Assembly: GCA_022824405.1 (NCBI GenBank) | Contig: JAJDZZ010000035.1 | Span: 1 to 60,745 of the forward strand | Reading direction: 5' to 3' | Length of the DNA: 60,745 nt | From: Opitutales bacterium | Lineage (GTDB): Bacteria > Verrucomicrobiota > Verrucomicrobiia > Opitutales > UBA2995 | Shown here: in pieces, positions 1-60,745 of the stretch | How the letters are laid out: every line of letters begins with the position of its first letter | How positions within the stretch are numbered: the first letter of the stretch is position 1 | The notes under the pieces: model-generated | Databases searched by the model: none | Told to the model about the DNA's origin: nothing | Seen by the model: only the letters and a program-made list of their open reading frames with translations | Made by a program: the position numbers and the translations under genes

Positions 1-1
1 T

Positions 2-124
2 TATGAACCCAGGGTGGTAAAGAAGCGTCCCAAAGGCTATCAACTTATGACCCGTCCCAGAGCCGTTATGACCGTCTCTCCAACCAGAAAATTGAAAGGA
101 AAAACCTACACTGTTAATGCTTAA
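2..124 (+). CDS. C-terminal fragment of an IS4-like DDE transposase (cut by window edge)
   Basis: An open frame enters from the left edge and stops with TAA at 122-124. It gives 40 residues rich in Lys/Arg, including KKRPKGYQLMTRPR. The pattern [KR]RPK.Y.LM[TQ].PR is typical of the extreme C-terminus of IS4-type transposases, just after the DDE core. The catalytic residues lie outside the window, so it cannot be said whether the gene is intact. The stop codon lies inside a sequence that looks like the right terminal inverted repeat of the element (119-137), as expected for a compact IS. Family assignment rests on this short tail only. Confidence 0.5.
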   Translation, partial: YEPRVVKKRPKGYQLMTRPRAVMTVSPTRKLKGKTYTVNA

Positions 125-137
125 CTTAGTGCCATTC
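119..137 (+). repeat. Probable right end (terminal inverted repeat) of the IS
   Basis: Read on the minus strand this is GAATGGCACTAAGTTAAGC. It matches 17 of 19 positions of GAATGGCGCTTAGTTAAGC at 4992-5010, and the second orphan copy near 12612-12630 is close too. It overlaps the transposase stop codon. An inverted orientation relative to those two copies is what a right IR should have. Inference from position and similarity; the left end of this copy is outside the window. Confidence 0.45.
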
Positions 138-156
138 AGGCATGACCCCGACGCAT

Positions 157-1158
157 TTAAATTTGGGACGGACGTGAGAAGGGGGCTTTGTGTCGGTAAG
201 GCGGGGGGGTTATTGCGTCCTGTCCGGCCAAAATCTCGGCTGGAATACTGGCCTTCGCTCCCTCCACGGCGTCTTCGATTTGATCGTGTGATTTTACCCC
301 GACGATCAAGGAGGCCATGGCCGGTTGGGCCAGGGACCAAGCCACAGAATATTGGGACAGGGGCAACGCCGCCTCACCGGCCAGGGATTCGGTCGCTTCC
401 AATTGGTCCAATACGGTATCCTCGGGGTAGGACAGCCATCCGGGACTCTCATCCAGGCGGGATCCCTTTGGAACGGGTTTTCCCCTCTTGTATTTTCCGG
501 TCAAAAGCCCTCCTTGAAGCACCTGATAGGGAGTAACCCCGATATCGTAGTCGGCGCAGAACTTGAGGTCGTTTTGAAAATCCCGCTTCAAAAGGCTGAA
601 GGGAATTTGGGATGAGACCGCTTTGGGCCAGCCATATTTGTCGGCCAACCAGAGTAATTCACACAATTGGTAAGCCATGTGGTTCGACACCCCGAAGGCA
701 CGGATTTTTCCCTGGCGGTAGAGGGTCTCCATGGCGCTAAGGGTGGTTTCCAAGGGGGTGTGTTCATCCGGCCAATGGATGATGTACAAATCGACGTAAT
801 CGGTTGCCAATCTTTTCAGGCTCGCGTCCAGGGCATTGAGAATGGTGGTGCCCGAAAGCCCCACGTCCTGGGGTCCCGGCCCATTGGGCGCGCCCACTTT
901 TGTGGCGAGGATCACTTTGTCGCGCTTTCCCCGGAGGGCTTTCCCAACAATTTCTTCCGCCACACCGCCCGGAGATCCCAGGACGCGGTCATAACCTTCG
1001 TAAACATTGGCCGTATCGATAAAATTGATCCCGAGGTCGATGGCGGCGTGAGTCAGTTTAACCGCTTCTTTTTCCCTTACCGGGGAACCGAAAGTCATCG
1101 TACCCAGGGATATGGGCGAAACGAGGATTCCGCTGGAACCAAGTCTTCTGTATTTCAT
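157..1158 (-). CDS. Aldo/keto reductase
   Basis: Predicted 333-aa cytoplasmic NAD(P)H-dependent oxidoreductase of the aldo/keto reductase superfamily (TIM barrel). It begins MKYRRLGSSGILVSPISLGTM, the usual AKR N-terminus. The catalytic tetrad is visible: D48 and Y53 (FIDTANVYEG), K87 (LATKVG) and H128 (YIIHWP). The length is typical of YajO/PdxI-like AKRs. It lies 72 nt downstream of the sulfatase on the same strand, so the two may be co-transcribed. The substrate is unknown; a role in reducing or oxidising sugars released from sulfated glycans is inferred from the neighbour only. A second AKR with the same N-terminal pattern lies at 52008-52994. Confidence 0.85.
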   Translation of the reverse strand: MKYRRLGSSGILVSPISLGTMTFGSPVREKEAVKLTHAAIDLGINFIDTANVYEGYDRVLGSPGGVAEEIVGKALRGKRDKVILATKVGAPNGPGPQDVGLSGTTILNALDASLKRLATDYVDLYIIHWPDEHTPLETTLSAMETLYRQGKIRAFGVSNHMAYQLCELLWLADKYGWPKAVSSQIPFSLLKRDFQNDLKFCADYDIGVTPYQVLQGGLLTGKYKRGKPVPKGSRLDESPGWLSYPEDTVLDQLEATESLAGEAALPLSQYSVAWSLAQPAMASLIVGVKSHDQIEDAVEGAKASIPAEILAGQDAITPPPYRHKAPFSRPSQI

Positions 1159-1230
1159 TGGGTGGAATGGTATAGGTTTCGTGTAGTAGTGTAGTGAGGA
1201 ACCGGCAGAGGCCGGAAACGGGGTAATTTG

Positions 1231-2739
1231 CTATTCGTAGGTCCACTTCAAAATCCAGGGATCGTCCGTGGATTCCTGGTAGGATCTAATCTTTTCCTGA
1301 AGACGATGCAGGATTTGGGCGTATTTGGGGTCGCCGGCAAGGTTTTCGGATTCGTAGCCCGTCTCACCCAGATCGTAGAGTTCCCATTTCGGACGGTTCA
1401 CGTATCGGTCGACCGTAATCCTGCCGTAGGGAGCCTCAGGTCCCTTGGCCAGTTGAGCCTGCCAGGTTGAGGAAGCCCAGAGGTCCGATGCAAAAGGGTA
1501 GGGTAGTCCATGGGCAATATTCCAAATCAACTTGTACCGGCCATCGAAAACGGAGCGCATGGGGTAATACATCTGGATTTCGTGGAAGGTATGCGATGCG
1601 AACACCGTCTCCCAGTGACGGGCCTGCGCATTGCCCAATATGCCGATCCAGGATTTGCCGTGGTATCGGCTGTATTCGCCACGCCCCATGTTCTCCATGT
1701 GGACGTAGGATTTGTCTTTCCAGTAATCCCTGGCCCGGACCAGGTGCTTTGGCGCGTTCTTTTCCTTATCCAATCCACCGGCAAAGTCCAGCAGCGAGGG
1801 GGTGATATCGACGTGGCTGATCATGGCGGTCGATACGACGCCCCGGTTTTCCTCGTAAGGATTTCGCACCACAAAGGGAACCTGGAGTCCCCCTTGGTAG
1901 ATGGTGGTCTTGGCCCCGGCAAAGGCCATGCCGTGGTCGGAGGTGAATACGATGAGGGTTTTGTCGTAGAGATCGTTTTCTTCCAGAATCTCGATCAAAC
2001 GCCCCACCCCCTGATCGATACGGGCGCAACTCTGGTAGTATTGAGCCAGTTCACTACGGCTTTCCGGTGTATCCGGCAGGAAAGGCGGGACTACCGCTTT
2101 GGCCGGGTCGAAAAATACTTCCTCCACTCCCGGGCGAACCCCGCGCTCGGGAAGGTTGCCAAATAAATCGGGTTTCAGGTCGCCCGAGTAAGTCTGGTCG
2201 GTTCCGCCGCCCCGATGGGGATCCGAAGTGGCAAAATAGAGAAAGAACGGCCTTTCCTCATCCTTGTCGGCGATGAAGTTGCGCGAAGCCTCCGCCATGG
2301 CGACGGCGTTCCTGGGATTGCCCTGAAGGTAGGTTTCGAAATGAAACACTTCCTCGGGAGCCACGTGGTATTTTCCAATTTGGGCGGTGCGGTATCCGGC
2401 ATTGGCCAATACGCGGGGAAGGGCCATGCTGACCACGTTGCGAAAGGATTCAAACTTGTGAAAGTCGTGGGTGTGACCGTATTGGCCGTTGTGGTGATTG
2501 TGCAAACCGGACATCACCACGGAGCGGCTGGCCGAGCAACTTGCCGTGGTGGCATAGGCCCGGGTAAACCGGGTTCCGTCCGCCGCCAGGCGGTCCACGT
2601 GAGGGGATACCGCTATGGGGTCTCCGTAACACCCGAGGGTCGGGCTCTCGTCATCCGTAATTATGAAAATTATATTTTTTTCGGCGGCGAACAAACCGGC
2701 CCAGACAAGGAGGGGAAAAAAGAAGCTGAAATATCTCAT
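1231..2739 (-). CDS. Exported sulfatase (type I, formylglycine-dependent)
   Basis: 502-aa S1-family sulfatase. Residues 1-18 form a hydrophobic signal peptide ending LFA. D29-D30 (ITDDESP) are the first metal ligands. The activation motif is C68-S-A-S-R72, where Cys would be converted to formylglycine; the third position is Ala instead of the commoner Pro. Further conserved pieces are the FTSDHGM metal-binding segment and the FFLYFATSDPH block. The sequence resembles N-sulfoglucosamine sulfohydrolase-like enzymes (S1_8 type), but the substrate cannot be read from sequence. It probably acts in the periplasm on sulfated sugars. It is divergent from altronate dehydratase and upstream of an aldo/keto reductase, which suggests a polysaccharide-use locus. 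Confidence 0.88.
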   Translation of the reverse strand: MRYFSFFFPLLVWAGLFAAEKNIIFIITDDESPTLGCYGDPIAVSPHVDRLAADGTRFTRAYATTASCSASRSVVMSGLHNHHNGQYGHTHDFHKFESFRNVVSMALPRVLANAGYRTAQIGKYHVAPEEVFHFETYLQGNPRNAVAMAEASRNFIADKDEERPFFLYFATSDPHRGGGTDQTYSGDLKPDLFGNLPERGVRPGVEEVFFDPAKAVVPPFLPDTPESRSELAQYYQSCARIDQGVGRLIEILEENDLYDKTLIVFTSDHGMAFAGAKTTIYQGGLQVPFVVRNPYEENRGVVSTAMISHVDITPSLLDFAGGLDKEKNAPKHLVRARDYWKDKSYVHMENMGRGEYSRYHGKSWIGILGNAQARHWETVFASHTFHEIQMYYPMRSVFDGRYKLIWNIAHGLPYPFASDLWASSTWQAQLAKGPEAPYGRITVDRYVNRPKWELYDLGETGYESENLAGDPKYAQILHRLQEKIRSYQESTDDPWILKWTYE

Positions 2740-2924
2740 AGTATCATTAGGGGGTCGGGAAAGCGTTCCGATCCGTTTGGGGAACGGGCAGGTGGAAAAA
2801 TTCGTCCTACCTTGGCTTTCATTTTCTGATTTTCTTAGAGGGGTTATAGTTGCTTTTGCAAATTGCGAAATAATAAAGTCTCGGTCCGCGTGGAAATTGA
2901 CGCTGAGATTTGAGATTCCAGGTT

Positions 2925-4562
2925 ATGAATAAGACCTTGCTTGTAGATTCCAGGGACACTGTCGCGGTAGCCCTTCAAACCTTGTCCCCCGCGACCGAGG
3001 TTGTGAATGGCTTGAAGACCTTGGAAACCATTCCGGTAAAACATAAAGTGGCTTTGAAGACTTTTGAACCGGGCGATGCCATTCGCATGTATGGGGTGAC
3101 GGTGGGTTCGGCCACGGATTTGATTCCGGCTGGCGGTTTGCTCACCCTGGAAAATGTCGAACACCGAATCGACGCCTTTTCCGCGTCCGAGCGGCAACCC
3201 CGGAACGATTGGAAAGCTCCGGACGTTGCAAAATGGTCCAATCGGACCTTTCTCGGTTACCACCGCGACAACGGCCAGATCGGAACCGCCAACCTTTGGC
3301 TGGTCATACCGTTGGTGTTTTGTGAAAACCGCAATGTCGAAGCCATGCGGGAGGCGGTCGCCGAAACTCTCGGAGCCGATCGAAGCAGTCGTTACCAACG
3401 CCTCTTCAAGCGGTTGGCTTATCTGCGGGAACGGGGAGCGAGCCCGGAGGAGATCATGGCAGAGGAGTTGCCCGGGGAAGAAACCAGGCCTCCCAGCATC
3501 TTTCCCAATGTGGATGGGGTTAAATTTCTCCTTCACGGACAGGGTTGCGGCGGAACCGGCCAGGACGCCGCTTCCCTCTGCGGGCTATTAGCCGGATATG
3601 CGACCCATCCCAACGTGGCCGGAGTGACCGTTCTCAGCCTGGGGTGTCAAAAGGCGGAACTGCGGATTCTGGAGGAGGAAATCGCCCGACGCGATCCATC
3701 GTTCGGCAAGCCATTCCACGTTTTTACCCAACAGAAGAGCCCCTCCGAACAAGCCATGCTGACGGAGGCCCTGAAACGGATGTTCCTGGGCCTCGACGAA
3801 ATAGGAAAATTCGAGCGGGAACCGGCTCCCTTGTCCGCCCTTACCATTGGAATGGAGTGCGGCGGATCGGATGGATTTTCCGGGATCTCCGCTAATCCCT
3901 GCTTGGGGCGAGTGGCCGATAACGTAGTGGCCTTGGGAGGGAAATCCATTTTGTCGGAATTTCCCGAACTCTGTGGGGTCGAAGGGGAATTGCTGAACCG
4001 ATGCAGGACGAATGAAGCGGCCGAGCGGTTTGAATACCTCATGCGCCTCTATGAAGGCCGCGCCCAGGAGGTTGGGACGGGCTTTCACCTGAATCCGTCT
4101 CCCGGCAACCTCGCAGACGGATTGATCACCGATGCCATAAAATCCGCCGGGGCGGCCAAGAAGGGTGGAACTTCCCCCATTGTCGATGTATTGGATTATC
4201 CGGAATGGGCCAAGGAGCCCGGTCTCAGCTTGCTCTGCACACCGGGAGGCGACGTCGAATCGACCACCGCCATGGCTGGGGCCTGGGCCAACGTAATGAT
4301 CTTCACGACCGGTTTGGGAACGCCCACCGGCAATCCCGTCACGCCCGTGATCAAAGTGGCCACCAATTCCGAAATGGCCCTCGCCCTGAAGGATATTATC
4401 GATTTCGATGCCGGTCCCATTATCCGGGGACAGGCATCCATCGAGGAATTGGGAGACGCTTTGTTCGATTTGGTTATCGATGTGGCCAGCGGCAAACAAA
4501 CCTGTGCCATGCGTCTGGGGCAGGACGATTTCATCCCCTGGAAACGGGGCGTCTCGCTTTAG
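2925..4562 (+). CDS. uxaA: Altronate dehydratase (UxaA family)
   Basis: 545-aa UxaA/galactarate dehydratase-family enzyme, which dehydrates D-altronate to 2-keto-3-deoxy-D-gluconate in galacturonate catabolism. The N-terminal SAF domain (residues 1-95: DTVAVALQTL, VKHKVALKTFEPGDAI) is followed by the large catalytic domain with YHRDNGQIGTANLW, HGQGCGG, GMECGGSDGFSGISANPCLG and a C-terminal PTGNPVTPVIKVATNSE block. Cysteines in these motifs bind the Fe centre in family members. I chose ATG 2925 because the family starts a few residues before DTVAVAL; an in-frame TTG at 2910 would add five residues. Altronate or another aldonate is the expected substrate; an L-fuconate-like role cannot be excluded. 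Confidence 0.88.
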   Translation: MNKTLLVDSRDTVAVALQTLSPATEVVNGLKTLETIPVKHKVALKTFEPGDAIRMYGVTVGSATDLIPAGGLLTLENVEHRIDAFSASERQPRNDWKAPDVAKWSNRTFLGYHRDNGQIGTANLWLVIPLVFCENRNVEAMREAVAETLGADRSSRYQRLFKRLAYLRERGASPEEIMAEELPGEETRPPSIFPNVDGVKFLLHGQGCGGTGQDAASLCGLLAGYATHPNVAGVTVLSLGCQKAELRILEEEIARRDPSFGKPFHVFTQQKSPSEQAMLTEALKRMFLGLDEIGKFEREPAPLSALTIGMECGGSDGFSGISANPCLGRVADNVVALGGKSILSEFPELCGVEGELLNRCRTNEAAERFEYLMRLYEGRAQEVGTGFHLNPSPGNLADGLITDAIKSAGAAKKGGTSPIVDVLDYPEWAKEPGLSLLCTPGGDVESTTAMAGAWANVMIFTTGLGTPTGNPVTPVIKVATNSEMALALKDIIDFDAGPIIRGQASIEELGDALFDLVIDVASGKQTCAMRLGQDDFIPWKRGVSL

Positions 4563-4618
4563 CCCGAATATCTCAACCAAAATTTTTAGCGAGCGAACTA
4601 AGATCGAGCGCTGGTGTC

Positions 4619-4840
4619 GGGGTCATGCCGTGAAAAGTGATGCCTTTTGGAGAAAAAGGGTCATGCCTGGAAAACTGTATTCCGTTGCACTTCATACACT
4701 TTTGCAAGGCAACCGACCCTGAAAGGCATAACTTTTTACGTCTTGACCCCTTCCTCCGTAAGCGGACTCCTTCCTACATGCGCGAAAGGAGTCAGTCCTG
4801 GATTTTCAACATGGGGACATGTCAAAAATCAAGGAACCGA
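4619..4840. repeat. Cluster of REP-like intergenic palindromes
   Basis: The roughly 300-nt gap between altronate dehydratase and the tRNA holds no credible gene. It contains GGGGTCATGCC (4619-4629), AAGGGTCATGCC (near 4658), TTGACCCCTTCCTCCG (from 4744) and GACCCCTTCCTCCCG near 4839. These are the arms of GGGGTCA..TGACCCC palindromes also seen at 23389-23458 and 32051-32111. Positions 4800-4835 are an exact 36-nt match to 24831-24866 and fold on themselves (GATTTT with AAAATC, CATG with CATG). Such elements are typically moved by REP-associated tyrosine transposases; none is seen in this window. Confidence 0.6.
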
Positions 4841-4867
4841 CCCCTTCCTCCCGACATGCCCGTGGGA

Positions 4868-4944
4868 TGGCACACCCCACAGGAGTCGAACCTGTAACCT
4901 CCTGATCCGTAGTCAGGTGCTCTATCCAATTGAGCTAGGGGTGC
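4868..4944 (-). tRNA. tRNA-Arg (anticodon ACG)
   Basis: On the minus strand the sequence folds as a full tRNA: acceptor GCACCCC paired with GGGGTGT, D-stem GCTC/GAGC, anticodon stem CCTGA/TCAGG around the loop CTACGGA, and T-stem ACAGG/CCTGT around TTCGACT. The anticodon ACG reads CGU/CGC/CGA after inosine editing. The CCA end is encoded (TGG on the plus strand at 4868-4870). The mature body is 4871-4944. Confidence 0.95.
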
Positions 4945-4991
4945 AGAAAAGGGAATGACGTAAATAAGGGAGGCGAAATGGGTCAAGCCTC

Positions 4992-5037
4992 GAATGGCGC
5001 TTAGTTAAGCGTGTTTGTAGAGGAATTTTGTATGGAC
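4992..5037 (+). repeat. Orphan IS left-end-like repeat, copy 1
   Basis: Positions 4997-5037 are identical for 41 nt to 12617-12657. The left part contains the perfect inverted pair CGCTTA-GT-TAAGCG and matches the IS end at 119-137. The right part contains AGAGGA followed 8 nt later by ATGGAC, which looks like a ribosome-binding site and start codon of a transposase. After ATGGAC the two copies diverge. It lies 29 nt beyond the stop of the hibernation factor gene, so it could also act as a transcript end. Confidence 0.55.
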
Positions 5038-5065
5038 CCCGACGGTGGGGAAAAACATGGAGTTT

Positions 5066-5428
5066 CTATACCGTTTTGGGAAAAACGGCCGGAATTTCCA
5101 CGCGGTGGGTTTCCTTTCGCTTCACGCGGTTGAGTCGCGATTTGCGGCGCAGCATGCGGTCCAATTTGCCCACCATGTAGTCTATTGATTTGTAGAGATC
5201 GTCACTTTCCGCCGTGACGTTCATACCCGGGCCCCGTTTTTCGATGTGGCCCTTGGCAATAAACTCCTTCTTGCGGGTGACGTTCTGGTTGTATTCGAGT
5301 TCCACCCTGAATCGAATGATTTGGTGCTCGTGGTGAAAAAGCTTCTGGGCCTTTTCCCGGACGATTTTTTTCAGAGACTCCGTCAACTCGAGATGACGAC
5401 CAGTGATTATTACCTCATTACTGTGCAT
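5066..5428 (-). CDS. hpf: Ribosome hibernation-promoting factor (HPF/YfiA family, short form)
   Basis: 120-aa protein of the ribosome-associated HPF/RaiA family. It binds the 30S decoding centre in stationary phase or stress, stabilising 100S or inactive 70S ribosomes. Visible family features are the N-terminal IITGRHLELTESLKKIV strand-helix, the central RVELEYNQN strand and the ESDDLYKSIDYMVGKLDRML helix. It lacks the C-terminal dimerisation domain of long HPF. The start is well supported: AAGGAGAA lies 5 nt before the ATG at 5428. It is monocistronic, upstream of a tRNA on the same strand and divergent from a TonB-C protein. Confidence 0.92.
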   Translation of the reverse strand: MHSNEVIITGRHLELTESLKKIVREKAQKLFHHEHQIIRFRVELEYNQNVTRKKEFIAKGHIEKRGPGMNVTAESDDLYKSIDYMVGKLDRMLRRKSRLNRVKRKETHRVEIPAVFPKTV

Positions 5429-5714
5429 ACTTGTTCTCCTTGGTTTGGGGTTAAATTCTTAGACCGACCGGCTTCAGGGAAGGGTATCTGAAAGGATGGG
5501 GGAGGGGGGGAAAGATCCCGAAATTCTGGCTTCAAAGGGCGATCAATTTCGAAATACGGGAACATTTTTCAGGGATTAACCCAAAAACTAACCCGATTTT
5601 CACAAAATTGCAACTCCTCCGAGCTGTTAAAAAAATCCTCCATGGATTCGACCGGTTGAGGGAAGAATAGGCCGGTTTGCGGGAATTTTACCAAATAATT
5701 GTGAATGTGGCTTT

Positions 5715-5765
5715 ACAAATGAAACTTATCCGTTACATTTGTGACCAAACTGTAACAATTGTAAC
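5715..5765 (+). promoter_or_regulatory. Cluster of inverted repeats upstream of the TonB-C gene (possible operator)
   Basis: The 350-nt divergent region 5429-5778 carries nested symmetry just before the TonB-C start. ACAAATG (5715-5721) is mirrored by CATTTGT (5736-5742). GTTACA (5732-5737) is mirrored by TGTAAC (5751-5756), and a second TTGTAAC follows at 5759-5765. This AT-rich stretch lies 14-64 nt before the ATG and is a plausible promoter/operator. No -35/-10 pair is convincing enough to call. The rest of the gap (5429-5700) shows nothing clear. Confidence 0.3.
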
Positions 5766-5778
5766 AAAACCTATCCCA

Positions 5779-6156
5779 ATGAAAACGCTATTGATTACTG
5801 TTCTCTCTCTTCTGTTTTTTGGAGCTGCCTCTGCAGTTGGCAATTCGAATGAAACCGACCATAAGAAATCTCCCGATCACGACAAGGTCGGTCCGATAAC
5901 TGCGAAAGCGGAGCGACCGGTATTACCCAAGAACTTGTTGAAACCGGGAGAATCGGCAGAAATTGTCATCTGCGCCGCAATCGACGAAGACGGGGGCTTG
6001 GTTAATACGAGAACCGTATCCACTACCCACAAGGAGTTGGAAAAGATTGTCATGGAAAGCCTGGAGAAGTGGGAATTCCGCCCTGCCATGCTCAATGGAA
6101 AACCGGTTAGATCGCGGGTGGACATACCCTTCAAATTCGTAGTGGCGAAGAATTAG
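5779..6156 (+). CDS. Exported TonB C-terminal-domain protein
   Basis: 125-aa protein. ATG 5779 is chosen because it opens a clear signal peptide (MKTLLITVLSLLFFGAASA, cleavage after ASA); the frame is open further upstream but without signal-like sequence. Residues about 50-123 match the TonB_C fold: AAIDEDGGLVNTRTVSTTHKELEKIVMESLEKWEFRPAMLNGKPV. It has no Pro-rich spacer and no retained N-terminal anchor, so it is a free periplasmic TonB-C domain and not a classical energy transducer. No exbB/exbD is nearby. A regulatory or scaffold role for outer-membrane receptors is possible but unproven. Confidence 0.7.
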   Translation: MKTLLITVLSLLFFGAASAVGNSNETDHKKSPDHDKVGPITAKAERPVLPKNLLKPGESAEIVICAAIDEDGGLVNTRTVSTTHKELEKIVMESLEKWEFRPAMLNGKPVRSRVDIPFKFVVAKN

Positions 6157-6224
6157 CCCGCAGGGCGTTATTGGGGAAGAGACTCTCGCCAAGCGCAGAG
6201 GGGAAAGCGCGCCCAGGCGCGCCT

Positions 6225-7253
6225 TTAGATGGCCAAACGGGTTTTATCCAGCTCTTCCAGTTTCATTCTGAGGAATTGGCTGAGGTCGTGGAGGTTGCCC
6301 CGGGCCTTCGAATTGCGAGGGAGGTCCGCCAAACAGGCCACGGCCTCATCCAGTAAATCGGTAACAAAGGTAATTCCCTGCTTATAGATGCCGTGGGATT
6401 GGAGGATGGTCCGGACGGTAGCTTCGTCCGCGTCCTGGAGGGCCCGGGTCAGTTCACCTGAGGCGGTCTCGTTTTGACGGTTGAAAAGTTGGATAAGGGG
6501 GAGGGTTGCCTTTCCGGTGGAGAGGTCGGTGCCCAGGGTTTTACCTATTTTCTTTTCGTCCCCGATAAAATCCGCCAAGTCGTCATAGGCCTGATAGGCG
6601 ATACCCAGGCGGGACCCGAAGCGTCTCAGCACCCGGCATTGTTGACGGGGATAGCCCGATAGCAATCCGCCCAAGTAGGTGGACATGGAAAACAGCTCTC
6701 CCGTTTTCATGTCGAGCAGTTCCAGATAGTGGTCCAGCGGCAGATTCCATTCTCCGCGTCGAAAGGTTTGGGCAATTTCTCCCGAACAGACCCGGCGGGT
6801 GGACTGGGAAACCAGCCGGCAGACCTCCACGGTGTCGAATTGGGAGGCAAGATGCAGGGCATGAGAAAACAAGGCGTCTCCCAGCAGCACGGCGGTGTGG
6901 GCGCCGAACTCGGCGCTTACGGTAGGTTGACCCCGCCGTTTTTCAGCCCGGTCGAGGATATCGTCGTGCACCAAGGTGGCGATGTGGACAATTTCTACCA
7001 CTGCCGCCACCCGAACCAGTTTTTTCAAGGTCTCCGGGTCGTCGCATTTGCCGGTAAGAAAAACCAGGGAGGGCCGGATCCGTTTCCCGCGGTTCTGCAG
7101 GCAATGATCTACGAGAAAGCGAATGGGGGGTTCGAAGTCATGGACTTGCCTTTCCAGGAATTTGCTGAGTTCAACCATGGCGGGAGCCATTTGATTATGC
7201 AGGTCCTCCAGCGATTTTTGTCGGGTGGAGTTATGGGAAAGGGTAAACATCAT
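6225..7253 (-). CDS. Polyprenyl (trans-isoprenyl) diphosphate synthase
   Basis: 342-aa prenyl-elongating synthase of the IspB/HepT/IspA superfamily, which condenses isopentenyl diphosphate onto allylic diphosphates for quinone side chains. Both Mg-binding Asp-rich motifs are present: DDILD at about residues 97-101 and DDLAD at about 224-228. GKRIRPSLVFLTG and TGELFSM are further landmarks. The residue pattern and length fit octaprenyl/heptaprenyl synthases better than FPP synthase. Start chosen at the ATGATG pair 7253/7250; a longer version to 7313 adds a Cys/Trp-rich tail absent from the family. It is divergent from the ACT-domain gene. Confidence 0.87.
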   Translation of the reverse strand: MMFTLSHNSTRQKSLEDLHNQMAPAMVELSKFLERQVHDFEPPIRFLVDHCLQNRGKRIRPSLVFLTGKCDDPETLKKLVRVAAVVEIVHIATLVHDDILDRAEKRRGQPTVSAEFGAHTAVLLGDALFSHALHLASQFDTVEVCRLVSQSTRRVCSGEIAQTFRRGEWNLPLDHYLELLDMKTGELFSMSTYLGGLLSGYPRQQCRVLRRFGSRLGIAYQAYDDLADFIGDEKKIGKTLGTDLSTGKATLPLIQLFNRQNETASGELTRALQDADEATVRTILQSHGIYKQGITFVTDLLDEAVACLADLPRNSKARGNLHDLSQFLRMKLEELDKTRLAI

Positions 7254-7367
7254 CGAGCTATACCATGCGGTGGTCCCCCCATTTATACAAGAAGCGAAAA
7301 TGCATGGAAGCAAATGGGTGGAAATTTACCTTTGCCCTCGGTTGGGGATAGGAGGATAATCCTGGGG

Positions 7368-7826
7368 ATGCCAAAAAGCGTGGTAGAAGGTCTGGAAAGC
7401 GATCCGGTCATCCAATTCTCCGTTTTTATTGAAAATAAGGTGGGGCGATTAAGTGACTGTACCCGCCTGCTGGCCAGGAACAATATTCATATACTGGCCC
7501 TGACCATTTTGGATACGACCGACAGCAGTATTGTCAGAATGGTGGTGGATGATCCCGATAACGCCAGGTCGATACTCAACTTGCAAGGATACTCCTTCAA
7601 CGAAAGGGTGATACTGGTGGTGGAATTGGATTCCGTGATAGATGTGCCCAGATTATTGTCTTCCATTCTTTCAGCCGAGATCAACGTGGATTACATCTAT
7701 CCCCTCATTGCGAGACCGAGAGGAAAGTCTGCTTTGGTCATTCACCTGGAGGACATGGATTTGGCAGCCGACGTGTTGCTGCACCAGGACTTCAGAGTTC
7801 TCGGTCAATACGATCTTTCGCGTTGA
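7368..7826 (+). CDS. Tandem ACT-domain protein
   Basis: 152-aa protein made of two ACT-type modules: residues about 14-75 (VIQFSVFIENKVGRLSDCTRLLARNNIHILALTIL) and about 80-150 (ILVVELDSVIDVPRLLSSILSAEINVDYIYPL). ACT domains bind small ligands, usually amino acids, and this resembles stand-alone ACT proteins of COG4747. No catalytic domain is attached, so it is likely a regulatory subunit or sensor. The ATG at 7368 follows a GGAGG at 7351-7355. It is convergent with apt. The partner enzyme is unknown. Confidence 0.75.
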   Translation: MPKSVVEGLESDPVIQFSVFIENKVGRLSDCTRLLARNNIHILALTILDTTDSSIVRMVVDDPDNARSILNLQGYSFNERVILVVELDSVIDVPRLLSSILSAEINVDYIYPLIARPRGKSALVIHLEDMDLAADVLLHQDFRVLGQYDLSR

Positions 7827-7883
7827 AATGGGGACCGTTAGAAGCGGAGTGGTGATTCCTGGGGACACTCAATGGGATGGCGC

Positions 7884-8423
7884 CTACTCCGACTCGGTGA
7901 AACTGATCAGGTGCATTACTTTCAGGCCGTTGGCGCGAAGGAGGGATGATCCATTGAGTTCGGGCAGGTCGATAATAGCGCTGACTTCCACCACTTCGGC
8001 CCCGATCCGTTGAAACAATTTGCTGGCCCCCAACAGGGTGCCTCCGGTGGCGATCAAATCATCCAGGATGGCTATGCGGTCTCCTTTACGGGCCGAATCG
8101 ACGTGAATCTCGATGGTGTCCGTTCCATATTCCTTGGAGTAAGCCGCGGAGACGGTGTGGAAGGGAAGCTTTCCCTTTTTCCTTATAAGGATGAAGGGCA
8201 ATCCCAGTTCGTTTGCCACGGCCCCGGCAAATACGAAGCCGCGCGCGTCGACTCCCGCGATACCGTCGATACCGAGTGGCTCGTAGCGCCGGCAGAAGGC
8301 GTCCACGATAAAGCGGAGGCACTCGGGTGTTTGGAAAAGTGGGGTTACATCCCTGAAACGCACACCTTTTTCCGGCCAATCGGGAATGGTCCGGACGTGG
8401 GATTTCAACTCTGCAAGGTTCAC
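7884..8423 (-). CDS. apt: Adenine phosphoribosyltransferase
   Basis: 179-aa cytoplasmic salvage enzyme converting adenine and PRPP to AMP. The PRPP-binding loop IAILDDLIATGGTL lies at about residues 117-130, the GVDARGFVFAGAVA block at 58-70, and the family N-terminus IPDWPEKGVRFRDVTPLF at 13-30. Length and motifs are all standard for bacterial Apt. The neighbouring coiled-coil gene is 87 nt upstream on the same strand. Confidence 0.95.
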   Translation of the reverse strand: MNLAELKSHVRTIPDWPEKGVRFRDVTPLFQTPECLRFIVDAFCRRYEPLGIDGIAGVDARGFVFAGAVANELGLPFILIRKKGKLPFHTVSAAYSKEYGTDTIEIHVDSARKGDRIAILDDLIATGGTLLGASKLFQRIGAEVVEVSAIIDLPELNGSSLLRANGLKVMHLISFTESE

Positions 8424-8510
8424 GAGCGGTTATTTTACCCCTTTAACTCCCAGTGCGAGGGAGGTCCGTCGCCTGGAGTTGACAGTTTCGCTTATCCCGG
8501 CCAATGCCGA

Positions 8511-9209
8511 TCATTGATTGGGATTAGCCTTTATCTTCGCCTTCAGGGAAATGTGGTTGGATCGCTTGAATTGATCGGGCAAGACCGGGTAGCTGTAGTC
8601 CCAATTGTCGATTCTCTTGTACTTTTCGAGCTCCGCGCGAAGTTCGGCTTCGATCCGTTCCTGTTCGGCCAACGCCATCAATCTTTTTCGCTCCAACTCT
8701 TCCTGCTCGCGCTTCAGGTCGTCTTTCTCCCGTTGAGCGGCTTCAATGGCGGCGGCCATCTCGGCCTTTTGCATTTGAGAGTTTTCGGCGCTTTCAGAAG
8801 ACAATTGAGCATAACTTGCTTTAGCCTGATCCAGTAAAGCGGCCAATTCATCCAACCTGGTCCGGGTTTGGAGGGCTTTTTCTTCCGCTTCGGCCCGGGC
8901 CGCTTCTTCTTTGGCCAGACGTGCCTGAACTTCCGCGATCCTGCGCTCCTGTTCGGCCTTGGCCTGCTCCATTTGAAGCTTGGCCATGCGAAGCGCCTCT
9001 TCCTTTTCCTGCTCTAACCGGGCCAGTTCCTCCGCGCTGATTTGCTCATCCTTACTTTCCTCTTGAATGACCGGACCGGAGGCGACGTCATCGGAAGGAT
9101 TAACGGAATCAGAGCCTTCTTTCATGTATTTCTGGAAAAACAGCACCCAACCGGCCACGGCGAATATCACGGCAGCGGTCAGGGCATTGGCGGTTTTTTT
9201 CTTACTCAT
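8511..9209 (-). CDS. Single-span membrane protein with long charged coiled coil
   Basis: 232-aa protein of unknown function. An N-terminal transmembrane segment (about residues 9-27, ALTAAVIFAVAGWVLFFQ) follows a short Lys-rich cytoplasmic start. Residues about 55-190 are almost pure Glu/Ala/Lys/Arg/Gln heptad-like coiled coil (LARLEQEKEEALRMAKLQ, EKDDLKREQEELERKR). The tail is short and polar (YSYPVLPDQFKRSNH). It probably extends into the periplasm. No known domain is recognised; TolA-like spacer architecture without the C-terminal domain is the nearest description. Confidence 0.6.
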   Translation of the reverse strand: MSKKKTANALTAAVIFAVAGWVLFFQKYMKEGSDSVNPSDDVASGPVIQEESKDEQISAEELARLEQEKEEALRMAKLQMEQAKAEQERRIAEVQARLAKEEAARAEAEEKALQTRTRLDELAALLDQAKASYAQLSSESAENSQMQKAEMAAAIEAAQREKDDLKREQEELERKRLMALAEQERIEAELRAELEKYKRIDNWDYSYPVLPDQFKRSNHISLKAKIKANPNQ

Positions 9210-9436
9210 GAAGCTTTTGGTTTGGCTAAAGGGAAATCATGCCGGGTTGCTACTTGGAATCGACACATCCTGATTTTTCGATTTTGTGGTTAAACAGAAA
9301 GGAAATTCCGTTAAATTCCAAGTTTCTTCGTTAGTTTGTTCAACCTTTCCCCAAGGAATGGAATCAGACGCTTGACGCATTGCCTTAAATGGCCCAATGC
9401 CTATTCAACCCTCTGTTAACCTGCCCACCCAAAAAA

Positions 9437-11236
9437 ATGTTGGATTTCATAAAAAACACCTTCAGTAGCGTTCTCGGAACGCTCATCGCCCTCTTCATCA
9501 TGGGTTTTATGGCTCTCACGTCCTTGATCCTGATTGCCCAGGTTTTGCAGGACCCGGTCCCCCAGGTCCCGGACAATTCCCTGCTGGTGGTCGATCTCAG
9601 CCTCAGTATCAACGACAAGCCCCCCACCGTAACCATCGACCAAGCCATCGAAGAAGCGATTATGGCTTCCCACATGGAGAGGGTCGGCCTGAGGAATCTG
9701 CTCAATACCATCGCATTCGCCAAGAGCGACGAAAGAATCAAGGGCATATTTCTGCAGGGAAACCTGCAATCGGTAAACTTCGGTTCCGGCTACGCCGCCA
9801 TCCGGGAGGTGCGGGCAGCCCTGGAGGATTTCAAGACGAGCGGCAAAGAGATTTATGCCTATGTTCTCAACGCCATGCCTCGCGACTACTACCTTATGAG
9901 TGTGGCCGACAAGGTGGCAATGAATCCCTTCGGGGAGATTTTTTTCAATGGAATGGGCGTCGAAATGACGTTTTACGCCAATGCCTTGGAAAAGTGGGGA
10001 ATCGGCGTGCAACCTGTCCGGGCCGGAAAATTCAAATCGGGGATCGAGCCTTTTGTGCAGGATCGGATGAGTGAGGAAAATCGCCTACAGGTCACCGAAA
10101 TGATTGAGAATCTTTGGGCTTCCATGGCGGAGGCGTCAGCCGAATCGAGGGGAATCCCGGTCGGCCAATTGAACGCGGCGGCAAATCGGGACCGGTCCTT
10201 TCGGGCGGAACAGGCTCTTGAAACCGGTTTGGTGGACGAACTGGTCTATTTCGACGAAGTTCTCCAGCAACTCAAGGAGATCACGGGGGACGACCCGGAT
10301 GAACGCACCGTTACCCAGGTGGACCTGGCCGACTACATGAGGGCCAACCGCGGGAACGAGTCCTCCGGGAGCGACAACAAAGTTGCAGTTGTATACGTCG
10401 AGGGGGTTATCGTGGGCGGCGAAGGCCAATACGACCAGGCAGGGGCCAAAAAGATCGCCCGCCGTTTGCGGGATGTGCGATTGGACGATTCGGTCAAAGC
10501 GGTGGTTTTGCGCGTCAATAGCCCGGGTGGGGGAGCGCAGGCATCGGAAAACATTCAGCGCGAAGTCCGTTTGCTGAGGGGTTCCAAACCGGTGGTGGCT
10601 TCCATGGGTTACGTCGCCGCCAGCGGCGGCTATTGGGTGTCCACCTACGCCGATCGAATATTTGCCCAACCCAATACCATTACCGGTTCGATCGGGGTGT
10701 TCGGCATCATTTTCAACGTCCAGGAAATTGCGGAAAATTTCGGCCTGACCTGGGATTACGCCACCACCCACGATTACGCGGGAAGTTGGACCATAACCCG
10801 TCCTCAAACGGAGGGGGAAATGGCCCAACTACGGGAAACCACCGAATGGTACTATGAAAGGTTTCTGCAAAAGGTCGCCGAGTCGCGCGATATGGAAATC
10901 GAATACATCGATTCCGTGGCCCAGGGCCGCATCTGGATGGGCCAGGAAGCGCTCAGGGTGGGTCTGGTCGATGAAATCGGCGGCCTGGATGAGGCCATCG
11001 CCGAAGCGGTTGAAATGGCCGGTCTCGATTCGGATTACCGCGTAGTGGATTACCCCCGCGCCCACCATCTGGAGGAGGTGATTCAAGCAATACTGGAGGA
11101 TCGCGAGTTGGATGTTTCCTTCGATCCCTCACGGCGCATAGCCCGGCGCCTGGAGAATGAACTTGAATGGCTCAAAGCGTTTGACGATCCTGGAGGCATC
11201 TATCTGCTTCCCGATATCCATTTCCAACTCTTCTGA
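9437..11236 (+). CDS. sppA: Signal peptide peptidase SppA, 67-kDa type
   Basis: 599-aa membrane serine peptidase (family S49) that degrades leftover signal peptides. An N-terminal membrane anchor (about residues 10-36) precedes two tandem S49 domains. The Ser-Lys dyad is split as in E. coli SppA: Lys at about 200 in KFKSGIEPF and Ser at about 396 in YVAASGGYW, followed by QPNTITGSIGVFG. ATG 9437 is preferred because it starts directly before the anchor; an in-frame ATG at 9389 adds 16 residues. The sufT gene follows after 9 nt, suggesting one transcript. Confidence 0.92.
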   Translation: MLDFIKNTFSSVLGTLIALFIMGFMALTSLILIAQVLQDPVPQVPDNSLLVVDLSLSINDKPPTVTIDQAIEEAIMASHMERVGLRNLLNTIAFAKSDERIKGIFLQGNLQSVNFGSGYAAIREVRAALEDFKTSGKEIYAYVLNAMPRDYYLMSVADKVAMNPFGEIFFNGMGVEMTFYANALEKWGIGVQPVRAGKFKSGIEPFVQDRMSEENRLQVTEMIENLWASMAEASAESRGIPVGQLNAAANRDRSFRAEQALETGLVDELVYFDEVLQQLKEITGDDPDERTVTQVDLADYMRANRGNESSGSDNKVAVVYVEGVIVGGEGQYDQAGAKKIARRLRDVRLDDSVKAVVLRVNSPGGGAQASENIQREVRLLRGSKPVVASMGYVAASGGYWVSTYADRIFAQPNTITGSIGVFGIIFNVQEIAENFGLTWDYATTHDYAGSWTITRPQTEGEMAQLRETTEWYYERFLQKVAESRDMEIEYIDSVAQGRIWMGQEALRVGLVDEIGGLDEAIAEAVEMAGLDSDYRVVDYPRAHHLEEVIQAILEDRELDVSFDPSRRIARRLENELEWLKAFDDPGGIYLLPDIHFQLF

Positions 11237-11245
11237 GGACTGAGC

Positions 11246-11800
11246 ATGGCCCAGACTAATTTCATCCTGACTCGGGATTGCCGGGCCACATTGATTCCTT
11301 CCGGGGACGTCTTGGACCTTAGGGCGGGCACCAAGGCGATGCTCGTCCAGGCTTTGGGTGGTACGGTTACGGTGCAGGCCCGGGGCGGGCTTTACCGGAT
11401 AGGCTCCAGCGATCTGGATGCCTTGGGGGAAGGGGCCCAAGCTGCCTATGGCGCAAAAGAGAAGCCATCATCGGTGGCGGTGGGAGCATTTTCCGACACT
11501 GCCGTTTGGGATGCCCTCAGAACCTGCTTCGATCCGGAAATTCCCGTCAATATAGTCGACCTCGGGCTGATCTACGACTTGCGCAGTGAGAAGGGGGCCA
11601 ACGGCCAATACCTGGTTTTTGTTAAAATGACCCTCACGGCCCAGGGGTGCGGCATGGGTCCGGCCATCGCGGCCGACGCCCGGGAAAAGATCGAATCCCT
11701 GCCCGAGGTGGGATCGGCCCAGGTGGATATTGTCTGGGACCCCGTCTGGAATCCACACATGATCAGTCCGGAGGGCCGAAAGATCCTGGGCCTGGATTAG
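11246..11800 (+). CDS. sufT: Fe-S cluster assembly protein SufT (MIP18/DUF59 family)
   Basis: 184-aa protein. The N-terminal 70 residues form the small beta domain typical of SufT (LIPSGDVLDLRAGTKAMLVQALGG). Residues about 86-184 are the MIP18/DUF59 domain: DPEIPVNIVDLGLIYDL, a Thr-Ala-Gln-Gly-Cys motif and VDIVWDPVW. The invariant Cys of the family is present in QGCGMGP. SufT acts as an accessory factor in Fe-S maturation. No other suf gene is in the window, so it is detached from a suf operon here. It sits between sppA and a rhomboid-like gene on the same strand, with gaps of 9 and 24 nt. Confidence 0.88.
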   Translation: MAQTNFILTRDCRATLIPSGDVLDLRAGTKAMLVQALGGTVTVQARGGLYRIGSSDLDALGEGAQAAYGAKEKPSSVAVGAFSDTAVWDALRTCFDPEIPVNIVDLGLIYDLRSEKGANGQYLVFVKMTLTAQGCGMGPAIAADAREKIESLPEVGSAQVDIVWDPVWNPHMISPEGRKILGLD

Positions 11801-11824
11801 GGAGTTGCCCATACCAGGTTTCCC

Positions 11825-12601
11825 ATGACATGGATCGATAGACTGGAACGGCGTTTCAGCCACTTTGCCATTACAAATTTGGCCCTTTATCTTGTGGTGG
11901 GCCAAATCCTCGTATGGACGGCCAACTGGTTTAAGATCTTGCCGGTGGAGTGGTTCTACCTGAACCCGATTCTCGTGTTGAATGGGCAGGTTTGGCGTTT
12001 GGTGACCTTTCTCTTTGTTCCGCCCGTGACCTGGCATCCCGTTTTTCTGGCCTTTGCCTGGTACATCTTTTGGATGATTTCCTCAGCATTGGAGGCACAG
12101 TGGGGGACCTTCAAATTCAACCTGTATATTTTTTTGGGGGCGGCGTTCACGGTTCTGGCTTCGTTGGTGTTTCCCTACCTTTACTATACCAACTATTATA
12201 TCGCACTGACGGTGTTTTTCGCCTTTGCCACCCTCTATCCGAACCATGAATTCCTGCTTTTTTTCATTCTCCCGGTAAAGGTAAAGTGGCTGGCTTTGAT
12301 CTCCCTGGTCCTGTTGGTATTTTCATTTTTTGCGGGTGGCTGGGCCGGTCGGCTCATCATTAGCGCCTCCATGGCCAATTATCTCTTATTTTTCGGAAAG
12401 GATTTGCACCGGTCCTTCTACTACCGAAAACGGCGCCAGGCCCACGCCCAAAAAATGCGGGATATACAGGACCAACCGTTCCATATCTGCTCCGTCTGCG
12501 GCGCCACCGACAAGTCCCACCCGGAAAGGGAATTCCGTTATCGGGGGGGAAAGGGGATCTGCAACGTCTGCCTTGAAAAAGAGGTCAATTCCAAGGTGTA
12601 A
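11825..12601 (+). CDS. Rhomboid-like membrane protein with C-terminal zinc ribbon (likely inactive)
   Basis: 258 aa. About six transmembrane helices (residues about 15-200) follow the rhomboid layout, including VWRLVTFLFVPP after TM1, as in rhomboids and derlins. The serine-protease signature G-x-S-G in TM4 is absent (the equivalent stretch reads LTVFFAFATLYPN) and no paired catalytic His is visible, so it is probably a pseudoprotease. The tail carries C-S-V-C (about 220) and C-N-V-C (about 249), a four-Cys zinc-ribbon pattern with HPEREFRYRGG between. Third gene of the sppA-sufT set. A membrane quality-control role is suggested by sppA but unproven. Confidence 0.65.
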   Translation: MTWIDRLERRFSHFAITNLALYLVVGQILVWTANWFKILPVEWFYLNPILVLNGQVWRLVTFLFVPPVTWHPVFLAFAWYIFWMISSALEAQWGTFKFNLYIFLGAAFTVLASLVFPYLYYTNYYIALTVFFAFATLYPNHEFLLFFILPVKVKWLALISLVLLVFSFFAGGWAGRLIISASMANYLLFFGKDLHRSFYYRKRRQAHAQKMRDIQDQPFHICSVCGATDKSHPEREFRYRGGKGICNVCLEKEVNSKV

Positions 12602-12611
12602 GCTTTAACCC

Positions 12612-12657
12612 GCATAGCGCTTAGTTAAGCGTGTTTGTAGAGGAATTTTGTATGGAC
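12612..12657 (+). repeat. Orphan IS left-end-like repeat, copy 2
   Basis: Positions 12617-12657 are identical over 41 nt to 4997-5037, with two differences in the preceding six bases. It again carries CGCTTAGTTAAGCG and AGAGGA..ATGGAC, then diverges. It lies just after the rhomboid-like gene and just before the convergent isomerase stop, so it could also serve as a bidirectional transcript end. Confidence 0.55.
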
Positions 12658-12700
12658 GCCAAGGCGGATGCAGCAGGGCCCGATTGCGGTGAGTCCGCCA

Positions 12701-13660
12701 TCAACTTCCCAATTCGGTGCTGAGGCGATCCAGCACGGCCTTGGTCAGGGCAATGCCTTCCATCGAAGGATGTTTGTGACCTTCATATTCAATGCCCACG
12801 TAACTGTGATAACCGTGCTTGAGGACGATTTCCATGGCGCGTTTGAAATTGACCTGGGACTCCCGTCCCTTTCGCTGGTTTACCGTGACGTTGGGGTCGC
12901 TGCTCACTCCCCAGTCGTAAGACTTGGCGCTGACGGCTTTGGCGTAAGGCATCAGGTCTTCCATGCCCTGATAAATGTCGTACCATTCCCCCTTCTCCGG
13001 ATCGATCAGGAAATTTCCAAAATCCGGAAGGGAGCCGCATCGGGGGTGATCGACGAGTTCCATGACCCCGGACAGCCATTTGCCGTTTGAGGATAGTCCC
13101 CCATGGTTTTCCACAATGACGTTGAGGCCGAATTCATCTCCCTTTTCGCTGAGTTGCCTCAAGCCGTCCGCAGCGAGCTTTTGTTGTTCTTGGTAGGATC
13201 CCCGGCTCGCCGCGTTGACCCGGAGGGAGTGACATCCCAAAGTGGCTGCGGCTTCCAGCCATTTGAGGTGATTTTCCACCGTTTGCTTGCGCTCGGCGCT
13301 ATCGGGATGACCCAATTGTCCTTCCCGGTCCACCATGATGAGAAGGTTGACCGCGCCCTCTTCCGAGGCGCGATGGTTCATTTCCTTCAGGTACTTCTTG
13401 TCCTGGGCCTTATCCATGAAGAACTGATTTACGTATTCAAGGCCTTCGATTCCCAGTTCCCGGGCCGTTTTGGCAAAATCCAGATTGTCCATCGGTTCTT
13501 CTCCGCCCCTGCCAAAGAGCCTCCGGTTCAGCGACCATTGGGCCAGGGAAATTTTGAAGAGAGGTTGGCTGGCGCTGGCCGAGTCCAGGCCATAGGGCAA
13601 GGAGATGGTCGAGGCGGCCATGGTCAGGGTAGTGGATTTGATAAAACTACGTCTATTCAT
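12701..13660 (-). CDS. Exported sugar phosphate isomerase/epimerase-like TIM barrel
   Basis: 319-aa protein of the AP-endonuclease-2/xylose isomerase-like TIM barrel superfamily, which includes hydroxypyruvate isomerase. The N-terminus MNRRSFIKSTTLTMAAS is a twin-arginine leader, so Tat export to the periplasm is expected. Conserved pieces are IEGLEYVNQFF, LRVNAASRGSYQEQQKLAADGLRQL, VIVENHGGLSS and YVGIEYEGHKH, containing the usual metal-binding Glu/Asp/His residues. Such Tat-exported barrels are very common in Planctomycetes and Verrucomicrobia. The substrate is unknown. It is divergent from the sugar ABC transporter, which suggests carbohydrate metabolism. Confidence 0.8.
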   Translation of the reverse strand: MNRRSFIKSTTLTMAASTISLPYGLDSASASQPLFKISLAQWSLNRRLFGRGGEEPMDNLDFAKTARELGIEGLEYVNQFFMDKAQDKKYLKEMNHRASEEGAVNLLIMVDREGQLGHPDSAERKQTVENHLKWLEAAATLGCHSLRVNAASRGSYQEQQKLAADGLRQLSEKGDEFGLNVIVENHGGLSSNGKWLSGVMELVDHPRCGSLPDFGNFLIDPEKGEWYDIYQGMEDLMPYAKAVSAKSYDWGVSSDPNVTVNQRKGRESQVNFKRAMEIVLKHGYHSYVGIEYEGHKHPSMEGIALTKAVLDRLSTELGS

Positions 13661-13784
13661 GGCGTCACCATAGGGGAACCCGACTGAAGTGAAAGGGAAA
13701 AGTTAAAATCGGCCCCTCGGTGTGGCAGGGCCTGATTCGTCTTGTCTAGGGATTGGAAATGGCCCTTAACTGAGGATTCCATTT

Positions 13785-15290
13785 ATGCCCGAACCGACAA
13801 ATCCTGCCGAGCCTCCCCTGCTGGAAATCCGAAGCATTTCCAAAGCATTTCCCGGTGTGAGGGCCCTGGATAATGTTTCCCTTCGCCTTGAAGCGGGAGA
13901 GGTTTTGGCTCTGGTCGGGGAGAACGGCGCGGGGAAAAGCACCTTGATCAAGGTTCTTGGAGGAGCCCATCGGGCCGACGCGGGGGAGTTGTTCCTGCAG
14001 GGCAGGCAGGTATCCATCGATTCGCCTTCCTTGGCCCAAGCTCTGGGGGTCTCCATTATCTACCAGGAGTTCAACCTGATACCCGATTTGAATGTGCGGG
14101 ATAACATCTACCTCGGACGGGAGAGGAAAAAGGAATGGTTCCTGGATGAAAAACGGGAAGCGGAGGGGGTAGGGAATCTCTTTGACCGCCTCGGGTTGAA
14201 GCTCGATCCCGAAACATTGTGTCGGGATCTGACCATTGCGGAACAGCAATTGGTCGAGATTGCCAAGGCGCTTTCGCTGGATGCCAAAATCCTGGTCATG
14301 GATGAACCCTCCGCCACCCTGACCCGGCAGGAAGTCGATCGGCTCTTTTCCATCATGCGCGATTTGAAGGAGGAGGGGATCGGTATCATTTACATCAGCC
14401 ATCGCTTGGAAGAAGTGTTTGAAATTGCCGACAGGGTGATGGTTTTGCGGGATGGCAGGCGGGTGGTGACCAAGCCGGTGCCGAAGGTAAATCGGCGACG
14501 TTTGATTGAATGGATGGTGGGCCGGTCGCTCGAGTCGGAATTTCCTCCGCGCCAATCACAGCCGGGAAAAGAATGTTTTCGTGTGGAAAATCTATCCCGG
14601 GGGGAGGTGGTCAGGGATGTGAGTTTTACCCTGCGGTCCGGGGAGATTTTGGGTTTCGCCGGATTGGTGGGGGCGGGCAGGACGGAAACCGTTCGTTTGA
14701 TCTTCGGGGCCGACAGGAAAGATGGCGGGACCGTATTCCTGGGCGGGGAAGAACTGGACATCGAGAACCCCCGCCAGGCCATCGCCAGCGGTATCTGTCT
14801 CCTGACGGAAGACCGGAAAAACCAGGGCCTGGTGTTGATTCACAGTGTCTTGGAAAATTTCGGGTTGCCCAATCTAAGGGAATATTCGGGGCCGGTTTTC
14901 CTGGATGAGAAGAGGGAATCGGAGCAATTCAGCAGGCTGGCGCAGGACTTGAAGATAAAAACTTCGGGACCCCGGCAGGACGTGGCCCATCTCTCCGGCG
15001 GGAATCAACAGAAGGTTGTCCTGGCCAAATGGCTGGCCCGCAATTCGGACATCATTATTTTTGACGAGCCGACGCGTGGAATCGACGTGGGGGCGAAATT
15101 CGAAATCTATCAATTGATGGAGTCCCTGGCCAAGGCCGGGAAGGGTATCATAATGATCAGCAGCGAGCTTCCTGAAATTCTGGGCATGAGCGATCGCGTA
15201 ATCGTCATGCGAGGAGGCTGCATACGGGGAGAAATTGAAGACGTGAACGAGACGAGTCAGGAGGAAGTCATGCACCTGGCCGTGGAATAA
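13785..15290 (+). CDS. Sugar ABC importer, duplicated ATPase (RbsA/MglA type)
   Basis: 501-aa ATPase with two nucleotide-binding domains, as in RbsA, MglA and XylG. In the first, Walker A GENGAGKS is at residues 45-52 and Walker B is VMDEPSAT. In the second, Walker A is degenerate (GLVGAGRTE) while the signature LSGGNQQKVVLAKWLA and Walker B IIFDEPTRG are intact, the usual asymmetry of this family. It energises import through the fused permease encoded 22 nt downstream. The sugar is not determinable; ribose, galactose, xylose and similar sugars are all possible. Confidence 0.92.
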   Translation: MPEPTNPAEPPLLEIRSISKAFPGVRALDNVSLRLEAGEVLALVGENGAGKSTLIKVLGGAHRADAGELFLQGRQVSIDSPSLAQALGVSIIYQEFNLIPDLNVRDNIYLGRERKKEWFLDEKREAEGVGNLFDRLGLKLDPETLCRDLTIAEQQLVEIAKALSLDAKILVMDEPSATLTRQEVDRLFSIMRDLKEEGIGIIYISHRLEEVFEIADRVMVLRDGRRVVTKPVPKVNRRRLIEWMVGRSLESEFPPRQSQPGKECFRVENLSRGEVVRDVSFTLRSGEILGFAGLVGAGRTETVRLIFGADRKDGGTVFLGGEELDIENPRQAIASGICLLTEDRKNQGLVLIHSVLENFGLPNLREYSGPVFLDEKRESEQFSRLAQDLKIKTSGPRQDVAHLSGGNQQKVVLAKWLARNSDIIIFDEPTRGIDVGAKFEIYQLMESLAKAGKGIIMISSELPEILGMSDRVIVMRGGCIRGEIEDVNETSQEEVMHLAVE

Positions 15291-15312
15291 GTGGAGTAGC
15301 CCGAATAAATTT

Positions 15313-17607
15313 GTGAATAAGCTATTGGACAACTACGGGATTTTCTGGGCCCTCATAGGGCTGTGTGTGTTCTTCAGTTTATTGACCTTGAAGGAGCAGA
15401 CACCCAGCGGGGATGCCGCCGTGCGGGAGGTGGCCGAGGTCATCGAAAACCAGTACCCAAAAAATGCCGTAATCGTTGCGGTCGGGGCCCGCAACCAGGG
15501 ATCGGCTGATTTTGCGGAAGCCCTTGCCCCCGCCCTTGAAACCAGGGGATTCACGGAGGTCCTGACGAGTATCGGTTCACCACAGGACTTTCGAAAGCTG
15601 GTAGAGGAATTGAAAAAAGATGGAAAGTCCCTTCAGGTCATCGCGGCGACTGAGGACGTTCTCAAATGGACTGTCGTCCGTTCTTTGGGAGACTACTATC
15701 CGGAGTATGCCGGCGCCCGGTTCGTTGCTCCGGAATCCTACCTTTGGCCGGATTTTCTGAAGCGGTCCAACCTTTTGGCAATCGTGGACCGCATCGTGGT
15801 CATAGCCATCATTGCGATTGGGATGACCATGGTGATCATCACCGGCGGGATCGATTTGTCGGTAGGCAGTCTGATTGCCCTTTCCGCCGTAATTGCGACG
15901 GTTTTGATGAAGGCAATGGGCGGGTTGGAAGCGCCTGCCTGGGTCATTCCCATAGGGTTTTTGGCCGGTATTCTGTGCTGCGGCCTGGTCGGGGGTTTCG
16001 GAGGCTTCCTCGTGCACCGTTACCGTGTGGCGCCTTTCATTACCACCCTCGGGGTGATGATGATGGCCCGGGGGTTGGCCTTTATGATTACGGGCGGGTT
16101 TTCCATTTATCAGGTTCCGCAAGGGCTGACCTGGCTGGGGCAGGGCAGAACCCTGGCCGTGCCCAACACGGTGATTTTGCTCCTGGCGCTCTTCCTGGCG
16201 GCACATATCTTCATGAGCCGGACGCGATATGGACGCTACATATACGCGGTGGGCGGAAATGAAGAAGCGGCCCGGCTCTCGGGCGTTCCTATCCGGTTCG
16301 TTCTCATCCTGGTCTACGTGGTCAGTGGTTTGGCGGCCGGACTGGGCGGATGTATTCAGGCCTCCCAACTCAATACCGGCACGCCGAATCTGGGGGTGAT
16401 GTACGAATTGTATGTCATCGCCGCCGTCGTGGTGGGCGGAACCAGTCTGTCCGGTGGCAAGGGTAGGATTTTTGGAACCCTCATCGGCGCTTTTATTATC
16501 TCGGTATTGCAGAACGGCATGAACCTGATGGGGGTGGAAAGCTATACCCAACAGGTCATTCTGGGCGGAGTGATACTGGCTGCGGTTTTGGTCGACAAGT
16601 TGCGGGGACGATCCTTTGGGGCCGCTTCCTCCGCCTCCCCGTCCGCTTTCCCCAGGTGGGGTTGGGTAACCGCCGCCGTGGTCCTGTCCCTGGCCGCCTC
16701 GGTGTATTTTATCCAGAGGGAACGTTCCGCGGCAGTGGGAAAAATCGGTATGACCTGTATGGACTTGACCAATCCGTTTTTCAAGCTGATAGCCAATACC
16801 ATGGAGGCGGAAGCGGCAAAATACGGTTATGAACTGGTAGCCCTGAGCGGGGAAATGGATGCGGCCAAGCAAAACAACCAATTGGCCGACTTTGCCGCGC
16901 AGGGTTATGACGCCATCTTTCTCAATCCTACCGATTCCCAGGCGGTGAGGGAAGGGGTCATCAATGCCTGGGAAGCCGGGATTCCGGTGTTTTCCTTCGA
17001 CGTCCAGGTCACGGACGAACGGGCCAATGCCCTGCTCGTTTCCCACATTGGAAGCGACAATTACCAGGGAGGCAGGCTGGCTGCGGAGACCATGATGGCG
17101 GCGACCGGCGATAGTGGGGACATTGCTGTCTTAAGTTTTCCCGAGGCCTCCTCCTGCATTTTCCGGGTCGCCGGGTTCCGGGACTATCTGAAGGAAAACA
17201 ATAGTCGTCTCCGCATCGTCACTGAATTGAGCGCCAAGGGTAATCGTTCAGAGGGATTCTCCGTAGCCACGGATATCCTGCAGGCACATCCGGACATCGT
17301 CGGCCTCTTTGCCATAAACGATCCATCCGCGCTGGGCGCTCATGCGGCAATTGTAAAGGCCAACAAGCAGGAGCAGGTCAAGCTTGTCGGCTTCGATGCT
17401 TCGCCGGCGGGTAAACAGGCCGTATTCGAGAAGAAACTGCTGGATACCCCTCAACAATTTCCGGCCAAGATGGCCGTCGGAACAGTTGAGGCATTTGCAA
17501 AATACCTGGCCGGAGAGGCATTGCCCAAGGATATCTTTATCCCCTGCGAACACTACTATTTCGAGGACTCGGTGAAGGATGAGAGCCGGATCAGGGAACA
17601 GTGGTGA
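15313..17607 (+). CDS. Fused sugar ABC permease and periplasmic binding protein (RbsC-RbsB type)
   Basis: 764 aa, starting at GTG 15313. Order: TM1 (8-25); an extra non-membrane domain (about 30-152) with alpha/beta character that normal RbsC lacks; the RbsC permease core (about 153-430) with GMTMVIITGGIDLSVGS and YGRYIYAVGGNEEAARLSG; a further membrane span (about 452-470); then a complete RbsB-like binding domain (about 475-764) with IGMTCMDLTNPFF, AQGYDAIFLNP and DPSALGAHAA. The fusion tethers the receptor to the permease at fixed stoichiometry. Usual RbsC is about 320 aa and RbsB about 290. No stop or frame break separates the parts. Confidence 0.88.
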   Translation: MNKLLDNYGIFWALIGLCVFFSLLTLKEQTPSGDAAVREVAEVIENQYPKNAVIVAVGARNQGSADFAEALAPALETRGFTEVLTSIGSPQDFRKLVEELKKDGKSLQVIAATEDVLKWTVVRSLGDYYPEYAGARFVAPESYLWPDFLKRSNLLAIVDRIVVIAIIAIGMTMVIITGGIDLSVGSLIALSAVIATVLMKAMGGLEAPAWVIPIGFLAGILCCGLVGGFGGFLVHRYRVAPFITTLGVMMMARGLAFMITGGFSIYQVPQGLTWLGQGRTLAVPNTVILLLALFLAAHIFMSRTRYGRYIYAVGGNEEAARLSGVPIRFVLILVYVVSGLAAGLGGCIQASQLNTGTPNLGVMYELYVIAAVVVGGTSLSGGKGRIFGTLIGAFIISVLQNGMNLMGVESYTQQVILGGVILAAVLVDKLRGRSFGAASSASPSAFPRWGWVTAAVVLSLAASVYFIQRERSAAVGKIGMTCMDLTNPFFKLIANTMEAEAAKYGYELVALSGEMDAAKQNNQLADFAAQGYDAIFLNPTDSQAVREGVINAWEAGIPVFSFDVQVTDERANALLVSHIGSDNYQGGRLAAETMMAATGDSGDIAVLSFPEASSCIFRVAGFRDYLKENNSRLRIVTELSAKGNRSEGFSVATDILQAHPDIVGLFAINDPSALGAHAAIVKANKQEQVKLVGFDASPAGKQAVFEKKLLDTPQQFPAKMAVGTVEAFAKYLAGEALPKDIFIPCEHYYFEDSVKDESRIREQW

Positions 17608-17652
17608 ACGTTTGGGAATCTTCAAAAAAATGAAAACAGTACATATATTGCC

Positions 17653-18777
17653 ATGTGGAAGAGGGTCGTAATCGGTGTTTTAATTACCTTGGCGGGGTTG
17701 GGCTTGGTCGTTGGATTTCTGGTCGGCACGAAAGCGCTTCAAATCAAGGCATTGATAGCTGCAGGGGGAAATTTCGAATTGCCGCCCGAGTATGTTACCA
17801 GCGCCATCGTCAAGGAGGAATCCTGGAGGCAGACCTTGAATGCGGTAGGTAGTTTGACCGCGGTCCAGGGAGTCCTTGTCAGCACGGAGGTGGCGGGAAA
17901 GGTGGACGGTCTTCATTTTGAATCCGGAGAACCGGTGGAAAGCGGACAGTTGCTGGTGGAGCTTGACACTTCCACCGAGGAGGCCCAACTGGCAGCGGCC
18001 CAAGCCGAGGCCGATTTGGCCAGTATCAACCTGGACCGCGCCGAAAGGTTGCGTCAGACCAATACCGTGGCCGCGGCCGAATTGGATACCGCTCAGGCAG
18101 CGTTCCTTGCCGCAAAAGCACAGGTTGAAAACCTGGAAGCAATGATTACCAAAATGCGAATTTCCGCGCCCTTTAGCGGCCGGCTCGGCATCCGTCAGGT
18201 CAATTTGGGCCAGTTCATCAATAACGGCGATCCCATAGTTTCGCTGCAATCGCTCGATCCCATCTTTATCGATTTTGCCTTTCCTCAGAGTTGGGTTTCC
18301 CGGGTGGCCACCGGCCTGACGGTTGAGGTTGAGGTCGATTCCTATCCGGATACCCTATTCGAGGGCCGAATAACCGCTGTGGATCCCGAGGTTGATATAA
18401 GCACCCGATCCATAAATTTGCGTGCTACCCTGGATAATCCGAAAGGGAAATTATTGCCGGGAATGTTCGGGCAGGTCTCCGTGATTTTGCCGGAGGAGAA
18501 ACTGCAAAAGGTGTTGCCGGCCACCGCCGTCGTCCATGCTTCCTATGGGGATTCTGTTTTTGTCATCAGGGAAAAGGACGGCAGGAAAATTGTGGAGCAA
18601 CAATTTGTTCGGGTGGGAGAAGCGCGGGGGGACTTCGTATCCATAACTGCGGGACCGGAAGTAGGCAGCGCGATTGTTTCGACGGGCGCCTTCAAGCTTC
18701 GCCAGGGAATGCGGGTGGAACTCAACAATAAACTGGCGCCCAGTATGAATATCGATCCGAAACCAGAGGATTCGTAG
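17653..18777 (+). CDS. RND efflux periplasmic adaptor (MexA/AcrA family)
   Basis: 374-aa membrane fusion protein linking an inner-membrane RND pump to TolC. An N-terminal signal/anchor (about 3-27) is followed by the lipoyl halves (VLVSTEVAGKVDGLHFESGEPVESG and SAPFSGRLGIRQVNLGQFI), with a coiled-coil hairpin of about 60 residues between them (LDTAQAAFLAAKAQVENLE). The beta-barrel domain follows (PGMFGQVSVILP). The pump gene starts 22 nt downstream and a TolC gene follows, giving a complete tripartite operon. Confidence 0.92.
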   Translation: MWKRVVIGVLITLAGLGLVVGFLVGTKALQIKALIAAGGNFELPPEYVTSAIVKEESWRQTLNAVGSLTAVQGVLVSTEVAGKVDGLHFESGEPVESGQLLVELDTSTEEAQLAAAQAEADLASINLDRAERLRQTNTVAAAELDTAQAAFLAAKAQVENLEAMITKMRISAPFSGRLGIRQVNLGQFINNGDPIVSLQSLDPIFIDFAFPQSWVSRVATGLTVEVEVDSYPDTLFEGRITAVDPEVDISTRSINLRATLDNPKGKLLPGMFGQVSVILPEEKLQKVLPATAVVHASYGDSVFVIREKDGRKIVEQQFVRVGEARGDFVSITAGPEVGSAIVSTGAFKLRQGMRVELNNKLAPSMNIDPKPEDS

Positions 18778-18799
18778 GGAACTGCCCATCCGATTTTCG

Positions 18800-21700
18800 A
18801 TGAAGTCCTTCACGGATATATTTATCAAGCGTCCGGTATTGGCCACCGTGGTCAACCTGGTCATTGTCATTGCGGGTCTACAGGCGATTAACTCGCTCAA
18901 TGTCCGGGAATACCCCCGAAATGAAAATGCGGCCATAACCATCACCACCGTATATGTCGGAGCCGATGCGGAACTGGTTCGCGGGTTCATAACGACCCCC
19001 ATTGAACAGGCCATTGCGGAAGCGGACGGCATTGAATACATCGAATCTACCAGCGCCCAGAGTATTTCCATCATTACGGTGAGGTTGAAGCTGAACTACG
19101 ACTCGACCAAAGCCTTGGCCGAGATCGGTTCCAAAGTGGACCGGATACGCAATGACCTGCCTCCTTCAGCAGAATTGCCTTCCATCAATATTACCCCGGC
19201 CGACAGTCAAATTGCCGTAGCTTACCTGAATTTCAGTTCGGAGGAACTGGAGCAGAATGAAATCACCGATTTTGTCATACGGGTGGTTCAGCCCCGTCTG
19301 TCTGCCATTGAAGGAATCCAGCGGGCGGAGGTGCTGGGAGGTGGTACCTTTGCGGCTCGGATCTGGTTAAAACCGGACCGAATGGCGGCGTTGAATATAA
19401 GTCCGTCCCAAATCAGGCAGGCAGTGGCGGCCAATAACGTATTATCGGCGCCCGGCAGCACCAAAGGCGCCCTCGTTCAAGTGGATTTGACTGCCAACAC
19501 GGATTTGCGCTCGATCGAGGAGTTCAGGCGTCTGGTCATCAAGCAGGAGGGCAATGCCGTTGTGCGACTGGAGGACGTGGCCGACGTGGAGTTGGGTTCG
19601 GAGGACTACGAAACGGAGGTAAGGTATTCCGGTCGAAAGGCCACTTTCATAGCCATCTATGTTCTGCCGAATGCCAACGCGATCGACGTGCTTAATGCGG
19701 TGGCCGAAGAAATGGAGGCACTGCAAAATGACCTTCCTCCAGGAATAAGCGCGAATATCGGGTATGACGCTACCGAGTATATTCGAACTGCCATAGCCGA
19801 GGTGATCAAGACCCTATCGGAAACCCTTAGCATTGTGGTGTTAGTCATATTCCTGTTTCTGGGGTCCGTTCGATCGGCTTTGGTCCCGGTAGTCGCGATT
19901 CCGGTATCCTTGATCGGCGCCGTTTTTCTCATGCAACTCTTTGGTTTTTCGCTGAACCTGCTCACCCTTTTGGCCATTTTACTGTCCGTCGGGCTGGTCG
20001 TTGACGACGCCATCGTGGTTGTTGAAAACGTGGACCGGAATCTGCATTTGGGTAAATCGCCACTGGAAGCGGCCATCCTGGGGGTGAGGGAATTGGTAGG
20101 TCCGATTATTGCCATGACGCTCACCTTGGCGGTGGTTTACGCGCCCATCGGGTTTCAGGGAGGTTTAACCGGGTCGTTGTTTCGTGAGTTTGCCTTTACC
20201 CTGGCCGGCGCCGTTTTGATTTCGGGTGTGGTGGGGCTGACCTTATCGCCCGTCATGTCGGCCAAGCTGCTGAAACCAAGTGAGAAGGACCGGTGGTTGA
20301 AGCGCTTTGTCAATGGCAGGTTCGATCTGGCCAAAAGGCTCTATGCCCGGGTATTGGATGCCACTTTGGCAATGCGTCCGTTGGTCTATATCGTATGGAT
20401 TGTCCTGGCTCTTTTAACTTTTTCGATGTTCACCATGGTGCCTGACGAACTGGCCCCCACTGAGGACCAGAGCGTAATTTTCGGAATTCTTGAAACACCG
20501 CCCAACAGCACGGTTGATCAGTTACTTGTCTCTGCCGATGAAATCAACCGCTTGTGGATGGACATTCCCGAGACGCAACAAACCTTCCAGGTTACCAGCA
20601 ACGCCATAGCCATGGGTGGTATGGTCACCGTGCCCTGGAGTGAAAGAGACCGAACCATTTTCGACCTGTTTCCGGAAGTGCAAAGTAAATTGGCTGTGGT
20701 GCCGGGCGTACAGGTCCTGCCATTACTCAGACCGGCTCTTCCCGGGGGAGGAATTTTCCCGGTTGAGTTCGTCATTGCTTCGACTGCGGATACGGAACTC
20801 ATTCTTGGATTCGCCCAGGAAATTGCGAGGAAGGCTGCTGAAAGCGGAAAATTCGCCTTTCCACCCGTAGTAGACGTGAAGGTGGACCAACCACAGGCTG
20901 AAATAATTGTGGACCGGGACAAGGTGGCGGCTCTGGGATTAAACCTTTCGGACGTGGCCAATGATATTTCCGCCATGTTTGGAGGAAATTATGTCAACCG
21001 CTTCAGCATCGATGGGCGGAGCTACAAGGTGATTCCTCAAATAAAAAGGGTAAACCGATTGAATCCCGAACAACTGACCTCGATTTACGTAACCGGGCCC
21101 GAGGGAAAGCTCATTCCCCTCAGTTCCATTGCCACGGTTGAATACAAAACCGTTCCGCGATCGCTGAATCGATTTCAACAGTTCAATTCCGTAAAAATCA
21201 GCGGGGTTGCCATTTCGCCTCTGGGTGAGGCGCTGTCGTTTTTGGAGGAAGAAGCGGCTAAAATTCTTCCTCAAGGTTTCGTGGTCGATTACACAGGAGA
21301 ATCACGTCAACTGAGGACGGAAGGTAATAAGTTCCTTCCGGCCTTCAGCTTGGCCCTTGTCCTGATTTTTCTGGTACTGGCTGCGCAATTCAACAGCTTC
21401 CGGGATCCGTTTGTCATTTTACTCGGGTCGGTGCCACTGGGAATGTTCGGAGCGGTAATTTTCATGTTCCTGAAAATGCCCAGCCCGAATATCCCATTTT
21501 GGACGGACGGATGGACGACCACCCTGAACATTTACTCGCAGGTTGGATTGATCACCCTCGTCGGAATCGTATCGAAAAATGGGATACTGATTGTGGAATT
21601 TGCCAACGAACTGCAACGGAGCGGATTGAGCAAACTGGTGGCTGTGCGCGAGGCAGCTCTGACGCGGTTGCGTCCTGTGCTGATGACGAGCATGGCCACG

Positions 21701-21907
21701 GTGTGCGGTCACTTTCCCCTCGTTCTGGTAACGGGCGCCGGGGCGGAAGCCCGGAACAGTATTGGGCTCATTATCGTTGGAGGTATGGCGATCGGGACCT
21801 TTTTCACCCTTTTGATCATCCCATCCATTTACATGCTGATCGCCAAAGATCATAAAGGCACAAGGGACACGGCCATCCGTTTGGAACCAACTCCCGAAAC
21901 GCATTGA
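18800..21907 (+). CDS. RND multidrug efflux pump (MexB/AcrB-like, HAE1)
   Basis: 1035-aa inner-membrane proton-driven pump with 12 expected membrane helices and two large periplasmic loops. The N-terminus FTDIFIKRPVLATVVNLV is typical. The proton-relay residues are present: the Asp pair in TM4 (VGLVVDDAIVVVENVDR) and the TM10 lysine K926 (GIVSKNGILIVEF), with RLRPVLMTSMATVCGHFPL in TM11. It therefore belongs to the classical Lys-containing branch, unlike the three pumps at 28.7-38.6 kb. Partners are the adaptor 22 nt upstream and TolC downstream. Confidence 0.93.
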   Translation: MKSFTDIFIKRPVLATVVNLVIVIAGLQAINSLNVREYPRNENAAITITTVYVGADAELVRGFITTPIEQAIAEADGIEYIESTSAQSISIITVRLKLNYDSTKALAEIGSKVDRIRNDLPPSAELPSINITPADSQIAVAYLNFSSEELEQNEITDFVIRVVQPRLSAIEGIQRAEVLGGGTFAARIWLKPDRMAALNISPSQIRQAVAANNVLSAPGSTKGALVQVDLTANTDLRSIEEFRRLVIKQEGNAVVRLEDVADVELGSEDYETEVRYSGRKATFIAIYVLPNANAIDVLNAVAEEMEALQNDLPPGISANIGYDATEYIRTAIAEVIKTLSETLSIVVLVIFLFLGSVRSALVPVVAIPVSLIGAVFLMQLFGFSLNLLTLLAILLSVGLVVDDAIVVVENVDRNLHLGKSPLEAAILGVRELVGPIIAMTLTLAVVYAPIGFQGGLTGSLFREFAFTLAGAVLISGVVGLTLSPVMSAKLLKPSEKDRWLKRFVNGRFDLAKRLYARVLDATLAMRPLVYIVWIVLALLTFSMFTMVPDELAPTEDQSVIFGILETPPNSTVDQLLVSADEINRLWMDIPETQQTFQVTSNAIAMGGMVTVPWSERDRTIFDLFPEVQSKLAVVPGVQVLPLLRPALPGGGIFPVEFVIASTADTELILGFAQEIARKAAESGKFAFPPVVDVKVDQPQAEIIVDRDKVAALGLNLSDVANDISAMFGGNYVNRFSIDGRSYKVIPQIKRVNRLNPEQLTSIYVTGPEGKLIPLSSIATVEYKTVPRSLNRFQQFNSVKISGVAISPLGEALSFLEEEAAKILPQGFVVDYTGESRQLRTEGNKFLPAFSLALVLIFLVLAAQFNSFRDPFVILLGSVPLGMFGAVIFMFLKMPSPNIPFWTDGWTTTLNIYSQVGLITLVGIVSKNGILIVEFANELQRSGLSKLVAVREAALTRLRPVLMTSMATVCGHFPLVLVTGAGAEARNSIGLIIVGGMAIGTFFTLLIIPSIYMLIAKDHKGTRDTAIRLEPTPETH

Positions 21908-21934
21908 TTGTCCATGATCATAGCCTCCATTTAT

Positions 21935-22001
21935 CACAAATTTTCTACTGCATTCCGGAATGCCGGCACTCGACCTCCGTTCGCTCGCTACGAATTTTGT
22001 G
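21935..22001 (+). repeat. REP-like palindromic element before tolC
   Basis: The outer arms CACAAA (21935-21940) and TTTGTG (21996-22001) enclose the perfect 14-nt palindrome GCATTCCGGAATGC (21950-21963) and then CCGGCACT. A related block (TTCTATTGCGCTCCGGAA..CCGGCACT) occurs at 31996-32023 behind another RND gene. The element fills the pump-tolC gap and makes the frame upstream of 22034 look open; it is not expected to be coding. Confidence 0.5.
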
Positions 22002-22033
22002 AGAAATGTGGGTTGGGTAGAGTATCCAATAGA

Positions 22034-23380
22034 ATGAGGCGCCGTGGCTGGGGAATTGTCCTCCTGATATTGGTATGTAAGTTGGCGGCCCCGCTCGCTT
22101 TCGCACGGATGACCGTTCCCATTCCGGACACCCTGGATCTGCCAACCGCTCTGGCCTATGCCCTGGAAAACAATTTTTCCATACTGCAAGCCCAACAGCG
22201 GATCCGGGAGCAGGAAGGACTGATTGTGGAGATTCGTTCCCGGGCGCTTCCCAATGTCAGCCTGGAAGCCGATTATTTCCAACTGGATTCGAATTTGTCA
22301 GAAAACTTCGGCGGCCTTTTCGACCGGAATACGGAAAACTGGAACATTGCCTTGCGCGTTCGCCAAGCCCTTTACAAAGGCGGTGCGATGAAGGCGTCTC
22401 TTCGTTTTCAAGAATTGGTGGAAGAAGCGGTGCTCTACGACCTGAAGGCAACCATCAACTTGGCGGTGCTGGATGTGAGAATCAGGTTTTACGACGTTTT
22501 GCTGGCGCGTGAGCGGATCGCGGTTCAGGAAGAGAACATCAAGCTGTTGGATGAGCAGGTTGTGGATTCCAAAAACCGGCTTGAGGCGGGAACCGTGTCG
22601 CAATTTGAAGTATTGCGGGCCGAAGTGGAACGTGCCAACGCTCAACCTGAGCTGATTGGGGCGCGCAACGACTTTCGTATCGCCATCGAAGAGCTTCGAA
22701 AGACCCTCGGTTTCGCGGGAATCCCGCAGGATTTGGAGTCCACTCCGGAATTCGATGGAAGCCTCGCCTTTGAACCGATCGAATGGGATCTGCGAACCGC
22801 TCTCGAGATAGCCAAAGTCAACCGGCCCGAACTGAAGCAACTGGAGTTGGTTGTGGAGGCGCGGGAACAGGGTATCGTCATAGAGCGAGCGGAAAAACGG
22901 CCGGATGTCGAATTCGTTGGAGGTTTCCAGATCAACAAATCTGCCGTATCCAACAGTTTCAGTAATGCCCTTAATGGCTGGATGCTGGGGGTTCAGAGCA
23001 GTTGGGCCATTTGGGACGGCAGGGAAATGGACGGCAGGATTCGTCAAGCCCAGTCACAGTTGGAACAGGCCCGGCTCGACCTTGGCGAGGCGACCTTGGA
23101 AGTAGAAGTGGAGGTGCGCCGCGCCTTACACGATTTACAGGAGGCCGATGAGTTGGCCAAGGCTGCCTCCCTGGTAATCGATCAGGCGGTTGAGGCTCTG
23201 CGTTTGGCCAATGAACGGTACGCAACGGGCGGGGGAACCCAATTGGACGTTTTGCAGTCCCAGGTTGCTCTCACCGAATCGCGCCTGAACCAGGTAGAAG
23301 CCTGCCATAGTTATAAAGTGGCCGAAGCGGGTTTGGCCAAGGCGCTGGGGAATGCCATCCCTTTCGTCCGCAACCCGTGA
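22034..23380 (+). CDS. TolC-family outer-membrane efflux protein
   Basis: 448-aa outer-membrane channel. ATG 22034 is chosen because it begins a good signal peptide (MRRRGWGIVLLILVCKLAAPLAFA); an ATG at 21914 would translate a REP-like element. Two OEP repeats of long amphipathic helices follow (LPTALAYALENNFSILQAQQRI; LEQARLDLGEATLEVEVEVRRALHDLQEA; ALRLANERYATGGGTQLDVLQSQ). It completes the tripartite pump with the preceding adaptor and RND gene. Confidence 0.9.
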   Translation: MRRRGWGIVLLILVCKLAAPLAFARMTVPIPDTLDLPTALAYALENNFSILQAQQRIREQEGLIVEIRSRALPNVSLEADYFQLDSNLSENFGGLFDRNTENWNIALRVRQALYKGGAMKASLRFQELVEEAVLYDLKATINLAVLDVRIRFYDVLLARERIAVQEENIKLLDEQVVDSKNRLEAGTVSQFEVLRAEVERANAQPELIGARNDFRIAIEELRKTLGFAGIPQDLESTPEFDGSLAFEPIEWDLRTALEIAKVNRPELKQLELVVEAREQGIVIERAEKRPDVEFVGGFQINKSAVSNSFSNALNGWMLGVQSSWAIWDGREMDGRIRQAQSQLEQARLDLGEATLEVEVEVRRALHDLQEADELAKAASLVIDQAVEALRLANERYATGGGTQLDVLQSQVALTESRLNQVEACHSYKVAEAGLAKALGNAIPFVRNP

Positions 23381-23388
23381 TTATCGTC

Positions 23389-23458
23389 GGGGTCATGCCT
23401 TTTCTCAATTCCTCATTCCTCATTCCTAATTCGCGCCCCCGGCGCTCTTGACCCCTTC
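23389..23458. repeat. GGGGTCA-type REP element with AT-rich insert
   Basis: GGGGTCATGCC (23389-23399) is mirrored by TTGACCCC (to about 23455). The interior holds ATTCCTCATTCCTCATTCCTAATTCG, the same motif as the mosaic repeats at 46 kb and 54 kb, plus GCGCCCCCGGCGC. The remaining gap to the desaturase (23459-23685) shows no convincing gene. Confidence 0.5.
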
Positions 23459-23685
23459 TTCTGTAACCCCGGCATAAAAATATATTGGTTCCAGGGTTGT
23501 AATTTGGGCCGGAATTTGCCCCTATGGAGTTCTATTATACGATTTCCACACAGCTCCGCATTCTTCTTTTGGGTCGATGCCCCAACCCCCCGTTTGCTGC
23601 CCTTCATCAAACCTCCCGCTATTCAGGCCGAATATCCCTGTAAACACCAGGGGGGAAGGGCGGGCCGACGACCATTACTTACCCT

Positions 23686-24786
23686 ATGAAAATCCATAAT
23701 TGGGGAAATTTCCTTTTCATAACCGGTTATCATATTGCCCTTGTCGCCTTGATACCGGCCTACATTACACATTTTCACTGGTCTTCCCTGGTTTTGTTTG
23801 CCGCGGCTTACCTTTTGGCCGGGATTTCCATTACTGCCGGTTACCACCGCCTTTTTTCTCACAGGTCTTATCGGGCCAGGCCGGTAATTGAGTGGTTTAC
23901 CTTGTTTTTTGGAACTTTGGCATTCGAATCATCCGCCCTCGCGTGGTCGAGCGATCACCGCAGGCATCACCGTCACGTGGATACCGATAAGGACCCTTAC
24001 AACATCAAACGCGGGTTCTGGTATGCCCACGTCTGGTGGGTGTTTGAAAATGAAATGAAGGTAAATCCCGTCATTGTGAGGGATTTGATGAAAAATAAAC
24101 GCGTAATGTTTCAGCACAATCATCTTCTGGCCCTGAGCGTTGCTTCCAATGGGCTGGTATTCGGCCTGGGTTGTCTGTTTATGCATCCGGTCGCCGCCTT
24201 GGTTGCCGGGGTGTTGCTGAGGGCTTTTGCCATTCACCACTGTACCTGGTTTGTAAATTCACTTTGTCACATGTTCGGATCCAAGACTTATGCAAAGGAG
24301 TTGAGCGCGGTGGATAACAGCCTGCTGGCTCTGGTCACCTTGGGGGAGGGGTATCACAACTATCATCACGCTTCCGCAAACGATTATCGCAATGGGGTCG
24401 GCTGGTGGCATTTCGATCCTACCAAGTGGCTGCTTTGGACTTGCGCGAGGGTGGGGTTGGTTTCCAACCTGCGCCGCGTTGAAAAGGTTCGGCTTCAAAA
24501 GCTTCTGGTCGGAAAAGACATGGACCTGCTGCTCCACCGGTTTAAACATGAAGTGGACGGAGCGGCATTCGAGTTGCGCAAACGGGCGGAGGAAAAGGCC
24601 CATTCCTTCGAGGTAACCGCCTCTCAGTTATTGAAGAAAATCAGAGAAATGAAGGAGGCGACCAAGACTCGCCGCAAAAAGTTGAAGTTGGAAGTCCGCG
24701 CCTTGAGAAAGCAATTGAGGGAAATGTGGAAGGAGTGGATTGCTCTCACTCAACAAGGTATGCGGCAGAAACCGATCGATCTTTGA
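23686..24786 (+). CDS. Membrane fatty-acid (acyl-CoA delta-9 type) desaturase
   Basis: 366-aa integral membrane di-iron desaturase. All three histidine boxes are visible: H54-RLFS-H59, H91-RRHH95 and H224-NYHH228, the last in GEGYHNYHHASANDYRNG. Paired membrane segments lie before box 1 and between boxes 2 and 3. Residues about 285-360 form an unusual Lys/Arg/Glu-rich coiled-coil tail (MKEATKTRRKKLKLEVRALRKQLREM). It probably introduces a cis double bond into membrane acyl chains. It is monocistronic. Confidence 0.9.
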   Translation: MKIHNWGNFLFITGYHIALVALIPAYITHFHWSSLVLFAAAYLLAGISITAGYHRLFSHRSYRARPVIEWFTLFFGTLAFESSALAWSSDHRRHHRHVDTDKDPYNIKRGFWYAHVWWVFENEMKVNPVIVRDLMKNKRVMFQHNHLLALSVASNGLVFGLGCLFMHPVAALVAGVLLRAFAIHHCTWFVNSLCHMFGSKTYAKELSAVDNSLLALVTLGEGYHNYHHASANDYRNGVGWWHFDPTKWLLWTCARVGLVSNLRRVEKVRLQKLLVGKDMDLLLHRFKHEVDGAAFELRKRAEEKAHSFEVTASQLLKKIREMKEATKTRRKKLKLEVRALRKQLREMWKEWIALTQQGMRQKPIDL

Positions 24787-24830
24787 TCGATCGCCCGTAG
24801 GCGACGAAGAAAACAAAATGGGGCAGTCCC

Positions 24831-24866
24831 GGATTTTCAACATGGGGACATGTCAAAAATCAAGGA
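24831..24866 (+). repeat. 36-nt REP-like repeat, second copy
   Basis: Exact match to 4800-4835. GATTTT..AAAATC and CATG..CATG can pair into a hairpin. It lies in the short gap between two convergent genes (desaturase and SGNH hydrolase). Confidence 0.55.
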
Positions 24867-24915
24867 GCTGACCCGACTGGCGTCCATGAGGCCCGGAGGA
24901 TGTGAATCGCCGCTC

Positions 24916-25593
24916 TCAGTCGGCCAGGAAGGGCGTTAAAATCTCTTTCCAGATACGGTAGCCGGCCTCACTCATGTGCAATTTGTCCTGGTGGAACAAT
25001 TCCATCAGGTATTCTCCCTTATTGGTAAAAAAGCGGTCGCTGCTTCCTTTCAGGAACGTGACCCGCGGATCCCGTGCGGCTTCGATCCTGAGCAGGTAGT
25101 TGTAGGCGAGGTCTCTTTCAACCCCGGAGTGTCGTTTGGGACTGGGCCGGGAGGCCAGCACGATCAATTCGCTCTCGGGCAGGCGTTCGAAAAGCCTGGA
25201 TTTGAATTCCAGGAAATCTTCCAAAACCTGAAAGGCCGGTTTTCCGCTCCACAGGTCGTTGCCACCGCAATACAGGATGGTCAATCGGGGTTCGTATTTC
25301 AGGACGGTATTTTCAAGGTAGTGATTTACATCCGAGATATGGGAACCTCCGAACCCCCGGTTCAGCGCCACCAATCCGGGGAAGAAGGTTTGGATATCCA
25401 ACCGGCGAATGCTGGAACTCCCCACAAATACGATGCCTCCTTTCCCGGGTGGTTTTATACGGTCGGCCTGAGCGAATTTTGCGATGGATTCCGCGAATCG
25501 GGAGGGATCCGGATCGGGAATTTGCTCGCCTCTCAAAGCGGTTGTGGCCAAAAGCAGAGCCAGCGTGGTAGGGTAACTAAGCCATTTCATCAT
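24916..25593 (-). CDS. Exported SGNH/GDSL-family hydrolase
   Basis: 225-aa lipase/esterase-like protein. A signal peptide covers residues 1-22. SGNH blocks: G58-S-S60-S-I-R (nucleophile Ser, GSS variant of GDS), a Gly in GFGGSHISD (about 81-88), N112 in YCGGNDLW, and D/H in DKLHMSEAGY near the C-terminus. The active site is complete. It resembles acetylhydrolase-like SGNH enzymes of Verrucomicrobia and Planctomycetes, which often act on acetylated carbohydrates; the substrate is not determinable. Its start overlaps the 3' end of a PIN-domain remnant on the same strand. Confidence 0.8.
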   Translation of the reverse strand: MMKWLSYPTTLALLLATTALRGEQIPDPDPSRFAESIAKFAQADRIKPPGKGGIVFVGSSSIRRLDIQTFFPGLVALNRGFGGSHISDVNHYLENTVLKYEPRLTILYCGGNDLWSGKPAFQVLEDFLEFKSRLFERLPESELIVLASRPSPKRHSGVERDLAYNYLLRIEAARDPRVTFLKGSSDRFFTNKGEYLMELFHQDKLHMSEAGYRIWKEILTPFLAD

Positions 25594-25738
25594 GAATCAA
25601 ATTGTCGATAATTTGCCTGGGGTCGAGGTCGTTTCCGGCAATGTCGGGGCAAGCCCGTATAAAATTAATGTTGCCTGTAACCAAAAGGAGGTTGAAGTCG
25701 TTTCGCAAATAGGAGCTAAAGAAGGTTAAACCAACCAT
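25577..25738 (-). pseudogene. Remnant of a PIN-domain (VapC-like) toxin, C-terminal part
   Basis: A 53-codon frame, preceded directly by an in-frame stop. It encodes MVGLTFFSSYLRNDFNLLLV, then TGNINFIRACPDIAGNDL and DPRQIIDNL. The LLVTGN..F...P......P..... pattern is the C-terminal signature of PIN_3-type toxins. The first two-thirds of the domain, including the upstream acidic residues, is missing. It overlaps the SGNH hydrolase start by 17 nt in another frame. No antitoxin gene is adjacent. It is best read as a decayed toxin gene, though the short length limits certainty. Confidence 0.45.
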
Positions 25739-25756
25739 CTAATCTATCATAATTTT

Positions 25757-27229
25757 ATGACTTGCCCATTTTCCCGAGTGTGGGGTCTGGTTAGGGCCTC
25801 CCTGACCGGCGCTATTCTTTCCAACGCATTTGTCCTGGTCGCATGCCTCCTCACGGCATTTTTTGCCGGTTGCGTGACCCAGGCCCCACCCAGTCAGGTC
25901 GATAAGCTCGATCTCAGGATTCCGGAACGGTATACGGCGGAGAACGACCCTGCGCCCTTCCGGAATAGCGATTGGATGGAGGACTTCGGCGATCCCCAAT
26001 TGGAAGCTGTCATTCTCGAAGCCCTCCAGCACAATAACGATTTGATGGTTGCGGAGGGTCGTCTGGCGGCTGCCCAGGCCACTTCGGTAATACAGGGATC
26101 CGGAAAATATCCCAGTGTGAGCGTCGGCCACACCGGAAATCGTGCCCAGAGGACTCAAACCCAGGGCTTTGTCATTTCCAGTCGGCTATCGGAAAGCTTT
26201 GGCATTAACAGCCGGGTATCCTGGGAATTGGACATTTGGGGAACCGTTCGGGATCAGGCCAACGCCGGACTGGCCGATTACCAGGCGGCATTCGAGAATT
26301 ACCGAGCAGCCCGGTTTTCCATCGCCGCCCGCACGGCCCGGGCCTGGTACGGCGCCATTACCGCTCAACTGCAACTGAACGTGGCATTGCAAAGCCTGGA
26401 GACCTTCGAGTCCAACCTGGAAATCATAGAGGAAAATTTTAAGCGAGGCCTGGCCCGGGCCCTGGACTTGCGCCTCATGCGGGCCAGCGTGGCCAGTTCC
26501 CGAAGTGCATACGAACAAAGGCTCCGCACCCGGGATGGCGCCATTCGATCCCTGGAAATCCTCCTGGGGCGTTACCCGGGCGATGAGATTGAGATTGCCC
26601 AGGAATTTCCCACCATAAAAAATTCCATTCCGGTCGGGTTGCCCGATGAGTTGCTCATGCGCCGGCCGGATTTGATTGCGGCCGAAAGGCGGTTGGCGGC
26701 CGATGCGACCTTGGTCAAGGCCACCAAGAAAGCGCGTCTGCCCGGGATAGTCCTCACGGGAAGCGGCGGCACGAGCAGCCGGGATTTGGGAGACGTTTTG
26801 AATGACGATTTCAAGGTGTGGAGCCTCAACTATAACATTGGCATGCCCATCTTTCAGGGCGGCCGCCTCTTTGCTTTGGAAAACCGGATTATCTCCCTAT
26901 ACGAGCAATCGCTGGCCAACTTCGCCCAAACCGCCTTGATAGCCTATTCCGAAGTGGAATCGGCCCTGATCGACCAGAATTCCCTCCGGCGCGACGAGGA
27001 GGCACAAAAATTGGCCGTGATCGAATATACCGCGGCCGAGGAACTGGCTTGGGAGCAATACAACCGCGGCCTGGTCGATATCATCACCGTTCTGGAATCG
27101 CAACGCCGCCTGTTCAACGCGCAACGCGCCCTGATCCAGGTGGCCAATCAACGCATACAAAGCCGAATCGATCTCTATTTGGCGCTTGGAGGGGGATTTG
27201 CCCAGGATATAGAATTGGACATCGAATAG
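25757..27229 (+). CDS. Outer-membrane efflux lipoprotein (NodT/OprM family)
   Basis: 490-aa channel with a lipoprotein signal peptide; the lipobox is FFAGC at about residues 34-38. Two TolC-like halves follow with the usual motifs: FGDPQLEAVILEALQHNNDL, SRVSWELDIWGTVRDQ, LPDELLMRRPDLIAAERRL and YNRGLVDIITVLESQRRL. This subgroup (OprM, NodT) pairs with RND pumps. The adaptor starts 9 nt downstream and three RND genes follow, so this channel probably serves all three pumps. Confidence 0.92.
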   Translation: MTCPFSRVWGLVRASLTGAILSNAFVLVACLLTAFFAGCVTQAPPSQVDKLDLRIPERYTAENDPAPFRNSDWMEDFGDPQLEAVILEALQHNNDLMVAEGRLAAAQATSVIQGSGKYPSVSVGHTGNRAQRTQTQGFVISSRLSESFGINSRVSWELDIWGTVRDQANAGLADYQAAFENYRAARFSIAARTARAWYGAITAQLQLNVALQSLETFESNLEIIEENFKRGLARALDLRLMRASVASSRSAYEQRLRTRDGAIRSLEILLGRYPGDEIEIAQEFPTIKNSIPVGLPDELLMRRPDLIAAERRLAADATLVKATKKARLPGIVLTGSGGTSSRDLGDVLNDDFKVWSLNYNIGMPIFQGGRLFALENRIISLYEQSLANFAQTALIAYSEVESALIDQNSLRRDEEAQKLAVIEYTAAEELAWEQYNRGLVDIITVLESQRRLFNAQRALIQVANQRIQSRIDLYLALGGGFAQDIELDIE

Positions 27230-27238
27230 AAATTTCTC

Positions 27239-28696
27239 ATGAAAGTATTACGAATATTATTGCCCTTAGTCATTCTCGGTATTTCCGGCGGCATTGCCTG
27301 GTGGATTTATATCACCAAGCCGGAGCCCCGGGAGCGCAACTTCAATCCCGGCGCCACTGAAGTGGAGGTATTTGCCATTCAACCCGGCAATTTCCGGGTC
27401 GAACTGGAAACCCAAGGCACGGTGCAAGCCAGAACTGAAAGCACGCTGATACCAGAAGTGAGGGGACGTATCCTGGAGATTTCCCCCAATTTTCGCGATG
27501 GCGGGTTCTTTGAACAAGGGGACATGCTATTGAGGATCGATCCTCGGGATTACCAAACCGAACTCGTGGTAGCGGAAGCCAATTTGTCCCAGGCGGAGCT
27601 GGTTCTGGCCGAGGAACAGGCCCGGTCCGATCAGGCTTATCAGGACTGGGAGCGGTTGAACCTGGACGAGGTTCCCGGCGACCTGGTTTTGCGCACCCCC
27701 CAATTGAATCGAGCCAAGGCAAATGTGGCCTCGGCCCAGGCTCGGCTGGAAAACGCCCGCCGTAATCTGGTGAAGACCGAAATTGTGGCTCCCTACGCCG
27801 GCCGGGTTTTGAACCAGAACGTGGACGTGGGCCAATTCGTTTCCCCCGGCAACCAATTGGCCCGAATTTACGCGGTGGATTTTGCCGAAGTACGCCTTCC
27901 CCTCACCGAGTCCCAACTGTCCTTCCTGGAACTTCCCGAAATCTACCGGGGAGAGCAACCCTCCTTCAGTGATGGGCCAAATGTTACCCTCACTTCCAAC
28001 GCGGCGGGAAATACGCACCAATGGCGCGGTCGCATCGTGCGTGCCGAAGGCAGTTTCGACGTCCGGACCCGGCAGTTATTCGTTATTGCCCAGATCCGCA
28101 ATCCTTACGGCAGAACTGCCGATGATCGCCCCCCCTTGAAAGTAGGCACTTTTGTGCAGGCCACCATCCTTGGATCCGTCCTGGAAAATGTATTCGTCGT
28201 TCCCCGACGTCTACTAAGGGAGAACTCCTTTGTGTTGGCGGTGGACGGCGATAATCGATTGCGCCGAAAGCCGGTCAACATCGTTTGGCAGAATGACGAT
28301 TCCATAGTGGTGGACCAAGGCCTGGAACCGGGCGATCGCATCTGCCTGACGGACGTGCCCTTTGCCCTGGAAGCCTTGCAGGTGTCGGCAACCGAGTTGG
28401 AAGAACTGCCCTTTGAAGTAGAAAAAGTCGACCTGGAAGAAGTCATTGCCCGGCGCGCCCAACGGCCTGCCGGCGGCGGAGGACCCGGCGGCGGAGGACC
28501 CGGCGGGTTCCTCAACCAGATCCTGGCAAGCATTCCGGAGGATAATCCGCTTCCGGACGAACTGAAGATGAAAGTGGACGCCGCCGTGGCCAGTGGGGAC
28601 CGCAACCGGATTCGCCCGCTCATGCAGGAGGTGCGGGCCTGGGCGGAATCTCAGGGAATCGAGCTTCCAGCCGGTCGAGGACCTCCTCGCGGATAA
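27239..28696 (+). CDS. RND efflux periplasmic adaptor with Gly/Pro-rich C-terminal extension
   Basis: 485-aa membrane fusion protein. An N-terminal membrane segment (about 3-23) precedes lipoyl halves (VQARTESTLIPEVRGRILEI; APYAGRVLNQNVDVGQFVSPG) around a coiled coil (NRAKANVASAQARLENARRNL), then the beta-barrel and membrane-proximal domains. The tail from about residue 405 is unusual: a repeated G/P-rich stretch (PAGGGGPGGGGPGG) and a charged helical end of about 60 residues. It is the only adaptor for the three tandem RND genes, the first of which begins 47 nt downstream. Confidence 0.9.
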   Translation: MKVLRILLPLVILGISGGIAWWIYITKPEPRERNFNPGATEVEVFAIQPGNFRVELETQGTVQARTESTLIPEVRGRILEISPNFRDGGFFEQGDMLLRIDPRDYQTELVVAEANLSQAELVLAEEQARSDQAYQDWERLNLDEVPGDLVLRTPQLNRAKANVASAQARLENARRNLVKTEIVAPYAGRVLNQNVDVGQFVSPGNQLARIYAVDFAEVRLPLTESQLSFLELPEIYRGEQPSFSDGPNVTLTSNAAGNTHQWRGRIVRAEGSFDVRTRQLFVIAQIRNPYGRTADDRPPLKVGTFVQATILGSVLENVFVVPRRLLRENSFVLAVDGDNRLRRKPVNIVWQNDDSIVVDQGLEPGDRICLTDVPFALEALQVSATELEELPFEVEKVDLEEVIARRAQRPAGGGGPGGGGPGGFLNQILASIPEDNPLPDELKMKVDAAVASGDRNRIRPLMQEVRAWAESQGIELPAGRGPPRG

Positions 28697-28743
28697 GCTG
28701 TAATCGGATGCCTTGGACGCGGTAACGATAAGGACGGAGAGAG

Positions 28744-31700
28744 ATGAACCGAATCATTGACTGGTTTGCCAGAAATGGAGTGGCCGCCAATCTGCTTATG
28801 GTAGCCATTATTGCCGGGGGCATATGGTCTGCCCAGGAGCGCATCATTTTGCAGGAGTTTCCGGAATTCCCCGTCCGAACCATCACGGTCAGCATGTCCT
28901 ACCGCGGATCGACCCCCGGAGAGATAGAACAGGCCATTGTGACCCGTCTGGAGGAAGCCCTTTACGACATCGAGGGAGTAAAGGAAATTGATGCCAGGGC
29001 CAGCTCCAGCAGCGGGGCGGTCGCCCTCGAAATCGAGGAAGGCTACGACCTGAACGAAAAATTGGATGAAGTGACCAATCGGGTTTCCACTATCCGCACT
29101 TTCCCGCCGGAAGCCGAACGGCCCCAAATCAGCCTCTTTTCCCGTGCCGAAAGGGTGATCACCATGGTTTTGTCGGGGGATTTGAGCGAAAAGGAGGTAA
29201 AGCAACTGGGCGAACACATCCGGGACGAGGTGTCCAATATCCCCGGCATCACCCTGGCCACTCTCAAGGCGGTCCGTCCCTACGAGATCGCCATTGAAAT
29301 CTCCGAGGACACCATGCGTCAGTACGGCCTTACCTTCGCCCAGGTGACCCAGGCCATTCGGGCTTCCTCCGTCGATCTTTCGGCCGGAATGGTCAAGTCG
29401 GAAACCGGGCGGATTTTACTTCGTACCAACGAACAGGCTTATGATCAGTCGGACTATTCCTCTATCCGGCTGTTGACCCGAGACGATGGAACGAAAATCA
29501 CGGTGGGGGATATCGCCACCGTGATCGATGGTTTCGATGAAATTCCCATAGTTGCCAAATACAACGGCAAACGGGCCATTGCCATCGATGTTTACAGAAC
29601 GGGTTTACAAAATATCATCGAGATTGGGGACGACGTTAAGGCATTCATCGCCGACAAGCAGCAGCAATTGCCCGAAGGGATCGAATTGACCTATTGGGAT
29701 GACGATTCCGAAAGGATCAAGATACGCCTGTCCACTTTGCAAGACAGCGCCATGCTGGGGTTCATCCTGGTCGTTGTCATCCTTTCCCTTTTCCTGCGTC
29801 CCACTTTGGCTTTCTGGGTGGCCTGGGGCATACCGATCGCTTTTGCCGGGACCTTCTTTATCCTTCCCTTCATGAACGTGACGCTCAACCTGATCACGCT
29901 CATGGCTTTCATTACCACCCTGGGAATCGTGGTGGATGACGCAATTGTGACGGGAGAAAACGTCTTCCAGCACATGCAAAGGGGGGCCAACCCGCTCACG
30001 GCCTCCATTAAAGGCACCCAGGAAGTGGCCACACCGGTCATTTTTGGAGTCATCACCACCATGGTGGCTTTCTACCCCCTCATGATGCAGACGGGTTCCA
30101 GGGGGAGTTTTTTCAAAAATATTCCCATGGTGGTCGTTCCGGTGCTGTTGTTTTCCCTGGTGGAATCGAAATTGATCCTTCCGGCCCACCTCAAGCACTG
30201 TACCCACTTGGGGGACAAAAAAGAAAAGCTGGGAAGGTTCACTCGTTTTCAACGGTTCTTTGCCGATGGCCTGGAAACTTTCATATTAAAGTACTACCGG
30301 CCCACCTTGAACTTGGCCTTGGCCAACCGCTATACGTCGGTCTCCCTGTTCATCGGCTTTCTGCTGGTGTTTATCGCCCTGGTCATGGGTGACCGGATCG
30401 GCTACCGCCCCCGTCCCAACATCCCGAGGGACACCACCACCATCACCTTGCAAATGCCGGCCGGCACCACTTTCGAAACGACTCAGGAAAAGGTGGACAT
30501 GATCGAGGCCTGCGCCCTGCAGTTGAAAAAGGAAGTAAACGAGCGGTACGGAACCACTGTCATCCAAAACGTCTTTGCCACGGCGGGCGGTCAACCGTTT
30601 GGGAGCGGTCGCCGGCGCGGTGGCGGTCCCAGGGCGGGAGTGGCCGAGTTGGGAGAAATATTGATCGAGCTCAGCCCATCCGAAACCCGGGAAGTCGAGT
30701 ACAGCAGCCGCAATCTGGTAGCGGATATGCGGAACCTGGTGCCGCCCATACCCGAAGCGGAACAATTGAATTTTTCCTTTGCCCGCGGCGGCGGCGGGGC
30801 GGCCCTGACTTTCGAACTCATCCACCCGGACATCGAAATGCTCAAAGCGGCGTCTCGCGACCTCCAGGTCAAGCTGGCATCCTTTGCCGGACTTTACGAT
30901 ATCGAGGACTCCTACGAGCGAGCCAATGAAGAATTCGAGCTGGACCTGAAGCCGGAAGCGAAATTCCTGGGGGTAACCGCCTCCAATCTGGCCCAGCAGG
31001 TGAGAACGGCATTTTTCGGTTCCGAAGCCCAGCGCATACAACGGGGACGCGACGAAGTGCGGGTAATGGTCCGCTATCCGGAAGATCAACGCCGTTCCCT
31101 GGCCGCCTTGCATACCATGATGATCCGAACCGCCAACGGATCGGAAGTTCCCTTTGAAAACGTTGCCGAAATTGTGCCCGGGAAAAGCCTTCCCGCCATT
31201 CGACGGGTGGACCGCAAGCGCATAATCCAGGTAAGTGCGGATGGAGATACCGAGGAGTTGGACTTCGAGACCATCGAGTCCGAAGTTCTGGAAAGGTTCC
31301 TGCCGGAATTGGAGGCAACCAAGTATCCCGGATTGGGCTTCGGAGTGCGGGGAAGGTCCCAGGAAGTCCGCGATAACAACAGGGAGATGATCATGGGCAT
31401 TTATGTCATTTTGGGGGTGATTTATGCCCTTTTGGCTATTCCCTTCAGAAGTTATTTTCAGCCCCTAATCGTCATGTCGGCTATTCCCTTTGGCGTGGTA
31501 GGGGCGATTTTGGGCCACTTTTTGATGGCCAAGTTCTTTGGGTTCAACAATGGCGATCCCATCATCAGCCAGACCTCTATTTTCGGGATGATGGCCCTCT
31601 CCGGGGTAGTGGTAAACGACAGCCTGGTCATGGTCCACTATATGAATTCCCGGATTAAGGAAGGGATGCCCTTGGGCGAGGCGGTCCGTCTGGCCGGGGT

Positions 31701-31977
31701 GCGCCGCTTTCGTCCCATACTCCTGACGTCGCTTACCACCTTTTTCGGTCTGGCGCCTCTCATGTTCGAAGACAGCCCTCAAGCCGCCTTCCTCGTTCCC
31801 ATGGCCATTTCACTGGGTTGGGGCATCATATTTGCCACTGCCATTACCCTAATCCTGGTTCCGGTCCTCGTCCTGGTTTACAACGACCTGCAGCAAGGCT
31901 TTTATAAGCTCTACAATATCAACCCCCGCATCTCCGAGGAGGAGGATGAGGAGGATGGGGCGCTAACCCCGGCATAG
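28744..31977 (+). CDS. RND efflux pump, tandem paralogue 1
   Basis: 1077-aa RND permease. The N-terminus is MNRIIDWFARNGVAANLLM, with 12 expected membrane spans and two periplasmic domains. The TM4 Asp pair is D398-D399 (GIVVDDAIVTGENVF). The TM10 position that is Lys in AcrB is Asn here (N958 in SGVVVNDSLVMVH). TM11 retains RRFRPILLTSLTTFFG. A Gly/Arg-rich insert (GSGRRRGGGPR) lies in the second periplasmic loop. The tail is acidic. GGAGAGAG precedes the ATG. It is highly similar along its whole length to the next two genes. Confidence 0.92.
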   Translation: MNRIIDWFARNGVAANLLMVAIIAGGIWSAQERIILQEFPEFPVRTITVSMSYRGSTPGEIEQAIVTRLEEALYDIEGVKEIDARASSSSGAVALEIEEGYDLNEKLDEVTNRVSTIRTFPPEAERPQISLFSRAERVITMVLSGDLSEKEVKQLGEHIRDEVSNIPGITLATLKAVRPYEIAIEISEDTMRQYGLTFAQVTQAIRASSVDLSAGMVKSETGRILLRTNEQAYDQSDYSSIRLLTRDDGTKITVGDIATVIDGFDEIPIVAKYNGKRAIAIDVYRTGLQNIIEIGDDVKAFIADKQQQLPEGIELTYWDDDSERIKIRLSTLQDSAMLGFILVVVILSLFLRPTLAFWVAWGIPIAFAGTFFILPFMNVTLNLITLMAFITTLGIVVDDAIVTGENVFQHMQRGANPLTASIKGTQEVATPVIFGVITTMVAFYPLMMQTGSRGSFFKNIPMVVVPVLLFSLVESKLILPAHLKHCTHLGDKKEKLGRFTRFQRFFADGLETFILKYYRPTLNLALANRYTSVSLFIGFLLVFIALVMGDRIGYRPRPNIPRDTTTITLQMPAGTTFETTQEKVDMIEACALQLKKEVNERYGTTVIQNVFATAGGQPFGSGRRRGGGPRAGVAELGEILIELSPSETREVEYSSRNLVADMRNLVPPIPEAEQLNFSFARGGGGAALTFELIHPDIEMLKAASRDLQVKLASFAGLYDIEDSYERANEEFELDLKPEAKFLGVTASNLAQQVRTAFFGSEAQRIQRGRDEVRVMVRYPEDQRRSLAALHTMMIRTANGSEVPFENVAEIVPGKSLPAIRRVDRKRIIQVSADGDTEELDFETIESEVLERFLPELEATKYPGLGFGVRGRSQEVRDNNREMIMGIYVILGVIYALLAIPFRSYFQPLIVMSAIPFGVVGAILGHFLMAKFFGFNNGDPIISQTSIFGMMALSGVVVNDSLVMVHYMNSRIKEGMPLGEAVRLAGVRRFRPILLTSLTTFFGLAPLMFEDSPQAAFLVPMAISLGWGIIFATAITLILVPVLVLVYNDLQQGFYKLYNINPRISEEEDEEDGALTPA

Positions 31978-31987
31978 CTCGCATGTC

Positions 31988-32111
31988 TCACATATCTTCT
32001 ATTGCGCTCCGGAACACCGGCACTAGTGCGGGCTTCCTTGGGCTGAGGAAGGGGTCAAGCCTTGAATCAGTTGACTCCGCAAGCTGCGTCAAGATTACAA
32101 GGCATGACCCC
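31988..32111. repeat. Two REP-like elements between RND paralogues 1 and 2
   Basis: First, a block like that before tolC (31996-32023, TTCTATTGCGCTCCGGAA..CCGGCACT). Then GGGGTCAAGCCTTG (32051-32064) pairs with CAAGGCATGACCCC (32098-32111) with one mismatch. An inner stem TTGAC..GTCAA with GCA/TGC lies inside. The long hairpin sits in the 170-nt gap of the pump cluster and could reduce read-through to the second and third pumps. Confidence 0.6.
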
Positions 32112-32147
32112 GGCATCGCGCCCCGTTGAGATAAATTTCCCGACAAA

Positions 32148-35100
32148 ATGCACGGATTAATAGCCTGGTTCACCCGAAACGGAGTCGCCGCCAATCTATT
32201 GATGACCGCCCTGGTGGTGGGAGGACTCTGGTCCTTGAGCAATCGGATGATCCTGCAGGATTTTCCCGATATGCCCCTGCGCACCATTTCCGTTTCGGTC
32301 CTTTACCGCGGATCCACCCCGGGAGAAATGGAACAGGCCATTGTCAGCAGGTTGGAGGAAGCCCTTTACGACATAGAAGGCATCGAACAAATGGATTCCG
32401 TGGCCACCGCCAATATGGGCACGGTAAACCTGGAAATCGAAGAGGGTTTCAACATGAGCGAGAAGCTCGATGAGGTGGCCAATCGCGTTTCCACGATCCG
32501 CACATTTCCCCCCGAGGCGGAGCGGCCTCAGATCAATTTGAGACGTCTCTCCGAGAAGGTCATCACCATTGTCCTTTCGGGTGATTTGAGCGAGAGGGAA
32601 ATGAAAGTTCTGGGGGAACGGTTGCGGGATGAGGTTTCGACCCTTCCAGGCATTACCCTGGCTGCCTTGTTGGCGGACCGGCCCTATGAAATAGCTATCG
32701 AAATTCCCGAAGCCACCCTGAGGGAATACGGACTGACTTTCGATCAGATAGCCCGGGCCATTCGCACTTATTCGGTCGATTTATCCGCCGGCAGTGTGAA
32801 TACCGATACCGGACGCGTATTGTTGCGCACCAATGAGCGGGCTTATAATCGGGAGGACTACGCGGCTATCCCCCTCATGAACCGTCCCGACGGGACCGAG
32901 TTGACCCTTGGGGAAATTGCCACCGTCCTGGACGGCTTCGAGGAAACCCCCATTGTGGTGCGATTCAACGGAGAGCGGGCCCTCGGCATCGATATCTTCA
33001 GAACGGGCGACCAGAGCTTTATCGAGATCGGCGATACCATCAAGGACTTCATCGTCCGAAAACAGGAACAATTGCCGGAGGGTATTCATTTGAGCTATTG
33101 GCGCGACCGTTCCCACTCCATCAAGGTTCGGCTTTCCATCCTGTTGGATAGCGCTCTTGTGGGATTTTGTCTCGTGGTGGGGGTTCTCTCCCTCTTTTTG
33201 CGTCCCACCCTGGCCTTTTGGGTCGCCTGCGGCATACCCATCGCCTTTGCCGGATCTTTTCTCCTGCTCCCTTACCTGGGGGTAACCATCAATCTCCCGG
33301 TCATTTTGGCATTTATCACCACCTTGGGTATCGTGGTGGATGACGCCATCGTGACGGGGGAGAACGTCTTTCAGCACATGCAGCGGGGCTCCAAACCGTT
33401 GAGCGCGGCTATCAAGGGAACCCAGGAGGTGGCGATTCCAGTCTTTTTCGGGGTTATCACCACCATGGCGGCATTTTACCCTCTCTTTCTCATGACGGGT
33501 AGACAAGGCGCCAATTTCCGCAACATTCCCCTGGTGGTCATACCCGTCCTGCTTTTTTCCCTGATCGAGTCCAAGCTCGTATTGCCGGCCCATTTGAAGC
33601 ATTGCACGCATTTGGGAGACAAAGGGCCTGGCCGAAATCCCTTTACGCGGTTTCAGCGGTTTTTTTCCGATGGGTTGGAAGGGGCCGTCCTCAAGTACTA
33701 CCGACCCTCTCTGGATTGGGCTCTGAAAAACCGTTACACATCCATTTCCATCTTTGTGGCCATCCTTCTCCTCTTTGTCGCTCTGGTCCTGGGCGACCGC
33801 ATCGGTTACCGCGGCAGACCGGTCAATCCGCGGGATACGGCCACGGTTTCCCTGCAAATGCCCGCCGGCAGCAATTTCGAAACCACTCTGGAGAAAGTGG
33901 ATCTCATCGAATCGGCTGCCCTGCAGTTGAAGAAAGAGGTGAACGAACGGTTTGGAACCACCGTCATTCAAAACGTGGTGGCCTCTGCCGGGGGTCAGCC
34001 CTTCAGCGGCAGCCCTATCGGTGGCTACGGTCCGGCCTCCGGGGTGGATGAACTGGGGGAAGTCATCATCGAATTGACACCCTCCGAAACCCGGGAAGCG
34101 GACTACGGGGCCCGGGAATTGGTTGCGGAGATGCGGGAGTTGGTTCCTCCCATTCCCGAGGCCGAGCAGTTGAGTTTTTCATTTGCGGGTGGGGGTTCCG
34201 ATGCGGTCCTGAACTTCGAACTCATCCACCCGGATGTCGAAGTGCTCAAAGCCGCCTCGGCCGACCTGCAGGCAAAGCTGAATACCTTCGAAGGATTATT
34301 TGACATCGGCGATTCCTACGAGCAAGCCACGGAGGAGTATGGATTAAACCTGAAGCCCGAAGCCGAATACCTGGGGATCAGCCCCAGCAATTTGGCCCAA
34401 CAGGTCAGGGCGGCCTTCTTCGGGGCGGAAGCCCAGCGCATTCAGCGGGGCCGGGATGAGGTTCGCGTCATGGTGCGGTATCCCATAGCGGAGAGGCGTT
34501 CGCTGGGTTCTCTGCAAAACATGATGATTCGCACCGCCAATGGAACGGAGGTTCCCTTTGAAACGGTGGCCGAGGTCGTCCCCGGGGAAAGCGTTCCCTC
34601 CATTCGACGGGTCGATCGCAAGCGCATCATTCAGGTGACGGCGGACGGAGATTCGGAAAAGTACGATATCGAAGCCATGGAGGTGGAGGTCCTGGAGGAA
34701 TTTCTCCCCAAGTTGGTGGCCACCAAGTATCCGGGCATGGAATTCGACGTGCGCGGGCGGGCGGCCGAGACCCGCGACAACAACAAGGAAATCATTTGGG
34801 GGGTTTACTTTATCCTGGCCGTTGTCTATGCCCTGCTGGCCATTCCCTTCCGCAGTTACTTCCAGCCCCTCATCGTGATGTCCGCCATCCCCTTCGGGGT
34901 GGTTGGAGCGATAATAGGACACTGGGTCATGGCGGTCGTTTTCGGGTGGAACGGCGGCGACCCCAAATTGTTCCAGTCCTCCATGTTCGGGATGATGGCG
35001 CTTTGCGGAGTGGTGGTGAACGACAGTCTGGTCATGGTTCACTTCATGAATGGCAGGGTGAAGGAAGGAATGCCCCTGGGCGAGGCGGTTCGCTTGGCCG

Positions 35101-35372
35101 GGGTCCGCCGCTTTCGTCCCATCCTGCTGACTTCCCTGACCACCTTTTGCGGCTTGGCCCCCCTCATGTTGGAAGACAGCCCCACCGCTTCCTTTCTCAT
35201 ACCCATGGCCATTTCCCTGGGATGGGGCATCCTTTTCGCTACTACCATCACTCTGATCCTGGTGCCGGTGCTGGTCTTGATTTTCGATGATCTGAAAAGC
35301 GCCTTTTGTAAGATCTATAACATCGCGCCCCATGCACCGGAGGGCGCGGTCGAAAAGGAGGCTCCAGGCTGA
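32148..35372 (+). CDS. RND efflux pump, tandem paralogue 2
   Basis: 1074-aa RND permease starting MHGLIAWFTRNGVAANLLM. The TM4 Asp pair is present (GIVVDDAIVTGENVF). TM10 again has Asn instead of Lys (CGVVVNDSLVMVH). TM11 reads RRFRPILLTSLTTFCGLAP. The second periplasmic loop carries SGSPIGGYGP where paralogue 1 has an Arg-rich insert. It is the most divergent of the three (for example WACGIPIAF for WAWGIPIAF, and ERDY-type changes in the porter loop). Paralogue 3 starts 25 nt after it. Confidence 0.92.
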   Translation: MHGLIAWFTRNGVAANLLMTALVVGGLWSLSNRMILQDFPDMPLRTISVSVLYRGSTPGEMEQAIVSRLEEALYDIEGIEQMDSVATANMGTVNLEIEEGFNMSEKLDEVANRVSTIRTFPPEAERPQINLRRLSEKVITIVLSGDLSEREMKVLGERLRDEVSTLPGITLAALLADRPYEIAIEIPEATLREYGLTFDQIARAIRTYSVDLSAGSVNTDTGRVLLRTNERAYNREDYAAIPLMNRPDGTELTLGEIATVLDGFEETPIVVRFNGERALGIDIFRTGDQSFIEIGDTIKDFIVRKQEQLPEGIHLSYWRDRSHSIKVRLSILLDSALVGFCLVVGVLSLFLRPTLAFWVACGIPIAFAGSFLLLPYLGVTINLPVILAFITTLGIVVDDAIVTGENVFQHMQRGSKPLSAAIKGTQEVAIPVFFGVITTMAAFYPLFLMTGRQGANFRNIPLVVIPVLLFSLIESKLVLPAHLKHCTHLGDKGPGRNPFTRFQRFFSDGLEGAVLKYYRPSLDWALKNRYTSISIFVAILLLFVALVLGDRIGYRGRPVNPRDTATVSLQMPAGSNFETTLEKVDLIESAALQLKKEVNERFGTTVIQNVVASAGGQPFSGSPIGGYGPASGVDELGEVIIELTPSETREADYGARELVAEMRELVPPIPEAEQLSFSFAGGGSDAVLNFELIHPDVEVLKAASADLQAKLNTFEGLFDIGDSYEQATEEYGLNLKPEAEYLGISPSNLAQQVRAAFFGAEAQRIQRGRDEVRVMVRYPIAERRSLGSLQNMMIRTANGTEVPFETVAEVVPGESVPSIRRVDRKRIIQVTADGDSEKYDIEAMEVEVLEEFLPKLVATKYPGMEFDVRGRAAETRDNNKEIIWGVYFILAVVYALLAIPFRSYFQPLIVMSAIPFGVVGAIIGHWVMAVVFGWNGGDPKLFQSSMFGMMALCGVVVNDSLVMVHFMNGRVKEGMPLGEAVRLAGVRRFRPILLTSLTTFCGLAPLMLEDSPTASFLIPMAISLGWGILFATTITLILVPVLVLIFDDLKSAFCKIYNIAPHAPEGAVEKEAPG

Positions 35373-35397
35373 CCTGTCCTCCAACGCCACGAGAAGA

Positions 35398-38300
35398 ATG
35401 CACCGAATAATCGCTTGGTTTGCCAGAAACGGAGTGGCCGCCAATTTGCTCATGGTAGCCATACTGGCCGGGGGGATCTGGTCCGGATTTACCCGAATCG
35501 TGTTACAGCAGTTCCCCGATTTTCCCCTGCGCTTCATCACTGTCTCCATGCTCTATCGCGGGGCAACCCCCGGGGAGATCGAACAGAGTATCATAACCCG
35601 ATTGGAGGAGAACCTATACGATATCGAGGGGTTGAAGGAAATGACGGCTACCGCCACGGCCAATACGGGGACGGTCATGCTGGAGATCGAGGAGGGTTAC
35701 AGCATGAGCGAAAAACTGGACGAGGTGACCAATCGGGTTTCCACCATTCGCGCCCTTCCTCCCGAGGCGGAGCGACCCCAAATCAGCCTGGCTTCCCGAT
35801 CGGAACGGGCCATAACCCTGGTTTTATCGGGGGACCTGAGCGAAAAAGAAGCGAAAAAGCTGGCTGAGCAAATCCGCGACGAGGTGGCGAGCCTTCCCGA
35901 CGTGACCTTGACCTCCCTCAAAGCGGTCCGTCCCTATGAAATAGCCATTGAAGTTTCCGAGGCGGCCCTACGGCAGTATGGGCTGACCTTTGAGCAAATC
36001 GCCCGCGCCATCCGCAGGTCCTCGGTCGATTTGTCAGCCGGCAGCGTAAAGACGGAAACGGGCCGCATATTGTTACGCACGGACCACCAGGCCTACAATT
36101 TCGAAGATTACTCCTCCATTACCGTTTTGACCCGGGCCGATGGCACCAAATTGAAGGTGGGAGATATTGCCACCGTCATAGACGGTTTCGATGAAACGCC
36201 GATCGTGGCCCAATTCAACGGCGAACGGGCCATTGCCATCGACGTGTTCAGGGCAGGGGAGCAGAACGTCATCGAGATCGGTCGACAGGTAAAGGAATAT
36301 ATCGCGAACAAACAGCAACAACTGCCCGAGGGGATTCGCCTGAGTTTCTGGGATGACGATACCGAGCGGATCAAGGTGCGCTTGGCCACCTTGCAGGATA
36401 GCGCCATATTGGGATTCCTGCTGGTCGTCGTCATCTTGTCCCTTTTTCTCCGGCCAAGCCTGGCCTTCTGGGTGGCCTGGGGCATTCCCATCGCCTTCGC
36501 GGGTACGTTTCTGGTTCTGCCCTACCTGGGAGTGACCCTGAATGTCGTTACCCTGATGGCATTTATCACAACCCTGGGGATTGTGGTAGACGATGCCATT
36601 GTCACCGGGGAAAACGTCTTTCAGCACATGCAACGGGGGGAGAAACCTTTGGCTGCTTCCATCAAGGGCACCAACGAGGTTGCCGTTCCTGTCATCTTCG
36701 GGGTCATTACCACCATGGTGGCGTTTTACCCCCTCATGATGCAGTCCGGGCGCATGGGCAGTATTTTTGCCAACATCCCCATCGTGGTGATTCCGGTCCT
36801 GTTTTTCTCCCTCATCGAGTCAAAATTGATCCTGCCGGCTCACCTGAAGCATTGTACCTATTTGAAGGATGCGAGGAAAAAGCAGAATCCGATTATCCGA
36901 TTCCAGCGATTTTTTGCCGACGGCCTTGAGCGGTTTATCCTGAAATACTACCGACCGGCTTTAAACTGGGCCCTGATCAACCGCTACGCCTCCTTATCGG
37001 TTTTTATTGGATTTCTCCTTGTTTTCGTAGCGCTCGTGTTCGGTGAGCGCATTGGTTTCCGGAGCTTTCCCAATGTTCCATCCGACACTACCACCATTAC
37101 CCTGCAGATGCCGTCCGGAACCACTTTCGAAACCACCCGGGAGAAGGTCGCCATGATAGAGGCTTCCGCCCTGCAATTGAAAAAGGACGTGAATGAGCGT
37201 TCGGGGGAGACCGTTATCCGAAATGTCTTCGCCACCGCGGGGGGACAACCCTTTGGAAGAACCCGCCGTCGCAGCTCCACCCCGGCTGCCGGCGTGGCCG
37301 AGATTGGCGAAATTCTCATCGAATTGAGCCCCGCCGAAACGCTCGATGTATCCTATACGAGCCGGGAAATGATCACGGAATTGAGGCAGCTCGTTCCTCC
37401 TATCCCCGAAGCCGAACAGTTGAACTTTTCCTATTCCCGTTTCGATTCCGGCGCAGCCATGACGTTTGAACTCATCCATCCCGACGTCGACCTCCTCAAG
37501 GAAGCGTCAGCGGATTTGCAGCGAAAGTTGGCTACTTATGACGGGGTATACGACATAGAGGACTCCTACGAACGCGCCGCCGAAGAGTATGAACTGGATC
37601 TGAAACCCGAGGCCGAATACCTCGGCGTGACCGCGGCCAACCTCGCCCAGCAGGTCAGATCCGCCTTTTTCGGAACCGAAGCCCAGCGCATACAGCGTGG
37701 ACGGGATGAAGTCAGGGTGATGGTGCGCTACCCGGAAACAGAGCGCCGCTCGATCGGTTCCCTGCAATCGATGATGATCCGCACCGCCACCGGCGCCGAA
37801 GTGCCCTTCGAAACAGTAGCGGAAATCGTTCCCGGCAAAAGCCTGCCCTCCATTCGGCGAGTGGACCGGAAACGCATCATCCAGGTCAGCGCGGATGCGG
37901 ACAGCCTGGTAACGGACACCGATGCTATTCAGTTCGAAATTCTCGACGAGTATTTGCCCCAAATTGTCGCCACCAAGTATCACGGCATGGAATACCAATT
38001 GAGGGGATTTGCCGCCGATGCACGGGAAAACCAAAGGGAATTGTTCCTGGGCATTTATTTCATTCTCGGGGTCATCTATGCCTTGTTGGCCATTCCCTTC
38101 AGGAGTTACGTGCAGCCGCTGGTGGTCATGTCGGCCATTCCCTTCGGGGTGGTGGGAGCCCTGATCGGGCACTGGATCATGGCCACCGTCTTTGGGTGGA
38201 ATAACGGCGCTCCCATCATCACTTTGCAGTCCATTTTCGGGATGATGGCGTTGTCGGGAGTTGTGGTGAACGACAGCCTGGTCATGGTCCATTTCATGAA

Positions 38301-38628
38301 TAGAAAAGTTAAGGAGGGCATGCCGCTCGGGGAGGCGGTCCGCTTGGCCGGAGTGCGTCGTTTCCGTCCCATCATGCTAACCTCTGCCACCACCTTCTTC
38401 GGTCTGGGACCTTTGATGTTCGAAGACAGCCCGCAAGCGGCCTTTCTGGTGCCCATGGCCATCTCATTGGCTTGGGGAATTGTCTTCGCCACCGCCATTA
38501 CCCTGGTGCTCGTTCCGGTGCTCGTGCTCATTCACAACGACCTCAAGCAATTCTTCTGCAGGCTGTATAACATCGATCCCAATGCCCACCGGGTTGAAGA
38601 ACGGGTTGAAGCACAGAGCCCGGTTTAA
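35398..38628 (+). CDS. RND efflux pump, tandem paralogue 3
   Basis: 1076-aa RND permease. ATG 35398 is chosen because it gives MHRIIAWFARNGVAANLLM, aligning with the two paralogues; an in-frame ATG at 35332 would overlap the preceding gene. Key residues match the siblings: Asp pair in GIVVDDAIVTGENVF, Asn in SGVVVNDSLVMVH, and RRFRPIMLTSATTFFG. It is closer to paralogue 1 than to 2 (shared RTRRRSS/GRRRGG insert, WAWGIPIAFAGTF). It is the last gene of the efflux cluster. Confidence 0.92.
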   Translation: MHRIIAWFARNGVAANLLMVAILAGGIWSGFTRIVLQQFPDFPLRFITVSMLYRGATPGEIEQSIITRLEENLYDIEGLKEMTATATANTGTVMLEIEEGYSMSEKLDEVTNRVSTIRALPPEAERPQISLASRSERAITLVLSGDLSEKEAKKLAEQIRDEVASLPDVTLTSLKAVRPYEIAIEVSEAALRQYGLTFEQIARAIRRSSVDLSAGSVKTETGRILLRTDHQAYNFEDYSSITVLTRADGTKLKVGDIATVIDGFDETPIVAQFNGERAIAIDVFRAGEQNVIEIGRQVKEYIANKQQQLPEGIRLSFWDDDTERIKVRLATLQDSAILGFLLVVVILSLFLRPSLAFWVAWGIPIAFAGTFLVLPYLGVTLNVVTLMAFITTLGIVVDDAIVTGENVFQHMQRGEKPLAASIKGTNEVAVPVIFGVITTMVAFYPLMMQSGRMGSIFANIPIVVIPVLFFSLIESKLILPAHLKHCTYLKDARKKQNPIIRFQRFFADGLERFILKYYRPALNWALINRYASLSVFIGFLLVFVALVFGERIGFRSFPNVPSDTTTITLQMPSGTTFETTREKVAMIEASALQLKKDVNERSGETVIRNVFATAGGQPFGRTRRRSSTPAAGVAEIGEILIELSPAETLDVSYTSREMITELRQLVPPIPEAEQLNFSYSRFDSGAAMTFELIHPDVDLLKEASADLQRKLATYDGVYDIEDSYERAAEEYELDLKPEAEYLGVTAANLAQQVRSAFFGTEAQRIQRGRDEVRVMVRYPETERRSIGSLQSMMIRTATGAEVPFETVAEIVPGKSLPSIRRVDRKRIIQVSADADSLVTDTDAIQFEILDEYLPQIVATKYHGMEYQLRGFAADARENQRELFLGIYFILGVIYALLAIPFRSYVQPLVVMSAIPFGVVGALIGHWIMATVFGWNNGAPIITLQSIFGMMALSGVVVNDSLVMVHFMNRKVKEGMPLGEAVRLAGVRRFRPIMLTSATTFFGLGPLMFEDSPQAAFLVPMAISLAWGIVFATAITLVLVPVLVLIHNDLKQFFCRLYNIDPNAHRVEERVEAQSPV

Positions 38629-38860
38629 AACTAAAAACAATCGCCGATTTGCCCGATAGGGGGCGGCCACGGTTCAGTATCATCCTTTACCGGGATTTAT
38701 CCCATTTCAATTTCAGCCGTCATCGGTTCCCTGATTAAGGTGCACAATTTCATTGCAGGGGATTATTAATCCTCTATTTATTTTCAATTAATTCGTTTTT
38801 GCTGGCATTAATCCCCGTGTATCCCACTTCCCCCCCCCCCAATACTGAAGGCTATATCAA
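38629..38860 (+). promoter_or_regulatory. AT-rich leader with an 11-C tract before the metal/SPFH operon
   Basis: The 232-nt gap is AT-rich compared with its surroundings. GGGGATTATTAATCC (from 38759) and a later ATTAATCCCC (about 38807-38816) form an inverted pair. An uninterrupted run of 11 C (38830-38840) lies 20 nt before the GTG start at 38861, upstream of the likely Shine-Dalgarno (TGAAGG, 38846-38851). This is the probable promoter region of the operon; no -35/-10 is called with confidence. Confidence 0.4.
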
Positions 38861-41212
38861 GTGACCTCCGGAGTTGAATTGGTTGCCAATTTTTTCGACT
38901 TCCTTTGGATGTCATTTTTGTTGCTGGCGCCCATGCTTTTGCTCGGGCTGTTTCTTTCCGGCCTGATCCATGTATTCATCTCCCGCCAGGCCATACTCCG
39001 GTGGCTCCGGGAGGACAGCCTGAAATCCGTTTCCACCAGCGCTGCCGTCGGCGTACCCGTTCCCCTCTGCAGTTGTTCCGTAGTCCCCGTGGTTGCGGAG
39101 ATGCGCAGAAAAGGAGCCTCCCGTTCCTCCTGCATGTCCTTTCTCATTACAGCCCCCGAAACGGGAGCGGATTCGATCCTGGTCACCAATGCCTTCTTCG
39201 GTCCCATCGTGGCCATTATCAGGCCCGTCATCAGTTTCCTCACCGCGGTTGTGGCGGGAATCTTCTGTATCGGACTCATCAGAAGCGACCACGATCACGA
39301 CCATGATCACGACCATGACCACGACCACGATCACGACCATGATCACGACCATGACCACGACCATGATCACGATCATGATCACGACCACGGCCACGACCAT
39401 GACCACGGCCATGATCACGGCCACCAACCCCTCATCTCGGAGAGTAACGATTGCTACGTCAGCCCCACTCAACTGAAGACACTACTGTTCGAATGGTTGA
39501 AGAGGCTGGCTACCGCTGCCAGCAGGTGGAAATTCGGATCCTGGGTGAAACCCGAATTCTATTTCCGCTCGGAGGATGTGGAAGAACAATCCGATGAGGA
39601 TACTCCTTCGGGCAGCTTAACGACGGATGGGCAACGCCTGGACTTCAAAAAACTTACCAAGCACATCTTTCGCTACGGTTTCGTCGAGATTGCGGACGAC
39701 ATTCTCTTCGCCTTGCTGGTGGGGATAATTTTGGGGGGATTTCTTTATCTCGCCATACCCAGTGATCTGATGTCGAACGAGTATGCCCGGTGGTTATCCT
39801 ATCCCATCATGGTGTTGGTCGGGATTCCCCTCTACATCTGTGCGTCTGCCAGTACCCCGATCGCCGCCGCCCTGGTGGCCAAGGGATTCAGCCCTGGCGC
39901 CGCACTGATCTTCCTCATGACCGGCCCTGCAACCAATACGGGTACCATCGCCATTATCATCAGTCAGTTTGGCGTCCGCTTCGCCTCCGTCTACGTCGGC
40001 GCGGTCATCGCCGTAACCGTCGTCTTGGGTATCGCGGTCGATATGCTGGTTTTGGCCTTCGGTCTGTCCATTTCCGTGAACCTCACCGCCTCTCACTCCC
40101 CTGCCATCATGTTTCTGCAGTGGGGAGGCGCCATAATTCTGTTCGCCCTGGTCATTTGGCGGTTCCGGGCCGGGGCCATGCAGAGTGGCTACGAGGATTT
40201 GATAAGCAATTTCCGCCCCTTGTCCAGGCGCTGGAGAAAGGTGTGGGGACGTCTGACCCGCAGTCGTTCCTTCCGGGGCGCCATCTCTCCCACCACGCCC
40301 ATGGGCCTGATGCTTTGGATATTGGCCATCGTCCTGTTTCTTGCCAGTGGTTTCACGATAGTGCCTCCCGGTAACGTCGGTTACGGTCGGCTGCTCGGCA
40401 AGGTCTACTGGCGCGATCTGCAACCCGGGCTGCATTACCTTGCCCCCCGACCCTTGGTAAAAACCGACAATTGGCCCGTGAGGGAAGTGAAGTCCATCAT
40501 GTCCAACGACCCCCACGAGTATGTCTCGGGCGACCTCAACCTCTTATCCGTGACCGTCAATGTGCAATATCGGGTCAAAGACCCCTATACCTACCATTAC
40601 CGGACGACAAATGCGCCAGAGATGATCGACAGCATGGTCCGGGACCATCTGCGTTCCTTTGTCTCCGCCAGAGATTTGGAGCAGTTGCTCAACGTATATC
40701 GGGTAACCATTGAACAGCATGTCATCGACTTGTTCCAAAGCGGTGAGGAGGGAAAAGGAACCGTGCTAGAAGCGGTGGATCTGGTCAAGGTAAGCTTGTT
40801 GGAGATCAAACCCGTAACGGAAACCATGAACGCCTTCCGCAATGTATCGAGCGCTCAGGAGGATCGGGAGCGGATCATTGTCAATGCGCAAAAATACCTG
40901 GTTTCATTGGCGCCCCAGGCCCATGGCAATGCGGAGTGGGAGACCAAGCAGGCGGAAGGAGAGGCCTACAGGAAGGTGACAACGGCCGAAGCTGAAGCCG
41001 AAGCCATCTCCAAGGTGTCCTCGGCGGTTCGCAACGCGCCTAAAGTCTTGAGGAACATGCTGTGGAGGGAAAAGTTGGAGACCGCTTTATCCGGCAATGC
41101 CAAAATCATAGTGCCCAGTAGAGAAAGCCTCGATAAGATCGCGTTGTGGAAGAGAAATGCAAATGGAGCGGGCGCCGAGGCCCGACCTCATCATGAGAGG
41201 GGAAAAGAATGA
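38861..41212 (+). CDS. Cu/Zn-efflux-type permease fused to an HflK-like SPFH domain
   Basis: 783 aa from GTG 38861; a TGA 15 nt upstream excludes an earlier start. Residues 1-140 are the first half of a DUF318/SO_0444-type permease with a C70-S-C72 motif (VPLCSCSVVPV). Residues 143-188 are 23 consecutive Asp-His or Gly-His dipeptides. Residues about 260-440 are the second permease half (ASASTPIAAALVAKGFSPGAAL, GPATNTGTIAI). From about 480 a further membrane span leads into an SPFH/HflK domain (FTIVPPGNVGYGRLLGKV, VNVQYRVKDPYTYHYR) with the Ala/Glu-rich tail typical of HflK. Ordinary SO_0444 permeases end near 400 aa. It overlaps the next gene by ATGA. Confidence 0.85.
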   Translation: MTSGVELVANFFDFLWMSFLLLAPMLLLGLFLSGLIHVFISRQAILRWLREDSLKSVSTSAAVGVPVPLCSCSVVPVVAEMRRKGASRSSCMSFLITAPETGADSILVTNAFFGPIVAIIRPVISFLTAVVAGIFCIGLIRSDHDHDHDHDHDHDHDHDHDHDHDHDHDHDHDHDHGHDHDHGHDHGHQPLISESNDCYVSPTQLKTLLFEWLKRLATAASRWKFGSWVKPEFYFRSEDVEEQSDEDTPSGSLTTDGQRLDFKKLTKHIFRYGFVEIADDILFALLVGIILGGFLYLAIPSDLMSNEYARWLSYPIMVLVGIPLYICASASTPIAAALVAKGFSPGAALIFLMTGPATNTGTIAIIISQFGVRFASVYVGAVIAVTVVLGIAVDMLVLAFGLSISVNLTASHSPAIMFLQWGGAIILFALVIWRFRAGAMQSGYEDLISNFRPLSRRWRKVWGRLTRSRSFRGAISPTTPMGLMLWILAIVLFLASGFTIVPPGNVGYGRLLGKVYWRDLQPGLHYLAPRPLVKTDNWPVREVKSIMSNDPHEYVSGDLNLLSVTVNVQYRVKDPYTYHYRTTNAPEMIDSMVRDHLRSFVSARDLEQLLNVYRVTIEQHVIDLFQSGEEGKGTVLEAVDLVKVSLLEIKPVTETMNAFRNVSSAQEDRERIIVNAQKYLVSLAPQAHGNAEWETKQAEGEAYRKVTTAEAEAEAISKVSSAVRNAPKVLRNMLWREKLETALSGNAKIIVPSRESLDKIALWKRNANGAGAEARPHHERGKE
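39287..39424 (+). repeat. In-frame (GAYCAY)n tract encoding poly(Asp-His)
   Basis: 138 nt of 6-nt repeats encode 23 D-H/G-H dipeptides in the cytosol-facing loop between permease halves. Third-base variation (gac/gat, cac/cat) shows it is old enough to have diverged synonymously while the peptide stayed perfect. Likely metal-binding; its repeat number could vary between strains. Confidence 0.85.
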
Positions 41213-42099
41213 CCTGCAAGAGAAAGATAATCATCCTGGCCACGGCCTTGATCGGCGGGGTAATCGCCTACGACTGCGTTTACACCATTAATGAAACCGA
41301 ACAGGGCGTGTTGACCCACTTCGGTAAGATATCCCCGCCCGCCAAGCAGCCCGGGTTCCACCTGAAATGGCCGCGTCCCATTTCGAAAATTTACAAGATC
41401 GATCGCCGTATTAACACCATGACGGGCTATCCCCAGGAGCTTATCACTGAAGACCAGAAGAGCATCCTCGTGGACGGATACCTGCTTTGGCGTGTAGTGG
41501 ACCCCATTCTCTTTGTAGAGGCAATTCGCACCGGTGAGAATGCCATCGACAGGCTGCTCGATCTCTACCATTCCAGCGCCGGCGTCATCATCAGTAACAA
41601 GTCCCGCGATGCCTTTATAAGCCTGGGTTTGGAACACGAAGACCTGGATGTGCCCTCGCATGAGTTGCTCGACCGAATTGCGCCCATCGCCCTTGCCAAT
41701 TACGGAATAGAGGTGCTCAAAGCCGGAATTGTCGAATACACCCTGCCGATGGAAAACCGGCCCAGCGTCATCCAGCGCATGATCGCGGAACGAGCCCGTA
41801 TCGCCGCCCGGTATCGCAGCGAGGGAGAGGAAGTGGCCATGCGCATCGAGGCCCTGGCTCTCAACGAACATGAGAAGATCATTGCCCAAGCCCATGCCGA
41901 GGCCACGACCATTCTCGGTCAGGCCGAGGCAGAATCCATGGCATTGTTGGCCAAAGCTTATCAGGAGGATCCGGAATTCTACATGTTCATTCGCGCCCTC
42001 GACAGTTACGACCTGATCATCGACAAGAACACGACACTCATGCTGCCGGCCGACAACGAGCTGTTCAAATACCTCGACAGCAAGGAAATACCGGAATGA
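41209..42099 (+). CDS. HflC-like SPFH membrane protein
   Basis: 296-aa protein with an N-terminal membrane span (about 6-25) followed by an SPFH domain. It is HflC-like throughout: VYTINETEQGVLTHFGKI, PGFHLKWPRP, DGYLLWRVVDPILFVEAI and IAERARIAARYRSEGEEVAMRI. HflC normally pairs with HflK to build a large dome around FtsH. Here the partners would be the SPFH domain fused to the upstream permease and the HflK-like protein encoded 16 nt downstream. No ftsH is in the window. Confidence 0.88.
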   Translation: MTCKRKIIILATALIGGVIAYDCVYTINETEQGVLTHFGKISPPAKQPGFHLKWPRPISKIYKIDRRINTMTGYPQELITEDQKSILVDGYLLWRVVDPILFVEAIRTGENAIDRLLDLYHSSAGVIISNKSRDAFISLGLEHEDLDVPSHELLDRIAPIALANYGIEVLKAGIVEYTLPMENRPSVIQRMIAERARIAARYRSEGEEVAMRIEALALNEHEKIIAQAHAEATTILGQAEAESMALLAKAYQEDPEFYMFIRALDSYDLIIDKNTTLMLPADNELFKYLDSKEIPE

Positions 42100-42115
42100 A
42101 TTTCGATCGAAGCCG

Positions 42116-43423
42116 ATGAGCGACCAACCAAAATTACCTCCCAGTACGCGCGTCATTTACGCTCTGTTCGACGTATTTCCAAAGTGCCGCCGATGGATCG
42201 TTGCCGGGATTGCGGTCGCCCTTTTTGCCGGGGTATTGGTCAAGGGACTCTACATCGTCAAAAAGGAGGAGCAAGGCGTTCTTACTCGATTTGGAAAAGT
42301 GGTCGATGCGGAGGTGGGACCTGGCGTTCACTACCGCATCCCCATCATCGAAAAGGCGCATATCCGCCAAGTCCTGCGGATCGTCCGTCATCAGATTTCC
42401 AGCAATGAGGGCGGAAAGATCAACTTCACCATACTGTCGGGAGACACCAATTTGTTCGAAGTGGATGTCGCCATCCAATACAAGATCGACCACCTGAGAC
42501 ATTATCTCTTCGCCGCCTCCGACCCCATCGAGGTAGTCACCATGCTGGTCAGACAGGAGATGGTAAATATCCTGGGCCAGAACTTCATCGACATGATCTT
42601 TACCACGAACCGAAATATCATCCAGGACCGCCTCTTCGACCGGGTTACCGAGAGTCTGGAGACCATCGACATCGGTATAGAAGTCGTCTCCCTCGACATC
42701 ATCGACTTACGGCCGATCGAAGAGACAATCGATGCATTTCGTGACGTGAGCGACGCGGTGGCCGAGATCGTGCAGGTAGAGAGCAACGCGAATCGCAAGA
42801 GGGAAAGGTTGCTCGCCCACAGCAGGGGACAGGCCGACGCATTGGTAACGGACGCCGAGGCCAAGGCCAATGAACGAAGGGTGCAGGCCCAAAGTAGCGC
42901 CGATGCCTTTTTGGCCTTGCTGGCTGAATACAGGAGAACCCCTGAACACGTGAGCATCACCCGCTATTGGGAACGGATGCGCAAAATCTTTACCGAGGCC
43001 AGCCTGTCGGCGGTCAATCCGGACGAAGCCTCGACCATTGATATCAACATGATCGACGGCAACGCGGGATTCGCCCCTCCTGTTCCGACGACCCTGTTGA
43101 CGGATGCTACTCTCGCCGTCGATCCCGAAAAACCCGAAAGACCTCTCCTGGCATCCATAATGAAGGAGAACGAGCATTCCATTGAAACCATCGATGCGGA
43201 CAACCTCCTGTTGGACGGTCAATTCCACAACAGGCGGTCTGAACGCGATCACATGTCCAGCGCCACCCCCCGTTCCCTCATATTCGACACCCCATCCATT
43301 TTCTCGCACCGTCACGTAACCCCAACCGCTGCGGTGGCAGAGCAACAGGCCATGGAAAAACCTATGGTTGAGGTTTTAACTGAGGAAAAAGAGAAAGGAG
43401 AGTCCGGTGATGGGAAACCGTAG
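42116..43423 (+). CDS. HflK-like SPFH membrane protein with long C-terminal tail
   Basis: 435 aa. A cytoplasmic N-terminus and one membrane span (about 28-48) precede an SPFH domain: YIVKKEEQGVLTRFGKV, PGVHYRIPIIEKA, VDVAIQYKIDHLRHYLF and FRDVSDAVAEIVQVESNANRKRERLLAHSRGQADAL. The last about 110 residues (from SAVNPDEASTIDINM) are low-complexity, with no recognised domain. Third SPFH module of the operon. Its end overlaps the next gene by 14 nt, supporting translational coupling. Confidence 0.87.
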   Translation: MSDQPKLPPSTRVIYALFDVFPKCRRWIVAGIAVALFAGVLVKGLYIVKKEEQGVLTRFGKVVDAEVGPGVHYRIPIIEKAHIRQVLRIVRHQISSNEGGKINFTILSGDTNLFEVDVAIQYKIDHLRHYLFAASDPIEVVTMLVRQEMVNILGQNFIDMIFTTNRNIIQDRLFDRVTESLETIDIGIEVVSLDIIDLRPIEETIDAFRDVSDAVAEIVQVESNANRKRERLLAHSRGQADALVTDAEAKANERRVQAQSSADAFLALLAEYRRTPEHVSITRYWERMRKIFTEASLSAVNPDEASTIDINMIDGNAGFAPPVPTTLLTDATLAVDPEKPERPLLASIMKENEHSIETIDADNLLLDGQFHNRRSERDHMSSATPRSLIFDTPSIFSHRHVTPTAAVAEQQAMEKPMVEVLTEEKEKGESGDGKP

Positions 43424-44600
43424 CGTGCGCCTGTGGTTGAATTTACTGGCGGCCTTCTGCCTGATTGCTACGATTGACCGCTCGACCCTCCCGGCCGCCC
43501 AGGGTGTGACCTCGGATACAATCAGATTTGGGCAGAGCGCCTGCTTCACAGGCCCGAACAGGAAGCTTGGCATACACTACAAGGCGGGTATTGAAGCGGC
43601 CTTCGCCGTAAGGAACGATCGAGGTGGGGTCAAAGGGAGGTCCTTGGAACTCAATTCCTTCGATGACGCCTATGAACCGGACCGAGCAGGCGCAAACGCG
43701 GAAATGTTTGTCTCGGAAGACAACGTGCTGGCTGTGATCGGAGGGGTGGGAACTCCAACCGCGAGACGCATCGTCCCAGTGCTGAAGACGGCAAAGATTC
43801 CTTTTGTCGGCCCCTTTACCGGAGCAGATTTTCTGCGCAATGCCGGGCAATATCCCAACGTGGTCAATTTGAGGGCAAGCTATTTCGACGAGACCCGAAA
43901 GCTGGTCGAACACATCATCCAAGACCGTGGCAAGAATCGGATGGGCATCATCTATCAGGAAGACGCGTTTGGCCGTGCTGTCCTGAGGGATTTCAAAACA
44001 GTCCTCGATTCCTACAATATTCCCATACTGGGGAAAACCTTCTTCTCGCGTAATACCCATGCCGTCCACGCCAGCCTCTTTGCTCTGGCCAAGGCCGATT
44101 TGGACGCCATTCTGATCGTCGGCTCCTATGCCGCCAATTCGACCATCATCAATTTGGCCAACTCTCTGGGCCATGATTACATCATGGGCTGCTTGTCCTT
44201 CGTCCTGTTCCAGGAATTAAAGGCGAGAGTCAGTGAGCCAAACGACAGAATTTTGGTGACCCAGGTGGTGCCGGACCCACGAGACGAGACCCTTGGCCTG
44301 GTGAGGCAATTCCAGCAAGCCATCCGATCGTTGGATTCCGAGATGGAGGAATATCAGGAATTAATCAACGAGGTATGTCTGGAGGGTTACATCCTGGGCC
44401 GCTTCGTCATTAGCGTGTTGGAACGCATGGGGGATGAATTGACCAGGGATAACTTCATTAAACAGGCCCTGTCTTCCGATCCGATACCGATTGACGATTG
44501 GATCATTCAATTCGAACCGGGGAACAATGCGGGTTCACGCTACGTCAGGCTTACCGATCTGGGTGAGGACGGATCCCACGATATGGAGGGTAGCCATTGA
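43410..44600 (+). CDS. LivK-like periplasmic ligand-binding protein
   Basis: 396-aa protein of the branched-chain amino-acid-type binding protein superfamily (Peripla_BP_6). A signal peptide (about 1-30, LLAAFCLIATIDRSTLPAAQG) is followed by IRFGQSACFTGPNRKLGIHYKAGIEAAF, FVSEDNVLAVIGGVGTPTARRIVPVLK and MGIIYQEDAFGRAVLRDFKTVL. ATG 43410 is 9 nt after GGAG; a GTG at 43407 is an alternative. No ABC permease or ATPase accompanies it, so it may act as a stand-alone sensor. The ligand is unknown. The TTG start of the next gene overlaps its stop. Confidence 0.85.
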   Translation: MGNRSVRLWLNLLAAFCLIATIDRSTLPAAQGVTSDTIRFGQSACFTGPNRKLGIHYKAGIEAAFAVRNDRGGVKGRSLELNSFDDAYEPDRAGANAEMFVSEDNVLAVIGGVGTPTARRIVPVLKTAKIPFVGPFTGADFLRNAGQYPNVVNLRASYFDETRKLVEHIIQDRGKNRMGIIYQEDAFGRAVLRDFKTVLDSYNIPILGKTFFSRNTHAVHASLFALAKADLDAILIVGSYAANSTIINLANSLGHDYIMGCLSFVLFQELKARVSEPNDRILVTQVVPDPRDETLGLVRQFQQAIRSLDSEMEEYQELINEVCLEGYILGRFVISVLERMGDELTRDNFIKQALSSDPIPIDDWIIQFEPGNNAGSRYVRLTDLGEDGSHDMEGSH

Positions 44601-45085
44601 AAAAGTTAGATGATTTTTCCGCCGAAGAAGTTGGCGAGGAATGGTTGCGCGAGCTCTACAAGGTTGTCGCCATGCGGCGCCGGACCATGTTCAGGTTGAT
44701 TACCGAGTCTACGCGCTTGTTGCTGTTCGGCAATGGGGGTGGAACGGCCTTGATCGTTGGCTTCATGAGCGCGGCCACCGGCCCTGAGGACTCGGCTTAT
44801 CATTGGCTGGCATTATTGACCCTGCTCGTGTTTGCCGTTGGCACCATTGCCTCGGCCCTGACCATGATTTTGGTGGCCCTGGTTGCGATAAAGGAGGCTC
44901 ACGGGGCTGAAACGGGTTTGAAGCGATTTGTCGATGGTGAGATAGACCGTGATCAGGTGCTCTTCATTATCGAAAAGCAGACGCTTCGCCTCGCTGACCT
45001 TGCCACCGGGGCGGGGGTGGTCAGCGCAGTGGGTTTCTTGCTTGGAGGACTGATCAGCTTGGTCCTGTTAACTATTTTCTTCTGA
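44597..45085 (+). CDS. Small membrane protein of unknown function in the metal/SPFH operon
   Basis: 162 aa with a TTG start overlapping the preceding stop (TTGA). Residues 1-35 are charged and cytosolic (EEVGEEWLRELYKVVAMRRR). Three hydrophobic segments follow: about 45-62 (LLLFGNGGGTALIVGF), 72-100 (LLTLLVFAVGTIASALTMILVALVA) and 136-160 (GAGVVSAVGFLLGGLISLVLLTIFF). No known family is recognised. Tight coupling to the binding protein suggests the two form a unit, for example receptor plus membrane partner; this is inference from context. Confidence 0.65.
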   Translation: MKKLDDFSAEEVGEEWLRELYKVVAMRRRTMFRLITESTRLLLFGNGGGTALIVGFMSAATGPEDSAYHWLALLTLLVFAVGTIASALTMILVALVAIKEAHGAETGLKRFVDGEIDRDQVLFIIEKQTLRLADLATGAGVVSAVGFLLGGLISLVLLTIFF

Positions 45086-45186
45086 AGTAGAATGGCCCTT
45101 CCCTTCAGCTGCTGTCCGGGCGGAGTCCATTGCGAAGTTTCTTATTTTTCTTCTCCCTTTTCCCTCTGTCTGAGGGCCTCTACCTT

Positions 45187-46053
45187 ATGGACTTAAGTCC
45201 CATTTTGTTTTTGGCGGCCTACTCGGTCATCATTTTTTCCGCCTCCTTGATCGGCGGGAAGCTATCGGACGTAGGCGCCATGACCCACACCCGCATCCAA
45301 GTCGTGATGAGCCTGGTGGCGGGGTTTATTCTGGGCATTTCCATCTTTCACCTTCTCCCCCACGGCCTCGAGCGCATTCCTGGTCCTCACGCTGGGGAAA
45401 AAGCCGTGATATGGATGATGGTGGGTATAGTCGTGATGATCTTTTTGCTGCACATTTTTCACTTTCATCAGCACGACTTCAGCGATGAAGCGAGCGATCA
45501 CCACCATCGGCACCATCACCGTCACGGTGGTTCCAAGGAACATTCGGGAAGTGTGTTGAGCGTCGCTCTCGGGTTGGGATTGCATACCATAACCGAAGGG
45601 GTCGCCCTAGGTACCAGTATTCAGGTTGCTCTGTTGGATGAACACTTGGCCGTATTGCCCGGGATGGCCGTATTCTTCGCCATTCTCCTGCACAAGCCGC
45701 TCGATGCCTATTCCATTCTCAGCTTGATGAAGTCCGACGGACACAGCCGCCGTTCCCGCAAGGCTGCCAATATCGCATTTGCTCTGCTTTGCCCCATCGT
45801 AGCCTTAGCCACCTTTTGGGGTGTGGGAGCTTTTGCCTGGGGAGAAGGAAACGCGATCGGTTATATTCTGGCCTTCGCAGCCGGCGCCTTCCTCTGCATT
45901 GCCTTGAGCGATCTGTTGCCGGAGATACATTTCCATAGCCACGACCGGGGAAAGCTTATCTTAGCGCTCCTGATCGGGATCGGCCTCTCCTATGCCCTGT
46001 TCTATATTGAATCCGCCGCCTCGCATGGGATGGAGATGCTGGATGGGCATTAA
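45187..46053 (+). CDS. ZIP-family metal transporter with His-rich loop
   Basis: 288 aa from ATG 45187; an in-frame TTG at 45130 would add 19 hydrophobic residues. Eight membrane segments are expected. The ZIP signature in TM4 is GLHTITEGVALGTS and in TM5 ILLHKPLDAYS, carrying His/Glu metal ligands. Between TM3 and TM4 lies a His-rich loop (DHHHRHHHRHGG, after HIFHFHQHDF). ZIP proteins move Zn, Fe or Mn into the cytoplasm. It lies 101 nt after the small membrane protein, on the same strand. Import here versus an efflux-type permease at the operon head is notable. Confidence 0.88.
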   Translation: MDLSPILFLAAYSVIIFSASLIGGKLSDVGAMTHTRIQVVMSLVAGFILGISIFHLLPHGLERIPGPHAGEKAVIWMMVGIVVMIFLLHIFHFHQHDFSDEASDHHHRHHHRHGGSKEHSGSVLSVALGLGLHTITEGVALGTSIQVALLDEHLAVLPGMAVFFAILLHKPLDAYSILSLMKSDGHSRRSRKAANIAFALLCPIVALATFWGVGAFAWGEGNAIGYILAFAAGAFLCIALSDLLPEIHFHSHDRGKLILALLIGIGLSYALFYIESAASHGMEMLDGH

Positions 46054-46079
46054 ATGCTACCCGCACCCCTTGCCTGCCA

Positions 46080-46390
46080 AACCACGGTTGGGCACAAAGG
46101 CGCCCGATGGCGCCAATGAGGAATGAGGGAGTGATGGAGTGGCGAGAGGCGCGCTATGAGGAATTTTGTGTTTTTGTGCGTATTGTGGCCATTTACCCAA
46201 ATTGGAAGCCCCGCCTTCCGGCGTGGTGGGGGACTGGAAAGTCCCCCCTCCGTTAGTACATCCGTGCTCATCCGTGTAATCCGTGGTTAATTTACCCCTA
46301 AATTCCTAATTCCTCATTCCTAATTCTTAATTCGTGAGCTTTGCGAACTTGTCCCCCCCTCCGTTATTAAATCCCGTCCATCCCTGTTCA
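46080..46390 (-). repeat. Mosaic intergenic repeat, copy A
   Basis: The 341-nt gap between the ZIP gene and the convergent SDR holds no gene. Read on the minus strand it contains, in order: GGATGGACGGGATTTAATAA, CGGAGGGGGGGAC, AATTAGGAATGAGGAATTAGG, TTAACCACGGATTACACGGA, GCACGGATGTACTAACGGAG, the hairpin GGGGGACT-TTCC-AGTCCCCC (46228-46247), CACCACGCCGG and TTTGGGTAAATGGCCAC. The same modules recur at 54.1-54.5 kb and 58.3-58.4 kb. Confidence 0.7.
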
Positions 46391-46394
46391 ATTC

Positions 46395-47177
46395 CTACTT
46401 CCGGATCAATCCTCCTTTACCGATTGCGGTTCCGCCATCGCAAAGCAGGGTCTGTCCGGTCACGAGATCGGAACCGGTTATTAGGCTCAGAATGGCATCA
46501 GCCACGTCCTCCGGTGCGCAGACCTTGTCGAGCACGGCCAAGTTCGCCTGGTCGGCAAGTTTTTCTTCGTAATCACGGCCAAGGCCTTTCCTGAGCCAGT
46601 CCCCCTCAATGACCCCGGGAGCCACAGCGTTTACCCTGATCTTCGGGCCAAACACCCGGGCCAGGGAAATCGTCATATTGACCACGGCCGCCTTGGAACA
46701 GGAGTAGGGGATGCAACTTCCCGCCGCGTTGTAGGCCGCGGCGCTTGCTACCGAAACAATTTCCCCATTCCCAACGGCGTCCAAAAACGGTTTGGCCGCT
46801 CTTGCACACTGAAAAGGTCCTTTCAGGTTTACATCCATGATGCGCGACCAGACTTCCTCGGTCACGGCCTCCAGATCGGTATGCGCGATAAATTGGGTGT
46901 AGCCCGCGTTATTGATCAGGATATCCAACCGGCCGAAGGTGGAAGCCGCAGTTTGCATCATACCCCTGCAGATTGCATCCTCGGCCACGTCTCCCCCATA
47001 GGTAATGGCCTGAACCCCGCCGCTTTCCGCCTCGGCGCAAACTTCCTCAGCCGCCTCCCTGGAATGGTTGTAATTTATCAGAACGGAACACCCGCCTTTG
47101 GCCAGAGCGAGGGCCGTCGCCGCGCCGACCCCTCTGCTGGCCCCCGTTACTACCGCTGCCTTGCCTCGAATATCCAT
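46395..47177 (-). CDS. Short-chain dehydrogenase/reductase
   Basis: 260-aa NAD(P)-dependent SDR. The cofactor motif TGASRGVG lies near residues 13-20, NNAG at about 88-91, and the catalytic Tyr-x-x-x-Lys is YSCSK at about 158-162 with Ser in SVASAAAY. The C-terminal LVTGQTLLCDGG is typical of FabG-like SDRs. Together with a second SDR, an FAH hydrolase and an AKR on this stretch it may belong to a (deoxy)sugar oxidation pathway. The substrate is not determinable. Confidence 0.85.
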   Translation of the reverse strand: MDIRGKAAVVTGASRGVGAATALALAKGGCSVLINYNHSREAAEEVCAEAESGGVQAITYGGDVAEDAICRGMMQTAASTFGRLDILINNAGYTQFIAHTDLEAVTEEVWSRIMDVNLKGPFQCARAAKPFLDAVGNGEIVSVASAAAYNAAGSCIPYSCSKAAVVNMTISLARVFGPKIRVNAVAPGVIEGDWLRKGLGRDYEEKLADQANLAVLDKVCAPEDVADAILSLITGSDLVTGQTLLCDGGTAIGKGGLIRK

Positions 47178-47340
47178 GGTTTTTTTAAGGCCATAAATAT
47201 CGACCGACAGCGGTCCACTGGCGACTAAGAAAGCTTAAATTGGCAGAGTTATTGCGTATTTTGATGTTTGGCGCCTTTTGTAGATCTCTCTGTGGAATTT
47301 CCAACCTTGACAGGATGCCTGAAAGGCACACTATCGTTGC

Positions 47341-47634
47341 GTGCGATTTGATTGGAATCCGGAAAAAAATGAACAAATCAAGAAAGAGCGAGGCGTATCG
47401 TTTGAAGAGATTTCCCTACTCCTGGCAAATGGACAGGTATGGGCAGTTGCCAGGCATTGGAATGAAGAAAGGTATCCCGGCCAAAGTATTTTTTTAGCTC
47501 CCTTAGACGGATACATTTTCGCCATACCTTATGTGAAAGATGGAGACATCTTTTTCCTCAAAACAGCATTTCCCAGCAGGAAGTTGACGGAACAATACAA
47601 AAGAGAATTCGGAAGCGAAAATGAAAATGCGTGA
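47341..47634 (+). CDS. BrnT-like (DUF497) ribonuclease toxin
   Basis: 97 aa from GTG 47341. It begins MRFDWNPEKNEQIKKERGVSFEE, the characteristic opening of BrnT-family toxins (F.WdP.KN....erGvsFee). Later family features are HWNEERYPGQSIFLAPLDGYIFAIPYV and FLKTAFPSRKLTEQYK. BrnT toxins have a RelE-like fold and cleave RNA. The downstream ribbon-helix-helix gene overlaps it by 14 nt, giving toxin-first order as in BrnTA. Confidence 0.8.
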   Translation: MRFDWNPEKNEQIKKERGVSFEEISLLLANGQVWAVARHWNEERYPGQSIFLAPLDGYIFAIPYVKDGDIFFLKTAFPSRKLTEQYKREFGSENENA

Positions 47635-47896
47635 AGAAAAAGAAATATTGGAATCACTTGAAAGTGGAGAGATTGAGTTAAAACGGCCTTCCAAAGCATT
47701 ACTGGCGGATCTGGTTGAAGCCGGCGCAAACACCTTCAAAAAAGACAAGCGCATCAATATCCGATTAAGCAGCCACGATCTCATGGGAATTCAACGCAAG
47801 GCTGTTCAGAAGGGTATTCCCTACCAGACATTGATCTCCGGATTAATTCACCAATACGTGGAAGGTGACTTGCTTGTAAAAGAGGACAATCATTGA
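47621..47896 (+). CDS. Ribbon-helix-helix (CopG-type) antitoxin
   Basis: 91 aa, overlapping the toxin. The C-terminal half KRINIRLSSHDLMGIQRKAVQKGIPYQTLISGLIHQYV is the RHH motif with the conserved GIPYQTLIS that antitoxins of this toxin group carry. The N-terminal 45 residues are charged and probably wrap the toxin. It would autorepress the pair. An ATG at 47627 is an alternative start. Its stop overlaps the convergent YefM gene by 7 nt. Confidence 0.82.
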   Translation: MKMREEKEILESLESGEIELKRPSKALLADLVEAGANTFKKDKRINIRLSSHDLMGIQRKAVQKGIPYQTLISGLIHQYVEGDLLVKEDNH

Positions 47897-48153
47897 TCGT
47901 GAGGTTCTATCAATTCCCTTTCGATCTCTTCCCCTTTTTCAAGGGATTTGATCGCCTCCAGGAGACGGCGTGCGTTGCCAGGTGACCGCAGCAAATAGGC
48001 CGCCTCTTCGAGCGATTCGTAGTCTGCGAGCGATAGCATTACCACGGATTTATCGCCTTTACGCGTTATAATGACCGGGTCGCAATCGTTGCAGACCCGA
48101 TCCATGGTGGATGTGAGATTCTCACGGGCCGCCGTGTAACTGATTGCTTTCAT
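47890..48153 (-). CDS. YefM/Phd-family antitoxin (orphan)
   Basis: 87-aa antitoxin. MKAISYTAARENLTSTMDRV and VIITRKGDKSVVMLSLADYESLEEAAYLL are the diagnostic Phd/YefM N-terminal DNA-binding domain. The C-terminal 30 residues (LEKGEEIERELIEP) would bind a YoeB-type toxin. No YoeB follows: downstream on the same strand lies only the convergent BrnT-like pair. It is either an orphan or the toxin was lost. Ten nt separate it from the FAH gene upstream. Confidence 0.88.
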   Translation of the reverse strand: MKAISYTAARENLTSTMDRVCNDCDPVIITRKGDKSVVMLSLADYESLEEAAYLLRSPGNARRLLEAIKSLEKGEEIERELIEPHDQ

Positions 48154-48163
48154 ATTTTACTGC

Positions 48164-48964
48164 CTAAGCCTCGTCGATAACCGGATTGGTCAGTTGGCCG
48201 ATCTTTTCGATCTCGATGGTCACGGTGTCCCCGGCCTTTAAAAACAAGGGAGGTTTTCGCGCCGCTCCCACTCCCTGGGGGGTGCCGGTCAGGATGACGG
48301 TTCCCGGCAGCAGGGTGGTGCTCCCGCTCAGAAACGCGATCAACCGGCGCACGTTGAAAATCATGTCGTTGGTATTCCAATCCTGAACCGCTTCGCCGTT
48401 AAGGATGGTTTTGATGGCCAGGGAGTTGGGATCTTGGATCTCGTCTGCCGTAACCAGGCAGGGTCCCATCGGGGCAAAGGTGTCGAAGGTTTTGCCACGG
48501 CACCATTGGCCCCCGCCGAATTCGATCTGCCAGTCGCGGGCGCTCACGTCGTTTGCGCAGGTATAACCCAGCACGTAATCGAGGGCGTTTTCCTCGGTGG
48601 CGTTTTTGCAGGCCTTGCCCATGACCACGGCCAACTCGCATTCGTAATCGACTTTGTGGCTGGCCAGAACGGTGGGGAGTTCCACCGGGTCGCCAGGGTT
48701 TTGCAGGGCGTTGCGGCCCTTTATGAACAATATCGGGAAATCGGGAGCGGGCATGCCGCTTTCCTCGGCGTGAAATTTATAGTTGAGCCCAATGCACAGA
48801 ATGATTTCCGGATCCACCGGGGCCAATAATTTGGCCACTTCGGCCGGATGTGTCGTGACGGAAAAATCGCCGAAAATATCTCCTTCGACTTTCCTGTATT
48901 CTCCATCCACTTCGGCGGCGTAATGCGTTTGTGCGGAGGAATCCCGATAACGAATAAGTTTCAT
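48164..48964 (-). CDS. Fumarylacetoacetate hydrolase (FAH) family protein
   Basis: 266 aa from ATG 48964 (family-like start MKLIRYRDSS; the frame is open further upstream but runs into the SDR gene). The FAH fold is seen as IGLNYKFHAEESG, FIKGRNALQNPGDPV, DYECELAVVMGKACKN, GYTCANDVSARDWQ, KTFDTFAPMGPCLV and ILTGTPQGVG, containing the metal-binding Glu/Glu/Asp set. Members cleave or isomerise diketo acids, including 2,4-diketo-3-deoxy-L-fuconate. The SDR lies 20 nt upstream on the same strand, as in non-phosphorylative L-fucose/L-rhamnose pathways. Confidence 0.85.
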   Translation of the reverse strand: MKLIRYRDSSAQTHYAAEVDGEYRKVEGDIFGDFSVTTHPAEVAKLLAPVDPEIILCIGLNYKFHAEESGMPAPDFPILFIKGRNALQNPGDPVELPTVLASHKVDYECELAVVMGKACKNATEENALDYVLGYTCANDVSARDWQIEFGGGQWCRGKTFDTFAPMGPCLVTADEIQDPNSLAIKTILNGEAVQDWNTNDMIFNVRRLIAFLSGSTTLLPGTVILTGTPQGVGAARKPPLFLKAGDTVTIEIEKIGQLTNPVIDEA

Positions 48965-48984
48965 AAGAACATATGGTTTTTGAT

Positions 48985-49731
48985 TTAATAGGTGGCCCGG
49001 CCTCCGGAGAGGTCGAAACAGAAGCCGGTGGTAAAACTGGATTCCGGTGAGAGAATGAACGTCGCCATTGCCACGACTTCCGGCAAGGTTCCACACCGGC
49101 CCATGGGGATTTTTGCCGTCATGTAATCGATTTGTTCCTGGGGCATGGTTTCGAGAATGGGAGTCCGAATAACGGCTGGTGCGAGTGAATTAACGGTTAT
49201 TCCCGTATCCGCATAGTCCTTGCCCAGAGTTTTGGTGAGTCCGATGACGCCGGCTTTGGTGGTTGAATAAGCCGTCATCCCTGCATTGCCTTCCTTTCCC
49301 GCCATGGAAGCAACCAGCAGGATTCTACCGTAGTCGCGCTTCAGCATGTGAGGGATAATCGCCTTGCACATGAGGAAAGAACCCTTGAGGTTGACCCGGT
49401 AGACCTGATCGAAATCATCGGCATCCGCCTCGTGGCCTTTCAGATTGGTTTGTCCCACAATTCCCGCACTGTTGAACAGGATATCGATGCGGGAAAATTT
49501 TTGCACCGCCTCTCTGACGGCGGACTTGACGGAAACCTCTTCCCCGACGTCTGTAGGGATGATCAGGGGTTGGCTTTCGAGCATTGACTTGGCTTTCTCC
49601 AGCGCCTCGACGTTCCAGTCCAAGAGGACCGTTTGCACGCCGAGGGAATGCAATTTTGAGGCCACGGCAAATCCGATCCCGGACGCCCCGCCCGTAACGA
49701 TGGCTACCTGGTCTTTCCAATCAGGTGTCAT
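48985..49731 (-). CDS. Short-chain dehydrogenase/reductase (FabG-like)
   Basis: 248-aa SDR. TGGASGIG is at about 13-20, NSAG at about 87-90, the catalytic Tyr/Lys in YSTTK at about 154-158, and LAPAVIRTP after it. The end reads FCFDLSGGRATY. It precedes the FAH gene by 20 nt and follows the TonB receptor gene by 39 nt, so receptor-SDR-FAH look co-transcribed. By analogy with L-fucose pathways it could be a 2-keto-3-deoxy-aldonate dehydrogenase; this is inference from neighbourhood. Confidence 0.85.
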   Translation of the reverse strand: MTPDWKDQVAIVTGGASGIGFAVASKLHSLGVQTVLLDWNVEALEKAKSMLESQPLIIPTDVGEEVSVKSAVREAVQKFSRIDILFNSAGIVGQTNLKGHEADADDFDQVYRVNLKGSFLMCKAIIPHMLKRDYGRILLVASMAGKEGNAGMTAYSTTKAGVIGLTKTLGKDYADTGITVNSLAPAVIRTPILETMPQEQIDYMTAKIPMGRCGTLPEVVAMATFILSPESSFTTGFCFDLSGGRATY

Positions 49732-49770
49732 ACGGTGGGAAATAAAGGTTTGGGGAGTCCGGGCAATTCT

Positions 49771-51861
49771 TTATTTTTCGTAGCGCATGCTGATCCAGGC
49801 GTTGAGGGGTACGGCCTGGGTGATGATTCCACTGCTGGCGATGGCGGTGACGATTTCCCTATCGAACACGTTATCCACCTGTGCCCGCACAGACCAGTTC
49901 GAGTTGGGTAATTCATAGAATGCCCCCAGATTGACCAGAGTCGCGCTGGCGATGGGGCGGGTATTCAACACGTTGTCGAATTGCCCGCTACGATACTGGA
50001 TCTGGCCCAGAATTGTGAGTTCCTCCTTGGGCCGCCAAGCCAATTGACCGGATATTTTATGTTTGGGAGCCAGCGGGTATGACTTGCCCAACAGAAGCGG
50101 CTGAGCCGTCGATTCGGTGAATTCCGTGTCGCTTAGGAGATAATTGAACAAAATCTCGATTCCCGTTGCCGCATCCCACTTCCAGGCCATTTCCAAGCCC
50201 TGGTCTTCGCTGTCCCCGACGTTCTGACGTTGATTGCAGGAGCCTCCTCCGGGTACGAAACCGCAGAGCGGATCGAATCCCAAATCGCCGTGCAGAAATA
50301 CATTGGTTATCATATCGCCCATGAGGTATTTGAAGCCGCTAAACATCAACGAGTTGGCTTCGTCCCGGTAGAAAAGGCCGATTTCCCCTCCGGTTGTGGA
50401 TTCGTTGACCAATAAGGGATTGGATTCGGTGATGTCGTTGCGCACCCGAAAAGGACGATAAAGTTCATTCAGGGTTGGGGCTCTGAATCCGGTAAAGACC
50501 AGTGCGTTGAAGCTCCAATTGTGATCCAACCTCCGGGTGTATTTGATGTTTGCCGAGGGTTCATTACCGGACCGACCGGGGTAAATGGTATCCCGGGTCT
50601 GGGTGTTTGTTTCCAGGTCGAATTGGTTGCGGAACCCGTTAAACTGTCTCCAACGGTCTACCCGAAGCGTGCTCTCGAGGGAGCTGAATTCATCCAACTC
50701 CGCTTGAACCGTCACGAATGCTCCCAGAAACGATTGTTCCCCTCCCTCGTTCCGCTCGCGGGTGAATCCTGCGCCGAGATTGCGAAAGCGTTCGCTGGCG
50801 CTTCCCTCCACGCTACGAAAGTCGGCCCCGACTAAAAAATTGGTATTGACGTTTTCCCAGTAGGCCGTGGCCTGGGCCCCGAGTGACTGGGCGGGCACGG
50901 AAAACTGGTCCAGAACGGGACGCTCCGAGGTGCGCTCCGCATTCACCGATGTAAATACATTTTGGAAATCCCTGTCCTGAAAGAAGGTCACGAATTCGAA
51001 ATCGAGTCCGGTCGTGTCGGAGCGGGACAGAGTCCAGGAAAGGTCGGTAGATTCGGTTGAATTGGGCGATAACGGGGTTCCGTTGATGCGGTCCTCCTCA
51101 AAGATTTGCCCCATTAAGGTCCATTGCCAGTAATTCTCCAAGAGTTGGGCGATCTGTAATCTCAAGTAAGTGTAATCCGATTGTGAGGATTCATCGATCG
51201 GACCCTGCTGGCTCTCCTTGACGACCTTGTAACCATTCGTCTCAAACAATCGACCTTCCAGGGAAAGGCTCATGTTATCCGAGACAGCTTTGGTGTGAGC
51301 CAGAGAGGTCAGGACGGTGTCGAACAGACCGCCTTGAATCTGCAGGTTGCTGTGGGGAGTGAAGGGGGATCGGGTTCGGAAATAGAGCGTTCCGCCGGAA
51401 CTGTAATTTCCCCAGGCCGGAACCGTGCCCATGGGGAAGAGGTCCATGGATTGAAGGCTGGCGGTGGGCATTTTGTTCCAGTAGATCCAGCCTCCGAAGG
51501 GATCGTTTTGTGGAACCCCGTCCACCAGTAACAAAGCGCGCGAAGTGGCATTGGTGGCGGCGTTTCGGAACCTTACACCCTGTGTTGTGGGATGGGCCGT
51601 AAACGAATCGACTCCCCGAAAAGTATCGACCGCGGCCAACTTGCGCAGCGCCTGGTCGAGGGACAAGGTGGTATCGAATCCGCCCATCAGTTCTTCGTGA
51701 GGTATGGTAAAGGGAGCGGAAATATTTCGATCTGCCACCACGTGGAGTTTTTCCAGCTCCACGATTTCCCCTTGCCCCGGCAAAGCCGACGGGATTGAGA
51801 CCAAACACATGAAGCTAATGAGGAGCCCTTTTGAATTCACAGTTGGGTTGGTTATGGTCAT
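49771..51861 (-). CDS. TonB-dependent outer-membrane receptor
   Basis: 696 aa from ATG 51861, with signal peptide to about residue 24 (LLISFMCLVSIPSALPG). The plug domain (about 35-155) holds LRKLAAVDTFRGVDSF and ALLLVDGVPQNDPFGG. The rest is a 22-strand-type barrel with alternating aromatic strands and loop regions. It ends in YEK, not a terminal aromatic. One loop carries three Cys in a Gly-rich stretch (DPLCGFVPGGGSCNQ). The ligand is unknown; a carbohydrate or metal complex is plausible next to the SDR/FAH genes. It is divergent from the AKR. Confidence 0.88.
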   Translation of the reverse strand: MTITNPTVNSKGLLISFMCLVSIPSALPGQGEIVELEKLHVVADRNISAPFTIPHEELMGGFDTTLSLDQALRKLAAVDTFRGVDSFTAHPTTQGVRFRNAATNATSRALLLVDGVPQNDPFGGWIYWNKMPTASLQSMDLFPMGTVPAWGNYSSGGTLYFRTRSPFTPHSNLQIQGGLFDTVLTSLAHTKAVSDNMSLSLEGRLFETNGYKVVKESQQGPIDESSQSDYTYLRLQIAQLLENYWQWTLMGQIFEEDRINGTPLSPNSTESTDLSWTLSRSDTTGLDFEFVTFFQDRDFQNVFTSVNAERTSERPVLDQFSVPAQSLGAQATAYWENVNTNFLVGADFRSVEGSASERFRNLGAGFTRERNEGGEQSFLGAFVTVQAELDEFSSLESTLRVDRWRQFNGFRNQFDLETNTQTRDTIYPGRSGNEPSANIKYTRRLDHNWSFNALVFTGFRAPTLNELYRPFRVRNDITESNPLLVNESTTGGEIGLFYRDEANSLMFSGFKYLMGDMITNVFLHGDLGFDPLCGFVPGGGSCNQRQNVGDSEDQGLEMAWKWDAATGIEILFNYLLSDTEFTESTAQPLLLGKSYPLAPKHKISGQLAWRPKEELTILGQIQYRSGQFDNVLNTRPIASATLVNLGAFYELPNSNWSVRAQVDNVFDREIVTAIASSGIITQAVPLNAWISMRYEK

Positions 51862-52007
51862 GGATTGCCCTGCAGGCAAAGAGGGTGGGGCGGAGAAGGT
51901 TGTTTAACATATGCCGCTGTGCTTCAATGCCAATTTCAAACAACTCTTTCTTGTCCATCCGTGTAATCGATGTTCATTTCCAGATTTTTTCTCCTTACCT
52001 CTCATTT

Positions 52008-52994
52008 ATGAAATACAGACGACTGGGCAAATCCGATATCGAGGTTTCCGAAATGAGCCTCGGATGTTGGACCATGGGTGGATTGAACTGGGTGGAGGGA
52101 AGGGCCAGTGGTTGGGCTAACGTGGACGAGGATGAAATCACGCGAGCCGTCAAGCTGGCCATTGACAATGGAGTCAACCACTTCGACAACGCCGATGTCT
52201 ATGGCAATGGCCGGGCCGAGCGCATGCTTGCCCGCGTCTTGAAGCGGCTCGGGCTCAAGAGCGAAGATTATGTGATCGCCACCAAGGTGGGTCATTTCAA
52301 GGGAACGGCGGCGCATGCCTACGATCCGTTGCACATCCGCCACCAATGCGAGCAGTCGCTAAGAAACCTGCGTCGCGATTACATCGATATCTACTACCTG
52401 CATCACGGGGATTTCGGCGCCGACAACCGGTACTTGGCCGGGGCGGCGGAAACTTTGGACGCGCTCAGGGAGGAAGGGAAAATTCGCATCAAGGGGCAAT
52501 CCGCCTATACGGCGGCGCATTTCAAGACCGCCGTTCCGGTCGTGCGCCCCGAGGTTTTGCAGAGTTGGGCCCATGCCCTGGATACGCGTTTTATCGAACC
52601 CAAGGGTCCGGTGGGGAGGTTAATGGTTGAGAACGAGCTATCCTTTGTAGCCTTCAGTCCACTAAGCCAAGGGTTGCTCCTGGACAAATTCGATCCGGAC
52701 AACCTGCCTGTCTTTGAAGAAGGAGATCATCGCAAGGCCTCACCGAAATTCACTGTGGATAACTTGCGGCGGCTTAAACGGAGGATGGCCCCGATAAAGG
52801 AGCGTTTTGGGGGGTCCATTGCCGATTTGGCCGCCGTTGCCCTGCGGTTCGTTCTCACTTTCCCCAGGGTTGCCTGTGTCATTCCGGGATTTCGCAACCA
52901 GCGACAAATAGCGTCCAATCTGTCCGTAACCGGACTCGAGTTGGGTTCGGCAGAGGTGGCTTTTATCAAGGGTCTGTTGCAAAGGCCGCCTTGA
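52008..52994 (+). CDS. Aldo/keto reductase
   Basis: 328 aa from ATG 52008, chosen because MKYRRLGKSDIEVSEMSLG is the standard AKR start; the open frame upstream is unrelated. The catalytic Asp/Tyr are in NHFDNADVYGNGRAE, Lys in IATKVGHFKG and His in IYYLHHGDF. The loop VAFSPLSQGLL is typical. It belongs to the YhdN/L-glyceraldehyde-reductase-like or aldose-dehydrogenase-like AKRs. It is divergent from the TonB receptor and convergent with the cysteine-synthase-like gene. Confidence 0.87.
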   Translation: MKYRRLGKSDIEVSEMSLGCWTMGGLNWVEGRASGWANVDEDEITRAVKLAIDNGVNHFDNADVYGNGRAERMLARVLKRLGLKSEDYVIATKVGHFKGTAAHAYDPLHIRHQCEQSLRNLRRDYIDIYYLHHGDFGADNRYLAGAAETLDALREEGKIRIKGQSAYTAAHFKTAVPVVRPEVLQSWAHALDTRFIEPKGPVGRLMVENELSFVAFSPLSQGLLLDKFDPDNLPVFEEGDHRKASPKFTVDNLRRLKRRMAPIKERFGGSIADLAAVALRFVLTFPRVACVIPGFRNQRQIASNLSVTGLELGSAEVAFIKGLLQRPP

Positions 52995-53037
52995 TGGTCC
53001 CGTTGGCCCGGAGCGCCATCATCCTGACCACGATACC

Positions 53038-54072
53038 CTAATTCCCGATTCTTGCATCTTCTTTGATTTCACCTATCAACCGATCAAGGGAAAGATCTTC
53101 GGGCGGAAGATCGTTTTCGGTCAGCCATTGCTCATTGAAGATACGCGACATGTATCGCTGGGCCCCGTCGCACAGGACCGTGACGATGGTTTGGCCAGCC
53201 CCACCGGCCACTGCCAGCTTCACGGCTCCACCCACGTTGATGCCGGATGAGGGGCCCAGGAATAACCCTTCTTCCAGGGTCAGGTGATTGAGCAGGGCCA
53301 TCATGTGCCGGTCGTGAACGCGGTAGGCCTCGTCGATTTGAGCTCTGGCCACATTGTCCGTCACGCGTCCCTGACCGATGCCTTCGGCAATCGAATCGCC
53401 GTCATCGAAATCGAGGTGGCCATGCTTGAACCAGGACCACATGGCCGCTCCGTAAGGGTCGCAGCAAGCCGTTAAAATATTCTTGTTCTGTTCCTTCAAA
53501 AAGCTGGAAACCCCGGCCAGCGTTCCTCCGGTTCCAATGGCGGCTACAAAGGCAGTAACCTTTCCATCGGTCTGGCGCCAGATTTCCGGTCCGGTGGTGG
53601 CATAGTGGAATTCGGTGTTGGCCACATTGTCGAACTGGTTGGCCCAGAAGGCATTATCGGTTTCCTCGGCCAGCCGCTTGGCAATGTGGTTGTAATTGCC
53701 CGGATCGCTGTAGGGCGCGGCCGGTACGGGTCTCACTTCCGCTCCCATGGCCCGGAGCAAATCCATCTTTTCCGGGGATTGGGTGTCGGGGATGATGATG
53801 ATGGTGCGGTAGCCCGAGGCGTTCCCCACCAGGGCCAGGCCTATGCCCGTATTGCCCGCCGTGCCCTCCACGATGGTTCCTCCCGGTTGCAGGAGCCCCC
53901 GCCGTTCCGCGTCTTCCACAATTCCGAGAGCGGCGCGGTCTTTTACCGAACCACCCGGATTCAGGAACTCGGCTTTACCCAGGATTTCGCAGCCGGTGGC
54001 CTGGGAAAGTCTGTTCAACCTTATGAGCGGCGTGTTGCCGATGGTGTCGCAAAATCCGGAAGAAGATATCAT
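53038..54072 (-). CDS. cysK: Cysteine synthase-like PLP enzyme
   Basis: 344-aa fold-type II PLP enzyme. The Schiff-base Lys is K44 in NPGGSVKDRAAL; the substrate loop is EGTAGNTGIGLAL, the PLP-phosphate site is GTGGTLAGVSSFLK, and the C-terminal site is GLFLGPSSGINVGGA. CysK makes cysteine from O-acetylserine and sulfide. EGTAGNTG replaces the canonical E-[AP]-T-S-G-N-T-G; the Ala for Ser is also seen in the 'cysteine synthase A' subgroup of about 340 aa, so O-acetylserine use is likely but not certain. Monocistronic. Confidence 0.82.
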   Translation of the reverse strand: MISSSGFCDTIGNTPLIRLNRLSQATGCEILGKAEFLNPGGSVKDRAALGIVEDAERRGLLQPGGTIVEGTAGNTGIGLALVGNASGYRTIIIIPDTQSPEKMDLLRAMGAEVRPVPAAPYSDPGNYNHIAKRLAEETDNAFWANQFDNVANTEFHYATTGPEIWRQTDGKVTAFVAAIGTGGTLAGVSSFLKEQNKNILTACCDPYGAAMWSWFKHGHLDFDDGDSIAEGIGQGRVTDNVARAQIDEAYRVHDRHMMALLNHLTLEEGLFLGPSSGINVGGAVKLAVAGGAGQTIVTVLCDGAQRYMSRIFNEQWLTENDLPPEDLSLDRLIGEIKEDARIGN

Positions 54073-54109
54073 CCATTCACAGATGAACCATGGGCGATCG
54101 GCTCACAAG

Positions 54110-54480
54110 GAAGAAGATCAGCGCCCAAGGGCGCAATTAGGAATTAGGAATGAGGAATTAGGAATTGGGGAGAAATTAACCACGGATTACACGGATAAGC
54201 ACGGATGTACTAACGGAGGGGGGACGGAGGCGCCCAAGGGCGCCAATTAAGAATTAGGAATTAAGAATGAAAAGGCACAAGGGGACTGAGCTTTATCGTG
54301 ATCTTGATCGAAAAATGAGGACAAAAATAGCCACCAAAAAGCACAAAAGGCGCAAAGGGATCCGGCTCTGCCGGAACAGGAGTTAACGGAGGGGGGACTT
54401 TCCAGTCCCCCACCACGCAGGGAGGCGGGTCCCCCAACAATTTGGGTAAATAGCCACGAAAAAGCACAAAAGGCGCAAAG
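54110..54480 (+). repeat. Mosaic intergenic repeat, copy B
   Basis: The 467-nt gap before the PQQ-like gene is built from repeat modules with no credible gene: GCGCCCAAGGGCGC, AATTAGGAATGAGGAATTAGG, TTAACCACGGATTACACGGA, GTACTAACGGAGGGGGGAC, GGCGCCCAAGGGCGCCAATT, TTTATCGTGATC plus GAAAAA, AGCCACCAAAAAGCAC, the hairpin GGGGGACT-TTCC-AGTCCCCC (54392-54411), GGCGGGTCCCCCAA and TTTGGGTAAATAGCCAC. Order and orientation match copy A read on its minus strand. AGCCAC(C/G)AAAAAGCACAAAAGGCGCAAAG occurs twice inside this copy. Confidence 0.7.
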
Positions 54481-54539
54481 AGGTGGAAATATTCTTCTTA
54501 ACACCGAGACGAAGATTCACAATAAACACTCCCTTTCCC

Positions 54540-55793
54540 ATGAAGTCTTATCGTGCGATTATCTTTGTTCTTTCGTCATTTTGCCTGACGGTTTCGGCTG
54601 CTACGGTCGATTGGCCGCAGTTTCGAGGGCCGACCGGCCAGGGAATCTCCCAGGCCATCAATCCTCCCCTGCATTGGGGACCTGAGACGAACGTGGTGTG
54701 GAAAACAGAGATTCCGGGCCGAGGCTGGTCATCGCCGGTAGTCTTCGACGGTAAAATTGTCCTCACTTCCGGCCTGGATGGGGCGGTGGATGGATTTCAC
54801 GAGCTCAAGGTCATTCAGGTGGATGCGGAAACGGGGATGATCGTCTGGGACAAAACGGTGTTACGGGCCAGTAAAGTGGAAGGCGCCGATAAACACTCCA
54901 AAAACAGCCTGGCAAGTGCGACCGCTCTCATCGATGGAGGTGTGATCTATGCGCATTTCGGCCCCATGGGCACCGTCGCACTCAACTTTGAGGATGGGGA
55001 AATGTTGTGGAAACAGAAAGTTGCATATAAATCCCAACATGGTACCGGGTCATCGCCCGTGCTGGTCGATGGCTTCCTCGTATTCAACACCGATGGTGTC
55101 AAAGCGCCCAAGGTAACCGCACTCCATGCAGATACGGGCAAAATCGCCTGGCAAACGGATCGGAGCCATAGGGTAAATAGAAATTTCTCCTTTTCAACGC
55201 CTCTGGTCATCGACAATGGTGGCCGCAGGGAAATCATCAGCCCCGGCAGCGGCATGGTTGGGGCCTATCGACCCAGCGACGGCAAGGAACTTTGGCGCGT
55301 TACTTACCCGGTGGGCTTTTCCCTGACCCCGCGTCCAATTTTCGTAGAAGATAGAGTGTATTTGAGCACGGGTTTTATGAGACCAAGCCTTTACGCCATT
55401 CGCGTCGATGGAGCCACGGGGGACCTGACCGAGAGCCACGTGGAGTGGAAATACCACAGAAGTATGCCCAAGACACCGTCCCCCGTATTTGCCATGGGTA
55501 GTGTTTTGACCCTGGAGGACGACGGCCGTCTGCAATGCCTGGATGGGCAAACGGGTGAGTTGCGCTGGAGGCAGCCTTTAAAAGGTAAATTCTCCGCATC
55601 GCCGGTTTTGGCCGGCGACCTGCTCTATTGCATAAGTGAAGAGGGCCTTTGTGTGGTGATCCGCTTGAGGCAGGACGGGTGCGAAATCTTATCGGAAATT
55701 GATTTGGGCGAACGGGCCCTCGCCTCTCCTGCATTGGTGGACAATGCATTGTATATTCGCACCCATCCTCACCTCTGGAAGATTTCGCAGTAG
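54540..55793 (+). CDS. Exported PQQ-like beta-propeller protein
   Basis: 417 aa from ATG 54540, chosen because it starts a signal peptide (MKSYRAIIFVLSSFCLTVSA, cut after SA). The mature start WPQFRGPTGQGIS is the hallmark of PQQ-binding-like propeller proteins that are abundant in Planctomycetes and Verrucomicrobia. Repeated blades are visible: GRGWSSPVVFDGKIVLTSG, TGSSPVLVDGFLVFNTDG, FSTPLVIDNGG and FSASPVLAGDLLYCISE. No dehydrogenase residues can be assigned, so it may be a scaffold and not an enzyme. Convergent with the PPDK-like gene. Confidence 0.82.
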   Translation: MKSYRAIIFVLSSFCLTVSAATVDWPQFRGPTGQGISQAINPPLHWGPETNVVWKTEIPGRGWSSPVVFDGKIVLTSGLDGAVDGFHELKVIQVDAETGMIVWDKTVLRASKVEGADKHSKNSLASATALIDGGVIYAHFGPMGTVALNFEDGEMLWKQKVAYKSQHGTGSSPVLVDGFLVFNTDGVKAPKVTALHADTGKIAWQTDRSHRVNRNFSFSTPLVIDNGGRREIISPGSGMVGAYRPSDGKELWRVTYPVGFSLTPRPIFVEDRVYLSTGFMRPSLYAIRVDGATGDLTESHVEWKYHRSMPKTPSPVFAMGSVLTLEDDGRLQCLDGQTGELRWRQPLKGKFSASPVLAGDLLYCISEEGLCVVIRLRQDGCEILSEIDLGERALASPALVDNALYIRTHPHLWKISQ

Positions 55794-55814
55794 GGGACAC
55801 AAGTTCCCAAAGCT

Positions 55815-56000
55815 CACGAATTAAGAATCAGGAATGAGGAATTGGGGGGAGATTAACCACAGAGGACACAGAGAGCACAGAGATTAATCGTGATCATGAT
55901 CGTGATCGTGATCGAAAAAAACCTCTCGCAAAGCTCGCCAAGAACGTTAAGAGGGAAGCACTCAAGGGCGGCTTAGCGTTCTTGGCGAGCTTTGCGAGAG
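55815..56000. repeat. Repeat block with a long near-perfect inverted repeat
   Basis: The gap between two convergent genes. It starts with ATTAAGAATCAGGAATGAGG and TTAACCACAGAGGACACAGAG, continues with four GTGATC/ATGATC units (about 55885-55912), and ends in a hairpin: 55923-55951 (CTCTCGCAAAGCTCGCCAAG, then AACGTTAAG) pairs with 55972-56000 at 28 of 29 positions around a 20-nt loop. Its place between convergent stops suits a bidirectional terminator, but no U-tract follows. Confidence 0.65.
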
Positions 56001-56038
56001 TCCTTCTTAAATGAGGGCAAAGGACCGCATCCTTTTGG

Positions 56039-58129
56039 CTAAAATAACCAGGGCCGCGCTTGTTTGATGGCAAGGTTGCCCTCGGCTGTAACCTTGTATT
56101 CTATCTCCATGGCAAATCGCTCTTCAACGGGAGGATTATACAAGAGCTTGAACTCCTCATGGATCGTTTGCAGATGGGATCTCAGTTGATTTAGGTGTTG
56201 CTGGCTCATCAACAACTGGCCTGCGGGAACCTGATTGGAAAAGCGAACCACGGTATAGTTGTTGGCGTTGTCGGCATTGAGAAGAATCTCTTCCGGGATA
56301 GACTGGGCCTCCGGATTGGTTACGAGGTCCTCCCCAATTTGGGTATTGAGATAATAATTACCGGTAGTCTGATAGATGGGATCATCGCTCACCGCGACAC
56401 CGTTAGCCTGTTCGTAGCTGAAATTCGGGTGAAGCAGAACTCCCATGGCCGCCGCAAACTGGTCAATGCGATAAAAATCCCGTTCCTCAAAAGCGCGAAA
56501 GTTCCAGAGACTGGCGTAGACCTGCTTGATGGATTTTGAAAGGTGGCCCTCGTGAGGATGATGCGTATAGGAATCGTAGAGACCGGCGCCGCTAAAACCG
56601 GGAAGGTCTTCGTTGTTGGTACTGGAACGACAACGAATGGATGTCCCTTCCGGAAATGAGAGTTGAAGGTCGGTCAGCTCATCCATCATCCACTCGGGCA
56701 TGAGCCCGTCTTCGACGGTCTCGCGAAAGTCATCCAGCATTGCGATACGCGTATCCGCATTGGCAATGAAGTCCGGATCTTCCAGCATGTCGGCCACCGC
56801 CGTGTAGAAGTCGTTGAACTTCATGAACTCATCGAAGAAGTAGAAGGGCAGGCCGAAACCATCCGGAATGAGGCCCTCCGGAAATCCAAACGTCCTCATG
56901 GTTGCCAGGTTGGCGGCTTTTACTCCAAAAGCATCGGAATCGTTGAAACCAAATCCCGATAGGGCCCGAAACCCGGTTATGGACAGGTTTCGATCGGGGA
57001 TTTGTGGATCGGTCGGTCGGAGGTCCTCAAAGTGGGCATTTACTTCCTCCAGGGTTGCCTCGCGGATATCGTAGCCATCCGCGCGAACTTTGAAGTAAAC
57101 ATATTTGCCGATGAGGCCTGCAATGACTTCGTCCTCGAGCGCGCCCGGAATGTAGGCATTGGGAACGCCATCCTGGATAGCCCGGAGATTGACGTGGGAG
57201 AGAGGGGTTTGGGCAACCGTGGTAATTACACCGGCTACCCTCGATAGCTCATTGGGCAAGGTATCGTAGATAACGAGATCTCTCGTGTTTGGCCGGTCAT
57301 TCAGGTCCATCCTTCTCAACAGGCCATAGCCCTCGGCAATATTGAGCGGGATATATTCCACGCCCGCAAACAGGTCTCCTTCCAACAGGATGGGGATACG
57401 TGAATTATCGTAGAGTTCTTTCTCCCCCCAATAGAGGGGGAGCGCTGCGTTGGGCATTGGATAATAATAGAGATTGTTCTCCACCACGGGCATATTCTTT
57501 GCCAGCAATTCGTGGCCCATTTGTACGGCCTCAAAAGAATAGGAATCGTTGGGTTCGAATTCGAAACGATAGACGCCCGTTCCTCCACCCGGCTTGGCCA
57601 GATGCGGGTGATAAATTATTTCACCCCGCATTTGACCGGGCGCCTGCGGACCCATAACACCGGTTGGTAGACCTACAGCCGTGGCAAATCGGCGGTGGGC
57701 CCGGTGTGTTACCGTATTCATGAAAAGCGCAAAAGGATTATCTGTGTCGACATCTACCAGGTAGAATTTAACGAACTCCAAATCCTCCAAATGAGTGTCT
57801 CTTAGAACATCCGGGCCCTGGTAGGATAGCAGCGCGAAGGTTTCATGATCCGGTATCGAGTTCGTGCCATCTTCGATGCTGACCGGAAACGCTGGATTGA
57901 GTGGCGCTCTCAAACCATTTTCCTGTTCCAACAATTCCCTCAGGTCGTCGACACCATCCCGATCGGTATCTCCGGGCTCGCTCCTCAGGTATTGAGCTAC
58001 CCGGTAGTAGGAGCCTAGCGGGTGAATGCCCAGCGGTTCCGTTATCAAGGTGGAACCCGGCTGCCCCAGATGCATGGACACCGGGACCTCGTTTTGGAGA
58101 TGGTCCAGAGAGCTACTCAGGTAGAGCAC
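56039..58129 (-). CDS. Exported PEP/pyruvate-binding (PPDK/PEP-synthase-like) protein with missing start codon
   Basis: 696 aa from GTG 58129, but the frame continues upstream to 58330 and encodes a signal peptide ([18 protein letters not shown]) then [16 protein letters not shown], joining smoothly. No ATG, GTG or TTG exists in that part; ATT 58277-58279 is one possible start. A calcium-type D-x-D-x-D-G motif (DTDRDGVDD) supports an extracytoplasmic site. A phosphohistidine-like segment ([19 protein letters not shown]) precedes a PPDK_N/ATP-grasp region ([49 protein letters not shown]). The order is permuted relative to PpsA. Function unknown. Confidence 0.75.
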
Positions 58130-58283
58130 ATAATAATACGCTTCGCTCGAACGTACCTCCAGGCGAATGCGGTTATCATTGCCAAGAGAATGGCGCTCAA
58201 TGACAAGTAGTTCAGGGTCCTGAGCGGAGACGACTGAAAAAGCAAACAGGATGAACCCGATCCAGAAGAAGGGTGGAATAGGG

Positions 58284-58660
58284 GAGGCGCCGATGGCGCC
58301 AATTAAGAATGAGGAATTAGGAATGAGGAATTAGGAATGGGGAATTGAACATGGATGGACAGGATGGACAGGATTTAAAAACGGAGGGGGGACATTCCTG
58401 TCCCCCACCACGCCGGATGGCGGGTCCCCCAAGGAATGATGGAGAGATTAGCGGAAGATTTATCGTGATCGTGATCGTGATCGAAAGGAAAGGAGTGGCG
58501 AAATGGTGGAATAATGGAATGGTGGAGGGAGAGGCGCCGATGGCGCCAATTAAGAATGGGTGCTGAGATGCTGAGAAGGAGAGGGAGAAAGACTGAAGGA
58601 GGAAGGCTGAAGGTGCTGAGATTTATCGTGATCGAAAGGAGTGGTGGATTGGTGGCTATT
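58284..58660 (+). repeat. Mosaic intergenic repeat, copy C, with GTGATC microsatellites
   Basis: The 520-nt gap before the LRR gene is repeat-derived. GAGGCGCCGATGGCGCCAATTAAGAAT occurs at 58284 and again near 58531. AATTAGGAATGAGGAATTAGG and TGAACATGGATGGACAGGATG follow. The hairpin GGGGGACA-TTCC-TGTCCCCC (58387-58406) differs from copies A and B by a paired change. GGCGGGTCCCCCAA follows, then TTTATCGTGATC repeated to GAAAGGA (58460-58484 and about 58620-58637). 58661-58852 shows no clear element. Confidence 0.7.
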
Positions 58661-58852
58661 TTGCCGCTTCTGAAATCTTCAAGTTAAAATTACTGTTGGC
58701 GAAGCGACTCTGTTCCGGCATATTCGTATCAAGCTGAGACATACCGTTCGAGGAGTAATGACGCATGGTTTTTCTTTAACGTAGAAATCTGTAGCTTGGT
58801 TTCATCAAGAACCGTTTAATCGGAAACGCATGATGGGAGACACTTACCAAAG

Positions 58853-60745
58853 ATGAATATGAATTCATTGAATGATGAAATTAAGAAACTAACGAGCTTG
58901 GTGACGGTCCTGGCCGGGTTCCTGGGTTTCTCGCAACCGACCTCGGCGGCCGATGGCCGGGTCGTCAATCTCTCCACCCGCGCCTTAGTGGAAACAGGAG
59001 AGGAGGTCATGATAGGGGGTTTTATCATCGAAGAGGGAACCCGGCAGGTGTTGATTCAAGCAGTCGGCCCGGAACTGGCCAATTTTGGTATAACCAATGC
59101 GCTGGCCGATCCGGTTCTCACGGTCATTCAAACCAGTGAGGGCGAACCTCCTCGTGTTGAACTCGGTACACCCATCGAACTCATGGTCAACGACAACTGG
59201 GAGGACAGTCAGAAGCAGTTGGTATCCGACATTTGGGGTGGCAGTCCAAACCTGACGGGTGGCAGCCTGAGCTCCGCGGCCGTTCTCACCCTCGATTCCG
59301 GGGGGTATACGGCCAGAGTTGAAGGAAAGGACGGAACTACCGGAGTTGCCATTGTCGAGGTGTATGATATCGAATCTGCTGGAAGCGATGGCCAAGTCGT
59401 TAATCTCTCCACCCGCGCCTTGGTGAATTTGGGAGAAGAGGTCATGATAGGGGGTTTTATCATCGAAGAGGGAACCCGGCGGGTGTTGATTCAAGCACTT
59501 GGACCGGAACTGGCCAATTTTGGTATAACCAATGCGCTGGCCGATCCTGTTCTCACGGTAATCAAAACCAGTGAGGGCGAACCTCCTCGCACTGGTCTCG
59601 ATCCTCCCATCGAACTCATGATCAACGACAACTGGGAGGACAGTCAGGGGCAGTTGGTATCCCACATTTGGGGTGGCAGTCCAAACCTGACGGGCGGCAG
59701 CCTGAGTTCCGCGGCCGTTCTCACCCTCGGTCCCGGGGGGTATACCGCCAAAGTTGAAGGAAAGGACGGAACTACCGGAATTGCCATTGTCGAGGTGTAT
59801 GGGATAGATGCTAATCCGGACCGGGTGGCATTAACAGCGTTATTCAATGCGGCGGATGGCGCAAATTGGACCAACCGGACGAACTGGCTGAGTGACGCGT
59901 CGCTGGATCAGTGGCATGGGGTCGAGGTAGACGAATTAGGCCGGGTCATCCACCTTGATCTTTCCGCAAACCAACTAAGCGGACCTATTCCACCCGAACT
60001 GGGCAACTTGACCAGCTTGGAATCGTTGAGTCTCCATACCAACGAACTCAGCGGAACCATTCCGGCCGAATTGGGCAACTTGGCCAACTTGCAAATCCTG
60101 TGGCTCCAGCAAAACCAACTAAGCGGATCTATTCCAGCCGAACTGGGCAACCTGACCGGTTTGCAAGAATTGAGTCTGCGTACAAACGAACTCACAGGAC
60201 CTATTCCGGCTCAGTTGGGCAATCTGACCCGCTTGCAAGGCCTGTGGCTCCAGCGAAACCAACTAAGCGGATCTATCCCAATGGAACTGGGCAATCTGGC
60301 CAGCTTGGAAACCCTGAGTCTCCACACCAACGAACTCAGCGGAACCATTCCGGCCGAGCTGGGCGATCTGACCAACTTGCAAATCCTGTGGCTCCAACGA
60401 AACCAGTTGCGCGGAAATATCCCATCCGAATTGGGTAACCTTACCGGTTTGCAGGAATTGAGTCTCCACACCAACGAGCTGAGCGGAACTATTCCGGCAG
60501 GGTTGGGTAATCTCACCAGCTTACAGGTCCTGTCGCTTCAACGAAACGAACTGAGGGGAGCAATTCCAGCCGAACTGGGCAACCTGACCAGCTTGCAAAC
60601 CCTCAGTCTCCACACCAACCAACTGGGTGGGTCGATACCGCTGTCTTTCAAGGAATTGCCGGTCGGAATTTTCAGATACGACAACACCGACGTTTGCGTT
60701 CCGGCCGACATGGCGCTACGGGAATGGCTGAATTCCATTCAGACC
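58853..60745 (+). CDS. Secreted plant-type leucine-rich-repeat protein (runs off window end)
   Basis: At least 631 codons from ATG 58853, open to the right edge. A signal-like segment (LTSLVTVLAGFLGFSQPTSA) ends near residue 36. Two nearly identical domains of 145 aa follow (VVNLSTRALV, EEVMIGGFIIEEGTR, VLIQA.GPELANFGI, GGYTA.VEGKDGTTG.AIVEVY), found in many surface proteins of Verrucomicrobia. After a cap (LTALFNAADGANWTN, QWHGVEVDELG) come about ten 24-residue LRRs of plant type (N.LSG.IP.ELGNLT.LQ.L). The first ends in alternating pairs. Likely surface-exposed binding or adhesion; the partner is unknown. Confidence 0.82.
   Translation, partial: MNMNSLNDEIKKLTSLVTVLAGFLGFSQPTSAADGRVVNLSTRALVETGEEVMIGGFIIEEGTRQVLIQAVGPELANFGITNALADPVLTVIQTSEGEPPRVELGTPIELMVNDNWEDSQKQLVSDIWGGSPNLTGGSLSSAAVLTLDSGGYTARVEGKDGTTGVAIVEVYDIESAGSDGQVVNLSTRALVNLGEEVMIGGFIIEEGTRRVLIQALGPELANFGITNALADPVLTVIKTSEGEPPRTGLDPPIELMINDNWEDSQGQLVSHIWGGSPNLTGGSLSSAAVLTLGPGGYTAKVEGKDGTTGIAIVEVYGIDANPDRVALTALFNAADGANWTNRTNWLSDASLDQWHGVEVDELGRVIHLDLSANQLSGPIPPELGNLTSLESLSLHTNELSGTIPAELGNLANLQILWLQQNQLSGSIPAELGNLTGLQELSLRTNELTGPIPAQLGNLTRLQGLWLQRNQLSGSIPMELGNLASLETLSLHTNELSGTIPAELGDLTNLQILWLQRNQLRGNIPSELGNLTGLQELSLHTNELSGTIPAGLGNLTSLQVLSLQRNELRGAIPAELGNLTSLQTLSLHTNQLGGSIPLSFKELPVGIFRYDNTDVCVPADMALREWLNSIQT

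Follow-up and report, generated by a model that had tools for sequence, protein, structure and literature searches.

How do three RND permease genes come to stand in a row behind a single periplasmic adaptor and a single outer-membrane channel, and how would their products share these partners? The question is raised by a 60,745-nucleotide stretch of DNA from an Opitutales bacterium, which is analysed here as a whole and referred to as the window. Our results are best explained by repeated tandem duplication of a single RND permease gene, specific to one lineage, within an Opitutales OMF-MFP-RND efflux operon; the duplication itself is shown by the data below.

The genes for the outer-membrane factor (OMF), the adaptor (MFP) and the permeases RND1, RND2 and RND3 occupy positions 25757–38628, all on the plus strand and in one direction, with intergenic gaps of 9, 47, 170 and 28 bp in that order. 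The OMF (25757–27229; 490 aa) matches Pfam OEP (E = 3.9e-37) and belongs to the NodT subfamily (TIGR01845, 274.6 bits against a cut-off of 210), and the adaptor (27239–28696; 485 aa), found in the genome-wide list of adaptors, scores 160.7 bits with TIGR01730 RND_mfp, above the cut-off. RND1 (28744–31977; 1077 aa), RND2 (32148–35372; 1074 aa) and RND3 (35401–38628; 1075 aa) match Pfam ACR_tran (PF00873) over nearly the whole profile, with E-values of 9.6e-160, 1.7e-143 and 7.4e-159 and scores of 533.8, 480 and 530.9 bits against a cut-off of 28. The homologous start of RND3 is the ATG at 35401 and not the start of the open reading frame at 35332, which would give 1098 aa. None of the named NCBIfam RND subfamilies exceeded its curated cut-off, the best being RND_permease_2 with 435–462 bits against 1250, and the predicted structure of RND1 (mean pLDDT 51, pTM 0.41) was too poor to serve as a query for structure searches. 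The first-pass annotation, made from the sequence alone, had described three tandem paralogous pumps with one adaptor and one channel, and the intact reading frames and the single NodT-type OMF and MFP upstream bear this out.

The three permeases are 75% (RND1-RND3), 71% (RND1-RND2) and 69% (RND2-RND3) identical to each other. Since the array pumps share only 20–24% identity with AcrB, AcrD, AcrF, MdtB and MdtC, and 21–22% with the other RND permease of the window (18800–21907), their mutual resemblance reflects true recent homology and not generic RND similarity. The TM4 motif TTLGIVVDDAIVT and the TM10 motif GVVVNDSLVM are common to all three, as had been noticed, and so is a Gly/Arg-rich insert at the switch-loop position (in RND1 at about residues 615–637, positions 30586–30654 of the plus strand, aligned to AcrB 605–632), with differing sequences in the three pumps. 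A shared N-terminal start is likewise found in all three, except that RND1 reads MNRIIDWF and not the AWF given for it. An assembly artefact is ruled out, as the copies are only 69–75% identical and arrays occur in independent assemblies, one of them a complete chromosome. The window also holds a second, unrelated MFP-RND-OMF operon upstream (17653–23380), of the Acr/RND_permease_2 type and with its own adaptor and channel. Downstream, at 38861–41212, an ArsP-type permease is fused to a Band 7/SPFH domain and carries a long His-Asp repeat within the permease part; it is followed by two more genes and by one for a periplasmic binding protein, and this cluster is also kept in the sister species (G001).

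To which pumps does the adaptor at 27239 belong? Besides the three array pumps, the genome has seven other RND places (C85, C7:18812, C51, C61, C63, C33 and C79), and an adaptor match lies close by at all seven. Of the remaining adaptor matches, the four main ones (C62, C72, C69 and C44) adjoin MacB-type ABC permease genes; this tally covers the main matches, with weak ones lying on C38 and C35. Because the other RND permeases have their own adaptors and the remaining main adaptors lie beside MacB-type genes, the three pumps have a single dedicated adaptor, the one at 27239, although they may also use some other adaptor in trans.

In the trees, the array pumps form one fully supported clade together with two further kinds of copies, termed X-type and single B-type, so that an origin by duplication, as had been proposed, holds with 100% support in a phylogeny that includes homologues. 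RND2 falls in group B and RND3 in group C; both groups also hold pumps of a second genus, with support of 100 and 99–100. RND1 groups with the remaining array copies as group A, a loose set and no clean clade. Forcing the pumps of the window genus to be monophyletic was rejected (delta lnL 119, p-AU 3.9e-9), and the duplications are therefore older than both genera. Separate acquisition of the three pumps, which the first-pass annotation had weighed against its own proposal, is ruled out by the trees and the AU test. Paralogues 1 and 3 had been thought closer to each other than to 2: this is true by identity (75%), but the order of the A/B/C splits varies with the domain and the root chosen, and copy 2 is mainly fast-evolving.

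We then compared the array across relatives, joining array orders across contig ends by inference. The window array reads A-B-C. In the sister species and in G006, A-B and B-C lie on two contigs; G005 has A-A-B-C, and the complete chromosome of G002 has A-A-A-B-C. G004 carries an A copy and, on a second contig that opens with the tail of another A-like copy, B-A-C; G003 carries an A copy and, on a second contig, A-A-B, with no C seen after B. Thus, there are three to five permeases per array, with one adaptor and one channel, within one Opitutales family. The NodT-type OMF upstream is kept in relatives, and the block of desaturase, SGNH hydrolase, channel, adaptor and array is kept in most genomes of the same family. 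Outside the family, at most one such pump per adaptor was found at more than 60 other loci (Verrucomicrobiota, Gammaproteobacteria and others), as judged from a 78-locus scan that includes some loci of the array-bearing family and from a set of fetched neighbourhoods. The order-wide scan scored two candidates per genome, and tandem copies there were checked by fetched neighbourhoods and a full search in seven genomes. At one of the single-pump loci (L131:15207-15692), a near-identical copy of the 3' end of the adjacent RND pump, with a 503-aa gene in between, marks a partial tandem duplication.

B-type pumps also occur in Opitutaceae of another family. In L103 and L104 they are single and accompanied by one adaptor, which is sister to the array adaptors in the tree; at L105–L110 and L079 they are orphans, with no adaptor recognised nearby (some of these contigs are short). 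Some of these genomes also carry a channel-adaptor-pump operon of the ancestral type (L104/L123, L103/L114 and L107/L117, paired by contig prefix). L104 also has a short relic of an RND C-terminus (L104:22587-22853), roughly 9 kb downstream from its lone B-type pump. The occurrence of B-type pumps outside the family points to either transfer or an ancient duplication with later loss, and suggests that a B-type pump can work in the absence of A and C. In the second genus, X-type copies are located away from the array, and the neighbourhood of the X gene in G002 showed no adaptor directly beside it.

These distributions bear on how the three pumps would assemble. We favour, with a probability of roughly 0.6, a model in which the copies are interchangeable permeases with different substrate ranges, assembling mostly as homotrimers on one shared adaptor and channel. 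Each copy would be a complete proton- or cation-driven permease, all copies would dock onto a common adaptor and channel, and they would differ mainly in the substrate-binding porter domain, so that several pumps of differing substrate range would feed one envelope conduit; the array genes would be co-transcribed, the trimers would be mostly homomeric, and each copy would have distinct substrates. Homotrimers are favoured because the copy number varies and single and orphan relatives exist, although the single and orphan B-type pumps, being in other families, might have changed partners, which weakens the argument. An obligate hetero-trimer of fixed composition resembling MdtB2C, whether with A, B and C in equal parts or in another ratio, is improbable. 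It would account for the MdtABC-like layout, in which several permease genes follow a single adaptor gene, and for the fact that the species of the window, G001 and G006, which represent two genera, all retain A, B and C; it sits poorly, however, with one to three A copies per array, with the missing C after B in the G003 array and with B-type pumps that stand alone or orphaned elsewhere. The first-pass annotation had offered hetero-trimers or parallel substrate ranges; three to five copies, lone and orphan B-type pumps and orphan X-type pumps weaken the former, and the latter fits better.

All copies appear to be maintained. D407, D408, R971 and T978 (AcrB numbering) are present in RND1, RND2 and RND3 and in all copies whose sequence spans these positions, and dN/dS between the window and the sister species is 0.070 for copy 1, 0.071–0.086 for copy 2 and 0.072 for copy 3 (range across copies 0.07–0.09). 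Because the TM4/TM10 residues are kept and dN/dS is low, we conclude that all three copies are maintained; a degenerate, inactive subunit is ruled out by the presence of these residues in all copies. Retention of the relay does not separate homomers from heteromers, since MdtB and MdtC also keep the whole relay. The relay departs from that of AcrB at its fifth residue, K940, which is replaced by Asn in the array pumps (VVVNDSLV; RND1 TM10, about residue 958) and likewise in each of the 81 matches aligned from the 78-locus set. Judging from the residues, this Asn beside an Asp may point to an altered ion coupling; the Na+-dependent VexEF is reported to belong to a non-HAE-1 RND clade (PMC10872679).

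Could the copies simply provide more of the same pump? Copy number does differ between species, but functional equivalence with dosage amplification only is highly improbable: the window copies are only 69–75% identical, synonymous sites between copies are close to saturation, no low-synonymous tract indicating recent gene conversion between copies was found, groups B and C stay distinct in both genera, and the copies differ in their porter domains and switch loops. RND2, the most diverged copy, lacks the RRR that the switch-loop insert has in RND1 and RND3, and carries several pocket residues of its own, among them Leu instead of Lys at AcrB 178 and Arg instead of Asp at 327.

We next compared the divergence of the domains, whose borders were carried over from AcrB by alignment at 20–21% identity. 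Dock domains are generally best kept and porter domains least. Between the window paralogues, identity is 70–79% in the dock domain, 71–77% in the TM domain and 63–70% in the porter domain, and between those of G002 it is 82–88%, 67–83% and 62–77%; RND1/RND2 is an exception to the dock-highest pattern (dock 70%, TM 72%). The corresponding values are 66%, 76% and 54% for AcrB/AcrD and 44%, 60% and 42% for MdtB/MdtC. In G002, the dock domain is 6.7 points more identical between paralogues than between cross-genus orthologues (95% interval 3.3–10.2), with -2.3 points for the porter and -6.4 for the TM domain. In G004 this difference in the dock domain is +1.7 points and falls short of significance, and it is absent in the window, where the docking domain of RND2 has itself diverged. 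The inter-subunit arm (AcrB 205–245) is 94–100% identical between the copies of G002 and 66–74% between those of the window, compared with 59% for AcrB/AcrD and 31% for MdtB/MdtC. Neither the docking domain nor the arm thus shows an MdtBC-like specialisation, a further point against a fixed hetero-trimer.

The well-conserved arm makes it possible that A, B and C also assemble facultatively, in any combination and on one adaptor, into mixed trimers with composite substrate ranges. We regard this as a doubtful possibility. The arm identities, far above the 31% of MdtB/MdtC, and docking domains that are generally the best-conserved part would fit it, as would a joint production of the copies, which probably are made together because their genes are same-strand neighbours with short gaps; homotrimers on a shared adaptor, however, would also show conserved interfaces. 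It is tempting to speculate further about a combinatorial pump, in which A/B/C trimers of variable composition on one adaptor and channel would have their export range tuned by copy number and mix, an idea we consider unlikely.

Joint production may be uneven. The 170-bp gap between RND1 and RND2 (31978–32147) contains a REP-like palindrome at 32051–32111, with arms at 32051–32064 and 32098–32111 (GGGGTCAAGCCTTG ... CAAGGCATGACCCC); 37 matches to the arms were found genome-wide, compared with 0 for a reversed-pattern control, and the genome has Y1_Tnp genes, of the REP-associated transposase family. In the sister species the gap is 66 bp and lacks the palindrome. The palindrome may lower or uncouple the expression of RND2 and RND3. 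A scan for internal promoters gave 7 consensus matches against 7.4 expected from shuffles, that is, the shuffle level.

Together, our results favour interchangeable, mainly homotrimeric permeases on shared partners and place the array beside three kinds of known systems. A published survey, covering 6205 RND permeases in 920 genomes, reported 203 tandem repeats, described as two-permease repeats and all within the MdtBC clade, and explained them by one ancestral duplication (PMC10872679). The arrays are an exception to this Mdt-only statement, with their clade, a candidate for the HAE-4 family (clade H, possibly G), placed here only as outside Acr/Mdt, and nothing matching three-RND operons was found among the listed titles and abstracts of the open-licence literature. 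Relative to the open-licence literature searched, it is new that tandem permeases arose independently outside the MdtBC clade and reached three to five copies. The natural series of 1, 3, 4 and 5 pumps per adaptor offers a direct test of diversification by homotrimers, mixed trimers or fixed heterotrimers, and of the constraint that sharing an adaptor places on the docking surface.

MdtABC, MuxABC and SmeIJK likewise combine one adaptor with tandem RND permeases born by duplication (PMC7015380, PMC10872679), and the array, with one MFP followed by three tandem permease genes, has the same layout. Those systems have two permeases that are about 50% identical, whereas the arrays have three to five that are 68–81% identical. 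The array pumps do not belong to the MdtB/MdtC lineage: MdtB and MdtC join AcrB across a branch with support of 100, and the identity is 22–24%. Because the array pumps fall outside the Acr/Mdt clades, their duplication is independent of that of MdtBC. MdtB2C is reported to be active only as a heterotrimer, while the variable copy number and single-pump relatives of the array argue against a fixed ratio. The single-pump OMF-MFP-RND operons of other Opitutales and Gammaproteobacteria (for example L113, L114, L142 and L147) share the gene order, the subfamily (45–63% identity) and the TM10 motif VVVNDSLV, but have one permease only. AcrB and AcrD of E. coli offer the functional likeness, as different homotrimeric permeases that work on one AcrA-TolC and are least conserved in the porter domain; AcrD is encoded elsewhere on the chromosome with no adjacent adaptor, whereas the array sets its alternative permeases in tandem right behind the adaptor.
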